Shown here piece by piece: positions 1-49,896 of a DNA stretch of 49,896 nucleotides. Position numbers and translations under genes: made by a program. The notes beneath the pieces were generated by a model, which saw only the letters and a program-made list of their open reading frames with translations, did not search any database and was not told the DNA's origin. Source of the stretch: an uncultured Candidatus Melainabacteria bacterium (GTDB taxonomy: Bacteria > Cyanobacteriota > Vampirovibrionia > Gastranaerophilales > Gastranaerophilaceae). Numbering within the stretch: the stretch's first letter is position 1; every line of letters begins with the position of its first letter. The stretch covers positions 1-49,896 of the forward strand of contig CANAJP010000006.1 of the NCBI GenBank assembly GCA_947361615.1. Reading direction: 5' to 3'.

Positions 1-41
1 TATTACCACATTACTTTAATTTAACAAATAAATTCATAAAT

Positions 42-1064
42 TTATTTTAAAATAAACCATTTTAATTTTACAAATAACGGGTCAACCCCCCCCCCCCCCC
101 CCCCGGACGTGTTATTAATTAACAATTTAGCCGGTGCTAGTACTATGTTTTTCAACAACAATCCATCATCATCTCTTACTTTACATGATAATGGCACGAC
201 AGATATATCTAACCAAACATCATTTTTGACCATTTGCGCAGGCTCTACGGGTTGTATATAAATTTTATTGTTATAAACCTCTAAAGTTTGATTATCTACA
301 TCATAGAAAATATTGTATTCTCCCTCCTCCAATGTTGAAATATCAAATACAACATCCTCAAGTACTTTATAAGTCATACCACTCGCAGTAGTACAAACGC
401 TATCTGATAACAGAGTTAATTCATTGTCATCTAAAACGAGACAGGATGCTTTACCATTCGAATCAACCAGACCTGAATTAAAACAGAAGGGTTCAAATAT
501 TGCAGGAATATATACCTGAGGAATTTTGCAATCACTATCTAAAGGAACATAACCATTTGCCTGCCCTTTTTCTGATAAAGTTTGAAACCTAGAAGAAATT
601 TCCACTGCTAATTCTTCAACTTCATCTTTAGTCGCAAGTTGAATATTAGGATCAACAACTAAAGAAGCCAACTCTTTATTTACTAGCTGTATTTCAATTC
701 TAATCACCAATTGTTTAGTCGTCCCAGTAGTTGGAGCTTGCTTAGTTGTTTCTGGGAATTTAGTAATTACAAGAAGATTGTCGTCATCATCAAAAATTCC
801 CGCTTCACGTATAGTAAAACCACCAATATTACTAGGGACTCGTGTTATACAATAAAATTTATCACCTATCCATTCACATTTTTCAACCATTCCTCTCCAG
901 ACTTCATTTATCAATGAAGTTTGCTGCACAGATGGTTCATAATATCTTCCGTTTCCATCTCCTAATACTATATATGAAACATCAAAAATTTTACCATCTT
1001 TAAGACATTTATTCTGTTTTTCTAAACCTAAATTCGTTACTAATGAATAAAATTCTTCTGACAT
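42..1064 (-). CDS. phage tail fibre protein (DUF3751-like N-terminus)
   Basis: Predicted tail (collar) fibre of the prophage, the receptor-contacting part of the virion. The first ~130 residues look like the tail-fibre N-terminal family seen after gpI in P2-like phages (pattern VTNLG, then VLGDGNG, then GGFTIREAGIFDDDDNLL). The middle is unlike anything I recognise. Near the C-terminus a run of six Gly codons is made by a 19-base G homopolymer, followed by only 14 more residues. It lies 1 nt after gpI in the baseplate operon, and an AAAGGAG site precedes the start. Losing one G would replace the last residues with a five-residue tail; losing two would stop at once. Fibre assignment is fairly firm from position and N-terminus; the receptor is unknown. 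Confidence 0.8.
   Translation of the reverse strand: MSEEFYSLVTNLGLEKQNKCLKDGKIFDVSYIVLGDGNGRYYEPSVQQTSLINEVWRGMVEKCEWIGDKFYCITRVPSNIGGFTIREAGIFDDDDNLLVITKFPETTKQAPTTGTTKQLVIRIEIQLVNKELASLVVDPNIQLATKDEVEELAVEISSRFQTLSEKGQANGYVPLDSDCKIPQVYIPAIFEPFCFNSGLVDSNGKASCLVLDDNELTLLSDSVCTTASGMTYKVLEDVVFDISTLEEGEYNIFYDVDNQTLEVYNNKIYIQPVEPAQMVKNDVWLDISVVPLSCKVRDDDGLLLKNIVLAPAKLLINNTSGGGGGGVDPLFVKLKWFILK
86..104 (-). repeat. 19-base homopolymer (poly-G in the tail fibre gene)
   Basis: Nineteen consecutive C on the plus strand read as G in the fibre gene, coding Gly codons 14 residues before the stop. In an AT-rich genome such a run is unlikely by chance. Homopolymers of this kind are classic slipped-strand phase-variation tracts, but they are also prone to sequencing length errors. 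Confidence 0.9.
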
Positions 1065-1065
1065 T

Positions 1066-1602
1066 TTACTCCTTTGAATTCACCATTATATTTTCTTCCG
1101 TAACACAAGCACTATAAGCATATAGCGCAGATTTTGATGCCAAATGAAATTCTATTGCCTCGAGCCAAGAACGTTCATTTTTATATTCATCTATTAACGC
1201 AATGAGTTTTTTCTCTGTATCAATATTTATAGCCCGGTTAAATACTTGAAGTATAACTTTAAAATAATAAGGCTTTCCACCATATTCAAACCATTCTTGA
1301 ATATTCCCTACTATATCCAAAGTTTTAAAAACCTCATGCAATGCATATTTCGTTCCCTTATATCTGTGCATTTTTATAGCCGATTTTATAAGGTTGCGTT
1401 TTTCCTGCTCACTCAGTACCTGCAACCACCCTTCATTACCTGTAATATGATACTGTTCGGCTAAATGTGGCAAAGCATCAACAGGAACATTATTAATGAT
1501 TGATACTAATAAACAATCCAAATCTAAACTGGAAATTCTTTCTGCGCAGATTTCATCAAAAATTTTCAAATTAATATCATTAACAGGTGCAAGATTATTC
1601 AT
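1066..1602 (-). CDS. phage tail protein I (baseplate)
   Basis: P2 gpI-like baseplate protein linking the baseplate to the fibre. It shows the family pattern of an acidic N-terminus, then LPHLAEQYHI, then KSAIKMHRYKGTKYALHEVFKTL, then a conserved W/F-rich region. I chose the start at 1602 (MNNLAPVND), which overlaps the gpJ stop by 8 nt and has a G-run ribosome site 7 nt upstream; ATG at 1608 or 1629 is also open. 178 residues is normal for the family. It sits between gpJ and the fibre gene, the standard P2 order. Confidence 0.85.
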   Translation of the reverse strand: MNNLAPVNDINLKIFDEICAERISSLDLDCLLVSIINNVPVDALPHLAEQYHITGNEGWLQVLSEQEKRNLIKSAIKMHRYKGTKYALHEVFKTLDIVGNIQEWFEYGGKPYYFKVILQVFNRAINIDTEKKLIALIDEYKNERSWLEAIEFHLASKSALYAYSACVTEENIMVNSKE

Positions 1603-2704
1603 CAGCATACCCCCCCATGGTAATCTCAAAATTTTCCAAATCTGCCCATTGATATTCCAAAATATTAATATCTGCCGGAGTCGTTAAATTAACCTTGAAA
1701 ACACCATAAACACTGTTTAATATTGTAATAATTTGAGTTTGAACAACATTTTTTCCTAATTTCGTCGATAACAAATGCTTGTATTCCCGCATTTTTGCAT
1801 CAATGGTTTTCATTACACTGGTGACATCCGCATCTTTATATAAAATTATCTCAGCACCAACTGAAAATGAAACTTTTTCAGAAGCATAAACCTGAACCAA
1901 ATCTGTAAGTGGACGAATTTTATCATCACTTAAATAATTCTGTACACTATTAATTACTTCTTCGCTAGGATTACCATCAGTTGCCAAAAGATAAATACGC
2001 ACGACTCCGGGACTTGGAGAGATTATTGAAACATCCAGTATTGACTGATGCGCAGACAAAGCATGATAACGGTACGCGCCACGGCTTCCCGCATTAGAAA
2101 ATTTTTCAGGAGCCTGACGAATACGTTCACGTAGACTATCAGCTTCTTCATCATCGGCACCACCGCTCGAAATTGTTATATTTTCAGCTGATGAAATATA
2201 GCTTATAGGGGTGAGTAGATTATTTATTGAACCTACGATATAGTTATTACCTACCGCTCCAGCAGTTTCGCAAATCGCTTCTACCGATATAGATGTTTGA
2301 CCTGATTTTAAAATCACAGTTTCAGTTGTCTGAAAAATAAACAACCCATCTTTTGTTTCAACCTCTGTGCCTGCTTTAATTTCAAGATCAAAATCCAATA
2401 CTTCATCAACAGAAAATTTTATTGTCGTCACAGAACAATTTGCAAGAAGTTTTGAAACTCCAAGAGGTTCACCAATATGTTCTAAAATTTCCAGTGGAGC
2501 ATAACTTAAAAGATTTTGTTTTGCTATTTCCTGAATTTTCATTCGCAAAACAGTTTCACGATAGGCTCCTACATCAACCATTAATCTTTCAATCTGTGCA
2601 GGCTGCAAAATTTTACCAGATTTTACCTCATAAAGTTCCACCCATTCTTTGGTAATATTCTCAGGATTTCTTTCTATAAAATTGGGTTCGGGTAACTTTG
2701 TCAT
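1595..2704 (-). CDS. baseplate assembly protein J
   Basis: P2 gpJ/Mu gp47-like baseplate wedge component (Baseplate_J family), 369 residues. Recognisable pieces are the N-terminal helical part with EHIGEPLGVSKLLA, the central block with AGTEVETKDGLFIFQT and AGAVGNNYIVGSINNLL, and SGGADDEEADSLRERIRQAPEKFSNAGSRGAYRYHALSA, which is highly typical. It overlaps gp25/W upstream by 4 nt (ATGA) and gpI downstream, so the genes are translationally coupled. Confidence is high. Confidence 0.93.
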   Translation of the reverse strand: MTKLPEPNFIERNPENITKEWVELYEVKSGKILQPAQIERLMVDVGAYRETVLRMKIQEIAKQNLLSYAPLEILEHIGEPLGVSKLLANCSVTTIKFSVDEVLDFDLEIKAGTEVETKDGLFIFQTTETVILKSGQTSISVEAICETAGAVGNNYIVGSINNLLTPISYISSAENITISSGGADDEEADSLRERIRQAPEKFSNAGSRGAYRYHALSAHQSILDVSIISPSPGVVRIYLLATDGNPSEEVINSVQNYLSDDKIRPLTDLVQVYASEKVSFSVGAEIILYKDADVTSVMKTIDAKMREYKHLLSTKLGKNVVQTQIITILNSVYGVFKVNLTTPADINILEYQWADLENFEITMGGYADE

Positions 2705-3060
2705 AAATTTACGATTGTTCTTCCTTGTGTTTTAGTCTCGTTCAAAGACCATTCAATTTTTACATTTATTTTATGTTCGGTTATATTCACATTCACACAT
2801 TTAACCGTTACACGTGTTTCCCATAATGCTAAAGCATCTGTCGTTTCACGAATAATATTGGGTACAGCTTCATTTATTGGGAAATCAACATATTTATATA
2901 TTTCTGAACCGAATGTCGGACGATGCGGCACAGATCCTTTTCGAGTAGTGAGAATTATTGCTATACATTGATTAATATCCTCAGCCCCTTCAGCAACTGA
3001 GCCGATTTGATTTAATTTATACTGCCAGTCGACGTATGTAATTTCGTTTATGTTTGTCAT
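2701..3060 (-). CDS. baseplate wedge protein gp25/gpW-like
   Basis: Small baseplate wedge protein of the T4 gp25/P2 gpW family, 119 residues from the chosen start MTNINEITY. Family marks are the central GSVPHRPTFGSEIYKYVD block and the C-terminal strand IKVEWSLNET-like segment. The reading frame stays open up to 3141, but the longer N-terminus is not family-like and covers the promoter/RBS side of an opposing gene, so 3060 is preferred. Its own ribosome site is poor, perhaps because an inserted gene (3096-3511) has separated it from gpV. Confidence 0.85.
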   Translation of the reverse strand: MTNINEITYVDWQYKLNQIGSVAEGAEDINQCIAIILTTRKGSVPHRPTFGSEIYKYVDFPINEAVPNIIRETTDALALWETRVTVKCVNVNITEHKINVKIEWSLNETKTQGRTIVNL

Positions 3061-3095
3061 AGGTTTGTTTGTGTTATAATTCCTTCGGAGGAAAC

Positions 3096-3511
3096 ATGGA
3101 TTTAGCGATTTTAAAAAATCAAATGAAAAAATTTGAAACAATGGTTAATACTGCTGATATTGATTTAGCAAATGAACTTGTTGATTCAAAAGCTCCATTT
3201 TTACTCCTGCATTCCCTGAGCCTGTTTATGGTGGTGAGGGGTATTTATCATTAGTTTTTTGGTTAAGAAAAAGTTTTTCTAATGTACAATGGAAACTTGA
3301 AGAAATGATTGCCGAAGATAATAAAGTGGCTGTTCGTTGGACTTGTTCGGGAACTCATGACGGGGACTTTATGGGAATACCTGCTACTGGCAAAAGCTTT
3401 TCAGCAAGTTTTATGAATTTTTATGCGTTTAATGAACAATATAAGGTTATTAGTGATACTGCTGCCGAGGGAATGATTGCTATTATTCGAGCATTAGGAG
3501 TTAATCCATAA
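3096..3511 (+). pseudogene. SnoaL-like/ester-cyclase family gene, frameshifted
   Basis: A plus-strand gene lies inside the minus-strand baseplate operon, between gp25/W and gpV. It starts at 3096 after a perfect GGAGG site (3087-3091). The first frame gives MDLAILKNQMKKFETMV...SKAPF; after the T run at 3198-3202 the reading continues in another frame as TPAFPEPVYGGEGYLSLVF, then VAVRWTCSGTHDGDFMGIPATGK and ends at 3511. Together these make a normal ~138-residue SnoaL/NTF2-fold protein, whose hallmark is the RWTCSGTHDG(D)FMGIPATGK segment. The break fits loss of one base from a T6 run. It could be a true decay or a sequencing error in the homopolymer. Function in the phage is unknown; by position it is a moron. 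Confidence 0.8.
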
Positions 3512-3516
3512 AGTTG

Positions 3517-4026
3517 TTACATAGCTCCGCTTGGTTTTGATGTTGGACTTCCTTGATTTCCTGTGTGCATATGCGGATTATAAATATCTCGCATTGCTTG
3601 CATTGAGGATTTTTTGTCGGTAATATCTGCTTGAGATGTTATTCCATCTGTATTAATCAGCATTCCTGTGTGATTAATGTTGCCGTTTAAATTGATGTTT
3701 TGGAACGTTATAGTCAAGGTATTTGTTTCTTTATCAATATTAATCAGCGAATTATTCTCTAAATTGAGGGATATTTGTTTTTCTGAGGTTACAGCCGGAA
3801 CATCTTCTGTTGAATAAATCGCTCCAAGAATGACACCATCTTCTGAATTCTCATCCATCAAGCAAGCAACCTGTTCGCCAACATCGGGTATTGAGTAAAA
3901 TTTATCTTTGAGGGTTTTGGTTTGAAGAATGGGAAGCCAAAACGAGGTTGATTCATCATCGCCAAAATTCACACGTGCTTGAGCAAGAACAGGATTAATT
4001 TGTGATACGATTCCAAACCTTAACAA
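3517..4026 (-). CDS. baseplate spike protein V
   Basis: P2 gpV-like central spike that pierces the outer membrane, 169 residues. The N-terminal OB-fold segment (RFGIVSQINPVLAQARVNF, FWLPILQTKT, DVGEQVACLMD, GVILGAIYS) is followed by a beta-helix stretch and a C-terminal HMHTGNQGSP segment, whose HxH pair is the iron-binding apex motif known from P2 and phi92 spikes. It overlaps the gpD stop by 7 nt. An outer-membrane-piercing tip fits a Gram-negative-type envelope. Confidence 0.9.
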   Translation of the reverse strand: MLRFGIVSQINPVLAQARVNFGDDESTSFWLPILQTKTLKDKFYSIPDVGEQVACLMDENSEDGVILGAIYSTEDVPAVTSEKQISLNLENNSLINIDKETNTLTITFQNINLNGNINHTGMLINTDGITSQADITDKKSSMQAMRDIYNPHMHTGNQGSPTSKPSGAM

Positions 4027-4988
4027 GATTCCACCTCACAATAAGTTTTGTAACCACTTGTTCTATCAAGAACGTGTCTTGCACTTTTGATGTGATATTT
4101 TCCTGAAAAATGACCGATTCCTTTTAGTTCGATATTACTGCCGGCAATTAAATATGGGTTGCCGACAAACTCAAGCGAGCCTTCGATTTTAGTGTCAGCA
4201 GTTCCGAGTGCTGCTTTAGCCTTAACAATGGCTTGTTTTTTATCAGAACACCTGACGTTAATTTTTAAAGTATCACCCTTTGCGACATTTTCGTTACGTG
4301 CTGTTGCTTTGACAGTTTTCTTTTTCTTTGGATCAAAATAGGAAACTTGAACAGATTTGTATTTTTGAGATGTTTTTTCTCTTAGATTGATACTTATTAA
4401 GTCAGATTTATTAAAAATTTGCATAGCTTTTGCAGCTTTGAGCTTTTGCACATCATAAAAAACAAGATTATTTTCTGCAATCTTGAAAATATAACCGTAT
4501 TCTTCGGCAAGTTTTGTAAGAAAAGTTAAATCTCTTTCTTTATTTTGGGTGATTCTATCGACACGAACATCTGCGATCTCGCCAACCAAAGTATATCCAT
4601 GTTTGTCTGCGATTTCTTTTGCAATCTGTTTTAAGGTTTTATTCTCGTATCCAACAGAATTTTTTTGACGTAGAGGTTTTTTAATTCCTGTCGCAAGACC
4701 TTTAACTGTAATGACATCAGGAGGTGTTGAATATTCCAACTCGTCAAGTTCAAAGATGCCGCAATTTAAAAGTTTTTCCGCTTCATAACCTACATATGCA
4801 CGCAAACAATCACCCTTGCAAGGAATCCAAGCATCTTGCCATAGTTTTTCGGAATCTTCGAAAGAAATCCGAAGTTCATCCGATTCACCATGTTCAACAT
4901 CTGTGAACTCGATTAAAGTTACATAAGGGGAAACGTCTTTTGTAATATTTTTCTTTTCGTAGAATAATTCAAATATAGGGACTAGCAT
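4020..4988 (-). CDS. phage late control protein D/tail hub
   Basis: P2 gpD-like baseplate hub (T4 gp27 fold), 322 residues. Family marks are the N-terminal FELFYEKKNITKDVSPYV, the middle TLKQIAKEIADKHGYTLVGEI followed by ERDLTFLTKLAEEYGYIFKI, and the C-terminal ALGTADTKIEGSLEFVGNPYLIAGSNIEL...GKYHIKSARHVLDRTSGYKT. A 122-nt gap (4989-5110) separates it from gpX; I see no gene there, only an AT-rich stretch. Confidence 0.92.
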   Translation of the reverse strand: MLVPIFELFYEKKNITKDVSPYVTLIEFTDVEHGESDELRISFEDSEKLWQDAWIPCKGDCLRAYVGYEAEKLLNCGIFELDELEYSTPPDVITVKGLATGIKKPLRQKNSVGYENKTLKQIAKEIADKHGYTLVGEIADVRVDRITQNKERDLTFLTKLAEEYGYIFKIAENNLVFYDVQKLKAAKAMQIFNKSDLISINLREKTSQKYKSVQVSYFDPKKKKTVKATARNENVAKGDTLKINVRCSDKKQAIVKAKAALGTADTKIEGSLEFVGNPYLIAGSNIELKGIGHFSGKYHIKSARHVLDRTSGYKTYCEVESC

Positions 4989-5110
4989 TTTTAGATTTTC
5001 TGTTATAATAGATTTATGTGATGAGTGATTTTCAAAATTAAGTGGATTTTTAAAAGAGCGACTTAATTGTTGGATGGAGTATTATGCTCATTTGCTTATA
5101 TGCGGGTAAA

Positions 5111-5326
5111 TTATTTTTTCCATGGTGGAAGTTCAAACTTTATAGTTTCACTTTCTTCAAGCACTGGAACTTTAAGTTTTATCCCGGCAGGAAGAATAGG
5201 TTCAATCGGAACATTCGGATTTGATTTTATAATCTGTTCATACATTGTGGGATTTTTATAAAACTTATATGCAATCAGATCCCAACGATCGGAATCTTTA
5301 GTTATGTAGCTGTAATACTCCGTCAT
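5111..5326 (-). CDS. tail protein X (LysM-like)
   Basis: P2 gpX-like tail protein of 71 residues, with the LysM-type pattern YSYITKDSDRWDLIAYKFYKNPTMYEQIIKSNPNV. It sits between gpD and gpU and overlaps the gpU stop by 4 nt. In P2-like phages it is needed for tail completion; whether it binds peptidoglycan is not known. Confidence 0.88.
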   Translation of the reverse strand: MTEYYSYITKDSDRWDLIAYKFYKNPTMYEQIIKSNPNVPIEPILPAGIKLKVPVLEESETIKFELPPWKK

Positions 5327-5742
5327 TTTTTCTTAAATCCTTTTTCATCTTCAACGGATTCAGGGATTTTCCCTGTGTATTCTTTCAGTTGGACATCGAC
5401 CTGAATAGAAAGCAAATCACCTTCCGGTGAGGCTTGCTCCGTTGTTTTTCCGATTTCCTCAATTACGAAAACTCCGATATATTCGCCATTGCCTTTGATA
5501 AATTTTAGAGGCTCAGCTTTATCTGCAACTTCAACAAGGTTTTTGAGTTCATCTTCAGGAACGCAAAATGTGCGATGGAAGTTTAATTTAATATTTTCTT
5601 CAAGTAAATTTTTACCAAGAAACTGTAAAAGCGGTTTGTTTTCAATTCTCTCGTGCTGTGCATAATTGTATGAAACAGTCTCTGTTAAACCGTTAAAGTA
5701 AGTTATTAATTCAAATTTTATGTCACCAAGTTGTGCAAACAA
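5323..5742 (-). CDS. tail protein U
   Basis: P2 gpU-like tail completion/terminator protein, 139 residues (MFAQLGDIKFELITYFNGL..., then FCVPEDELKNLVEVAD, then GEYIGVFVIEEIGKT). The start codon is TTG at 5740-5742, chosen because an AAGGAG site lies 8 nt upstream, overlapping the stop of the tape measure gene. The position after the tape measure and before gpX is the normal P2 order. Confidence 0.88.
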   Translation of the reverse strand: MFAQLGDIKFELITYFNGLTETVSYNYAQHERIENKPLLQFLGKNLLEENIKLNFHRTFCVPEDELKNLVEVADKAEPLKFIKGNGEYIGVFVIEEIGKTTEQASPEGDLLSIQVDVQLKEYTGKIPESVEDEKGFKKK

Positions 5743-5753
5743 ATTAAAACTCC

Positions 5754-8120
5754 TTAATAAGCAACACGAAGTTTACGTTCGTATTCTTGTCTGAAAATTT
5801 TTAAAATTTCGTCTTTATGTTTGTTCAGCATTTCTTTGAATTCGCCTTTAGTGGTATTGCCGTTACAAGTTATAGTTGGGCTGTAATGGATAGTTATTGG
5901 AGCAGACATTGCAGAATTAACTCCTCTGACAACGGCATTCGCTCCACTTGTAAAGAATGACAAAGATTTATTCATCGCATTTTTAAGAGGAAGTGGTTTT
6001 ATGGTTTGAGCAATCGTTTCAACAATTTTTACTTTGTGCAAATCTTTCAACGGCCCCGTTTTAGCAGGGGAGTGTGGCAGATAGTCTCTGATTACTTGAG
6101 AAACTTTTGCAATACAGTCCTTAACTTTGGCTAAACCTTTCATTATACCCTCAGCAAGCATTGATGTAATTTTTGCACCGCATTCAAATGCTTTTGCTAT
6201 GAGTTCAACAAATTTCACAATAATTCCTGAAATAGCTTTACCGAAACGGAGTCCCATATTTTCGGCTGCTCCACCTGTATCTTCAACAGGCTTAATTAGT
6301 TTTTTAAACCAATCAATAATTGATCTTATTGGTTTGATGATAGGTTCAAGAGCAACTGCCATTCTTTTGAATATAGGCATCAAAGGTTGTAAACCTTCTT
6401 TTAAACCTTTCCATGTACCTTTAAAAAATGCTGTAATTGGTTCCCAGTATTTGTATATCAATATAGCCGCACCAGTTACAATAAGTGCAACCCAACCGAG
6501 TGGAGAGGTTAAAAGGGTCATTGAGAATGCTCGAAACGACAACATAGCATTTTTTATCATGCCGGGAATGCCTAAAAAGCCATTTTTAAACGCTACTAAA
6601 CTTTTTGTAAAAATACTCGGGAATGCTTGAATAGAAGTTATTGCCCAACTTTTAAGAGCATTTGAGGATTTTGCAATATTGCCCGGTAGTGCGTTGAATC
6701 CGTTTATAATTCCAGTTCGCAAATTACCGTCAATGCGTTTTATATCTGCAAATATATTACCAAAACTGAAATTTTGAGCGGTGGAACTTAAACCGAGAGA
6801 TTGAAATATCTTTGCAGGTGCGGGAATTTTAGATAAAATAGGAGCTACATCACGAGCAATATTCAAAAATTCGCCAAAACCCTTTACAATTTGACTGACA
6901 GCAAGAGTTCCCAATCCGATTCCTGTAAGTCCAAGTCCTATACCTGCAATTCCGACTGCGATTTTATTTCTGATCCCTTCAGGGATTTTATCAAAGAAGT
7001 TCATTACCTTTTCTGCAAGATCTAAAAATCGTCTGAGATATGGAACCAGAGCAGTTCCCATATCTATTCCGATTTTTTGTGCAAAGTTTTGAAATCTTTG
7101 TAATTGAGCATTTACGGTGTCGAGTTTTTTAGCATACCCCTCATCAACAAGTGAGGGAGCGCTTCTCATGGAATAAAGAGTGTCAATGTACGTTTGATGT
7201 TGTTTGGTGGTTAAACCTAAAACAGAGTTAAAAGCCTCAGTTGAACCGAAGATTTTTAAAATTGCGGCATCATTTCCTTTCACCTGATCCGTTACCGCTT
7301 TAAAAGCATTCACCATACTGCCCGATTTTTGAATTAACTCTTTAAAGTTATGGACTCCAAGTTTTTTGAATACGGCAACAGCATCTTCATTCTCTCGTGT
7401 CATTCCGGCAATCGCAGCTTTTAATTGGTGGTGAGCCTGAGCGGCAGGTTGACCTGTAGTTGTCAAAGCTGCAACTGCTGCCATATAATCATCGAGTTTA
7501 ATATTTGCCGCAGAGATAGTTCCTGCAACAGCACCGAAACCTTGAGCAATACCTGAAATTGTGGTCTTACCAAATTTAACCGTTTTGAAAATGGTATCAT
7601 AGACTCGCTCGGCATCTTGTCCTTTGAGTTGGAAAGCATTTAATGAAGATGTAACCAAGTCGACAGCTTCTGAGGTTGAACCCAAACCTGCGACACCGAG
7701 TTGAGCGGATTTTTCTAAAACGGTGAATTGATTTTCAGCGGCAATACCTGCCGAACGGATATCATAAAGAGCGGATGTTAAGTCATTTAATGCAACAGGA
7801 GTGCGTTTTGCAATGTTCAAGACTTCTTTATTCATGTCGGATAAAGACTCGACATTCGTATCAATCAGCGTCGAAACACTTGCCATTCCTGTTTCAAAAT
7901 CTGCCGCCATTTTTATATTAGCGGCACTCATTGCTGTCAATACACCGCCAGTGACTGTTGCGGCCTTGCCGACTTTCTCTAAGTTTTCAGAAACCTTTTT
8001 GATTTTGTTTTGAAGTTTGGTAAACTCCTCATCGGATTTCTTAACAGATTCACGAATAACCCTCGACATTTTATCAAAAGCAACAAGGTTCATGGATATT
8101 GTCATTGTTGTATCTGACAT
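5754..8120 (-). CDS. tail tape measure protein
   Basis: 788-residue tape measure (TP901-type). The N-terminal ~60 residues form a coiled coil (KSDEEFTKLQNKIKKVSENLEKVG). The core follows the family: AANIKMAADFETGMASVSTL, then FTVLEKSAQLGVAGLGSTSEAVDLVTSSLNAF, then DDYMAAVAALTTTGQPAAQAHHQLKAAI. Two Gly/Ala-rich hydrophobic segments (about residues 390-412 and 540-555) may help DNA cross the inner membrane. Its length predicts a tail of roughly 110-120 nm by the usual ~0.15 nm per residue rule. The start overlaps the end of the frameshifted chaperone product by 19 nt, so translation is probably coupled. Confidence 0.93.
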   Translation of the reverse strand: MSDTTMTISMNLVAFDKMSRVIRESVKKSDEEFTKLQNKIKKVSENLEKVGKAATVTGGVLTAMSAANIKMAADFETGMASVSTLIDTNVESLSDMNKEVLNIAKRTPVALNDLTSALYDIRSAGIAAENQFTVLEKSAQLGVAGLGSTSEAVDLVTSSLNAFQLKGQDAERVYDTIFKTVKFGKTTISGIAQGFGAVAGTISAANIKLDDYMAAVAALTTTGQPAAQAHHQLKAAIAGMTRENEDAVAVFKKLGVHNFKELIQKSGSMVNAFKAVTDQVKGNDAAILKIFGSTEAFNSVLGLTTKQHQTYIDTLYSMRSAPSLVDEGYAKKLDTVNAQLQRFQNFAQKIGIDMGTALVPYLRRFLDLAEKVMNFFDKIPEGIRNKIAVGIAGIGLGLTGIGLGTLAVSQIVKGFGEFLNIARDVAPILSKIPAPAKIFQSLGLSSTAQNFSFGNIFADIKRIDGNLRTGIINGFNALPGNIAKSSNALKSWAITSIQAFPSIFTKSLVAFKNGFLGIPGMIKNAMLSFRAFSMTLLTSPLGWVALIVTGAAILIYKYWEPITAFFKGTWKGLKEGLQPLMPIFKRMAVALEPIIKPIRSIIDWFKKLIKPVEDTGGAAENMGLRFGKAISGIIVKFVELIAKAFECGAKITSMLAEGIMKGLAKVKDCIAKVSQVIRDYLPHSPAKTGPLKDLHKVKIVETIAQTIKPLPLKNAMNKSLSFFTSGANAVVRGVNSAMSAPITIHYSPTITCNGNTTKGEFKEMLNKHKDEILKIFRQEYERKLRVAY

Positions 8121-8571
8121 TGTTCTTCGATTTCCTCGTTTCTGTTATTCGTGTATTTGATAGCTTGACTGCACCAGTAAGCAAGAACAGGGATTGGCAT
8201 TAAACAGATTTCTGAATATTGCCAACCTGTCGTCTTGCAGAGATGGATTATACTTTGAGAGTCGGGGAGGTAGGTTAAGCTACTTTCGCTTGCGTTTCTG
8301 TTTTGTCTTCCGTTTTCGGTATTTCTGTCGGTTTCGCCGTAAGAAACTTTCCCGAAATTTCTCCCTGTAAAGCAACGACATCTGATAAATCCATTTCAAG
8401 AATGTCCTCATAAACAAGTGATTGCCCATCAATTTCCGCGAGTTCTGCAATCAATGCGTATGGCAATTCTTCTGACGTTTTAGCTTTCATTTGAGCTTGA
8501 AGTAAATCGTGTCCTTTTCCGTTACGAAGTACAGCGATTCTTCCTGATGGTAGGGTAAGTGTTTTTGACAT
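8102..8571 (-). CDS. tail assembly chaperone E-E' fusion by -1 frameshift
   Basis: Reading shifts back one base at the GGGAAAG heptamer (8347-8353), aligned as X XXY YYZ in the gene E frame. The new frame is open for another 81 codons and ends at 8102 inside the tape measure start, giving a 156-residue protein. The added part contains GWQYSEICLMPIPVLAYW, which looks like a real conserved E'/GT-type domain rather than noise. GGGAAAG is the same heptamer used by phage lambda for gpG-gpGT. This explains the otherwise empty gap 8121-8274. The site and open frame are seen directly; frameshift efficiency is not known. Confidence 0.83.
8275..8571 (-). CDS. tail assembly chaperone E (zero-frame product)
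   Basis: 98-residue tail assembly chaperone of the P2 gpE/Mu gp41 type (MSKTLTLPSGRIAVLRNGKGHDLLQAQ...DLSDVVALQGEISGKF). It precedes the tape measure, as in all related tails. An AAGGAG site lies 6-8 nt upstream of the start. Codons 73-75 (tcG GGA AAG) contain the slippery heptamer GGGAAAG, so a longer product is also expected (see the entry 8102-8571). Confidence 0.85.
   Translation of the reverse strand: MSKTLTLPSGRIAVLRNGKGHDLLQAQMKAKTSEELPYALIAELAEIDGQSLVYEDILEMDLSDVVALQGEISGKFLTAKPTEIPKTEDKTETQAKVA
8347..8353 (-). promoter_or_regulatory. -1 ribosomal frameshift slippery site GGGAAAG
   Basis: Heptamer GGGAAAG in codon phase G-GGA-AAG at codons 73-75 of the tail chaperone gene. This is the established lambda G/T slippery sequence, and the -1 frame downstream is open to 8102. 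Confidence 0.8.
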
Positions 8572-8619
8572 AAATTTCTTCTCCTTAAAAATTGGCTTAT
8601 AGTAAGGGTTTTAGCCCCC

Positions 8620-8637
8620 TGTTCAAAAACTGTTCAA
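8620..8637 (-). promoter_or_regulatory. two 11-bp-phased TTGAACA repeats before the tail chaperone gene
   Basis: On the minus strand TTGAACA occurs twice, 11 bp apart, about 50-65 nt upstream of the tail chaperone start. The same heptamer occurs three times at 11-bp spacing before the Dam gene (20703-20731) on the other strand. Phasing by one helical turn suggests an activator-binding array. The rest of the gap 8572-8704 holds a small palindrome (GAGCGCTC) and no gene. Confidence 0.5.
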
Positions 8638-8704
8638 AAAGCATTTTAAGAGCGCTCAATATTAAATCAGGTATAGAATTACCTAGAAAAATTTTTACAG
8701 GCCT

Positions 8705-10066
8705 TTAAAACGATTTTGTGAGGTCAAATGTTTCATATCTTTTTCTACTTGTCATGTTAGGTTGCGAATATGGCGAATAACATGCCATAAGAGCCAGTGC
8801 TAATGCCCAAAATCTGTCAGCGTGTCCATTTACTTCTGAGGTGTCAGCATCAAAGCGAATGTTTCCGGCTTTGGTATAAATTCTTCTTATCGAGTGCAAA
8901 TCTTCTCGGATGTCGTGATCGTTTGGTATGAATACAGATTTATCTTCAAAATTAGTGCGGAGGTTATAAGCCATTTCTTCTTTTGACTTGTTGGTAAACA
9001 TTACGGTTTCAACTCTGTATTTACCGAAATCTCTTTGAGCCGTTTCAGCTAATTGCATACCGATACCGGTAGAGTCTATACAGCATCTGTGAAGTTTTGG
9101 ATGTTTGAGAATTTTAGAGATTATTTCATACTGGATATGGAATGGTGTCTTTTCTAAAATTTTGACTTTACGAGTGTATTTTGAGTTTTCAAATCTTTCA
9201 AGACACCATATTGCTGTTAAATCTTTTCGTCTACCGATATCGATTCCAACATATAAATCGCCTTTGATATCATCCAGAGATTTTAAAATGTCATTTGATT
9301 CGCAAGTGGAAAGTAAATCGTATGGAAGAAACGCACAAGCCTCATCAATAGCGATACAGCAATATTCCTGAAACCAAGTGTAATCGTCAAAGCAGTTTTT
9401 ACATTCTTCGTCAAGCCATTCCTGGCGTTCTTCTTGGGTTGTCGGTCTGCCATAGATTTTATCAATTAAACCTTCATCAACTGCAAGATGTATCGGTGTT
9501 TTATGATGTGACCAGTTGAGTTTGCCTTTATTAACCTGTTCTAAAAACTTGTAGTAAAGACAGCTTTGACCATTGTGAGTAGAAAGTATCCTCAAAGGAT
9601 ATCCCCACGTGATACAAGGACGAGCCGCTTTCCAAAGTTCTTCGGGATTGTTATGAAAAGCAAATTCATCGAGAACAACTTTTCCGCCTTTGGATCTGAA
9701 TCCTTTAGGGTTTGAAGACAGAGCGTGGATTTTTGTGCCGTTTGCAAATTGTATTACATATGCTTTAATGTCTTTTTCTTTATCTAATACTTGTTCGCCC
9801 AAGTCTTTTGCGGCAATATTAAACAAAGTTGCCCATTGCTTGCAATAATCAATGTACTCACGAGCGGCAGATTCATCCGCTGATGAAAACCAAACAGCCG
9901 GAACTGTCCGTTTTACGCAATCTCTTACATCTTCATAACTTTGAACATACGTTGCTCCGATTCTTCGTGATTTTTCCCATATTTTTACTTTTGAATTATC
10001 ATTTAACCAACGCATTTGGTATGGAAGGAAAAATTTATTTCGTTTCGGAGATATCTTCGTTATCAT
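8705..10066 (-). CDS. phage terminase large subunit (Mu gp28-like)
   Basis: ATP-driven DNA packaging motor and nuclease, 453 residues. The ATPase part shows the adenine/Walker A region FLPYQMRWLNDNSKVKIWEKSRRIGATY (residues ~13-40) and Walker B KVVLDEFAF (129-137). The nuclease part starts with LYVGIDIGRRKDLTAIW (271-287; catalytic Asp 275) and later has CCIDSTGIGMQLAE and NGHADRFWALALA. The start overlaps the small subunit by 32 nt. Similarity is closest to Mu-type gp28 terminases, which package headful from host-flanked DNA, but no transposase is visible here. Confidence 0.93.
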   Translation of the reverse strand: MITKISPKRNKFFLPYQMRWLNDNSKVKIWEKSRRIGATYVQSYEDVRDCVKRTVPAVWFSSADESAAREYIDYCKQWATLFNIAAKDLGEQVLDKEKDIKAYVIQFANGTKIHALSSNPKGFRSKGGKVVLDEFAFHNNPEELWKAARPCITWGYPLRILSTHNGQSCLYYKFLEQVNKGKLNWSHHKTPIHLAVDEGLIDKIYGRPTTQEERQEWLDEECKNCFDDYTWFQEYCCIAIDEACAFLPYDLLSTCESNDILKSLDDIKGDLYVGIDIGRRKDLTAIWCLERFENSKYTRKVKILEKTPFHIQYEIISKILKHPKLHRCCIDSTGIGMQLAETAQRDFGKYRVETVMFTNKSKEEMAYNLRTNFEDKSVFIPNDHDIREDLHSIRRIYTKAGNIRFDADTSEVNGHADRFWALALALMACYSPYSQPNMTSRKRYETFDLTKSF

Positions 10067-10511
10067 TTTGTGTTATTCCCAAAACTTCTTCTTCAATTTG
10101 GGCGATGAGTTCCGGTGTCAACCCACGCGGAGTTTCCTTTTTATCCTTTTTAGCTATAATATCCTCGTAATCCTTGACTTTTGTAAACATTGGTATTATC
10201 CGGCAAAATGCATACATTCTTCCGGGATCAACCTTTTCACCAGAGTCAAGATCAGATGAAATGTCTTTCATCAGCTTCCGTGCAAATTCATACAATTCCT
10301 CGTGAAAACATTGCTTAGATTTAAGATAATCTCGTCTTTTAATATCCCAATTGCCTTGTTCTTTCCAAGACATAACCGTTTTACGATTTATATGTAGTCG
10401 TTCAGCAATTTCATCTACTGTTAAAAATTCATATGTAAAAAGTCGCTCTGCTTCGTTGAACAAATATTTCTTATTATTCAAGTTCACTCTCCAGTTTAGA
10501 GATTTTTTCAA
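10035..10511 (-). CDS. phage terminase small subunit (DUF1804/Mu gp27-like)
   Basis: Small terminase of 158 residues, with an N-terminal helix-turn-helix (FTYEFLTVDEIAERLHINRKTVMSWKEQGNW, residues ~25-55) for DNA recognition and a helical C-terminus. It directly precedes the large subunit. The start is uncertain: ATG at 10511 is open, but TTG at 10481 overlaps the upstream stop and has GGAG 7 nt before it, which would give 148 residues starting NNKKYLFNEAERLF. Confidence 0.85.
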   Translation of the reverse strand: MKKSLNWRVNLNNKKYLFNEAERLFTYEFLTVDEIAERLHINRKTVMSWKEQGNWDIKRRDYLKSKQCFHEELYEFARKLMKDISSDLDSGEKVDPGRMYAFCRIIPMFTKVKDYEDIIAKKDKKETPRGLTPELIAQIEEEVLGITQNDNEDISETK

Positions 10512-10716
10512 TAAGAGCCTTTAATTCTTTTGATATTTCTTTTAGCCTAGCAACTGATGCAGAAACTTTTTCCATATCCAAATTTTTTATTTCATCATAA
10601 GGATTTAATAGTGATCTTATTAAAATCACTAGCCCAGACGCTTCCGTATCCAATATACGGAAGCGTTTTTTATTTTCTGCAAGCATTCCTTTCATCTGTA
10701 ATCGTTCAGGATTCAA
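10474..10716 (-). CDS. small coiled phage protein of unknown function
   Basis: 80 residues. The N-terminal half is hydrophobic in part (ASGLVILIRSLLNPY) and the C-terminal half is a predicted coiled coil (ISKELKALIEKISKLESELE). It lies exactly between the holin-like gene and the small terminase, the place where Mu-like phages keep small coiled proteins such as gp26. I do not recognise a family; the role could be in lysis or packaging. Confidence 0.65.
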   Translation of the reverse strand: MNPERLQMKGMLAENKKRFRILDTEASGLVILIRSLLNPYDEIKNLDMEKVSASVARLKEISKELKALIEKISKLESELE

Positions 10717-10962
10717 CTAATGTACCTCCCTTTTCAAAATAGGACACCAGAGATTGTTGTCAATTTTACTTTCAATTCGAGAAAGTAAAGCCGCATGATA
10801 CTGATTCGTTTCTAGTAAATCCTTTAATATTTCAAAATTATTCTTAATTATCTGTTCAAAGGCTTTAACCTGAGATTGATGATATATGTACCAGATAAGG
10901 AAAATTAATGCCGGGAAACCAACATTTTCAATAAATGGTGACAAATCATTTAAAAATTCCAT
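10717..10962 (-). CDS. holin-like protein (BhlA/UviB type)
   Basis: 81 residues from the start at 10962 (MEFLNDLSPFIENVG), chosen for an AAGGAG site 10 nt upstream; ATG at 11019 would add 19 unlikely residues. One N-terminal membrane segment (VGFPALIFLIWYIYH, residues ~14-28) is followed by a cytoplasmic amphipathic helix, the layout of BhlA/UviB-like holins. It is the first gene of the minus-strand operon. No endolysin is next to it, so the lysis enzyme must lie elsewhere or outside the window. A hairpin (TGCGAG/CTCGCA, 11003-11018) lies in its leader. Confidence 0.6.
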   Translation of the reverse strand: MEFLNDLSPFIENVGFPALIFLIWYIYHQSQVKAFEQIIKNNFEILKDLLETNQYHAALLSRIESKIDNNLWCPILKREVH

Positions 10963-11148
10963 ATAAATATAACTCCTTACGTCCTTTAGGAAAGAAACTG
11001 GCTGCGAGAAAGCTCGCAACCATTTATTAAAATAGGTGTGGGGAAAGTGTATTTATAGTCTAACAATACTTAGTACCCTGTTTCAATTATTTTTCACATT
11101 GATTTTTTTAGTGAACTGTGCAATCAAAAAAGTGTTGCGTTTTGACCT

Positions 11149-11178
11149 TTGAAACCGTTGCGCGACAACGGTTATACT
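11149..11178 (+). promoter_or_regulatory. possible head-operon promoter with operator dyad
   Basis: TTGAAA (11149-11154) and TATACT (11173-11178) are 18 bp apart. Between them is a perfect dyad, AACCGTTG at 11153-11160 and CAACGGTT at 11166-11173, with a 5-bp spacer. A repressor bound there would block the promoter. A second hairpin (CACCA/TGGTG, 11203-11216) lies in the leader before the gene at 11232. Confidence 0.5.
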
Positions 11179-11231
11179 CCCAATATACAGAAAATCAAAG
11201 GACACCACTTCTGGTGATAATGGAGTATTTT

Positions 11232-12209
11232 ATGAAATTTTTCGAAGTATTTAAAGCTGGGAAATATCCTCAAGGGAACTTCACCCAAAAAGAAATCGCA
11301 GAGATTGCTAAAAACTATGATCCAAAATTCTGCGAAGCACCTATCACAATCGACCATCAGCAAAGTGGTCCTGCATACGGTTGGGTTGACACTGTAAAAG
11401 CTGACGGCGATAAACTAAAAGTCGCATTTAAAGATGTACCGCAAGAATTCGAAAAAGATGTCAATAACGGTAAATTCAAAAAGGTTTCTGTCGAACTATA
11501 CCGTAATCTTGAAGGTAAAGGAGCTTATTTAAAGGCCGTTTCATTCTTAGGAGCAGCAACGCCACAGGTAAAAGGTTTAGAGCCAATTAAATTTATGGAA
11601 GCGGAATCCGACACTTATGAATTTAATCCAGATAATGCGACTGAACAATTTTCACAAGAAGAAATCGATGATTTGAAAAAGCAAGTTGCGATGCTTGAAG
11701 AACAAGTTTCAAAATTCAAAGAAAATAACAGAAAACTCGAAACTATCAAATCATTAAAAGACAAAATTTCCTCATTAACCAATGAAGTAGCGACATTCAA
11801 AGAGAAAGCACAGGATAAAGAGGAAATCGAAAAAGAATTAAAAGACATTAAAACAGCTATCAAGAATAAAGAGTTTGACGACTTTATCGAAAAACAAATA
11901 AATAAAGGAACGTTAATTCCTGCAAATAAAAATATTGTTTTATCTGTTCTTCAAGAGTTGGATAATGTCTCCAAATTCGGTGAGGAAGCAACAGTCATCA
12001 CTGACTTCAAATCTTTTATTGATTCCTTACCGAATCAAATTCAATTCGGTGAACTTGCCACCAAAGACAAACAAGCCGAACATAATGCAGATGTTGAACA
12101 ATTCTCAAATGCTGATGAAGAGAGTTTGCTTGTCTTTAAAGAAGCAAAAGCCCTCGCCGCTAAAGAAAACATCTCATTTAAAGATGCACTAATGAAATTA
12201 AACATTTAA
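11232..12209 (+). CDS. phage protease/scaffold (Mu I-like)
   Basis: 325-residue head maturation protease with scaffold, Mu protein I-like. The N-terminal ~150 residues match the family (FEVFKAGKYPQGNFTQKEIAEIAKNYDP, EAPITIDHQQSGPAYGWVDTVKADGDKLKVAFKDVP, NGKFKKVSVELYRNL). From about residue 160 a long charged coiled coil follows (scaffold part). The start at 11232 was chosen for TGGAG 6 nt upstream; the frame is open to 11118 but the extra residues are not family-like. It is the first gene of the plus-strand head operon, right before the capsid gene. Confidence 0.87.
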   Translation: MKFFEVFKAGKYPQGNFTQKEIAEIAKNYDPKFCEAPITIDHQQSGPAYGWVDTVKADGDKLKVAFKDVPQEFEKDVNNGKFKKVSVELYRNLEGKGAYLKAVSFLGAATPQVKGLEPIKFMEAESDTYEFNPDNATEQFSQEEIDDLKKQVAMLEEQVSKFKENNRKLETIKSLKDKISSLTNEVATFKEKAQDKEEIEKELKDIKTAIKNKEFDDFIEKQINKGTLIPANKNIVLSVLQELDNVSKFGEEATVITDFKSFIDSLPNQIQFGELATKDKQAEHNADVEQFSNADEESLLVFKEAKALAAKENISFKDALMKLNI

Positions 12210-12219
12210 GGAGCAAAAT

Positions 12220-13155
12220 TTGGGAAGATTAGAAGAATTACGTATTAATGCGTACCTCTCTGAAGTTGCACGCGGTTATCATAACAACGCATTTGTTGCA
12301 GAACATCTATTTCCGACAATCTATTCAGAGAAAGAAAAAATAGATATTTTTGAATTTAACAAAGAAGCGTTCAATATATACAATACTGAACGTGCAATTA
12401 GGGCAAATTCAAATGTTATCTCACCACAAGGGTTCAAAAAACACACTGCGACCTTAACTGAAAATGACCTATCATACCCGATTGACTACAGAGAAGAGCA
12501 AGAGGCTGAAAAAGTTAAACTACAATTACATGCAACAAATGTAGTAACAGAAGGTTTACAGTTGAAACACGAAAAAGAATGTGCAGATTTAGCACAAAAC
12601 CCTGATAATTATTCTAACGGCAATAAACTAATATTATCTGGTTCATCTTGTTTTTCAGACCCAACTTCCGATCCTCAAGGAGTAGTAGATGATGCAAAAG
12701 ATGCCGTTTCAGCCAAAATCGCTCAAGATCCAAACACAATGATAATAGGTCAAGCAGCTTGGAAAAGCCTAAAAAGACACCCACAACTTAAAGGGTTGAT
12801 TTCAGATAATCAAAATAAATTGGTTACACTCGCCCTTTTAAAAGAAATTTTTGAAATTGAAAATATATTCATAGGTAAATCTATCTTTGCAAATCAAGAC
12901 GGCAACTTTGAGCGTATTTGGCAAGATAATATAATTCTTGCGTTTGTTCCTAATCTCGGTGCATCTAGAACTGAATATGATCCTTCCTATGGGTACACTG
13001 TCCACAAAAAAGACTCGCTTAATATAGATGAATACAAAAAAGAGGGTAACAAAGTCAAATACATTCGGGCAACTGATATCTATACTCCATTTCTGGTAGG
13101 TGCAGAAGCCGGCTACCTCATTTCCAAAGTTAACGGAGATGTTTCTCAAACCTAA
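12220..13155 (+). CDS. major capsid protein
   Basis: 311-residue major head protein of the phage major capsid E/Mu T-like kind. Support is the position right after the protease/scaffold and before the cement protein, and the segments YLSEVARGYHNNAFVAEHLFPTI (N-terminus) and TMIIGQAAWKSLKRHPQLKGLI, typical of capsid proteins of this class. The start is TTG at 12220-12222, with AAGGAG 6 nt upstream. The 132-nt gap after it holds an inverted repeat and no gene. Confidence 0.82.
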   Translation: MGRLEELRINAYLSEVARGYHNNAFVAEHLFPTIYSEKEKIDIFEFNKEAFNIYNTERAIRANSNVISPQGFKKHTATLTENDLSYPIDYREEQEAEKVKLQLHATNVVTEGLQLKHEKECADLAQNPDNYSNGNKLILSGSSCFSDPTSDPQGVVDDAKDAVSAKIAQDPNTMIIGQAAWKSLKRHPQLKGLISDNQNKLVTLALLKEIFEIENIFIGKSIFANQDGNFERIWQDNIILAFVPNLGASRTEYDPSYGYTVHKKDSLNIDEYKKEGNKVKYIRATDIYTPFLVGAEAGYLISKVNGDVSQT

Positions 13156-13216
13156 CAATACACTCCCCAAGGCATAGTAGCCCCTGACGAATAAGTTCCT
13201 TTTCAAAATAAGTATT

Positions 13217-13262
13217 AAATTTTGTATAAAAAACTCATGTCATAAATATATTATACAAAAAA
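13217..13262. repeat. inverted repeat between capsid and next head gene
   Basis: TTTTGTATAA and TTATACAAAA form perfect 10-bp arms about 21 bp apart, in the gap 13156-13287. It may be a weak terminator that lowers expression after the capsid gene, or an operator. No U-run follows. Confidence 0.4.
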
Positions 13263-13287
13263 TTTTAAAATTTTCAAGGAGTAGCCA

Positions 13288-13536
13288 ATGGCTAAATATA
13301 AAATTAAACACACTTCAATAATGCATAATAAAAAACTTTGCAAAGAAGGCTCCATTATTGACTTAAACGATGAACAAGCTATAAGACTTAAAGATTTCAT
13401 AGAACTTGTTCCTAACCAAAATCCTACAAAATCGACGAATAGAACGATGAGTTCCAAAACCAAGAAGGCTCCAATTAACGCTGAAACCATAGTAAATAAA
13501 ACTGCCGAAACAATGGAGGGAAGTTTGGATGTCTAA
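13288..13536 (+). CDS. small phage head protein, unknown
   Basis: 82 residues. The first ~45 form a small domain (KYKIKHTSIMHNKKLCKEGSIIDLNDEQAIRLKDFIELV) of the kind seen in small proteins of Mu-like head operons; the rest is a low-complexity Lys/Thr tail. CAAGGAG precedes the start. It overlaps the next gene by 8 nt. Precise role unknown. Confidence 0.7.
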   Translation: MAKYKIKHTSIMHNKKLCKEGSIIDLNDEQAIRLKDFIELVPNQNPTKSTNRTMSSKTKKAPINAETIVNKTAETMEGSLDV

Positions 13537-13864
13537 TAAACTTTATTCTCCGTTATTAATTCACTCCGTCAAAGCTTGTGAAGCTCTAAAAGCTAATCGA
13601 TTTCTGGGATTTGATGGTCAATATTGTAAATCTGGCAAGAAAGCTCTAGGTATAATAGACGTTTCTACTGAAAAAGACCAGATGGCTCCCATCGCGATTA
13701 CCGGGATTCTTCTTATTGAAGCCGCTGAAAATATCAACTGTGGTGATGCTATAACTTCAGATGGTTATGGTCGTGCAATAAAACTTGGAAGTGGAAGTTC
13801 AAACGGTATTGCATTAGATGACGGAGCCAAGGGTCAATTAATCAGAATTATAAGAGGAATTTAA
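13529..13864 (+). CDS. capsid cement/decoration protein (DUF2190-like)
   Basis: 111 residues with the DUF2190 cement pattern: ALKANRFLGFDGQ, then LGIIDVSTEKDQMAPIAITGILLIEAAENINCGDAITSDGYGRAIKLG, then a short C-terminal strand. These proteins trim the capsid surface of siphoviruses and Mu-like myoviruses. It overlaps the preceding gene (ATGTCTAA) and ends 3 nt before the next. Confidence 0.82.
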   Translation: MSNKLYSPLLIHSVKACEALKANRFLGFDGQYCKSGKKALGIIDVSTEKDQMAPIAITGILLIEAAENINCGDAITSDGYGRAIKLGSGSSNGIALDDGAKGQLIRIIRGI

Positions 13865-13867
13865 GAA

Positions 13868-14311
13868 ATGGACTATTGTACCCTCGAAGATATTGAAACA
13901 CATACATCTACCCCTACACTAATTCAACTAACCTCAGATGACGGGCAAGAAGCAATCGACCATATAGTTGTCCAAGAAGCAATCCTTTATTCTTCTACCC
14001 TCATCGATGGATACTTGAGAGGGCGATATTCTCTACCTCTCAATATCCATTTTCCTTTACTTAGAATTCTTGCAATTGATTTAAGTATTCATAGATTATA
14101 CTCTCGCCGAATGAGAAATGAAATGCCAGAAGTAATTGAAAACGCGTACAAAAATGCAATCTCAACGCTTAGAGATATCCAAAAAGGCATTATATCTTTA
14201 CAGACCGAAAACGATACCTTAGAAACATCTAATTTTTCACCACAAGAATATAAAACCAATAAAAACCTTCTGGATCGTCTCTTTGGCAAACAAAAAATAA
14301 ATGAATATTAG
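13868..14311 (+). CDS. Mu gp36-like protein (DUF1320)
   Basis: 147-residue head-tail connector protein of the DUF1320 family. It shows the expected opening MDYCTLEDIETHTSTPTLIQLT, then ILYSSTLIDGYLRGRYSLPL, then LRILAIDLSIHRLYSRR. It overlaps the gp37-like gene by 11 nt. Known Mu-like phages have the same order: cement, gp36, gp37, sheath. Confidence 0.87.
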   Translation: MDYCTLEDIETHTSTPTLIQLTSDDGQEAIDHIVVQEAILYSSTLIDGYLRGRYSLPLNIHFPLLRILAIDLSIHRLYSRRMRNEMPEVIENAYKNAISTLRDIQKGIISLQTENDTLETSNFSPQEYKTNKNLLDRLFGKQKINEY

Positions 14312-14711
14312 AGAAATAGAAAATTCTATAATTGAAAAATTAAAAGCATCTTTCCCAGAAGTTCTCGTCCAAGGTTTTCCTGACAAACCGGCGGAGTTTA
14401 TTCTCCTCCATCCAGTCGGAGCATTGTTGGTTCACTACCAAGGTAGCAACTATACAAATTCTAATGCATTATCTTTCATTTCACAAGAAAACAAAAAAGA
14501 ATTTTCAATTACGATTATTACTCGCAATTTACGAGAAAACCGTGGAGCTTATGAATACATTGATGCCATTAAATCTGTTTTAACGGGTTTTCAGCCTAAT
14601 GAATGCACTAAACTAATACCAACAAAAGATTTTTTCATTTCTGAAAACACCGGTATTTGGCAGTACGGAATTAATTTTTCGCTATCTACAATCAATATTC
14701 AAAACTATTAA
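14301..14711 (+). CDS. Mu gp37-like protein (DUF1834)
   Basis: 136-residue protein of the DUF1834 (Mu gp37) family, a probable tail terminator/connector. Segments are IREIENSIIEKLKASFPEVLVQGFP, then FSITIITRNLRENRGAYEYIDAIKSVLTGF, then a C-terminal strand ending in GINFSLSTINIQNY. The gene overlaps gp36 and lies just before the sheath gene. Confidence 0.85.
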   Translation: MNIREIENSIIEKLKASFPEVLVQGFPDKPAEFILLHPVGALLVHYQGSNYTNSNALSFISQENKKEFSITIITRNLRENRGAYEYIDAIKSVLTGFQPNECTKLIPTKDFFISENTGIWQYGINFSLSTINIQNY

Positions 14712-14739
14712 CATTTACCCACTAACACTAGGAGGTGCT

Positions 14740-15972
14740 ATGCCTGCAAGTTTTCTGCACGGAGTAGAAACCATTGAAATCACAAGAGGGGCTAGAACAA
14801 TTTCTACCGTAAAAACAGCGGTTGTTGGAATTGTTGGTACCGCCCCCATTGATGATGTTGAAGAACAATATAGAACAATCAATTCACCAACTTTAATACT
14901 TAACGAAGCAGAGGCAATAAGATATTTTGGGAAACACAAAGCCGGATTTACTATTCCTCAAGCCTTAGAAGCCATATTCGACCAAGGAGCAGGGTTTGCA
15001 ATTGTTATTAATGTTTATGATCCCTCAAAGCATGAAACCGTTGGAGATGTAAAAATTGCCGACATAAATGGCGGCATGGAAGCAGTTACCTGTAAACGTA
15101 CAGGATTAAAAGCTTTTGAAGATTGTTATTCCCTCTTCGGCTTCTATCCGAAAACAATCATTGCGCCTGTTTTTTGTGAGGATACAGCTGTAGTCACAGA
15201 GATGAACACTATCTGCAATAAAATCAGAGCGATGGGAATTGTTGATGCTCCTGTCGGTGCTACAGTTCAAGATGTAATAAAAGGTCGTGGACCACAAGGA
15301 ATTATTAATTTTAACACTGCATCCGAACGCATTATTCTTTGCTACCCTCACATAAAAGTTTATGACTCTGAGTCGGACTCTATCAAACTACAACCATATT
15401 CTCAAAGACTTGCCGGCGTTATTGCCGCTAAAGATGTTGAAAAAGGTTACCATTGGTCACCATCTAATACGGAAATCAAAGGTATTATAGGCTTAGAACG
15501 CCAACTCACTTCTATGATAAACGATCCGACTTCAGAAGTCAATGCTTTAAATGAGGTTGGTGTTGTTACAATTTTTAATTCGTACGGTTCTGGGTTCAGA
15601 ACTTGGGGAAACCGTTCTGCCGCTTACCCAAGTTTAACTCATCCGACCAATTTTATCAATGTCCGAAGAACTGCTGACATCTTACACGAGTCCGTTGAAT
15701 ATTCAATGTTACAATTCATGGATTATCCTATCGACAACGGTTTAATTGATGCAATTTGTGAAACTGTTAACCAGTTTATTCGAACTTTAATCGGTCGTGG
15801 AGCATTGATTGATGGTAAATGTACATTCAATGCTGATAAAAACCCTGCTACTGAAATCGCAAATGGACATCTTGTTTTCGATATCGAATTTATGCCTCCG
15901 ACTCCGGCGGAACGCATTACGTTTGAGTCATTCATTAATATCGAATTATTGAAGTCTCTGGGGGCATCATAA
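14740..15972 (+). CDS. tail sheath protein
   Basis: 410-residue contractile tail sheath (P2 FI/Mu L-like). Family marks are FLHGVETIEITRGARTISTVKTAVVGIVGTAPI at the N-terminus, FGFYPKTIIAPVFCED, GVIAAKDVEKGYHWSPSNTEIKGIIG and the C-terminal GHLVFDIEFMPPTPAERITFE. A strong AGGAGGT site lies before the start. This makes the phage a myovirus. Confidence 0.95.
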   Translation: MPASFLHGVETIEITRGARTISTVKTAVVGIVGTAPIDDVEEQYRTINSPTLILNEAEAIRYFGKHKAGFTIPQALEAIFDQGAGFAIVINVYDPSKHETVGDVKIADINGGMEAVTCKRTGLKAFEDCYSLFGFYPKTIIAPVFCEDTAVVTEMNTICNKIRAMGIVDAPVGATVQDVIKGRGPQGIINFNTASERIILCYPHIKVYDSESDSIKLQPYSQRLAGVIAAKDVEKGYHWSPSNTEIKGIIGLERQLTSMINDPTSEVNALNEVGVVTIFNSYGSGFRTWGNRSAAYPSLTHPTNFINVRRTADILHESVEYSMLQFMDYPIDNGLIDAICETVNQFIRTLIGRGALIDGKCTFNADKNPATEIANGHLVFDIEFMPPTPAERITFESFINIELLKSLGAS

Positions 15973-16148
15973 TGTTTGTCAAAGTAAATGAGGAAGGACA
16001 GCTTGAAGTTCATACAGATAATTTTGATCTTTGCTATTCCTGCAAAAATATCCTCAAATGTCCACTAATTCATGCCCTCAGTAAAGAATATGCCTTTTTG
16101 CATTACTCGGATGTAGAAATCCGAAATTGTGGTCTATTTAAAAAATAA
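15972..16148 (+). CDS. 58-residue Cys-containing small protein between sheath and tube
   Basis: A short frame starting at the TAATG overlap with the sheath stop, and ending 11 nt before the tube gene. The product MFVKVNEEGQLEVHTDNFDL continues with CYSCKNILKCPLIHAL and ends IRNCGLFKK. Four Cys in CxxC...C...C spacing suggest a metal-binding knuckle. The tight packing in the operon and the overlap with the sheath stop support a real gene. A second Cys-rich small protein (24553-24768) has a similar CPL segment. Function unknown. Confidence 0.7.
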   Translation: MFVKVNEEGQLEVHTDNFDLCYSCKNILKCPLIHALSKEYAFLHYSDVEIRNCGLFKK

Positions 16149-16159
16149 TTGGGAGTTTT

Positions 16160-16681
16160 ATGTCGAAAATCGAAATTAATAAGCTGACGAACGCTAATGT
16201 TTACATGAACGGCACCAATTTACTTGGACGAGCTGAAGAAGTTCAACTGCCGCAAATAAAACACAAAATGGCTGAACACAAAGCTCTCGGCATGGTCGGT
16301 TCAGCAGAGTTTTTTGCCGGAATTGATAAGTTAGAATGCAAAATCAAATGGAACGCATTGTACCCGAATGTTTTGCGTACCTGTGCTAATCCGTTTTTAG
16401 CAACAATGATACAAGTTCGTGCCAATCTTGAAACATACAACGGTGCCGGAAGAATTAAAGAAGTTCCGGCAACGGCATTCTTAATCGGAACTTTTAAAGA
16501 ATTCCCTCTCGGAACAATTAAACCTCACGAAAATGCAGAGTATGAAACAACGATGAGTGTTACATACGCAAAGCTCATCGTTGATAAGCAGGAAATTTTC
16601 GAAATCGATGTTCTACAAAATATTTACAAAGTCGGAATGGTTGATATGCTCGCTACATTCAAGAAAAACGTAGGAGCATAG
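16160..16681 (+). CDS. major tail tube protein
   Basis: 173-residue tail tube (P2 FII-like). Patterns are INKLTNANVYMNGTNLLGRAEEVQLP at the N-terminus, then FAGIDKLECKIKWNALYP, then GTFKEFPLGTIKPHENAEYETTMSVTYAKLIVD. It follows the sheath, as in P2 and Mu. GGGAG precedes the start. Confidence 0.93.
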   Translation: MSKIEINKLTNANVYMNGTNLLGRAEEVQLPQIKHKMAEHKALGMVGSAEFFAGIDKLECKIKWNALYPNVLRTCANPFLATMIQVRANLETYNGAGRIKEVPATAFLIGTFKEFPLGTIKPHENAEYETTMSVTYAKLIVDKQEIFEIDVLQNIYKVGMVDMLATFKKNVGA

Positions 16682-16682
16682 T

Positions 16683-18146
16683 GTGGAAGATTCAGTTCTT
16701 AAAAAAGCCAATTCAAAAAAGCATATAACCGAAGAAATTGCAACTCGTAAACGTGCTTTGAATTTTTATTCTTTAGCAAATATTCTTCCGGATCCAGATA
16801 TAGTCTTGCGTAAACAGGGCAAAGATATGAAGATTTATAGGGAATTACTCTGTGATCCTCACGTTTTTGCTTGTACTCAATCTCGAAAAGCCGGAGTTCT
16901 ATCTCTTGATTGGGCAATCAATCGAGGGGGAGATAAAGACGAACATTCAGAAAACATCGAAAAATTACTCAAGCAATTGAATGTTTATAAATTAATTTCT
17001 GACATTCTTGAAGCAACCCAATTTGGCTTTCAGCCTTTAGAGATTATTTGGCATAAAGATAAATCGGGATATATTCTACCCCAAAAAGTTATTGCAAAAC
17101 CACCTGAATGGTTCTGTTTTGATGACGAGAATAATTTAAAATTTCGTACTAAAGAAAATTATTACGGAGAAATTGTTCCTGATAAAAAATTTCTGCTTGC
17201 TCAAAATAATCCAAGTTATAACAACCCTTATGGTGAACGCACACTTTCTCGTGTATTTTGGGCTGTAACCTTCAAAAAGGGAGGGATGAAGTTTTGGGTA
17301 GTATTCACGGAAAAATACGGAATGCCACATTTAATAGGTAAACATCCTCGTGGTGCATCCAAAGAAGAAACCGACACTCTTGCCGATATGCTTGAGGATA
17401 TGGTACAAGATGCGATTGCTGTCATTCCTGATGATTCTTCAGTTGAAATTCAAGAGGCAAATAAATCTTCGTCTGCTGAGATTTACGAAAAATTAATCGA
17501 CAAGATGAATTCCGAAATCTCAAAAGCAGTTCTCGGACAAACTCTTACAACGGAAATTGGCTCAACGGGAAGTTATGCCGCTGCAAATACTCACATGGCA
17601 GTTCGTCAAGACATTATTGATGCTGATAAAAAACTCGTTGAGAGTGTTATTAATCAATTAATTCGTTGGATTTATGAAATCAATTTTTCAAATGCCGACG
17701 TTCCTGTTTTTGAAATGTATGCACCTGAAGATGTGGATTTAACTTTAGCACAACGAGATAAAATTCTGTCTGAAACTGGAGTCAAATTTACAAAAGAATA
17801 CTTTATCAAAAATTATGGATTAGAAGATGAAGATTTTGAAATAAGAGAGGATTTTTATCCAACGCAAAATCCTAATTTTAAAGAATTTAAACAAGAAGAT
17901 GAAGAACTGACACCGGGACAGGAACAACTCGAAAATCTGTTCAGCTTTATATCTGAAACCAAACTTTCTGAACAAGCTCAAAATCTTTTAAATCCGTTTT
18001 TATCACTCGTTGATAGTTGCGACAGTTACGAGGCGTTTGAAGAATTACTCAACGAAAAAAATCTGCATAGCAAAACCTTTGAGCAAGATTTACAAAAAGC
18101 ATTATTCCTGTGTGAACTCCAAGGCAGGTCTGATGGACTTGAATAA
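16683..18146 (+). CDS. portal protein (Mu gp29-like, DUF935)
   Basis: 487-residue portal of the DUF935 family. Marks include LPDPDIVLRKQGKDMKIYRELLCDPHVFACTQSRKAGVLSLDWAI, then LEATQFGFQPLEIIWH, then YGERTLSRVFWAVTFKKGGMKFWVVFTEKYGMPHLIGKHPRG, then GQTLTTEIGSTGSYAAANTHMAVRQDI. The start is GTG at 16683, with AGGAG 6-7 nt upstream. Unusually, it comes after the tail tube, not next to the terminase, which is on the opposite strand 6 kb away. It overlaps the methyltransferase gene by 14 nt. Confidence 0.93.
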   Translation: MEDSVLKKANSKKHITEEIATRKRALNFYSLANILPDPDIVLRKQGKDMKIYRELLCDPHVFACTQSRKAGVLSLDWAINRGGDKDEHSENIEKLLKQLNVYKLISDILEATQFGFQPLEIIWHKDKSGYILPQKVIAKPPEWFCFDDENNLKFRTKENYYGEIVPDKKFLLAQNNPSYNNPYGERTLSRVFWAVTFKKGGMKFWVVFTEKYGMPHLIGKHPRGASKEETDTLADMLEDMVQDAIAVIPDDSSVEIQEANKSSSAEIYEKLIDKMNSEISKAVLGQTLTTEIGSTGSYAAANTHMAVRQDIIDADKKLVESVINQLIRWIYEINFSNADVPVFEMYAPEDVDLTLAQRDKILSETGVKFTKEYFIKNYGLEDEDFEIREDFYPTQNPNFKEFKQEDEELTPGQEQLENLFSFISETKLSEQAQNLLNPFLSLVDSCDSYEAFEELLNEKNLHSKTFEQDLQKALFLCELQGRSDGLE

Positions 18147-18987
18147 AATTTATACCGGGAACGCACTTGAGGTTTTAAAAACTCTGCCTGAGGGTTCCGT
18201 TAATATGTGCATTACTTCCCCACCATATTGGGGATTAAGAGATTATAAAACAAATCCTGCAATATGGAATGATGGATGGCAGGGCGAACTCGGAGCGGAG
18301 CCAAGTTTTAATCAATACATAAATCATCTGTGCGATGTTTTCGATAAAGTTAAACGAGTTTTAAAAGATGATGGAACTTGTTGGGTAAATATTGGCGATA
18401 GCTACAATAAAAAGTCTTTAACTCTTATTCCTTTTCGTTTTGCACTTGAAATGTGCAACAGAGGATGGATTGTTAGAAATGTTATTATATGGCAAAAAAC
18501 AAATGCAACACCGCAGAGTGCAAAAGATAGATTCACCGTTGATTTTGAATATTTGTTTTTCTTCTCTAAAAATAAAAAATATTACTTTGAACAACAATTT
18601 GAACCTTTTAAGACTTCTACTTATCAACGAGGACTTAGAAATTTTACAGATAATAAAAGTTTAAATTATCAGGGTTATGGCAAAACTCAACAAAAAAACT
18701 TTCATCAAAAAGTAATAAATAATGAATTATCCGGTAGAAATAAACGCACAGTATGGCAAATTGCAACACACGCTTATCATGGAGCACACTTTGCAGTATT
18801 TCCACCCGCTCTTATTGAACCCCCGATTAAAGCAGGATGTCCTGAAGGTGGTATTGTTTTAGATCCATTTATTGGTAGCGGCACGACCGCTTTTGTCGCA
18901 GAAAAATTAAATCGCAACTGGCTTGGAATTGAGCTTAATCCTGAATATGCAAAATTAGCCGAAGAGAGAATCTCTAAAAATAAATAG
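18133..18987 (+). CDS. site-specific DNA methyltransferase (beta class)
   Basis: 284-residue DNA methyltransferase (adenine-N6 or cytosine-N4). Catalytic motif IV is TSPPYWGL (residues 28-35) near the N-terminus, and the AdoMet-binding motif I is LDPFIGSGTT near the C-terminus, followed by NRNWLGIELNPEYAKLAEERI. The order IV-then-I marks the beta class. The start at 18133 lies inside the portal stop region; the frame is open to 18010 but the extra part covers the portal. No restriction enzyme is adjacent, so it probably protects phage DNA. Target sequence unknown. Confidence 0.88.
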   Translation: MDLNKIYTGNALEVLKTLPEGSVNMCITSPPYWGLRDYKTNPAIWNDGWQGELGAEPSFNQYINHLCDVFDKVKRVLKDDGTCWVNIGDSYNKKSLTLIPFRFALEMCNRGWIVRNVIIWQKTNATPQSAKDRFTVDFEYLFFFSKNKKYYFEQQFEPFKTSTYQRGLRNFTDNKSLNYQGYGKTQQKNFHQKVINNELSGRNKRTVWQIATHAYHGAHFAVFPPALIEPPIKAGCPEGGIVLDPFIGSGTTAFVAEKLNRNWLGIELNPEYAKLAEERISKNK

Positions 18988-18994
18988 GAGTTAT

Positions 18995-19945
18995 ATGTCC
19001 CCAATTTCTAAAGAAGAAGCTGCTATGAAAAGAAATTTTCTTAAGCAGCGGCAGAGTTTGCCTTTAAAATTAAAAATTGAATTATCAAAAAATAGAATTA
19101 AGCAATTTTATGAACACTTTGATGGCAAAGTATATATTTCTTTCTCAGGCGGAAAAGATTCAACAGTTCTATTGCACCTTGTTCGTTCTTTATTTCCTGA
19201 AGTCCCTGCTGTGTTTGTTGACACAGGCTTAGAATATCCCGAAGTTAGGAGTTTTGTTAAATCTTTTGCTAATGTAGTCACACTTCGTCCAGAAATGCCA
19301 TTTAATAAAGTAATTACAGAGTACGGCTATCCAGTAATTAGTAAAGAAGTCGCTCAATTTATTGAGGATAATCGTAGAAACCCGAATGGATATACTGCCA
19401 AAAAGTTTGATCCGAATAGTGATTATGTAAAAAAATACGGTTCTCGTTTTTGTCTTGCAAAATGGAACCACCTCAAGGATAGTGACATAAAGATATCTTC
19501 TCAATGCTGCCGAATTATGAAAAAAACTCCTGCAAAGAAATTTGAAAAGGAGTCAGGATTAAAACCATATATAGCCACAATGGCAGCCGAGAGTAATTTA
19601 AGAAAACAAGAATACATCAAAAAAGGCTGTAATTCGTTTGAATCCAAACGCCCTGCCTCAACTCCGCTTGGATTTTGGACTGAGCAAGATGTTCTTCAGT
19701 ATTTGGTTGAAAACAATCTGTCCTATTGTTCGGTCTATGGCGAGATCAAACAGGATACAAGTGGAAAATATTACACAACAGGAGCAAAACGCACAGGATG
19801 TATGTTCTGTATGTTTGGAGTTCATAACGAAAAATCCCCGAATAAGTTTGAACTCATGCGTGAAACTCATCCAAAACTTCACGATTATTGCATTAATAAA
19901 TTAGGCTGCGGCAGAGTGCTTGATTTTATAGGAGTCAAGTATTAA
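18995..19945 (+). CDS. PAPS-reductase-like PP-loop protein
   Basis: 316-residue protein of the phosphoadenosine-phosphosulfate reductase/ATP-pyrophosphatase superfamily. The PP-loop SGGKDS is at residues 51-56, VDTGLEYPEV at 76-84, a QCCRIMK segment at 170-176, and GCMFCMFGVH at 268-277. The CC and CxxC cysteines could bind an iron-sulfur cluster, as in DndC-like and some PAPS reductases. AGGAG lies 4 nt before the start. In phages such proteins are common but their role is not settled: options are sulfur-based DNA or tRNA modification, or real sulfate reduction. Here it sits between a DNA methyltransferase and Mu F. Confidence 0.82.
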   Translation: MSPISKEEAAMKRNFLKQRQSLPLKLKIELSKNRIKQFYEHFDGKVYISFSGGKDSTVLLHLVRSLFPEVPAVFVDTGLEYPEVRSFVKSFANVVTLRPEMPFNKVITEYGYPVISKEVAQFIEDNRRNPNGYTAKKFDPNSDYVKKYGSRFCLAKWNHLKDSDIKISSQCCRIMKKTPAKKFEKESGLKPYIATMAAESNLRKQEYIKKGCNSFESKRPASTPLGFWTEQDVLQYLVENNLSYCSVYGEIKQDTSGKYYTTGAKRTGCMFCMFGVHNEKSPNKFELMRETHPKLHDYCINKLGCGRVLDFIGVKY

Positions 19946-20700
19946 TGATTGAACTCAAAGGTTTATTTAAACTCGCTCCTGCTAAGGCAATAAGGTATTT
20001 TAGAAACAAAAAGAATGCTCTTTCGTGGGATTGGTATGAGATTTGGCAAGATGCCCACAAAAAATCATTCACAGTTGCCAAAGTTATGCGAGAAGATATT
20101 CTAAAAGATATACGCTCATCACTTGATAAAGCACTGTCTGAGGGTAAAACTTTCCACGAATTTCAAAAAGAACTCAAACCGATTCTTCAAAAGAAAGGTT
20201 GGTGGGGGGAGCAGTTCGTTGTTGATTCGAAAGGAAATGCCGAAAAGGTTCAACTCGGCTCAATGTTTCGTCTTAAAACCATTTACCACGTAAATATGCA
20301 AACAGCATATATGACTGGCAGATATAACACTCAGATGGATAACGTTGACAACCGACCGTATTGGGAATATGTTGCAGTTTTAGATTCTCGAACTCGTCCT
20401 GAACACGCAGAACTTAACGGACTGGTTTTACCATATGATGACCCATTTTGGAAATCTTTTTATCCGCCAAATGGTTGGCGATGTCGTTGCCGTGTGAATG
20501 CACTTTCTAAATATGCACTTGATAAAAAGAAATCGATATTGAGTTCTTCAGCCGGGAATTTATCCCAAGAAATGCATCTCGTTTCCAAAAAATCGGGTGA
20601 ATATAAGCCTGTTACTGTTTATACAGACCCTTTGACAGGTAAGAAAATTGCACCTGATGTCGGATGGTCTCGTAACCCTGCATCTGAGTTTGTTGCTTAA
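19945..20700 (+). CDS. head morphogenesis protein (Mu F-like)
   Basis: 251-residue minor head protein of the Phage_Mu_F family. The typical C-terminal block is present: YWEYVAVLDSRTRPEHAELNGLVLPYDDPFWKSFYPPNGWRCRCRV. It starts within the stop of the preceding gene (TAATG). In Mu it follows the portal; here two enzyme genes have been inserted between. Confidence 0.92.
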   Translation: MIELKGLFKLAPAKAIRYFRNKKNALSWDWYEIWQDAHKKSFTVAKVMREDILKDIRSSLDKALSEGKTFHEFQKELKPILQKKGWWGEQFVVDSKGNAEKVQLGSMFRLKTIYHVNMQTAYMTGRYNTQMDNVDNRPYWEYVAVLDSRTRPEHAELNGLVLPYDDPFWKSFYPPNGWRCRCRVNALSKYALDKKKSILSSSAGNLSQEMHLVSKKSGEYKPVTVYTDPLTGKKIAPDVGWSRNPASEFVA

Positions 20701-20702
20701 TC

Positions 20703-20731
20703 TTGAACAGGGTTTGAACAGAATTTGAACA
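20703..20731 (+). promoter_or_regulatory. three 11-bp-phased TTGAACA repeats before the Dam gene
   Basis: TTGAACA begins at 20703, 20714 and 20725, each one helical turn apart, in the short gap before the Dam start (SD AAAGGAG at 20738-20744). The heptamer also occurs twice at 11-bp spacing before the tail chaperone on the other strand (8620-8637). Confidence 0.55.
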
Positions 20732-20750
20732 TAACTTAAAGGAGTTTAGA

Positions 20751-21560
20751 ATGACTATTGATAAAAAATCTTTGATTAATTGGGTTGGCGGTAAAAGATT
20801 ATTAAGAAAAGTAATTGAGCCATTGATTCCTACAGATATTAAATCATATATTGAGCCATTTGGTGGTGGCGGTTGGATTTTGTTTTATAAAGATAAATGG
20901 GCGGACTTAGAGATTTATAATGACCTCGACAGTCGTCTTGTAAATCTATTTCGCATCGTAAAATATCACCCGAATGCTTTTAAAGAAGAGTTTAATTATC
21001 TTCTTGGCTCTCGTGAAATGTTTTTTCAATTTTTGAATTCAACTCCGATTACAGATATTCAAAAAGCAGTCCAATTTTATTATTTAATCACTCGTTCATT
21101 TGGCGGTAAAGGCAACACTTTGGGAACTGTAAAATGTTCTTCTAGCGGAGCTTGTAAATCCTTAAAAAATGTTCCTGAAAAAATTGATGCAATACATAAA
21201 CGTCTTGATAAAGTTATGATTGAAAATCGTGACTTTGAAAAACTCATTAAACAATACGATTTTGAAAATGCGTTTTTCTACTGTGATCCGCCATATTCTA
21301 AAGGCTGTGGCTATGAGGTTACATCAACCGAAGATTTCGACCATGAACGACTGAGAGAAGTTCTTGGCAATATCAAAGGTAGATTTTTGCTTTCGTATGA
21401 CGATTCACCCAAAATTAGGGAACTATACAAAGGTTATGAGATGGTTGAAATCGAACGCCAAAACGGAATCAACAACAGACAGGGAACGGACAGACTAAAC
21501 AAAACCTTTAAAGAGTTATTGATTGCTAATTACTCCATCAAGGATAAATTCAATGGCTAA
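20751..21560 (+). CDS. Dam-type DNA adenine methylase (D12 class)
   Basis: 269-residue N6-adenine methyltransferase of the alpha/D12 class. It has INWVGGKRLL (9-18) and YIEPFGGGG (33-41) for AdoMet binding, ITRSFGGKGNTLG, and catalytic FFYCDPPYSKG (175-185). Members usually methylate GATC, but the target here is not proven. It lies between Mu F and gpG, and its last codons overlap the gpG start. Confidence 0.9.
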   Translation: MTIDKKSLINWVGGKRLLRKVIEPLIPTDIKSYIEPFGGGGWILFYKDKWADLEIYNDLDSRLVNLFRIVKYHPNAFKEEFNYLLGSREMFFQFLNSTPITDIQKAVQFYYLITRSFGGKGNTLGTVKCSSSGACKSLKNVPEKIDAIHKRLDKVMIENRDFEKLIKQYDFENAFFYCDPPYSKGCGYEVTSTEDFDHERLREVLGNIKGRFLLSYDDSPKIRELYKGYEMVEIERQNGINNRQGTDRLNKTFKELLIANYSIKDKFNG

Positions 21561-22017
21561 TGAGCCGATTGAAATAAAAATCGATAACAAGGCTGTTAAT
21601 GAGAAATTACTTGAACTTGCAAAACGAGGTGAAAACCTGCGGCCGTTAATGAAAAACATCGCAGGTATTTTTGCATCCTCAACTGAAGAAAATTTCAAGG
21701 AAGAGGGAAGACCTGACAAATGGGTTGATTTAGCAGAATCAACAAAAAAACAAAGAACTAAAAAGCAAAAGACGAAAAAACAAAAATGGTCAGGAAAAAT
21801 TTTGCAAGTTGAGGGTCAACTTGCATCCTCTGTTTCGACCCAGTATGATGACAATTCCGCGGTTATAGGTTCAGGCGAAGATTATGCAGCTATTCACCAA
21901 CTTGGTGGGAAAGCCGGGAAAAATAAAAAAGTTTCAATACCCGCACGACCATATTTGCAACTGACTCAGGAAGATTTAAATGAAATTATAGAAATAGTTG
22001 AAAAGTATCTTGGCTAA
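21553..22017 (+). CDS. virion morphogenesis protein G (Mu gpG/P2 S-like)
   Basis: 154-residue tail completion protein. The N-terminal IKIDNKAVNEKLLELAKRGENLRPLMKNIAGIF, the middle WVDLAESTKKQR and the C-terminal AIHQLGGKAGKNKKVSIPARPYLQLTQEDLNEI are the family signature. A KK-rich repeat (residues 64-75) precedes WSGKILQVEGQLASS. Start at 21553, overlapping the Dam stop by 8 nt, with AAGGA 8 nt upstream. Last structural gene of the prophage on this side. Confidence 0.88.
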   Translation: MANEPIEIKIDNKAVNEKLLELAKRGENLRPLMKNIAGIFASSTEENFKEEGRPDKWVDLAESTKKQRTKKQKTKKQKWSGKILQVEGQLASSVSTQYDDNSAVIGSGEDYAAIHQLGGKAGKNKKVSIPARPYLQLTQEDLNEIIEIVEKYLG

Positions 22018-22057
22018 TTAAAATACTTTTCATTTTTATAGATATTAAAAAACAATA

Positions 22058-22074
22058 TATACGACTTACGTATA
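22058..22074. promoter_or_regulatory. operator-like dyad before the first XRE gene
   Basis: TATACG and CGTATA are separated by 5 bp, about 80 nt upstream of the repressor gene at 22152. Size and spacing fit a small HTH dimer. Confidence 0.45.
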
Positions 22075-22151
22075 CTCAAACAATGTTAAATAGCTGAAAA
22101 GGAGCATTCTTTTAATGCAACAAAAATTATAGAATAGTAATAGGTGAACTT

Positions 22152-22484
22152 ATGACAAACATTCCTAAAAAATTCGGAAAAAGATTACAAGAATTAAGAA
22201 AAATGAGGAATTTAACACAATCTCAATTAGCTGAACTAGTTGAGTTAGAAGTCATGACAATCTCAAGAATTGAGAATGGAACACAATACCCAAAACCTGA
22301 AAACTTAGAAAAATTCTCTAAAGTTTTAAAAATGAGTATAAAAGACTTTTTCGATTTCGATCATTATAAAATGCGAAAAGAATTGGTTCAAGAATTAAAT
22401 GACATTATAAGCGCATCTAGCATCAAAGATTTACAATTTTACAAAAAAGTAATTTGTAGCCATATTGAGTCAAAACAATCATAG
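22152..22484 (+). CDS. XRE-family HTH regulator 1
   Basis: 110 residues. The N-terminal ~60 are a Cro/CI-type HTH (FGKRLQELRKMRNLTQSQLAELVELEVMTISRIENGTQYPKPENLEKFSKVLKM); the rest is a short helical dimerisation tail. AGGTGA precedes the start. First of four HTH genes after the virion genes, so a candidate phage repressor. Confidence 0.85.
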   Translation: MTNIPKKFGKRLQELRKMRNLTQSQLAELVELEVMTISRIENGTQYPKPENLEKFSKVLKMSIKDFFDFDHYKMRKELVQELNDIISASSIKDLQFYKKVICSHIESKQS

Positions 22485-22587
22485 GCATAACCAACTAGCT
22501 TAGAATAAAAAACACGCAAAAATTTAACATATTGACAAGAACAACATGGTAGTGGAATTAATCATTCGTGTAACTTAGTATTATTGT

Positions 22588-22938
22588 ATGCCTGTATTTG
22601 ACGAAACCAAATTAAAAAAAGATTTAGGTAAATTCATAGCTACAAAAAGAAAAGCCTTAAAACTCTCGCAAGAGGCTTTAGCTGAAATATTAGAAATCAA
22701 AACCAGAACATTAAGTAAAATGGAAAATGGTCATACATTTATTTCTGCCAAGACTTTATGTAAGCTTTGTGAAATTTTCAACTTAACCCCTAGATCATTC
22801 TTTGATTTTTATGGTACTCCTGATGAGAACAACGTAAAATTAAATGAAATAACAGATAAACTAACAATAAGCAGTTCAGAAAAATTAGATTTTTATTATG
22901 AATTATTAAACCTCATTGACAGAAAATATAATGGATAA
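22588..22938 (+). CDS. XRE-family HTH regulator 2
   Basis: 116 residues with an N-terminal XRE domain (LGKFIATKRKALKLSQEALAEILEIKTRTLSKMENGHTFISAKTLCKLCEIFNL) and a short C-terminal helix pair. The intergenic segment before it has TTGACA at 22532-22537. Its stop overlaps the next HTH gene, so the two form an operon. Confidence 0.85.
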   Translation: MPVFDETKLKKDLGKFIATKRKALKLSQEALAEILEIKTRTLSKMENGHTFISAKTLCKLCEIFNLTPRSFFDFYGTPDENNVKLNEITDKLTISSSEKLDFYYELLNLIDRKYNG

Positions 22939-23287
22939 CGATGATTGTATATTAATATATAAAAAGAAAATTGGACAGAATATTGCAAAGTACAGGAAAT
23001 CAAAAAATCTGTCACAAAAAGAACTTGCATCTAAGACCGGAATTACGTCACAAACTCTTTCATGTATTGAAACAGGAATTAATCATCCCTCGTTTAACGT
23101 AATGATAAAAATTGCACACGCTTTAAATATTCCATTAGCTTATTTCTTTACATTTGATGATGCTATATATGATATCAACGATAAAGAACTTCTATTTTTA
23201 GCCTCAGAAGCGTTTAAAGGTTTAGATTACTCTAACCGTCAAATAGCATTCAAATTAATTAGTTGTTTCAAAGATGAAATAAAATAG
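22931..23287 (+). CDS. XRE-family HTH regulator 3
   Basis: 118 residues with an XRE domain (IGQNIAKYRKSKNLSQKELASKTGITSQTLSCIETGINHPSFNVMIKIAHALNI). The ATG at 22931 overlaps the upstream stop (ATGGATAA), so translation is probably coupled; a TTG at 22916 is a weaker choice. Convergent with HTH 4. Confidence 0.83.
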   Translation: MDNDDCILIYKKKIGQNIAKYRKSKNLSQKELASKTGITSQTLSCIETGINHPSFNVMIKIAHALNIPLAYFFTFDDAIYDINDKELLFLASEAFKGLDYSNRQIAFKLISCFKDEIK

Positions 23288-23299
23288 AAAAGTTAATAA

Positions 23300-23653
23300 T
23301 CATTTTATCCTTTTCTTTGGAAACAATTCTTTCAATGACCGTGCGTAATTTACCATGTGTCGTAACAATTTCTTATCAAAATCAATTATTTCTTTGCCAA
23401 GCTCTAATTTTAATTTTTCCTCGGATTCTTCAAGAATATATTCTTTAGAAAAATCAAACAAATCTATATAATCAACACCCAACTTCTCAACAAAAGAACC
23501 AATAGATGCAAGCGAAGGAGTTCTTTTCCCAATTTCAATCAAACCAATTGTCGTTGGATGCATATCACACAACTCAGCTAATTCCTGTTGTGTGAAACCT
23601 TTCGCTTCACGAATTTCCTTTAATTTCTTTCCAAATAAAATACCAAACTTCAT
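23300..23653 (-). CDS. XRE-family HTH regulator 4 (opposite strand)
   Basis: 117 residues with an N-terminal XRE domain (FGKKLKEIREAKGFTQQELAELCDMHPTTIGLIEIGKRTPSLASIGSFVEKLGV) and a C-terminal helical tail rich in Glu/Lys. It is divergent from the GerE-like gene at 23851, with two dyads in the gap between. This divergent layout resembles a lysis-lysogeny switch. Confidence 0.85.
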   Translation of the reverse strand: MKFGILFGKKLKEIREAKGFTQQELAELCDMHPTTIGLIEIGKRTPSLASIGSFVEKLGVDYIDLFDFSKEYILEESEEKLKLELGKEIIDFDKKLLRHMVNYARSLKELFPKKRIK

Positions 23654-23709
23654 ATATTAAGCCTAAAACTAATCATGCCCAAGCACCATAGACTTACCAG
23701 TTATTCTTT

Positions 23710-23746
23710 TTATAACCTATTTGGTTATAATTATCCAAATGGCTAA
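23710..23746. promoter_or_regulatory. tandem operator dyads in a divergent switch region
   Basis: TTATAACC (23710-23717) and GGTTATAA (23723-23730) are perfect 8-bp arms with a 5-bp spacer. Immediately after, TTATCC (23731-23736) and GGCTAA (23741-23746) make an imperfect copy with a 4-bp spacer. They lie between the divergent HTH 4 and GerE-like genes. The remainder of 23654-23850 is AT-rich and without genes. Confidence 0.6.
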
Positions 23747-23850
23747 TTGAAATCTTGTTTTTAACGCTACATACTATAAATATAAACAAGATGTTTGAAA
23801 TAAAATCAAAACACCAAATAGAAAAATCATACAATTGGATAAATTAATTA

Positions 23851-24111
23851 ATGGAAAGATTAGACAGGCAATACAAGCAAAAAATATACGATGAGATTCC
23901 AGATATAAAAGTAATATATTATATACTGACCGGATTAACATACAGACAAATAGGAATAAAATTTTATAGTTTCAATACTAATAAATTTATATATCAAGTC
24001 CGTAAACTACTTAAACAGTTCAATCTAAGTAACCGCAGACAGTTAGCTTACTTTGCTGTAAAAAATGATTTAATCAATGCAGAAATTTTAGAGGAATACA
24101 TCAATGCTTGA
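23851..24111 (+). CDS. GerE/LuxR-type mini regulator 1
   Basis: 86 residues, apparently a lone GerE-type HTH: IKVIYYILTGLTYRQIGIKFYSFNTNKFIYQVRKLLKQFNLSNRRQLAYFAVKNDLI. The pattern matches the C-terminal domain of LuxR/NarL regulators (compare 39677-39937 in this window) but without a receiver. It overlaps the next gene by 8 nt. Confidence 0.65.
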   Translation: MERLDRQYKQKIYDEIPDIKVIYYILTGLTYRQIGIKFYSFNTNKFIYQVRKLLKQFNLSNRRQLAYFAVKNDLINAEILEEYINA

Positions 24112-24313
24112 GGTTTTAACAAAAAACGAACAGGATGTAATGAACCTATTAGTTCAAGGACGCGACTTTAAAAACATAACAGAATTTCTTGCAATTGATT
24201 TCAATCAATATAAAATAATAAAAAAATCATTATTTAAAAAATTGAATATTAAAAAAGTGGTTGAAATTTTACCACTATTTATAAAACATAACATGGTTGA
24301 TATGCTTTATTAA
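24104..24313 (+). CDS. GerE/LuxR-type mini regulator 2 (divergent)
   Basis: 69 residues (LTKNEQDVMNLLVQGRDFKNITEFLAIDFNQYKIIKKSLFKKLNIKKVVEILPLFI). The spacing of hydrophobic residues again fits a GerE-type HTH, but it is weaker than its neighbour. Probably the product of a tandem duplication and divergence. The overlap (ATGCTTGA) implies coupled translation. Confidence 0.55.
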   Translation: MLEVLTKNEQDVMNLLVQGRDFKNITEFLAIDFNQYKIIKKSLFKKLNIKKVVEILPLFIKHNMVDMLY

Positions 24314-24480
24314 TATTAAATCAAGACACAAGTTACTATATAAAATAAATTAAAGGCTAAACCGATACATGCACAAAAAAAAAGAAAAACCAACTATACC
24401 AATGAATAAAAACTTGTTCATAGACAGGTTAAAAAAAAAGAAATTTTTATTAAAAATAAATAACAATATATTTACATCTA

Positions 24481-24526
24481 TACCCCATACAAACTTTTAG
24501 TTCTAATTAATTGTTAGTATGGGGTA
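24481..24526 (+). terminator. long-stem hairpin, terminator-like
   Basis: TACCCCATAC (24481-24490) and GTATGGGGTA (24517-24526) form a perfect 10-bp stem, extended by AAC/GTT after one mismatch, with an AT-rich loop and CTTT after it. It ends 27 nt before the start at 24553, so it could be a terminator, or a leader structure of that gene. The rest of 24314-24552 is AT-rich with no convincing gene. Confidence 0.5.
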
Positions 24527-24552
24527 CTTTATTGAATAAGAAAGGAGAAACA

Positions 24553-24768
24553 ATGGAAACTAATTATAGTTCCAAAAGACGATGCGATTCAAAATGTGGA
24601 AACGAACCACATACCAAGTGTCCACTTAAAAACAACATCAATTATTGCCCATTAATTTGGGAAGACGATTATTCGAACAGAGCAAAAGAAGAAAGAGCTT
24701 GGAAGGAGAGTTTACTCAAGGATAATTTGCTTCATGTCAGGCTTAATACAAAACAAAAAGTTGCTTAA
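24553..24768 (+). CDS. small Cys-rich protein, unknown
   Basis: 71 residues starting METNYSSKRR, with AAAGGAG 5 nt upstream of the ATG. Four Cys (CDSKCGNEPHTKCPL...NYCPLIW) suggest a metal-binding knuckle; the C-terminal half is charged. Similar CPL spacing to the 58-residue phage protein at 15972. Function unknown. Confidence 0.65.
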   Translation: METNYSSKRRCDSKCGNEPHTKCPLKNNINYCPLIWEDDYSNRAKEERAWKESLLKDNLLHVRLNTKQKVA

Positions 24769-24801
24769 AAAATGTTATGCAAAAGAAAAAAGGGGAATTT
24801 T

Positions 24802-25638
24802 ATGTTAACACAAACTGTAGAAAAAGATGTAAAACAAAACGATTTAGAATTACAAAGTTTAAAAGCAATAAAAAGGATATTAAAATCACAATGTAACAAA
24901 AATGATATTAACAGTGAGGAACTGCGCAACATTATTTATGAAAACTACTGTCGTGAAAACTTAAAAACACTTGCTGATATTGCATATAGAACAAGTATTA
25001 TTCCAAAAGAAATTAAAAATGCTATAAAAGAAATACAAAACAATAAAAATGATCTTGAGTTATGTAGCAAACTATATAAACAGTTTATTAAAAGTTTTAG
25101 AAGAGAACAAGAATTTAAGGACTTTGCATCATTTTGGTCTTTTCAACAAATGTGTAAAACCATGGAAAAATTAAGTCAGAATGACCTTGGACAAGGGATC
25201 AAAACACAAAACAAATTTACTAAAGACATTAACATTGAATTGTTACTTACTTTTAGTATTTTACAAGATAAGAAAAACAAAAACTTTGTTTTTAGAACTA
25301 AAAATAATCTATACAACATTCCTCAACTTGTTAATTGGATTGAAGAAAACAAATATAAACCAATTGAGGATTTAACACGAGAGGAATGTGAAGTAATTTA
25401 TATGCTTATTAGAGGTAATAAAAATGATTTGAATACAATATTAGGTTTTGAATTAGCAATAGAACACAAAAAACCGAGTGAAATACAACTATTAATAGCG
25501 AACTTACCGAAAAAATTTCATGTTGAAAATATCACACAAGTTGTATTCAGAGTATTGTTATTAAGACCAATTATTCTAACACTCGGACATAATTTGAGAA
25601 TAATACATCATATCAAATCAATTAATAAAGAACTATAA
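24802..25638 (+). CDS. unknown helical protein
   Basis: 278 residues from the start MLTQTVEKDVKQ (24802; GGGG ribosome site); the frame is open from 24772. Almost all-helical by composition, very Lys/Asn/Ile-rich, no membrane segment or signal peptide. I recognise no family. It follows the Cys-rich gene by 33 nt and may be co-transcribed. A hairpin (25648-25680) follows. Confidence 0.65.
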   Translation: MLTQTVEKDVKQNDLELQSLKAIKRILKSQCNKNDINSEELRNIIYENYCRENLKTLADIAYRTSIIPKEIKNAIKEIQNNKNDLELCSKLYKQFIKSFRREQEFKDFASFWSFQQMCKTMEKLSQNDLGQGIKTQNKFTKDINIELLLTFSILQDKKNKNFVFRTKNNLYNIPQLVNWIEENKYKPIEDLTREECEVIYMLIRGNKNDLNTILGFELAIEHKKPSEIQLLIANLPKKFHVENITQVVFRVLLLRPIILTLGHNLRIIHHIKSINKEL

Positions 25639-25647
25639 AAAGCTTTA

Positions 25648-25680
25648 CAAAAATAAACATTTTGTTTTATTGTAAAATGC
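25648..25680 (+). terminator. AT-rich hairpin, weak terminator
   Basis: TTTACAA and TTGTAAA flank AT-rich sequence that can extend the stem (AATAAAC opposite GTTTTATT), just after the stop at 25638. Confidence 0.4.
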
Positions 25681-25716
25681 TTATGCTATCTTTGTAATAT
25701 ATAGGGGTAAATTTAT

Positions 25717-26514
25717 ATGAAAACTTCACTAGCTACCGAATCTCTTATACCTATAAGACGTATTTTATCAAATGCTGAACATATAAATACTTATGTACCT
25801 GCGTTTAACAGAATGAGACAGGGTAATGAAACTCATGTTATAATAGTACCCAAAATTATAACAAAACTAGTTAATAAATTTTTCAAACCAAAAGAACTGG
25901 AAACTGTTCATGCCCCTATTATAACAAAGATGGAAATGCCATATTATCGTTTCGGAGAAATTCCAGATCCACAGGATTTAGCATACAACTCTGCGCAAAG
26001 AAAACTTGCAGAAATCTACGTTAGACAGGCTCAATCCGGCATACCGGGTTATACAGTGGAACGGAATATTGAAGCTATGAGAAGCGTACCAGATGTAGTC
26101 AAAGATATGCTAAATCCGTTAGATATACAAGCGGACGGTCACATCGACCAAAACACTATTAATAAAGCATATGATATTGCTAAAAAAGCTAAAAGTATCT
26201 CACCATATGAATATCCACCAATGTTCGCAGGAAAACCTGAAGAGATTTTATCTGAAACATCGGAAACATTAGAATCACTCAAACCCCATATAACATCAGA
26301 AATAACTTCTCTTGAAGATAATATTGAAATATTAGACCCAAGATTCAAAATTTTTGAAGAGGGTAGTCCAAATCTAGATATTGATTCAGAGCATTTAAGC
26401 AGTATAACATCTAATGTAGGAGAGGCTCTGGATTCAGATATCATACAAAATATTATAAAAAAATCAGGCGATGACATCGCTGATATGTTGGATGCTTTCA
26501 CAGATTTATACTAA
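25717..26514 (+). CDS. unknown acidic protein
   Basis: 265 residues with no domain I recognise. The N-terminal ~80 residues are basic and rather hydrophobic (NETHVIIVPKIITKLVNKFFKPK); the middle holds GEIPDPQDLAYNSAQRKLAEIYVRQAQSGIPGY and SISPYEYPPMFAGKPEEI; the C-terminal third is acidic with repeated Ser/Glu/Leu helices. No SFKG-type N-terminal motif. Tail-to-tail with the next gene, 4-nt overlap. Confidence 0.65.
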   Translation: MKTSLATESLIPIRRILSNAEHINTYVPAFNRMRQGNETHVIIVPKIITKLVNKFFKPKELETVHAPIITKMEMPYYRFGEIPDPQDLAYNSAQRKLAEIYVRQAQSGIPGYTVERNIEAMRSVPDVVKDMLNPLDIQADGHIDQNTINKAYDIAKKAKSISPYEYPPMFAGKPEEILSETSETLESLKPHITSEITSLEDNIEILDPRFKIFEEGSPNLDIDSEHLSSITSNVGEALDSDIIQNIIKKSGDDIADMLDAFTDLY

Positions 26515-27572
26515 ATAATAGCTAATCCTGCCGATAGAGTTTTTACAATTACTGAAACATTACCACCATTATTTACAGCTTTATAATATGCAGCAATACT
26601 TTCTCCATTGCTTACAATATTTGACAATAATTTAATATAACTTTCAATCAAAGGATGTCCCAGTTTCTCCATTTCTTTTAATACTTTTTTGACGAATACC
26701 AAATCCGTATTTGTTAAATACGGAGAAATTAAATCGATATTTGTTCGGCATTGTTTTATTTTGTGAACATAGGAACGAGCAATAGGATGAATACCATTAT
26801 GAATATAGGTATCACAATAGTTACAATAGTCTCCATGAATATACTTCATTGCTTGTTGCTGTTCACTAACACGACCAAAACGCAATGCAATTGTTCCGGG
26901 AACACGTTCAACCCATTTTTGTCCAGTAGAGTATAACTCTTTAACATCACTCACTTTATTACTAACATGGGTAAAATATCTTCTTGATATTTCATTAAAT
27001 GCCTCCAACGCATTTTTAAATGTCACGGTATCCCCCTGACGAAATGTTAAAAATAGCTGTTCAAAATTTTTCGTTGATTGTCCCCCACCGTATCCGGACA
27101 GAACATCTAAGTTAAGTTCCGCAGGTTTTATTTTATTAACCAAACTTGAATTCATAATTCCATCCCTAAAAGTTTCAACATCTATATGGTAAAATGATTT
27201 TACACTTGAATCTTCTGATGCAATTTTACCAATAATAGCTGTTGCATCAACTTTTTGTGTTTCCAAAAGACTATTAATAGATAAAGAGGTTTCATTGTCA
27301 AAATTGGCAACCAAATCAAAAGGATTTCCAATTCTTCTCTTTCCGAGCTTTTCAAGTTCTCTTTCTTCATTTATTGTTCTTTTTAAATTAATTAACCCTT
27401 CATGTTCTTGCTCAGATTTCGTATTTATAACCAATAAATCCTCACAACTTTGGATAAGTGAAACTCTATGCTGCCTAATAAACTCATCTAAATTATCTAG
27501 AGTCAGTTCTTCACTTGTTCCTCTAAAACTCAATTGTTTATTTGAAATATTATTAATAGAATAAATTTTCAT
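26511..27572 (-). CDS. unknown protein with MKIxxINN/SFRG N-terminus
   Basis: 353 residues. It opens MKIYSINNIS with SFRG at residues 15-18, a signature shared with four or five following genes. The body is mostly helical; CNYCDTYIHNGIHP (250-263) has a CxxC and two His that could bind a metal. The C-terminus is hydrophobic (NVSVIVKTLSAGLAII). I recognise no family. It is the only gene of the group on the minus strand, divergent from the protease-like gene at 27712. Confidence 0.7.
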   Translation of the reverse strand: MKIYSINNISNKQLSFRGTSEELTLDNLDEFIRQHRVSLIQSCEDLLVINTKSEQEHEGLINLKRTINEERELEKLGKRRIGNPFDLVANFDNETSLSINSLLETQKVDATAIIGKIASEDSSVKSFYHIDVETFRDGIMNSSLVNKIKPAELNLDVLSGYGGGQSTKNFEQLFLTFRQGDTVTFKNALEAFNEISRRYFTHVSNKVSDVKELYSTGQKWVERVPGTIALRFGRVSEQQQAMKYIHGDYCNYCDTYIHNGIHPIARSYVHKIKQCRTNIDLISPYLTNTDLVFVKKVLKEMEKLGHPLIESYIKLLSNIVSNGESIAAYYKAVNNGGNVSVIVKTLSAGLAII

Positions 27573-27711
27573 ACTACCTCAAATACATTATAAACCCTCA
27601 CTGCCAAAATTTTTGCGTATTGTATAAACAAACATTAACTTATGTAAATTTTATGCGTGTCAACTAGCAAAAAAATTCCAGTAGAGGTTTAATAAAATTT
27701 CGGGGACACTT

Positions 27712-28551
27712 ATGCTAATTAAGAGTAAGAACAATTATAAAGATAAAATATCTTATGGCGGTGGGCTAACGAAACCTATGATTGCCGATATAAGATCTAC
27801 TGATGTTTCAAGAGTACAAAATTATTTTGCACATAATAATATTAATACTGAATTCCAAAATAACAGGTTTATTGCTTGGGCTTCAGTGAGAGTTTTTGAA
27901 ATTTTAAAATCATTCCAAGAAAATTTCGGACTAAAACTAGGATTCCCAACAAATATATTAGTAAAAGATGTTAACTCACTAAATCTTCCTAATTTAGAAA
28001 ACACTTACGGTTTTTGTAATTTAGTTCCAAGTAAAATCCACAAGAACTCGGATGAAATCACACCGGCTAAAAGTATAATCTTTAACAAAAATTTCCCTTG
28101 GCATAACATTAATGAAATTAGTGATTTTGATTTTTACACCACACAAAACTCATCAACGGACTTCTTTTTAGAGTCCGTTTTTCATGAGTTTGGGCATATA
28201 ATTCACGAAGACCATTTACTTCAAAATTTTAATATTAATACTGTTTTAGAAAAATTAATTTCATTAACAATGCCTAAAACCGTAGAACATTATCAGGATA
28301 CATATGGTTCTCTGGTAGAAAAAGAAATTTGTAGATATGCAAAAAATGAACCTCTTGATTTAATTGCTTGTGATATGAGCAAACGCTTTATTGACAATAT
28401 AGACCTCAATTCACTTTTAACAAACGGCAATCCATTTAAAAACTCACCTTATGAAAGATTTTATACGTTAAGAAGCCTATTCAAGGATAAAACACCAATT
28501 ACGTCCTTAATAAGACAAATATATCAAGGGAAAATACCTACAACAGATTAA
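27712..28551 (+). CDS. putative zinc metallopeptidase (metzincin-like motif)
   Basis: 279 residues. Residues 158-168 are HEFGHIIHEDH: HExxH plus a His at the third metzincin position, HExxHxxHxxH, where metzincins usually have Gly in place of the middle His. It is preceded by an SVF helix start, as in true zinc peptidases. Downstream E/D residues (SLVEKEICRYAKNEPLDLIACDM) are helical. N-terminus: ISYGG at 13-17, a loose form of the SFKG motif of its neighbours. No signal peptide. Activity is inferred from the motif only; substrate unknown. Confidence 0.65.
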   Translation: MLIKSKNNYKDKISYGGGLTKPMIADIRSTDVSRVQNYFAHNNINTEFQNNRFIAWASVRVFEILKSFQENFGLKLGFPTNILVKDVNSLNLPNLENTYGFCNLVPSKIHKNSDEITPAKSIIFNKNFPWHNINEISDFDFYTTQNSSTDFFLESVFHEFGHIIHEDHLLQNFNINTVLEKLISLTMPKTVEHYQDTYGSLVEKEICRYAKNEPLDLIACDMSKRFIDNIDLNSLLTNGNPFKNSPYERFYTLRSLFKDKTPITSLIRQIYQGKIPTTD

Positions 28552-28585
28552 TAACGCAGTTAAATATATATTGAAAGGAAAGAGT

Positions 28586-30598
28586 ATGAAAATTCAAAAA
28601 ATTTCATCCAACTTACAGACAACGAACCCTAATTCGTTACCGGTATCGCAAAAAAAGAAAACAATGCACAATAATTCAAACCCAATAATGTCATCCACAG
28701 ATCTCGCATTTATGGGATCAAAACTCGACTTAATTAAAGGGTTGTTTAAACCTGCCACAAAAAATCTTGATGATGCAATGATGGTTGGAATAAAAGAGTT
28801 AAATATTTCTCCGGCAATGACGAGGAGATTAACGCCCAAAAGCCAAGCAAGTACCTACGCTGAAATAGTTATGGCAAAAATAAATGCTACAGAAAAACGA
28901 ATAAAAGACTTAGAAGAAACTATAAGAACGCAAGCAAAGCCTAAAAGAGTTGTTGAAGCTGAAGACGATTTAAATTTCTATTACAGTTGGGATGATGCTG
29001 CACAAGAAGCTAAACACAGAGCAAGGGCAGAAAAGGCACGAAAGGCTGAACGCGATAAATACTGGACAGGACTCAAATGGCTATCTGATGGAGACGAAAA
29101 ATACGATATCGAAATGGAACCATATTGGAAAGGGTCTGGAAGACATTGGAGAATAGAAAACAATCTTGAAGAAATCAGGTCTATCATCAATGACCATAAC
29201 ATTTCTATAAACGCTCAACGTGAAACATTAGAAGCTCTTAAGAGAGAAAAAGCATCTTATATGGCAGAACTACAAAGTGCATACTTAGAAGATGTCGTTA
29301 ATCTTACTCTCAATCAAAGAGGAGGCATAAATCAAAGAATTGCCGGATACGATAAAGTTAAAATGCAGATACGACAACATTTTGTTACTCCATTATTAGA
29401 TACCAAAAAGAATCCAACCATAAGCCTACCGAATGCCGTTGTACTCTATGGCGCAACCGGAGTTGGAAAAACTGAAATGCTGCGTGGAATTGAACACGAC
29501 TGCGCGAATGTTGCCAATATCGTTCACTTCCCAATGGATACTCCAATAGATGGTTTTATGAAAAAAATCAAAGAGCTTTTAACTGAAGCTCGACAAAGAT
29601 ATATAAAAGATACAAAAAGAACAATCCTATTAATAGATGAAGCAGAAAAATATATGTGCATGAGTTCTGAAAAAGCAAACCGATTAGCTTCCAGTTTTGA
29701 AGCTGATGATTTTGATGTCCTCGAAAGATATGGGAAATATGATAAAGAAAATATTGATTTTTTAAAATCGCTTCTGGATAGAATATCCGAAGTTCCGAAT
29801 CCTGATAATCCTAAAAGTACCCAAAGTGCAACAACACTATTTATAACAACAAACTATCCTCATCTAATCGATCAAGATTTAATGAGAAGAAAAGGTAAAT
29901 TTCTCCCTATTGCAGTTAAACCGGCAGCAGATGAAGATTTAAAAGCTGTTATTAAACATTATTTCCAACAAAATTCATTGCTGTTGGAACGAACCAAAGC
30001 GGCAGCTCAAAATGACAACTTCACGGAGATTATAAATGGTCAAGTGCGTTTTTCACCTAAAGCTAAAAAACTGCTGATTGAAAAAAGAAACAACGGTACA
30101 TTAAACAATATGTCTATCGACCCAGAACTAAGTGACTGGCCAAATCTTGAACGTTTTATACAATTTATGAACCCATCAGATAAACGTGGGGCTTATAGTA
30201 ACGTTGAAATCCAATTTATGATACGTGAGGCTTTTGAACGTTATATTGAAAACCCATCAAAACCGATGTATAAATATTTCTTTGAAGTTAAAGATGAAAC
30301 ACTCAGAGATATAACACCATTAAGATATAGTAAATTTAAAATGATTTATAAAATGGTTAATGATAAAGTTGACACTGAAGATTTAGGGAAAGCCCAAAAA
30401 GAATTTGCAGATTTGATTCATGCATACCAAAACGGTGAACTTAACGATGAAATGTGTAAAGCTGTCGAAAAACAAATGAAACATATACAAGCTGAATTAG
30501 AAAAATTGGAAGAATTACGTAAGAAAGGTATAAAATTATCTGAAAGCGAACAAAAACAATATGATTTATTTAAAATGTGGTATGATATGTGGGAATAA
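28586..30598 (+). CDS. AAA+ ATPase with N-terminal coiled coil
   Basis: 670 residues from ATG at 28586 (AAGGAAAGAG just upstream; a TTG at 28571 is open but only spans the ribosome site). N-terminus MKIQKISSNL with AFMG at 41-44. Residues ~95-235 are a charged coiled coil. The AAA+ core has Walker A GATGVGKT (289-296), Walker B ILLIDEAE (347-354), sensor 1 LFITTNYP (418-425) and an arginine-rich DLMRRKGKF (431-439). The C-terminal ~70 residues are again coiled. All catalytic residues are present. The family is not one I can name; the next AAA gene (33148) is a degenerate relative. Confidence 0.82.
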   Translation: MKIQKISSNLQTTNPNSLPVSQKKKTMHNNSNPIMSSTDLAFMGSKLDLIKGLFKPATKNLDDAMMVGIKELNISPAMTRRLTPKSQASTYAEIVMAKINATEKRIKDLEETIRTQAKPKRVVEAEDDLNFYYSWDDAAQEAKHRARAEKARKAERDKYWTGLKWLSDGDEKYDIEMEPYWKGSGRHWRIENNLEEIRSIINDHNISINAQRETLEALKREKASYMAELQSAYLEDVVNLTLNQRGGINQRIAGYDKVKMQIRQHFVTPLLDTKKNPTISLPNAVVLYGATGVGKTEMLRGIEHDCANVANIVHFPMDTPIDGFMKKIKELLTEARQRYIKDTKRTILLIDEAEKYMCMSSEKANRLASSFEADDFDVLERYGKYDKENIDFLKSLLDRISEVPNPDNPKSTQSATTLFITTNYPHLIDQDLMRRKGKFLPIAVKPAADEDLKAVIKHYFQQNSLLLERTKAAAQNDNFTEIINGQVRFSPKAKKLLIEKRNNGTLNNMSIDPELSDWPNLERFIQFMNPSDKRGAYSNVEIQFMIREAFERYIENPSKPMYKYFFEVKDETLRDITPLRYSKFKMIYKMVNDKVDTEDLGKAQKEFADLIHAYQNGELNDEMCKAVEKQMKHIQAELEKLEELRKKGIKLSESEQKQYDLFKMWYDMWE

Positions 30599-30602
30599 AA
30601 AT

Positions 30603-32021
30603 ATGAATATAACAAAAATTAATTATAATTACACAAACAATAATAATGATATATCTTTCAAAGCCAAGCTATCAGAAAATGAAATAATGTTTGGGCTAGA
30701 AAGAATTATGAATAGCGGAAGTAAAATTGTTGAAAAGAACATGGATTATTTTGTAGACATGAAACGAGGGAATAATATCGACCCAATAAGAAAGCAAAAT
30801 ATTCAAGAATGGTTAACTGATAAATTATCTCGTGCAACTTCTTTTGACCAAAAACGTGAAGAAAGATTAGCACGAGAAGAAATTGCTTATCGAGAACGTC
30901 AAGAAAACAACAACAAAATTTTACGTGGAATAAAACGACTAATTTCAACAATGCAAAGTTCACGTAATGAGAAAAGCTCTACAAATCCTGTAATTCAAAG
31001 ATTTAATGCTGATTGTGAAGAAGCAAATTTCTTCACGAGATTTAAAGATTTATTCTCTTCATACTTAGAATTAATTCAAAAACCGGTTGAAAAGAAGGAA
31101 GAAAAACCTCTTGAACTAAGCGACATTTTTGAACAAATAGCAAAAGAAAATTTTGGTCTAAACCTCAATGCAAAAGTAGAAGTGGAAGCAACAATATCTT
31201 CTTCCACAAATAAGGCTACAACAATTCATCCACAGACTTCTGCTAAGATTACAGAAAGCCTCAATCCGTCTAACGACCTATTAACACAATTTGAGGAATT
31301 AGAACAACGTAGGATGAAATCTAAACCAAGAACACAAATGACACCTGAAGAAATTGAAGAAGATTGTAAATGGTATAGGGAAGTTTATTACCCACTTCTT
31401 GAAAAAATCAAGCAACAAAACATTTCTACTATTCCGAAAAAATCCTTCTCAGATAATCCGCTTGAACAAGTTCAAGAAAAACACGATTATATTCAGTATG
31501 TTTTATCTAGAATGAGAGACAACGAAGCATCTTACTATGACGGGATGGTAGCTTTTGAAAAATACGGCATTAATGGACCCGCTTTTGAAACCGGAGAGTT
31601 CTCTACGCTGTCATTCATTAGAGGAGATTTCCCAAACACTCCTACTGAAAGATGTGTCAATAAACTCATGGATTTATATGAAAAATTCGCTAAAGGAGTA
31701 TATCTTGATGATGAGGGACTCCTTGCAGGAATAGGCGATGACATTAGTTATATGGGAGTTATTGCTGAAAAAGGAGCTATTACATCCATTCCTCAACTCA
31801 AAAGAGCCTTGGAAAAAGGCAAAAAGTTCATTTGGAGCAATGATGGAATTGATAAATTACACAAAACTTTAACTTATGGGGAAGATGCTCCCTTCAAAAA
31901 CAACCAAGAAGTTGAAGATATTATTCAACAATTCTACCAAACTGCTTTTAACAACAGAACTCCGTTCAAAGATAATTTCGACATTCAAGCTTATGAAAGA
32001 GTTTGGGGAATTAAAAGGTAA
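30603..32021 (+). CDS. unknown protein, shared 247-residue C-terminal domain (copy 1)
   Basis: 472 residues, 4 nt after the AAA+ gene, so the same operon. The start MNITKINYNY carries SFKA at 18-21. Residues ~60-220 are unique, charged and helical. Residues 226-472 (from LLTQFEELEQ) are the same as 105-351 of the product at 32067, with only two substitutions near the end (R/K and I/V). No membrane segment. The shared domain is not one I recognise; it is rich in helices and has a conserved central DNEASYYDGMVAFEKYGING. Confidence 0.75.
   Translation: MNITKINYNYTNNNNDISFKAKLSENEIMFGLERIMNSGSKIVEKNMDYFVDMKRGNNIDPIRKQNIQEWLTDKLSRATSFDQKREERLAREEIAYRERQENNNKILRGIKRLISTMQSSRNEKSSTNPVIQRFNADCEEANFFTRFKDLFSSYLELIQKPVEKKEEKPLELSDIFEQIAKENFGLNLNAKVEVEATISSSTNKATTIHPQTSAKITESLNPSNDLLTQFEELEQRRMKSKPRTQMTPEEIEEDCKWYREVYYPLLEKIKQQNISTIPKKSFSDNPLEQVQEKHDYIQYVLSRMRDNEASYYDGMVAFEKYGINGPAFETGEFSTLSFIRGDFPNTPTERCVNKLMDLYEKFAKGVYLDDEGLLAGIGDDISYMGVIAEKGAITSIPQLKRALEKGKKFIWSNDGIDKLHKTLTYGEDAPFKNNQEVEDIIQQFYQTAFNNRTPFKDNFDIQAYERVWGIKR
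31282..31993 (+). repeat. 712-bp direct repeat, copy 1
   Basis: This block appears identical by eye to 32383-33094 at an offset of 1101 bp. It codes for most of the C-terminal domain of the gene at 30603. Differences begin at 31994 with silent and conservative changes. Confidence 0.9.
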
Positions 32022-32066
32022 TAGCAATTTTTTATATGTTCTTATTTTATATTAACAGGTAGTGTG

Positions 32067-33122
32067 ATGAAAATATTTTCTATAAACAATGTGAATACTA
32101 AATATATTATGTTTGCGAATGCAGATACAATAAAACCTGCCCAAGCTAATACTCAACCAATACAGACAGATACATTTGAGAAGGAGGATAAAAAACTTTC
32201 TACAAATGCCAAAATTGGTATTGGCATAGGAGTTATTGCTTTAGCTACCGGACTTTATTTTTTAACAAGAGGAAAAACTAAAGTCAAATCTAAAAGTAGT
32301 GACTCACTTCCGACTTCAACACCACCTAAAACACCAACCCCAAATCATACACCTACCCCACCAGATTCTTCAAATTACTTACTAACACAATTTGAGGAAT
32401 TAGAACAACGTAGGATGAAATCTAAACCAAGAACACAAATGACACCTGAAGAAATTGAAGAAGATTGTAAATGGTATAGGGAAGTTTATTACCCACTTCT
32501 TGAAAAAATCAAGCAACAAAACATTTCTACTATTCCGAAAAAATCCTTCTCAGATAATCCGCTTGAACAAGTTCAAGAAAAACACGATTATATTCAGTAT
32601 GTTTTATCTAGAATGAGAGACAACGAAGCATCTTACTATGACGGGATGGTAGCTTTTGAAAAATACGGCATTAATGGACCCGCTTTTGAAACCGGAGAGT
32701 TCTCTACGCTGTCATTCATTAGAGGAGATTTCCCAAACACTCCTACTGAAAGATGTGTCAATAAACTCATGGATTTATATGAAAAATTCGCTAAAGGAGT
32801 ATATCTTGATGATGAGGGACTCCTTGCAGGAATAGGCGATGACATTAGTTATATGGGAGTTATTGCTGAAAAAGGAGCTATTACATCCATTCCTCAACTC
32901 AAAAGAGCCTTGGAAAAAGGCAAAAAGTTCATTTGGAGCAATGATGGAATTGATAAATTACACAAAACTTTAACTTATGGGGAAGATGCTCCCTTCAAAA
33001 ACAACCAAGAAGTTGAAGATATTATTCAACAATTCTACCAAACTGCTTTTAACAACAGAACTCCGTTCAAAGATAATTTCGACATTCAAGCTTACGAAAA
33101 GGTTTGGGGAGTTAAAAGGTAA
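32067..33122 (+). CDS. membrane-anchored protein, shared 247-residue C-terminal domain (copy 2)
   Basis: 351 residues from ATG at 32067. N-terminus MKIFSINNVN with MFAN at 15-18. One membrane helix (IGIGIGVIALATGLYFLTRG, ~50-69) is followed by a basic stretch and a Pro/Thr linker (80-100), then the same C-terminal domain as copy 1 (105-351). So copy 1 is soluble and copy 2 is anchored. By the positive-inside rule, the C-terminal domain after RGKTKVKSK would face the cytoplasm. Function unknown. Confidence 0.75.
   Translation: MKIFSINNVNTKYIMFANADTIKPAQANTQPIQTDTFEKEDKKLSTNAKIGIGIGVIALATGLYFLTRGKTKVKSKSSDSLPTSTPPKTPTPNHTPTPPDSSNYLLTQFEELEQRRMKSKPRTQMTPEEIEEDCKWYREVYYPLLEKIKQQNISTIPKKSFSDNPLEQVQEKHDYIQYVLSRMRDNEASYYDGMVAFEKYGINGPAFETGEFSTLSFIRGDFPNTPTERCVNKLMDLYEKFAKGVYLDDEGLLAGIGDDISYMGVIAEKGAITSIPQLKRALEKGKKFIWSNDGIDKLHKTLTYGEDAPFKNNQEVEDIIQQFYQTAFNNRTPFKDNFDIQAYEKVWGVKR
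32383..33094 (+). repeat. 712-bp direct repeat, copy 2
   Basis: Second copy of the block at 31282-31993. The N-terminal parts of the two genes share nothing, so the repeat boundary coincides with a domain boundary. Confidence 0.9.
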
Positions 33123-33147
33123 TAAGTTTTAATGCAGGATATAAAAT

Positions 33148-34407
33148 ATGAGAATATCACCTATTAATAATATATGGAATAATGAATACTCAACACAAAT
33201 AGCTATTCCAAATAAAACCGGCTTATATAACGCGCAGAAACCACAAGACCAATTTTGTAAGTCAAACATAAAAAATTGTTCAAGTGTTCTACCATTTAAA
33301 GGTTTTACTGAAAAAGTTGTAATGGAACATTTTAACGAAATGTTTGTTGGTTTTGAAAAACAAAAATTACAATTAAACGAAATCTTATTGGAACCCTTTT
33401 TTAAATCACGTGTATCACACATATTTAAACGAGCACATAATCCAATACCCCCATCAATTTTACTGCATTCGCCCGATAAGTTGCTTATAAGAAATTTTAA
33501 CGATGCTACGCAAAAAACAATAACTACATTTTTTCCAGAAGATGTTACTAGAATATCAGACATTCCGAATGAACAGTTTCTACCTAGAATAGCAGAAATT
33601 TTAGAAGCAAATAAACCTGCAAAACCTGAATATCCAAGTACACATTTAATTATTATAGAAAATATTGAAAACTATCTAGGAATGAATTACAACCAAGCCA
33701 AAAGACTACGAAATTTCAACTATGATAGCCAAGATATAAACATACTTCAAAGAAATAATAATAGCGATAATATCAACTATTTTAAAAGCTTATTAGATTA
33801 TTGTCACACATCCAGACGTTCAGGGGGGTATGAAACAAGCTTTTTATTTACGTCTTCACGTCCACACTTAATACACCCGGACTTCCGAAGTGGGAAAATG
33901 GAAAAAATAGAAATTCCAAGGTTAAACGATGATGAAACAGTACAACTATTTATAGAACTGCTTCGAGCTAAAATTCCAAATCTGATGAATTTTAATACTG
34001 AACAACTTACTAAAATAAAAGAAACTTGCCAAACAGATGCCGTAAAAGGAGCATTTAATTATGATGATTTAAACAGGCTTGCTCAAGAAATACAGCTACG
34101 CAATAAAGGACAAGATTTCGATTTTATTATCAAATTGACACAGGGTACCCCACGTGCTTTCTCTCCTGAAGATATTATTCGTCAAGAACGAATAACACGT
34201 GTTTTCTCTTACAAACCTACCGAATACGAAATATTAAAAGGTAAATATGAAAACGGAGATATAACAGAAGTTGAACAAAAACTCTTTGAAGAATTAACGG
34301 CAAAAAATAAAATTAAAATTCAAGAATTAGAAGAAAAAGAAAAACTTGGAACAATCACGATCTTAGAAAAAGAAGAATTAAAAAAATTAAAAGAACTTGA
34401 TGATTAA
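33148..34407 (+). CDS. degenerate AAA protein (pseudo-ATPase)
   Basis: 419 residues; MRISPINNIW start and PFKG at 49-52. Line-up with the AAA+ at 28586: the Walker A position reads ILLHSPDKLLIRNF (104-117) instead of VVLYGATGVGKTEML; the Walker B position reads LIIIENIENYLGMNYNQAKRL (167-187) instead of ILLIDEAEKYMCMSSEKANRL; the following DxxDxxxLxR...NIxYFKSLLD and SFLFTSSRPHLI segments match. So both catalytic motifs are lost while the frame is kept intact and the C-terminal coiled region remains. It is probably a regulatory or structural partner of the active ATPase. The frame is unbroken, so it is not simple decay. Confidence 0.72.
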   Translation: MRISPINNIWNNEYSTQIAIPNKTGLYNAQKPQDQFCKSNIKNCSSVLPFKGFTEKVVMEHFNEMFVGFEKQKLQLNEILLEPFFKSRVSHIFKRAHNPIPPSILLHSPDKLLIRNFNDATQKTITTFFPEDVTRISDIPNEQFLPRIAEILEANKPAKPEYPSTHLIIIENIENYLGMNYNQAKRLRNFNYDSQDINILQRNNNSDNINYFKSLLDYCHTSRRSGGYETSFLFTSSRPHLIHPDFRSGKMEKIEIPRLNDDETVQLFIELLRAKIPNLMNFNTEQLTKIKETCQTDAVKGAFNYDDLNRLAQEIQLRNKGQDFDFIIKLTQGTPRAFSPEDIIRQERITRVFSYKPTEYEILKGKYENGDITEVEQKLFEELTAKNKIKIQELEEKEKLGTITILEKEELKKLKELDD

Positions 34408-34455
34408 TACTAGTATTTAAAAATACAAATGCCATATTATACACCAAACAAATGG

Positions 34456-34483
34456 TTGATAATCATGCTGAAATTAGTATAAT
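34456..34483 (+). promoter_or_regulatory. promoter of the DUF5131 gene, probably leaderless
   Basis: TTGATA (34456-34461), 16 bp, TATAAT (34478-34483). The ATG at 34492 is only 8 nt after the -10 box and no ribosome site exists, so the transcript would begin at or next to the start codon. Confidence 0.55.
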
Positions 34484-34491
34484 TAACAAGT

Positions 34492-35199
34492 ATGGCAGAA
34501 AAATCTAAAATTGAATGGACCGAATCGACTTGGAATCCAGTTACTGGTTGCACAAAAATCAGTGAAGGTTGTAAGCATTGTTATGCTGAAAGAATGGCGA
34601 AACGTCTATATGCAATGGGACAAAAAAAATATAAAAATTGTTTTAACGTAACGACACATGAAGACTGTTTAGAAGAACCTTTGAATTGGAAAAAGCCTCA
34701 AATAATCTTTGTTTGCTCAATGAGTGATTTGTTTCATAAAGATGTTCCTGATGAATTTATTATCAAAGTATTTGAAGTTATGAATAAAGCATCTTGGCAT
34801 ACATTTCAAGTCTTAACAAAAAGGGCTGAACGGTTGGAAAAAATTGCATCAAAATTAAACTGGACACCCAATATTTGGCTTGGAGTTACAGTAGAATCTG
34901 ATGCACAAAAGAGAAGAATTCCTTACCTAATTAATACACCTGCACATATTAAATATTTATCTATTGAACCTATGATTACAGAAATAAAAGATCTATGTTT
35001 ACAACATATTAACTGGGTTATAGTTGGAGGAGAAAGCGGTCCTGGTGCAAGACCTCTTCAAGAAAACTGGGTTACTAAAATTAGAGATAAATGTATCGAA
35101 AATAAAGTACCTTTCTTTTTTAAACAATGGGGAGGAGTCAATAAAAAAATTGCAGGTTGCGTTTTACAAGGTCGACAATGGAAAGAATTTCCTATTTAA
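34492..35199 (+). CDS. DUF5131/phage Gp37-Gp68 family three-Cys protein
   Basis: 235 residues. It has the family opening [33 protein letters not shown], with Cys 20, 27 and 30 in the three-Cys pattern, and later [42 protein letters not shown] and [15 protein letters not shown]. The family is radical-SAM-like in its Cys cluster but its reaction is not known to me. It usually travels with TcmP, which is exactly the converging next gene here (4-nt overlap). Confidence 0.9.
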
Positions 35200-36419
35200 T
35201 TTTTAATTAAAATTTCTCTTAAATTTTGTTTTCGTTGTAAGGCTTCTGATTTAAGTTTTTTACCATCTTTTGTTAAGTATTTAGATTTAATACGCTCATT
35301 ACAAAGTACACATAAATAATTCTGCTCAATTAGTATGTTTATTGCTTTCTTGATATTTGTTGAAGTAGGAATCTCAGTAGGAGATGCATCTTTCCATGAA
35401 TAAAAGTCATTATACAATTTAGAAAATAATGTTAATAAACATATTGTTTTATTTTTTGTAATTTCTTTTATTTTCTGACTTAACTCAAAATAAGAAACAT
35501 CGTCACAGTTATCAAAAAGCCCTAGTTGTCCATTTTTATTATTAGAAATTTTTTCTGATAACAAGCTAGAATAAGTATCAAGAAATGCACTTGCGACACC
35601 AACCGAGCTAGTTAATAAACATAAATAAAACCTATCGGCATTTTCAAGTTCTCTATCTTTTGTACGTGTAATTGCAACGTTTATAACAAAGTCCTTTTCA
35701 ATATCTTTGAATGCATGTTTTATAAGCCAACGAACGACCACAGCATTATTAAGTTGTTCTATGTCTTTAGCTTGGCGTTTCAATAAACGCAACATACGAA
35801 GTTCAATACCAAAATAATCTGCGATTTTTCTTAAACTATCATCATCGTCTCTACCTAAAATACGTTCATGCGCATTTGTATTAATTAATATTAGAATATC
35901 TTTTAACTTACTATTATCCTTTATTAGTTCTTTTAAACGTGGCAACTTTAATTCTACAGAAAATGGATCTGCAAAAATCATCCCCCATGGGGAATCACTT
36001 AAGCCCAAACTAAAACTATCAACACAATTTTCCCAAGATTCGCTTAACACCGTACAAGCTATCTGGGATTGCAATTTATTACTTTTTAAAAATTCATCAA
36101 CATTTAAAGATAATTTTTCGGCATTTTCAGAATTCTGTTCGCTTAAAAGCATCACCACTTTTTCAATATTATTGGCAGAATTTTCTAATTGTTTCTTCGA
36201 GCTATTTAATGCAATCAAAGGTGAACCAAGATTAGCATCATCAAACTTTCCACAACCCGCATATAAATCTAAATATATAAATTTTCGTCTTTCTTTTTGC
36301 ACATTGTTAAAAGAACTAGAAATAGAAATACAACTATCATAAACGCTCTTAAATAATTTATGCTTAATTGCTGTATGTGGAGCTTCTTCATTAAAATGTG
36401 ATTGAGCGACATCTACCAT
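35196..36419 (-). CDS. tcmP: three-Cys-motif partner protein TcmP
   Basis: 407 residues. N-terminal [13 protein letters not shown]..., then [13 protein letters not shown] (48-59) and GSPLIAL (65-71), then WGMIFADPF: the TcmP family layout, which resembles a methyltransferase-like Rossmann fold (DLYAGCGKF as the AdoMet loop). The second half has a winged-helix-like C-terminus. Named for its steady partnership with the three-Cys (DUF5131) protein; the biochemical role is unsettled. Arranged tail-to-tail instead of as an operon. Confidence 0.85.
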
Positions 36420-36501
36420 AAAACAATTTTAACATATAAGCAACATATTTCCAGATTTGTAAATAAAAATTAATTTTTAATAGCTGCATTATCTTGCCGA
36501 A

Positions 36502-36536
36502 AATAATCAAACTGTCTGTTAAGAATAATCAAACTG
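36502..36536. repeat. direct repeat AATAATCAAACTG at the accessory/chromosome border
   Basis: AATAATCAAACTG starts at 36502 and 36524, 22 bp apart (two helical turns). It lies between TcmP and the first clearly chromosomal gene, so it may be a regulator site or mark an insertion edge. Confidence 0.35.
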
Positions 36537-36575
36537 AGTGTTCATTTACATTCACAAGTATTATTTTCTTTGCTA

Positions 36576-37103
36576 TTAATTTTTTATATATTTAATTACT
36601 TTAGCAGGATTACCTGCAACAATAACATTATCCGGTACGTCTTTTGTCACGACTGAACCTGCTCCGACAACAGAATTTTCTCCGATTGTTACACCTCTTA
36701 AAATTGTTGCGCCTGCACCAATCCAACAATTTTTCTTAATATGAATAGGAAGGCAGGTTATTACTGTACGTTCGTCCAAGTCATGATTATTTGAAATTAA
36801 TTGAACATTAGCCGCCAACATTGTGTTATCTTCGATTGTAATTCCGCCTGACGCCATCATCAAGCTGCCGTTCATCACAACAACATTATTTCCGATTTTT
36901 ACTTTACCTAAATTCACTCCTGTAATCGGTGTTCTAACGTCAACATTTTCGCCTCTATTTGGAATAAGTATATTCAAAAGCTCATTATATTCTTCACTAT
37001 AAGGCATTGTATGATTAAGTTTCCATACATTTTGAACTTCTTCTTTCCAATGCCTTTGCTGTTCGGGAGTTAAATTTGCGCAATCTATTCTAAGTTCTTC
37101 CAT
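36576..37103 (-). CDS. hexapeptide-repeat acetyltransferase 1
   Basis: 175 residues, left-handed beta-helix acetyltransferase (maltose/galactoside acetyltransferase-like). The N-terminal helix is unusual; the C-terminal two thirds show hexapeptide repeats (ITIEDNTMLAANVQLISNNHDLD, KKNCWIGAGATILRGVTIGENSVVGAGSVVTKDVPDNVIVAGNPAKVIK). The catalytic His is in SNNHD. It would transfer acetyl from acetyl-CoA to a sugar or similar acceptor; substrate not known. Forms a pair with the next gene. Confidence 0.85.
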   Translation of the reverse strand: MEELRIDCANLTPEQQRHWKEEVQNVWKLNHTMPYSEEYNELLNILIPNRGENVDVRTPITGVNLGKVKIGNNVVVMNGSLMMASGGITIEDNTMLAANVQLISNNHDLDERTVITCLPIHIKKNCWIGAGATILRGVTIGENSVVGAGSVVTKDVPDNVIVAGNPAKVIKYIKN

Positions 37104-37241
37104 TGTTACCTCTTTTATTTATTTTGTTTAACAGGATGTATGATATTGTTGTTATTATTTACGATAATCGATAATTTTCAAAATTGCAAATACTTATATT
37201 AAAATGGTATTTAATTTGCAGCCAATATTAGGAATATATGC

Positions 37242-37793
37242 TTATATTTCTTTTAACACTTTGCAAGGGTTGCCAACGGCAACAACGTTATCAGGAATAT
37301 CTTTTGTCACAACCGAACCTGCACCTATAACTGTATTATTCCCAATTCTTACTCCGGCAAGTACTACAACATTCCCGCCAATCCATACATTATTTCCAAC
37401 GGTAATTGGTTTTGCGTATTCAAGTCCCTTATTTCTTGTTGTTACATCCAAAGGATGGCAGGCTGTATAAAAACCACAATTCGGTGCGATAAAGACATTA
37501 TCTCCAAACGTTACTCTGGCACAATCCAATATAACAAGATTATGATTTGAATAAAAATTTTCGCCAATCTCAATGTTATAGCCGTAATCGCAGATAAAAG
37601 ACTGTTCAATCAAAAATTTCTCGCCTGTTTTGCCAAGAATTTGTTTTATTAATTTCGCTCTCTCTTCAATTTCATCATAGTTAAGGTTATTATATTTTTG
37701 GCACAAGAGTTTACAATTTACTCTATCATTTTTCAGATAATCAGCCTCCGCATTATATAATAAACCTTGCAACATTTTTTCTTTTTCATTCAT
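37242..37793 (-). CDS. maltose O-acetyltransferase-like protein
   Basis: 183 residues, a standard LacA/Maa-type acetyltransferase: N-terminal MLQGLLYNAEADYLKNDRVNCKLLCQKYN, then FICDYGYNIEIGENFYSNHNLVILD, TACHPLDV (catalytic His), and the C-terminal GNNVWIGGNVVVLAGVRIGNNTVIGAGSVVTKDIPDNVVAVGNPCKVL. Gap to its partner is 138 nt with no gene. Confidence 0.9.
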   Translation of the reverse strand: MNEKEKMLQGLLYNAEADYLKNDRVNCKLLCQKYNNLNYDEIEERAKLIKQILGKTGEKFLIEQSFICDYGYNIEIGENFYSNHNLVILDCARVTFGDNVFIAPNCGFYTACHPLDVTTRNKGLEYAKPITVGNNVWIGGNVVVLAGVRIGNNTVIGAGSVVTKDIPDNVVAVGNPCKVLKEI

Positions 37794-37804
37794 AGTTTCA
37801 ACAC

Positions 37805-39475
37805 CTATACTAACAATTTCTGTACTTCTTTTCGTTTAATTTTACGGGTTGTGGTGCGTTCGAAAGCTTCTTTGCGCAATATTATATTATTCGGTCGTTT
37901 GTAGGCTGTCAAGCGCTGAGATAATAATTTTATATCAGCCCTGACAAATCTCTCAACCTCTTCTTCTGAATATTCATTATACAATTCCTTATTAGGAACA
38001 ACAACAGCGGCTACTTCTTCGGTTCCGTCTTTGGCTCCAAAAGTTCTGTGAGAACCCAGAACGCAAACCTCAGAAATATATTTACTTTTTTCTAAAACTG
38101 ACTCGACTTCTTCAGGGAAAACTTTTTTACCACCGGAAAGGACTATCATATTTTTAATTCTACCGGTTATATAAATGTGGCCATCTTTATCAAATTTTGC
38201 GATATCGCCTGTGTGAAGCCACCCGTCAGAATCGATTGTTTCGGCAGTTAATTCGGGTTGATTACGATAGCCCTTCATCACAGACGGGCCTTTTAGTTGA
38301 AGTTCTCCTGTTTCTTTGTCAATTCTCGCCTCAAATTGTTTAAGCGGACGACCGACAGAATTCAAAACGCCACGTTTATCAGTATTTACAGAAACGACAG
38401 GACTTGTTTCTGAAAGCCCGTAGCCTTGATAAACTTTTATACCAATGGTTTCGAAGAATTTTCCAACACTAACATCAAGCGGCGCACCGCCTGAAATACA
38501 GCCTATAAACCTACCGCCAAACTGATCATGAATTTTCTTAAACATTAGTTTCTTTAAGGAATAAAACGGCACAAACTGCGCAACGGCATAAAGTACACTG
38601 AATGCATATTGAGTAAACTTTGAAGAATTTTTCAATTCATTTTCAATAGCGCATTTTAGAAGCTTTAAAAACGCCGGAACTACTATCATAAATTCTATCT
38701 GCTTTTCCCTCATAACACTAAGAATATCTTTAGGTTTAAGACTGTGGGAGTAATAAACTGAAAATCCAAAATTTAAAAACGCAGAAAATCCGACGGTCAT
38801 TTCAAAAAGATGATTCATAGGAAGGATTGAAAGCGTTTTTATTTTTCTATCAGGCAATATTACAGCAAGTGCCTCTTGTAAATCCTCAAGCTGGCTCGTA
38901 ATATTTTTAAAACTTATCTCGACCCCTTTCGGAGAACCGGTGGTACCTGAGGTATAAATAATAAACGCTGTTGCTTTAGAACTTCTTTTTCGCCATTTCG
39001 CGTTATAAATATCAGGAAGTTCATAAATACTAACAGCATTTTTTTCGTGAAAGTGTTCATCAATAACAATAATATGTTTCAACGACGGAATTTTAGCCTG
39101 AATATTTTTTGCGGTTTCAAGATATTTAGCAGAAACAAACATTAAAACGGGTTCTGCGTCGGTCAAAATTGATTTCAACTCATATTCTGTAAGTTTAACA
39201 TCTAACGGCACCGTTATCGTTCCAGCCAAAATTGAAGCAAATACACAGGCGCCGTATTCAGGTTTTGATTCGGATAAAATCGCAACCCGTTCACCTTTAG
39301 ATACAGCAACTTCATCAATAAGATATCTTCCAAGCTTACGCGAAAGAAGTCCCAGACCTTTATATGTAAATTCTTTCCATCCAAAAGACTCTTTAATTCC
39401 GAGAGCCACTCTCTCTTCATAATCACAAGTTTTGTCCTCTAAAAGTGACAAAATATAACGACTTCTTAATCCCAT
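37805..39475 (-). CDS. AMP-dependent acyl-CoA synthetase/ligase
   Basis: 556 residues, ANL superfamily (long-chain fatty acid-CoA ligase-like). P-loop FIIYTSGTTGSPKGVE, then GYGLSETSPVVS (A5 motif), LHTGDIAKFDKDGHIYITGRIKN (A7-A8) and the C-terminal TTRKIKRKEV with catalytic Lys. It activates a fatty acid to acyl-AMP and then to acyl-CoA (or acyl-ACP). The start at 39475 follows GGAGG; the frame is open to 39499. Eleven nt separate it from the acetyltransferase gene, so they are likely co-transcribed. Confidence 0.88.
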   Translation of the reverse strand: MGLRSRYILSLLEDKTCDYEERVALGIKESFGWKEFTYKGLGLLSRKLGRYLIDEVAVSKGERVAILSESKPEYGACVFASILAGTITVPLDVKLTEYELKSILTDAEPVLMFVSAKYLETAKNIQAKIPSLKHIIVIDEHFHEKNAVSIYELPDIYNAKWRKRSSKATAFIIYTSGTTGSPKGVEISFKNITSQLEDLQEALAVILPDRKIKTLSILPMNHLFEMTVGFSAFLNFGFSVYYSHSLKPKDILSVMREKQIEFMIVVPAFLKLLKCAIENELKNSSKFTQYAFSVLYAVAQFVPFYSLKKLMFKKIHDQFGGRFIGCISGGAPLDVSVGKFFETIGIKVYQGYGLSETSPVVSVNTDKRGVLNSVGRPLKQFEARIDKETGELQLKGPSVMKGYRNQPELTAETIDSDGWLHTGDIAKFDKDGHIYITGRIKNMIVLSGGKKVFPEEVESVLEKSKYISEVCVLGSHRTFGAKDGTEEVAAVVVPNKELYNEYSEEEVERFVRADIKLLSQRLTAYKRPNNIILRKEAFERTTTRKIKRKEVQKLLV

Positions 39476-39548
39476 TGAACCTCCAAACGACAATAACATT
39501 GTATTAAAATTTCATCAGGAAGTCAAAATATTTAACATTAAAAGCAGT

Positions 39549-39660
39549 TCTCCGGCCCTGCTCGTCACGCTCACGCGTGCCGACACCGGCCTGCGCTGTC
39601 TAATTCGTCACTCACAAGACTCGCTCACGTTCCTTATCGCGGGTCTTGCTCTGACAATTA
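39549..39660. repeat. GC-rich intergenic repeat, copy A
   Basis: A GC-rich patch in an AT-rich genome. Its first 44 bases (39549-39592) match 40836-40879 at 37 of 44 positions with no gap. The rest contains CGCTC/GAGCG-type words. No open frame or tRNA. It may be a REP-like or mobile spacer element. Confidence 0.6.
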
Positions 39661-39676
39661 AGAAATCGTCATTCTA

Positions 39677-39937
39677 TTATTTTCCATTATCTCTTTCAAG
39701 TCTAATTTCGTTTACAGCGTCGTAAATATCTTTTTCGGAGATTTTCAAAAAATTAGCGGCTATCATTGCCGCCTGTAGTCTATTTGTAACATTTAATCTA
39801 GATATAATTTCTTTAACATGAGCTTTAACTGTAGCCTCAGATACAAATAACTTTGCTGCTATTTGGTTATTAGTATAACCGACTGCTACATATTTCAGCA
39901 CACTAAGTTGACTCGGACTCAATAAATCTTCCAACAT
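39677..39937 (-). CDS. LuxR/GerE-type transcription regulator (no receiver)
   Basis: 86 residues, a lone GerE HTH: LSPSQLSVLKYVAVGYTNNQIAAKLFVSEATVKAHVKEIISRLNVTNRLQAAMIA. All key positions of the NarL/LuxR DNA-binding domain are there, but no receiver or sensor domain. It may act by binding DNA constitutively or with a partner. It is upstream of tRNA-Pro on the same strand. Confidence 0.85.
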   Translation of the reverse strand: MLEDLLSPSQLSVLKYVAVGYTNNQIAAKLFVSEATVKAHVKEIISRLNVTNRLQAAMIAANFLKISEKDIYDAVNEIRLERDNGK

Positions 39938-40078
39938 TAAATTCTCTCTTTCTTTTACATAAACTATTTATTACAGGGGATTTGTTATTACCCTCAAACC
40001 CCAAACGAATATATAGTCTTACAAAAGAGAGAGCTTGTATATTATCCAGTTGGACATAATATTTTCTCAATAAAAAAA

Positions 40079-40152
40079 TCGGGATGACAAGATTCGAACT
40101 TGCGACCCCCGCGACCCGAACACGGTGCGCTACCAAACTGCGCTACATCCCG
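40079..40152 (-). tRNA. tRNA-Pro (anticodon CGG)
   Basis: Complete cloverleaf on the minus strand: acceptor CGGGATG/CATCCCG, D arm GCGC...GCGC, anticodon stem CCGTG/CGCGG with loop TTCGGGT (anticodon CGG), T arm GCAAG-TTCGAAT-CTTGT, discriminator A. CCA is not encoded. It reads CCG codons. The gene is intact, with no phage att duplication seen next to it. Confidence 0.95.
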
Positions 40153-40268
40153 ATTTATATAAATATTGTACTCTAAAAAAATAAAATGCAATACTTTTTA
40201 ACTAAACAAATGACGAATATCATTTTTCAACCATTGATTAATAATCATACAACAGAAAGGCGGTAAAA

Positions 40269-40778
40269 ATGATTAGTCAAAGACTTGAAAAAGCTTTAAA
40301 CAAACAGCTTAACTATGAATTGTATTCAGCATACCTTTATTTTTCTATGAAAGCATTCTTTTCAAAAAGTGCATGGTGTGGATTCAGGCAATGGATGTGC
40401 GTCCAGGCTCATGAAGAAATGGAGCACGCTATGGGTATTTATCACTACTTAATAGAACGCGGTGCAAGTGTTGAACTTGAAGCGATAGAAAAGCCTGAAC
40501 ACGATTGGACTGATACTCTTGCTGTGTTTGAACACGCTTATAATCACGAAAAAGGTGTTACTGAGCGTATCAACGAACTCTTCACTATTATGGAAGAGGA
40601 AAAAGACCGTGCGGCACTTTCATTCCTCGATTGGTACTTAAAAGAGCAGGTAGAAGAAGAACGCAACGCTAAAGTTATTCTTGAGAAGTTGAAATTCATT
40701 GGTGATGATAAAACAGCATTGATGATGCTAAACGATAAACTTATGTCAAGAGAAATTCAAAAGCATGATATCAAATAA
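40269..40778 (+). CDS. ftnA: ferritin
   Basis: 169-residue bacterial non-haem ferritin, storing iron as ferric oxide in a 24-mer. Ferroxidase ligands are visible: E17 (QLNYELYSAYLYF), E50/H53 in HEEMEH (48-53), and E94-region and EQVEEE (~127) helices. AAAGGCGG precedes the start. A TGATTA-A-TAATCA dyad (40235-40247), ~20 nt upstream, might be a Fur/PerR-type site. A strong terminator follows. Confidence 0.93.
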   Translation: MISQRLEKALNKQLNYELYSAYLYFSMKAFFSKSAWCGFRQWMCVQAHEEMEHAMGIYHYLIERGASVELEAIEKPEHDWTDTLAVFEHAYNHEKGVTERINELFTIMEEEKDRAALSFLDWYLKEQVEEERNAKVILEKLKFIGDDKTALMMLNDKLMSREIQKHDIK

Positions 40779-40780
40779 TA

Positions 40781-40809
40781 AAAAAGGGCTTTTTAAAAGC
40801 CCTTTTTTT
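40781..40809 (+). terminator. terminator after ferritin
   Basis: Symmetric hairpin around GGGCTTTT/AAAAGCCC, flanked by A5 and followed by T7: a typical intrinsic terminator, possibly two-way with fabG. Confidence 0.9.
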
Positions 40810-40811
40810 GT

Positions 40812-40905
40812 CTTGCTCGACTCGCGTTTAACGGGTCTCCGGCTCTGCTCGTTTCGCTCTCGCGAACCGACACCAGCCTCGCCCTCAGCTCGCTCGCGCT
40901 ACATA
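40812..40905. repeat. GC-rich intergenic repeat, copy B
   Basis: Contains the 44-base core (40836-40879) shared with copy A and extends into the last codons of fabG. GC-rich, with CGCTC and CTCGC words. No gene. Confidence 0.6.
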
Positions 40906-41624
40906 ATAAGTCCGCCGTCGACTTCAATTACCTGACCGGTGATATAATCTGTATCAGCGGCCAAGAATTTAACCGTTTTGGCGATATCTTCCGGTTCACC
41001 AAGGCGTTTCAACGGAATAAAGTCTAAGAATTTAGACGTATCCAAATCTTTAGTCATATCAGTATTGATAAACCCTGGAGCAACAGCGTTAACTCTAATT
41101 CCGCGAGAACCAAGTTCTTTTGCTAGAGTTTTAGTTAAACCAATCAAACCTGCTTTTGCTGCTGCATAGTTTGCTTGACCGGCATTACCATTAACACCTA
41201 CAACACTTGCCATGTTAACGATTGCACCGCTTCTTTGTTTCATCATAACTTTTACAACAGGTTGTGAAACATAGAACGCACTAGAAAGGTTTGTATTAAT
41301 AACTGCATTCCAGTTTTCTTCACTCATTCTCATGAATAAGCCATCACGTGTAATACCTGCGTTGTTTACAAGAACGTCAATTCTACCGAATTTTTCAACG
41401 ATTTCAGCAATACCTGCGTTTACTTGTTCTGCATTTGATACGTCAAATTTGTAAGCTGCAGCGTCAACGCCTAATGCTTTGATTTCTTCAACAGTTTTAT
41501 TTGCAGCATCAACGTTTCCTGCATAGTTGATAACAACATCATAACCAGCTTTTGCAAGTTCCATTGCGCAAGCTTTACCGATTCCGCGTGAACCGCCTGT
41601 TACTAATGCTAATTTTTCTGACAT
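40899..41624 (-). CDS. fabG: 3-oxoacyl-[ACP] reductase
   Basis: 241 residues, NADPH-dependent reduction of 3-oxoacyl-ACP in fatty acid elongation. SDR motifs: GGSRGIGKACA (cofactor), NNAG (NVNNAGITRDGLFMRM context), catalytic Ser in MASVVG, YAAAK catalytic Tyr/Lys, and the C-terminal ITGQVIEVDGG. Start at 41624 after GAGGGAC; the longer frame to 41651 overlaps nothing useful. Last gene of the fab operon; no acpP follows. Confidence 0.95.
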   Translation of the reverse strand: MSEKLALVTGGSRGIGKACAMELAKAGYDVVINYAGNVDAANKTVEEIKALGVDAAAYKFDVSNAEQVNAGIAEIVEKFGRIDVLVNNAGITRDGLFMRMSEENWNAVINTNLSSAFYVSQPVVKVMMKQRSGAIVNMASVVGVNGNAGQANYAAAKAGLIGLTKTLAKELGSRGIRVNAVAPGFINTDMTKDLDTSKFLDFIPLKRLGEPEDIAKTVKFLAADTDYITGQVIEVDGGLIM

Positions 41625-41640
41625 TTTGTCCCTCTTTCTA

Positions 41641-42591
41641 TTAAACTTCACACATTAATTCTGATTTCAACGCTTCTACAGTTGCTTCCAATGATGCCAT
41701 ATCAGAAACGTTATAAACTTTTGCTTCCGGTGCAATCTTTTTGTTCAAACCGGCAAGAACTTTACCTGGGCCGACTTCTACAAAATATTCAACGCCATCT
41801 GCAACCATTTTTTCGATTGTTTGAGTCCAGTAAACTGATGAACAGATTTGTTTAGGCATTTTTGCTCTAAAATCTTCACTATTTGTTGTTGCTTGCGCAT
41901 CAACGTTTGTTATTACAGGAATTGAAGCGTTATTAAGTTCTAAGCTTGTTGCAAATTCTGCAAAACCCTCAGATGCTTTTTCCATAAATTTAGAGTGGAA
42001 AGCACCAGACACAGGAAGCGGAACAACTCTTCTTACACCGTTTGCAAGTAAGTGTTCACTTGTTTTTGCAACAGCGTCATTGTCACCAGTGATAACCACT
42101 TGCGCAGGTGAATTGTAGTTTGCAACATCAACATAACCAACTTTTGAACCTTCTTCCAATGCTGCTTTCAATTGTTCTTCAGAAGCGTTCAAAACTGCAG
42201 CCATCGCTCCGCCTGTAGCTGATTCGTTCATAAGGTCAGCGCGTTTTTGGATAGCTTTGAATGTTGTTTCCAAACTCATAACACCAGCAGCGTACATCGC
42301 GCAGTATTCACCAAGAGAGTGGCCCGCAACATAGCTTGGTTCAACATTAAATTGTGATTTCAAAGCTTCTAACGCTGCAATTGACATTGTTACGATACAA
42401 GGTTGGGTGTTAACCGTTTGTTTTAGGTTTTCTTCCGGTCCCTCAAAGCATAAAGTTGAAACACTTTTGCCTAAAGTTTTATTAGCGCTTTCAAAAACAT
42501 TTTTTGCGCTTTCAAAATTTTCATATAAGTCTTTTCCCATGCCAACAGACTGTGAGCCTTGTCCCGGGAATAAAAATGCGATTTTTTTCAT
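41641..42591 (-). CDS. fabD: malonyl CoA-ACP transacylase
   Basis: 316 residues; loads malonyl from CoA onto ACP. It opens FLFPGQGSQSVGMGKDLYE, has the nucleophile motif AGHSLGEYCA and the later SGAFHSKFM catalytic His. It is 16 nt upstream of fabG and 69 nt downstream of fabH, with a hairpin (42614-42636) in its leader. Confidence 0.95.
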   Translation of the reverse strand: MKKIAFLFPGQGSQSVGMGKDLYENFESAKNVFESANKTLGKSVSTLCFEGPEENLKQTVNTQPCIVTMSIAALEALKSQFNVEPSYVAGHSLGEYCAMYAAGVMSLETTFKAIQKRADLMNESATGGAMAAVLNASEEQLKAALEEGSKVGYVDVANYNSPAQVVITGDNDAVAKTSEHLLANGVRRVVPLPVSGAFHSKFMEKASEGFAEFATSLELNNASIPVITNVDAQATTNSEDFRAKMPKQICSSVYWTQTIEKMVADGVEYFVEVGPGKVLAGLNKKIAPEAKVYNVSDMASLEATVEALKSELMCEV

Positions 42592-42613
42592 TAAAAATAC
42601 TCCTCAAATTAAA

Positions 42614-42636
42614 GGCTTATCGCATACCGATAAGCC
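42614..42636 (-). promoter_or_regulatory. intercistronic hairpin between fabH and fabD
   Basis: GGCTTATCG and CGATAAGCC with a 5-nt loop, just before the fabD ribosome site (TTGAGGAG). No U-run follows on the minus strand, so it is more likely an mRNA processing or stability element than a terminator. Confidence 0.5.
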
Positions 42637-42660
42637 AATTATTGCCGTCGACTCAGCCGA

Positions 42661-43671
42661 CTAACAAATACCTTCTCTCAAACGAACGATTGCCGCGCCC
42701 CATGTCATTCCGGCACCGAAACCGCATAGAATCGCAGTCGTTCCGAGTTTAATCTTACCTTTTTCAACGCCCTCAGCCAGAGCAATAGGAACTGACGCCG
42801 CTGATGTGTTACCGTAATACTTAATATTGGAGATAACTTTTTCATCAGGATATTGAAGTCTTTGCTGCATAGCCTCGATAATACGTTGGTTTGCCTGGTG
42901 CGGAATCAAGTAATCCACATCTTCCGGTGTCATACCTGCTTCATCAAGACATTTATCAATGTATTGCGGTAGAACTTTTACAACGAATTTATAAACTTCT
43001 TTACCGTTCATTTTAATATGACAATCTTTTTGAGTGTTTGGAGCAACAAGCGGACAAGTTTTTCCAGGGCTGTCCATATAAATATATTGACCGATTGTTC
43101 CATCTGCACGAATATCTAAAGCAAGAATATCATCAACGCCATCTTCTGCTTCTGTAACAACCATTGCACCGGCACCATCACCGAAAAGAATCGAAACGCT
43201 TCTGTCTTCCCAGTCAACAAGTCTTGAGTTGTTGTCAGTTGCAACGATTAAAATATTTTTGTAAAGGCCAGAGCCAATAAAGCCTCTAGCGATTTGTAAA
43301 CCGTAAATCAAACCTGAACAAGCCGCAGTAATATCAAACGCCGGAACATAATTAGGAATTCCAAGAGCAGCCTGAATATGGCACGCGATAGCAGGATACA
43401 ATTGAGGCGGAGCAGATGAAGCTGCAATAACCAAATCAATATCTTCGGCTTTAAAACCAGATTTTTCAATAGCATTTTTAGCCGCGCCGATACCTAAATC
43501 AATAGCTGTTTCATCCCCAGATACCAAACGTCTCTCTTTAATACCTGTTCTTGTATAAATCCACTCGTCAGAAGTTTCATACAATTTAGTCAAATCATCG
43601 TTAGTTACAACAGTTTCAGGAAGAGAGTAACCAACACCTGCGATTCGTAACGGTTTAATTTTTTCTGTCAT
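42661..43671 (-). CDS. fabH: 3-oxoacyl-[ACP] synthase III
   Basis: 336 residues; condenses acetyl-CoA with malonyl-ACP to start fatty acid synthesis. Catalytic triad: Cys in DITAACSGLIYG, His in LIPHQANQRI, Asn in YYGNTSAASVP. The N-terminal GVGYSLPETVVTNDDLTK and SDEWIYTRTGIKERR are typical. 5 nt after plsX. Confidence 0.96.
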   Translation of the reverse strand: MTEKIKPLRIAGVGYSLPETVVTNDDLTKLYETSDEWIYTRTGIKERRLVSGDETAIDLGIGAAKNAIEKSGFKAEDIDLVIAASSAPPQLYPAIACHIQAALGIPNYVPAFDITAACSGLIYGLQIARGFIGSGLYKNILIVATDNNSRLVDWEDRSVSILFGDGAGAMVVTEAEDGVDDILALDIRADGTIGQYIYMDSPGKTCPLVAPNTQKDCHIKMNGKEVYKFVVKVLPQYIDKCLDEAGMTPEDVDYLIPHQANQRIIEAMQQRLQYPDEKVISNIKYYGNTSAASVPIALAEGVEKGKIKLGTTAILCGFGAGMTWGAAIVRLREGIC

Positions 43672-43676
43672 TCTAG

Positions 43677-44732
43677 TTATTCCTCATAAAATTTAGCTAT
43701 TTTTTCGTTAACGCCGGATTCAACGGCTTCTTTTGCGACGCGAACAGCGTTTTTGATAGCATAAGCTTTGCTTCTGCCGTGCGAAATAATGGTAATACCT
43801 TTAACACCTAATAATAATGCGCCGCCAAACTCTTCATAGTTAATTCTTGAATATATTCTTCTAAAGAAAGGTTTAGCAAGCCAACCCAAAATCATACCGA
43901 TAAAATCGCTTTTGAATTCGTGCTTAATCATTTTGAAAAGAACAGAACCGGTACCTTCTGTAACTTTTAATGCAACGTTACCGACAAAACCGTCACATAC
44001 AACAACATCACAAATATTTGAGTAAAGCTCTTTGCCTTCGATATTACCGATGAAGTTAATCCTGTCTTTGCATTCTTCAAGCAATTTGAAAGTGTTTTTA
44101 GCAAGTTCGTTACCTTTTCCGGCTTCTTCACCGATATTCAAAACGCCGATTCTAGGATTTTCAACGCCAAGAACGTTTTTAGAGAAAGTTGCACCCATAA
44201 CAGCGAACTGATGTAGCATTTCAGGAGTTGAATTGCTGTTAGCCCCCGCGTCAATAACCACAATAGGTTTATCCATAGTCGGCAAAGTTGCCGCGATTGC
44301 AGGTCTGTCAATACCAGGTAAACGGCCAAGACCAAACAAACTGGAGGCCATTGCAGCACCTGTAGAACCGGCCGCAACAACCGCGTCAGAACTTCCTGTT
44401 GCGACAGCTTCGACGGATTTAACAATAGATGAATCTTTTTTCTTACGAATAGCCTGACCAACAGCCTCACCCATTTCAATAACTTCTGAGGCAGGAGTAA
44501 GTTTCAAATCCAGCTTTGTGTAGTCGATTTTTATACGATGCTTTCTACCGGCTCTACCCTTATCGGTTAAAAAGCCTTTATTTTTAACGTCATCCAAAAC
44601 ATTTTGGATTTCGTCAACTTTACCAACTAACTCTAAGCCTACTCCATATTCTTGAGCGGCCCACACAGCACCTGCGACTATTTCGTAAGGAGCGTGATCA
44701 CCACCCATTGCATCAACTGCTATTCTTGTCAT
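43677..44732 (-). CDS. plsX: phosphate acyltransferase PlsX
   Basis: 351 residues; makes acyl-phosphate from acyl-ACP, the first step of phosphatidic acid synthesis. Opens IAVDAMGGDHAPYEIVAGA; later GSTGAAMASSLFGLGRLPGIDRPAIA and NIGEEAGKGNEL, GNIEGKELYSNICDVVVCDGFVGNVALK. It lies between rpmF and fabH, the classic bacterial order. Confidence 0.96.
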   Translation of the reverse strand: MTRIAVDAMGGDHAPYEIVAGAVWAAQEYGVGLELVGKVDEIQNVLDDVKNKGFLTDKGRAGRKHRIKIDYTKLDLKLTPASEVIEMGEAVGQAIRKKKDSSIVKSVEAVATGSSDAVVAAGSTGAAMASSLFGLGRLPGIDRPAIAATLPTMDKPIVVIDAGANSNSTPEMLHQFAVMGATFSKNVLGVENPRIGVLNIGEEAGKGNELAKNTFKLLEECKDRINFIGNIEGKELYSNICDVVVCDGFVGNVALKVTEGTGSVLFKMIKHEFKSDFIGMILGWLAKPFFRRIYSRINYEEFGGALLLGVKGITIISHGRSKAYAIKNAVRVAKEAVESGVNEKIAKFYEE

Positions 44733-44760
44733 CTTTCCCTCTCAACAAATTTTTATATAA

Positions 44761-44784
44761 CGCAAAGGGGATTAACCCTTTGCG
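44761..44784 (-). promoter_or_regulatory. intercistronic hairpin between rpmF and plsX
   Basis: CGCAAAGGG and CCCTTTGCG, 9-bp perfect stem with a short loop, 15 nt after rpmF. Could attenuate or process the mRNA so that rpmF is made in excess over plsX. Confidence 0.5.
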
Positions 44785-44798
44785 TTTATCAAATTAAA

Positions 44799-45050
44799 CT
44801 ATTCTTCAGTTTTTTCTTCTTCAACAACTTCAGCTTTAACTTCTTCTGCTTTAGGAGCCTCAACAACAGCTGTAGCGCCTTTTTTGCTAACTACTTTACC
44901 TTTGTAAGTGCCGCAGCTTGTGCAAACTGTGTGAGTTAAAACTGTTTCGCCGCAGTTAGGGCAAACTGTAGTTGCAGGTGTTGTAGCTTTCCAGTTTGAT
45001 CTTCTGTGTCCTTGTGCGGAATGTCCTGTTCTTTTCTTTGGTACTGCCAT
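44799..45050 (-). CDS. rpmF: 50S ribosomal protein L32 with acidic tail
   Basis: 83 residues. The usual L32 part (MAVPKKRTGHSAQGHRRSNWK...CPNCGETVLTHTVCTSCGTYKGK) has two CxxC pairs for zinc. It is followed by ~25 extra residues rich in Glu, Val and Lys (EEVKAEVVEEEKTEE), so the protein is longer than the common ~57-60. Upstream is the DUF177 gene, its common partner. Confidence 0.95.
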   Translation of the reverse strand: MAVPKKRTGHSAQGHRRSNWKATTPATTVCPNCGETVLTHTVCTSCGTYKGKVVSKKGATAVVEAPKAEEVKAEVVEEEKTEE

Positions 45051-45079
45051 TTTTCTTTTCCTTTTTTATTTATTACTAC

Positions 45080-45568
45080 TTATTTCGGGTTAATATTGAG
45101 ATTTTTGAAAACCTCTAAACGCGGGTCAGCCACATCCTCTTCGGAAGCAAAACTTCCCCTATTACAATTTATACCACAAACTTTTTGATTTGGAATATTT
45201 AATATTACAGATTGATACAATAAGTCACAAATATCAATCTCATCTTCGCCGCATAAATCGGTTACAAACTGGTCGCTTTTAAGTTCAATTTCCTGTCCGT
45301 AACTGTCTAACAGCGAGTTTTTGGCAAACATTTCGTCAACATCAAAATCAAGATTGTACTCAAATTCTTTCAAACAAAAGTCGCAAACTAACTTAACAAT
45401 TCCCTTAACATTTCCACTAATTTCGATAAAATCACCCATGGATTTCACTTCCAGTTCGGCGTCTAAGGGTTGAACCAGGTCAAGTCCCTCGATAAAATCG
45501 TGGAACTTAACGCTCATATATTTATCTTTAGTATTTTCTAATTCTTTGATACTTATTAAATTAGACAT
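45080..45568 (-). CDS. DUF177/YceD family protein
   Basis: 162 residues of the DUF177 (YceD, 23S rRNA accumulation protein) family. Conserved pieces: KLVCDFCLKEFEYNLDFDVDEMF, GEDEIDICDLLYQSVILNIPNQKVCGINC, then DPRLEVFKNLN. Two CxxC-like Cys pairs may bind zinc. The gene always lies before rpmF; role in ribosome assembly. Confidence 0.9.
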   Translation of the reverse strand: MSNLISIKELENTKDKYMSVKFHDFIEGLDLVQPLDAELEVKSMGDFIEISGNVKGIVKLVCDFCLKEFEYNLDFDVDEMFAKNSLLDSYGQEIELKSDQFVTDLCGEDEIDICDLLYQSVILNIPNQKVCGINCNRGSFASEEDVADPRLEVFKNLNINPK

Positions 45569-45809
45569 ATTGTTCTTCTTGTAATGCTAATGCTGCGATT
45601 TGATTTGAGTAGAAACAAACTTTTTTCAATGGGCCGGTTGTTTCTTTTTCGACCAGAACTACCTGATTAGTTTTCAAAAGAGTGTTCAATTCTTCATATA
45701 ATGCCGGAGTGTCTTCTGAATAAAGAACCAGCGGTGCGGTTGAACCTTTAATAAAAACTAATAAAGAAAGTCTTTTTTTAATATTTTGAGCATTGAATTG
45801 TTGTGCCAT
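45561..45809 (-). CDS. small conserved-looking protein, unknown
   Basis: 82 residues (MAQQFNAQNIKKRLSLLVFI..., then SEDTPALYEELNTLLKTNQVVLVEKETTGPLKKVCFYSNQIAALALQEE). It overlaps the DUF177 start by 8 nt and follows tpiA, with AAAGGAG upstream. No family recognised. The gene order suggests a housekeeping role linked to ribosome or membrane synthesis. Confidence 0.75.
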   Translation of the reverse strand: MAQQFNAQNIKKRLSLLVFIKGSTAPLVLYSEDTPALYEELNTLLKTNQVVLVEKETTGPLKKVCFYSNQIAALALQEEQYV

Positions 45810-45831
45810 TATGCTATCTCCTTTTTAGGAA

Positions 45832-45857
45832 ATGGTTTAGGCGTAAGCCTAAACCAT
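45832..45857 (-). promoter_or_regulatory. hairpin overlapping the tpiA stop codon
   Basis: ATGGTTTAGGC and GCCTAAACCAT, 11-bp perfect arms with a 4-nt loop; it includes the last codons and stop of tpiA. No U-run, so perhaps mRNA stability or attenuation. Confidence 0.5.
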
Positions 45858-46643
45858 AACTGTCATTGTATTTTCGATAATTTTGTTGAAGCTGTCAGCT
45901 TTCAAGCTTGCGCCACCAACAAGTGCGCCGTCGATGTCAGATTTTGACATTTGTTCAGCGATTGTTTCAGGTTTTACAGAACCGCCGTAAAGAATTCTGA
46001 TAGAATCAGCAGCTTGAGCGCCTGCAACTTCTTTAACAACGTTTCTAATCATAGCGATTACTCTGTTAGCTTCATCAGAATCGCAAGTTTTGCCAGTTCC
46101 GATAGCCCAGATTGGTTCGTAAGCGATAACAGATTTAGCAACATCTTCAGAAGAAATTCCGTCGAGTGCTGCTTTAATTTGACCTGCAATCCAAGAATCT
46201 GTAACGCCTTCTTCTCTTTGTTCAAGAGTTTCGCCGCAGCAGATAATAGGAATTAAACCTTTTGCAAGGATTGATTTTGCTTTTTTGTTAATCATTTCAT
46301 CAGTTTCAGAGAAGTATTGTCTTCTTTCAGAGTGACCGATGATAACATAAGAGCATCCAGCGTCAGCCAACATTTCAACAGAAATTTCACCGGTGTAAGC
46401 GCCAGAAGTTTCCCAGTGGCAGTTTTGGCCTGCAACAGAAATCTTAGTTCCGCCGCAACCGCAATCGCATTTAACAGAGCTTACAGCAGCTATAGATGTG
46501 AATGTAGGTGCAATAACGACAGTAGGCAAGACTTCTGCTGATTTATCAGCAACAAAAGATTTGATACCTTCGAACAAAGCTTTTGCGTCAGCTTGCAATA
46601 AATTCATTTTCCAGTTTCCTGCAATAATAGGTTTTCTTGACAT
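45849..46643 (-). CDS. tpiA: triosephosphate isomerase
   Basis: 264 residues; interconverts dihydroxyacetone phosphate and glyceraldehyde 3-phosphate. NWKMN (Lys), IIGHSERRQYF (catalytic His) and AYEPIWAIGTGKTC (catalytic Glu) are complete, plus the phosphate loop RILYGGSVKPE. An insertion VKCDCGCGGTKI (residues ~57-68), with four Cys close together, is unusual for the family. Confidence 0.96.
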   Translation of the reverse strand: MSRKPIIAGNWKMNLLQADAKALFEGIKSFVADKSAEVLPTVVIAPTFTSIAAVSSVKCDCGCGGTKISVAGQNCHWETSGAYTGEISVEMLADAGCSYVIIGHSERRQYFSETDEMINKKAKSILAKGLIPIICCGETLEQREEGVTDSWIAGQIKAALDGISSEDVAKSVIAYEPIWAIGTGKTCDSDEANRVIAMIRNVVKEVAGAQAADSIRILYGGSVKPETIAEQMSKSDIDGALVGGASLKADSFNKIIENTMTVMV

Positions 46644-46698
46644 AATTAATTCTCCTTATTTCTACACGTCATGGGAATATTATATAAAGAAAACGAAT

Positions 46699-46863
46699 TT
46701 AATGCAAATTGTTTTCAGTATTTTTGTCACGCAGCCTTTGCAAACGTTCAATGTATTCGACACAGCTTAACAGCCTGACAATTTCATCGTGAAAATTATA
46801 CAGTTCGTGTGAAATGGTTGCCAAGCACCCGTCAATTTCGTGCTCAAAAGTTTTTTCGTCCAT
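46699..46863 (-). CDS. 54-residue helical protein in a divergent pair
   Basis: Short frame with a perfect AGGAGG ribosome site. Product begins MDEKTFEHEIDGCLATISHE and ends LQRLRDKNTENNLH; helical, no membrane segment. Divergent from the XRE gene at 46960, with a 30-bp palindrome between them. The pair resembles a small regulator plus partner, possibly of toxin-antitoxin type, but there is no family match. Confidence 0.65.
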   Translation of the reverse strand: MDEKTFEHEIDGCLATISHELYNFHDEIVRLLSCVEYIERLQRLRDKNTENNLH

Positions 46864-46882
46864 GCGACCTCCTAGTTTTTTT

Positions 46883-46912
46883 AAACATGTTCTATCATAC
46901 TAGAACATGTTT
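46883..46912. promoter_or_regulatory. 30-bp palindromic operator
   Basis: Perfect 12-bp arms AAACATGTTCTA and TAGAACATGTTT with a 6-bp spacer TCATAC. The unit AACATGTTCTATCATACTAG is also repeated almost exactly at 46904-46923. It lies between the two divergent genes and just upstream of the -35 box. Confidence 0.8.
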
Positions 46913-46924
46913 TATCATACTGGA

Positions 46925-46953
46925 TTGTCAGATAAATGTCAATAGCATATAAT
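46925..46953 (+). promoter_or_regulatory. strong leaderless promoter of the XRE gene
   Basis: TTGTCA (46925-46930), 17 bp, TATAAT (46948-46953). Transcription should start at about 46960, which is the A of the ATG, so the mRNA has no leader. Confidence 0.75.
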
Positions 46954-46959
46954 AATACT

Positions 46960-47181
46960 ATGCCAAAAGAAGAAATACTATTAAAATTAGGCCACATTAT
47001 AAAATACGCACGCAACAAAAAAGGGCTTACACAAGACCAACTTGCCGAATTATCAAATGTAAGCAAGGGAACCATTGCATCGCTTGAGTGTGGGACTGCA
47101 AACCTAAGATTTATGAATTTATACCAACTAGCCAAAACTCTCGACATAGACATGGGCGTTCTAAATAATTTTCAGTTATAA
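46960..47181 (+). CDS. small XRE-family regulator
   Basis: 73 residues, almost only an HTH domain (LGHIIKYARNKKGLTQDQLAELSNVSKGTIASLECGTANLRFMNLYQLAKTLDI). The start MPKEE at 46960 is chosen over 46936 because the latter lies upstream of the -10 box. Probably autoregulates via the 30-bp palindrome and controls the divergent 54-residue gene. Confidence 0.85.
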   Translation: MPKEEILLKLGHIIKYARNKKGLTQDQLAELSNVSKGTIASLECGTANLRFMNLYQLAKTLDIDMGVLNNFQL

Positions 47182-47190
47182 AAACTTACC

Positions 47191-47277
47191 TGTCATCCCG
47201 AATTTATTTCGGGATCTGTCCAGCACTACTACTTGAATGCAACGTGGAACAGATCCTGAAACGAGTTCAGGATGACA
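47191..47277. repeat. 87-bp nested inverted repeat (MITE/REP-like)
   Basis: The 29-bp ends (47191-47219 and 47249-47277) are inverted copies with about five mismatches: both read TGTCATCC(C/T)GAA...TTTC(G/A)GGATCTGT inward. Each end is itself a hairpin around CCCGAA/TTCGGG or CCTGAA/TTCAGG. The paired changes keep the hairpins. This type of element is scattered in many bacterial genomes. Confidence 0.75.
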
Positions 47278-47291
47278 AATAATAAAAACAA

Positions 47292-47314
47292 AAGGCGGTC
47301 AGATTGACCGCCTT
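47292..47314 (-). terminator. terminator of sepF
   Basis: AAGGCGGTCA and TGACCGCCTT with a 3-nt loop, followed on the minus strand by TTTGTTTTT. Downstream of sepF. Confidence 0.85.
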
Positions 47315-47354
47315 AAAATATTCCAAAATCTCTCTTTCTTATATTATAACGACA

Positions 47355-47861
47355 TTACTGTAAAGGCGCTCTCCACAATGAGTCGTCAAATTTACCGTCG
47401 ATCTGGTGCGCATCCATTGACAACGTTACGTTGCTTGGTGTGAACACAAATACCAAATCGCCAACTTTTTGCGGTTTACCGTTCAATGCGTGTGCTGCAC
47501 CGCAAACAAAGTCGATTGTTCTTTGTGATTGTTCTTTATCTAATAGGTGGAGGTTCAAAACAACAGTTTTTCTTTCCATCAAGTGTTGAACTACTTGAGC
47601 TGAATCTTTGAATGAACGTGGTTCTAAAATCATCACTTCGTGAGATTTATAACCCGAATGAGGAACAACTTTCAAGCCCTCATTTCTATCATTTTTTTCT
47701 CTATAAGAAAAGCTTGGTTCCAATGCTAAATTGTTTTGAGTAGGGTATTCCATATAATCATTTGCGTCATTACCCATTTCTTCAAAAACATCTTCTCTTT
47801 GATCAAAACCTCTTACCAATACGTCAACCATTGATCTGATTTTCTCTGTTACTGCTACCAC
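47355..47861 (-). CDS. sepF: cell division protein SepF
   Basis: 168 residues; membrane-tethering and alignment of FtsZ filaments. N-terminal amphipathic helix (VAVTEKIRSMVDVLVRGF), acidic linker, then the SepF core: VMILEPRSFKDSAQVVQHLMERKTVVLNLHLLDKEQSQRTIDFVCGAAHALNGKPQKVGDLVFVFTPSNV. It is 21 nt after yggS, the order shared by Cyanobacteria and Firmicutes. Confidence 0.94.
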   Translation of the reverse strand: MVAVTEKIRSMVDVLVRGFDQREDVFEEMGNDANDYMEYPTQNNLALEPSFSYREKNDRNEGLKVVPHSGYKSHEVMILEPRSFKDSAQVVQHLMERKTVVLNLHLLDKEQSQRTIDFVCGAAHALNGKPQKVGDLVFVFTPSNVTLSMDAHQIDGKFDDSLWRAPLQ

Positions 47862-47882
47862 CTGTTTATCCTCCGTTTATCT

Positions 47883-48545
47883 TTATGTAAATAATTTTCT
47901 TCCGATTCTTAATTTTGTTGCACCGCACTTAACCGCGACCATATAATCCTGACTCATCCCCATGGATGTTTCTTTCATTTGTAAACCGTATTTTTTTGCC
48001 AAACTCTCCTGAACTCCCTTGACTTCTTGAAAAAGTTCTGATAAGAACTTTTCTTCTGCGCCAAGCGGTGACATACTCATTAACCCCTGAATATCGAGAT
48101 TCTCAAGCCTTGTTATTTGTTCAAACTCTGCCTCAAGTCCTAATTTTGAGAACCCGAATTTTTGTTCTTCTTCCGCAAAATTAACTTCCAGAAAAATCTT
48201 CTGAATTTTGCCGAGTTTTACGGCTTCAAGCGAAATTTTCTCAGCGAGGTGAAGACTGTCAACCGAATGAATGTAATCGAAATACCTTACAACTTTTGCA
48301 ACTTTATTTGTTTGAAGATGTCCTATAAAGTGAAAAGTAGAGTTTTCTCTCACACCAACCGGCAAAGCCGCAATCTTTTCGATTGCGTCATTAACCCTTG
48401 CTTCGGCAAAATCTCTCAAGCCGGCATTGTATGCATAAACTATTGCCTGACCGTCAAAATATTTTGTCACTGCGATTATATTTGGTTTACAAGGTGCTAT
48501 CTCTTCTTGTATTTGTAAAAGGTTTTGCCTAACGATGTTTTCCAC
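47883..48545 (-). CDS. yggS: PLP homeostasis protein YggS/PLPBP family
   Basis: 220 residues from GTG at 48545; TTG at 48575 is open, but its N-terminus runs into a GC-rich repeat. Binds pyridoxal 5'-phosphate through Lys in IIAVTKYFDGQ. Other marks are FHFIGHLQTNKVAKVVRYFDYIHSVDS, LEVNFAEEEQKFGF, GLMSMSP and ETSMGMSQDYMVAVKCGATKLRIGRKLF. Operon with sepF. Confidence 0.94.
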   Translation of the reverse strand: MENIVRQNLLQIQEEIAPCKPNIIAVTKYFDGQAIVYAYNAGLRDFAEARVNDAIEKIAALPVGVRENSTFHFIGHLQTNKVAKVVRYFDYIHSVDSLHLAEKISLEAVKLGKIQKIFLEVNFAEEEQKFGFSKLGLEAEFEQITRLENLDIQGLMSMSPLGAEEKFLSELFQEVKGVQESLAKKYGLQMKETSMGMSQDYMVAVKCGATKLRIGRKLFT

Positions 48546-48569
48546 TGATTTTCTCTTACTCCTACAAGG

Positions 48570-48640
48570 CGCCAAAGCAGTTCTTCGCCACTCCGCCCCG
48601 CTGAACCGCGAGCCGTGCGTGGCTACGCTGTCTATAGCGC
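48570..48640. repeat. GC-rich patch C between yggS and the pilin
   Basis: GC-rich run with words like CGCCACTCCGCCCC and GAACCGCGAGCC. Part of the 362-nt gene-free stretch 48546-48907, which also holds a 22-bp palindrome and a terminator; the rest is AT-rich with no frame. Confidence 0.45.
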
Positions 48641-48721
48641 TTAATTTAATTGTATCCTAAGCATTTTAAGAGTACAACTTTTATTTTTTACGGGTGTTTT
48701 TGCCACCTTTGATCCACCCTG

Positions 48722-48743
48722 AAACCATGTCATGACATGGTTT
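48722..48743. repeat. 22-bp perfect palindrome
   Basis: AAACCATGTCA followed directly by its reverse complement TGACATGGTTT. Could be a regulator site or a small hairpin. Confidence 0.6.
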
Positions 48744-48877
48744 GCGCCGAATTTAACATTTCTTAAAATTTTGTTAAATTTCATGATTGGGGCATGCCCG
48801 CAACTGGCAAGAACTTCCCTACCTTTTTATACTACTCCTTTTTAGTGTCAAATTAATCCTTTATATGGAGGAGATTT

Positions 48878-48906
48878 AAAAAAAGGCAGGAATTTCCTGC
48901 CTTTTT
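48878..48906 (-). terminator. terminator of the pilin gene
   Basis: GGCAGGA/TCCTGCC stem, flanked by A/T runs that extend the stem, right after the stop at 48908; T8 follows on the minus strand. Confidence 0.9.
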
Positions 48907-48907
48907 C

Positions 48908-49896
48908 TTAACGTTTTACACACCTTACATACGCGCCGTTTTGACGTACATCAACCCCTTTAAATCCATCATAAAGAATTTGAAACCAAGCTTGTGTTGT
49001 ATTTGCTTCATTAATAGAGCTAGCCCAATACCAAACCACAGTAGCATTTAAAAGCGCTTTATTATAAAACATTGATGTCAATTCATCAATATTCGGCAGT
49101 CTACTTGTATTATCATACTTTGTACAAGCTGCTGCAGAATCAAGTTGCTTGAAATATCCCGTTAAATCTTTAGGTAATGGCATTGGAGCCACTACTTTAG
49201 TGTCAGTAGAATACAGCGCACTAATAAAGCCTATATCTTTCCCCATTGTATTAGGTCCCTTATTACCATTTAAATCATATATGAAATTAGCACACATAAT
49301 CGGTTGTGTATAATAGCCCTTCCAAGAGCCATTAGAACTATTAGTATTTTTACCATCCGTGGCTAAACAATTAGGGTTATAAAACACAGCAATGCTTTCT
49401 CCGTTTTGCGTTTCAAATGCAACGACTTTAGATGGTTCATAACCAACTGAATGTTCTGAAAATACAGAATTATATTCGTGCATATACTTTGGGAAACTTG
49501 AAAATGCGACCCTTCCATCAATAGTAATCATTTTCTGCGGGATACCACAATCTTCTAAATGATCTGCGTCACAAATATTATTTATTTTTAAAACCTTTGC
49601 AAGCCCATCCGTAACAAAAGTTTCTGCCGCGGTATCAACAGCATCATTTGCACCGGCTGAACTTTCTTCTTTTAATGTTCCATAGCCGTTCAACGCCGGC
49701 ATTAGGGCAATTGCCTGAGAAAATCGCGCATAAAGCGCTTTTCTCTGAGTGTTCCATGTACGTTCGTTGATGTTACCGGTCAGTGACGGCAAAGTAATCG
49801 CTGCAACCACGCCAATGATTGTGAGGGATAAGAGTATCTCAGCCATGGTGAAGGCCAAGCCGAGCGGAGCCACGGAGCGAAGCGGAGAGACGAGCG
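48908..49896 (-). CDS. type IV pilin-like protein (partial at the window edge)
   Basis: The 3' 329 codons of a type II/IV pilin-like gene; the frame is open to the window edge, so the true start may lie outside (GTG at 49873 gives 321 residues). N-terminal APLGLAFTMAEILLSLTIIGVVAAITLPSLTG: prepilin signature FTMAE with Glu at +5, but Ala and not Gly at -1. The body contains several Cys pairs and a C-terminal SSSINEANTTQAWFQILYDGFKGVDVRQNGAYVRCVKR, similar to FISUMP/DUF-type sorting ends. Surface or secretion-system pseudopilin. The upstream leader codons fall in a GC-rich patch. Confidence 0.8.
   Translation of the reverse strand, partial: LVSPLRSVAPLGLAFTMAEILLSLTIIGVVAAITLPSLTGNINERTWNTQRKALYARFSQAIALMPALNGYGTLKEESSAGANDAVDTAAETFVTDGLAKVLKINNICDADHLEDCGIPQKMITIDGRVAFSSFPKYMHEYNSVFSEHSVGYEPSKVVAFETQNGESIAVFYNPNCLATDGKNTNSSNGSWKGYYTQPIMCANFIYDLNGNKGPNTMGKDIGFISALYSTDTKVVAPMPLPKDLTGYFKQLDSAAACTKYDNTSRLPNIDELTSMFYNKALLNATVVWYWASSINEANTTQAWFQILYDGFKGVDVRQNGAYVRCVKR

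What the first reader, a model, noticed from the sequence alone, without database searches (positions are those of the whole stretch)
26511..34407. Six unlike proteins share short N-terminal signatures: MKIxxINN and an F-K/R-G-type motif
Products at 26511 (MKIYSINN, SFRG), 27712 (ISYGG only), 28586 (MKIQKISSN, AFMG), 30603 (MNITKINYN, SFKA), 32067 (MKIFSINN, MFAN) and 33148 (MRISPINN, PFKG) differ completely afterwards: protease-like, AAA+, pseudo-AAA and unknown. A common short N-terminus on unrelated bodies is what a targeting or export tag looks like. It is no Sec, Tat or lipoprotein signal. If true, this is a set of proteins delivered to one place, perhaps an unknown secretion route.
Basis: partly seen in the sequence, partly recalled or inferred. 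Interest (0 to 1): 0.82.

Follow-up and report, generated by a model that had tools for sequence, protein, structure and literature searches.

The report
Shared protein tag in gut Gastranaerophilales
Dozens of otherwise unrelated proteins in a family of gut bacteria (non-photosynthetic relatives of cyanobacteria) begin with the same short two-part tag and often share a promoter-like signal, and may be the cargo of an export machine left over from a lost flagellum; the tag is demonstrated here, the export route is not.

Summary
The window is contig C6 of a Candidatus Gastranaerophilales genome. All six products carry a bipartite N-terminus: block 1 M-[KRN]-[IV]-x-x-I; an Asn/Ser/Gln-rich, acid-poor linker; block 2 Phi-[STN]-F-x-[GAS]. 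The strict motif occurs in 35 of 257 genes at related loci and 0 of 1122 internal-Met controls; about 40 non-homologous families carry it. Anchor residues persist in orthologues while linkers change. Tagged genes often share an upstream element, TAGCAAA-N14-GTTTTA, present at this locus. The six bodies are not all unlike: two share a 281-aa domain, two are AAA-related.

Best explanation, partly inferred: an N-terminal export signal read by a flagellum-derived but non-flagellar type III secretion apparatus. Its gate proteins occur in nearly every genome of the order; flagellin is absent from all 28 family genomes sampled. For: disordered Ile3-type N-termini, no Sec signals, a 5'-nucleotidase without Sec signal beside flhB, ankyrin and ADP-ribosyltransferase cargo. 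Against: sister orders with this FlhB showed no tags, most apparatus genes lack the promoter element, no outer-membrane channel was identified, no secretion experiment exists. A cytoplasmic assembly tag remains possible. No earlier description was found.

The parts
26511..27572 (-). tagged protein of 353 aa, unknown all-helical body; tag MKIYSINNISNKQLSFRG
   Evidence: M1 I3 I6 N7 F16 invariant in orthologues
27712..28551 (+). tagged HExxH metalloprotease-like protein, 279 aa (FHEFGHIIH); N-terminus MLIKSKNNYKDKISYGG
   Evidence: M1 and I3 invariant, motif HEF-H conserved
28586..30598 (+). tagged AAA+ ATPase, 670 aa (PF00004, Walker A GATGVGKT)
30603..32021 (+). tagged protein of 472 aa; its C-terminal 281 aa are duplicated in 32067
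32067..33122 (+). tagged protein of 351 aa: tag, DTFEKEDK module, one likely membrane helix (read from sequence), then the same 281-aa C-terminal domain
33148..34407 (+). tagged pseudo-AAA protein of 419 aa, distant relative of 28586
27665..27696 (+). shared promoter-like element of the tagged genes (TAGCAAAAAAATTCC...GGTTTAAT) before 27712
27586..27618 (-). variant of the same element (ACGCAAAAATTTTGG...GGTTTATAAT) before 26511, read by eye
   Evidence: sequence printed
25717..26514 (+). neighbour of 265 aa (MKTSLATESLIPIRRIL...), untagged; similar-looking genes beside the cluster in L055 and L056

Best explanation
The six proteins belong to a family-wide set of proteins that carry a short bipartite N-terminal sorting signal (MK[IV]xxI, disordered Asn-rich linker, Phi-S-F-x-G/A). 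Shown: the tag is real, N-terminal, conserved at its anchor residues, reused on about 40 unrelated bodies, able to travel by duplication and N-terminal exchange (30603/32067), and its genes often share a bipartite promoter-like element. Inferred: the tag is an export signal read by the flagellum-derived, non-flagellar type III secretion apparatus (FlhA, FlhB, FliQ, FliR, FliF, FliH, FliE; in relatives also rod and FliJ/FliK-like proteins) that these flagellin-less gut bacteria keep. In this model block 1 with the linker is the unfolded secretion signal, block 2 is a docking site for a chaperone or the export gate, and the proteins here (metalloprotease, AAA+ ATPases, a membrane-anchored partner) act outside the cell or in a target cell.
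For: Tag statistics: 35/257 versus 0/1122. MAFFT of 54 tagged proteins chosen to be mostly unrelated gives consensus MxIxxIxxxxxxxNxxxxxxSFxG; 42 body clusters among 108 tagged proteins under the looser definition, a few of them spurious. Linker of strictly tagged proteins: N 18.6% against 8.6% in bodies, D+E 4.4% against 15.1%. Published type III signals favour Ile at position 3, Asn at 5 and Ser near 8-9 (PMC2668754), with Ser/Thr/Pro enriched and acidic residues and Leu depleted (PMC2669295). Apparatus: FlhB in 190/192 genomes of the order, full-length FlhA in nearly all of 50, flagellin in 0/28 genomes of this family; own-genome FlhA, FlhB, FliQ, FliR, FliF, FliH and FliE identified; FlhB 80-97% identical across the family genomes listed, so it is under strong constraint. 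All nine non-flagellar flhB loci read have the same gene directly next to flhB, a sigma-70-family factor in the two tested. Promoter element with tag: 16/52 against 27/761, p 5.6e-10, while six of seven scrambled control motifs show nothing and one is weak at p 0.016. A 5'-nucleotidase family, normally Sec-exported (own knowledge), is universal (60/60), lies within about 3 kb of flhB in at least 15 genomes, and 0 of 30 read has a Sec-like hydrophobic N-terminus. Tagged bodies include ankyrin, TPR, AAA+ and an ADP-ribosyltransferase exoenzyme domain.
Against: No secretion has been observed. Sister orders that hold the same FlhB type at about 40-55% identity showed no convincing tag in 331 kb, so tag and apparatus do not track each other at class level. 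FlhA, FliE and most flhB genes lack the shared promoter element; it was seen before flhB in one of nine loci. No outer-membrane ring or secretin was identified; Di Rienzi et al. report that the genome MEL.A1, with an incomplete flagellum, lacks L and P rings (PMC3787301). T3SS chaperones and translocon were not tested. Some bearers of a partial tag look cytoplasmic (GH77 glucanotransferase, CheR). Only a minority of family ADP-ribosyltransferases carry the full tag, many are long ORFs cut by the locus, and one has a Sec signal. A tag this conserved is unusual for type III signals.
Confidence: 0.42

Rival explanations
1. The tag is an assembly or localisation motif inside the cell: it binds a common scaffold or membrane partner so that the products of each operon (AAA+, pseudo-AAA, membrane-anchored protein, ankyrin protein) form one complex.
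For: Tagged proteins come in operons with conserved order that include AAA+ ATPases and a single-helix membrane protein; some bearers of a partial tag look cytoplasmic; the tag is shorter and better conserved than usual secretion signals.
Against: Tagged genes also stand alone and belong to unrelated families across the genome; 5'-nucleotidase, an exported enzyme elsewhere, has a similar N-terminus; acid-poor disordered composition resembles export signals.
Confidence: 0.28
2. The tag is an export or surface-targeting signal for another machine, known or unknown, not the type III apparatus.
For: The tag was seen only in this family although the FlhB type is class-wide; apparatus genes mostly lack the promoter element of the tagged genes.
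Against: No other candidate machine was looked for systematically; the type III apparatus is the only one examined, and it is kept throughout the family.
Confidence: 0.2
3. Chance: AT-rich genes tend to begin Met-Lys-Ile-Asn and SF.G occurs by accident.
For: Genome is AT-rich (GC 0.27-0.40 in the window); loose definitions give some false hits.
Against: Strict joint motif 0 of 3599 internal Met positions in three same-genome or same-family sets against 13.6% of genes at related loci; the exact MKIxxINN start occurs only twice in the whole own genome, both in this window, with 0 in the reversed control; anchors conserved over diverging linkers.
Confidence: 0.02
4. The N-termini are alike because a few recent duplications or N-terminal exchanges spread one leader inside this cluster.
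For: 30603 and 32067 share a 92.8% identical 843-bp block with different N-terminal modules.
Against: The tag is spread over many genera and about 40 unrelated families with divergent linkers; spreading happened but does not explain the conservation.
Confidence: 0.05

Closest known systems
N-terminal secretion signals of type III effectors (EffectiveT3/SIEVE features; PMC2669295, PMC2668754)
   Same: N-terminal, disordered, polar, poor in acidic residues and Leu, Ile favoured at position 3, no hydrophobic core
   Different: a clear two-block sequence motif with a nearly invariant Phe; known type III signals are only weakly conserved; the bacteria are gut Cyanobacteriota, for which no type III effector system was found described
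Non-flagellar proteins exported through the flagellar apparatus (Campylobacter jejuni, PMC2764114)
   Same: N-terminal signal on non-flagellar proteins, flagellum-type export gate
   Different: here flagellin is absent and a remainder of the apparatus is kept without it
Residual flagellar gene sets of non-motile Gastranaerophilales (Di Rienzi 2013, PMC3787301; Soo 2014, PMC4040986)
   Same: probably the same incomplete flagellar genes
   Different: those papers read them as gene loss; here they are seen in nearly all family genomes sampled, with FlhB 80-97% identical, which indicates a maintained function

Membership tests
type III secretion substrate | N-terminal disordered signal rich in polar and poor in acidic residues | tested here: met
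   pLDDT under 50 over residues 1-20 of 26511 (weak model)
type III secretion substrate | genome encodes a type III export gate | tested here: met
type III secretion substrate | substrate genes found only where the apparatus is found | tested here: inconclusive
   tags in this family (apparatus present), none in lineages without FlhB, but also none convincing in sister orders with it
type III secretion substrate | co-regulation with the apparatus | tested here: inconclusive
   element before one of nine flhB genes only; sigma factor next to flhB
type III secretion substrate | secretion abolished by loss of the export gate | not testable with these tools
   needs a culture or heterologous reporter
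non-flagellar type III secretion system (apparatus) | FlhA/SctV, FlhB/SctU, FliQ/SctS, FliR/SctT, FliF/SctJ present without flagellin | tested here: met
non-flagellar type III secretion system (apparatus) | outer-membrane secretin, needle and translocon | not tested
   no search was made for a secretin or needle; rod-like genes seen in L136 and L146
Sec/Tat/lipoprotein substrate | hydrophobic core after positive N-terminus | tested here: not met
   max 12-residue hydropathy of the six at most 0.52
anti-phage defence system | match to a PADLOC model over the protein | tested here: not met
   only weak AAA+ matches for 28586

The most novel reading that the evidence does not exclude
Gut Gastranaerophilaceae possess a dedicated protein delivery system: a flagellum-derived type III apparatus kept after loss of the filament, a shared bipartite N-terminal signal on many unrelated cargo families, and a dedicated promoter, possibly read by a sigma factor encoded beside the export gate; the target cell is unknown.
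Probability: 0.33. Interest if true: 0.93.

Novelty: new variant of a known kind. Interest (0 to 1): 0.78.

Why it matters
Non-motile members of this gut group keep a partial set of flagellar genes, read in the literature as decay. If the tag marks cargo of that remnant, it explains why the genes are kept, and it gives a sequence handle for listing the proteins these mostly uncultured commensals deliver to their surroundings or hosts. The tag itself is strong enough to group many hypothetical proteins now.

Tried and rejected
AT-rich chance: rejected by internal-Met and reversed-pattern controls. Phage origin: no relatives of the AAA+ protein in IMG/VR. Defence system: no full PADLOC match for the six. 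Pfam and NCBIfam on single bodies: few hits. Fold searches: the model of 30603 was weak (pLDDT 66.6, pTM 0.46) and gave no PDB match with E up to 0.001; the model of 26511 was weak too (pLDDT 59.0) and was not searched. sigma28-type promoter upstream: not enriched. Shared promoter element on apparatus genes: mostly absent. ADP-ribosyltransferase N-termini as a test of the tag: mixed. Literature search for a type III system or N-terminal motif in Gastranaerophilales: nothing.

Full report
Where it is. The window is contig 6 (49,896 bp) of a 1.83-Mb draft genome. Named relatives of its AAA+ protein are almost all Candidatus Gastranaerophilales or unnamed MAGs of the same kind; two labelled Muribaculaceae and Clostridia carry whole tagged operons and are probably mis-binned.

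The observation. All six N-termini are as quoted. Two corrections: 30603 and 32067 share a C-terminal 281 aa at 91% identity (92.8% DNA), and 33148 is a distant relative of the AAA+ protein 28586. In the three closest relatives the cluster is kept in the order metalloprotease, AAA+, middle protein, pseudo-AAA, with parts missing in one (L055-L057). Orthologues of four of the families keep the anchor residues while the linkers differ in length and sequence.

The tag. Block 1 is M[KRN][IV]xx[IV], then a linker, then Phi[STN]Fx[GAS]. Strict matches: 35 of 257 genes at AAA+-homologue loci, 5 of 326 genes in random stretches of the family, 0 of 348 in a 400-kb sample of the own genome outside the window (looser tag 7 of 348); internal-Met controls 0/1122, 0/1239, 0/1238. 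The AAA+ loci were chosen by homology to a tagged protein, so their rate is not a genome-wide rate. The exact start MKIxxINN occurs twice in the own genome, both in this window, with none in the reversed control. A degenerate DNA pattern finds in-frame tags in many genera, above the reversed control. Bodies of 108 loosely tagged proteins fall into 42 clusters, the largest of 39, some of the singletons spurious; MAFFT of 54 tagged proteins recovers MxIxxI...N...SFxG. The linker is rich in Asn, Ser and Gln and poor in acid (strict set, no composition filter; the composition test uses a set chosen partly by composition and is circular in part).

The promoter-like element. Upstream k-mers of tagged genes led to TAGCAAA followed by A/T and, about 20-23 bases from its start, GTTT or GTTTTA. 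Association with the loose tag: 16/52 against 27/761, p 5.6e-10; by eye many of the 27 have tag-like N-termini. With the strict tag it is 4/20 against 39/793, p 0.018. Because the element was found in part of the same genes, and orthologues are counted more than once, the p-values are optimistic. The own genome has 62 sites against 26 for the reversed pattern; the intergenic ones read mostly precede tag-like genes. In the window it lies at 27665 before 27712; a variant faces 26511.

A candidate machine. FlhB (PF01312) is in 190/192 genomes of the order, FlhA (PF00771) in 50/50, a full-length copy in nearly all and a C-half paralogue besides. Flagellin is in 0/28 genomes of this family but in 21/22 of other families of the order. 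In the own genome NCBIfam recognises FlhA, FliH, FliF, FliE, FliQ, FliR and FlhB, most of them below the cut-offs of both the flagellar and the injectisome models. This FlhB type is 80-97% identical across the family genomes listed and about 40-55% in sister orders. The same gene lies next to flhB in all nine non-flagellar loci read; the two tested are sigma-70-family factors. Earlier papers saw the incomplete gene set and took it for loss.

Link between tag and machine. Supporting: signal-like composition and Ile3; a universal 5'-nucleotidase without Sec signal, within about 3 kb of flhB in at least 15 genomes, tagged or tag-like at its start; ankyrin, TPR and ADP-ribosyltransferase cargo. 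Not supporting: no convincing tags in sister orders with this FlhB, apparatus genes mostly without the promoter element, no outer-membrane channel identified, mixed ADP-ribosyltransferase N-termini. The tag as such is close to certain, an export or targeting role likely, and type III export somewhat less than an even bet, hence confidence 0.42 for the whole chain.

Noticed in passing
L147:6213-7691 (own genome C9:26249-27277): A protein made of the FlhA cytoplasmic domain (PF00771 C-half, 492 aa) in nearly every genome of the order searched, besides full-length FlhA; function unknown.
   Followed up: partly
L139:13503-14192 and counterparts in L127-L136: Sigma-70-family gene (region 4, two tested) next to flhB in all nine non-flagellar flhB loci read.
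   Followed up: partly
window 32067-33122; L055, L056, L057, L067: A second recurrent module, D[TSK]FEK.DK followed by one likely membrane helix, near the start of many tagged proteins.
   Followed up: no
window 5754-22017: Prophage-like stretch: tail tape measure gene at 5754 and Dam-type methyltransferase at 20751.
   Followed up: no
window 34492-36419: Pair matching PADLOC candidate systems PDC-M41/M30 next to the tagged cluster.
   Followed up: no
L189, L193: Contigs labelled Clostridia and Muribaculaceae carry whole tagged operons; probably mis-binned MAG contigs.
   Followed up: partly
family f1 genomes: ADP-ribosyltransferase exoenzyme domains (PF03496) in 85 of 239 genomes, none in the window's own genome.
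   Followed up: partly
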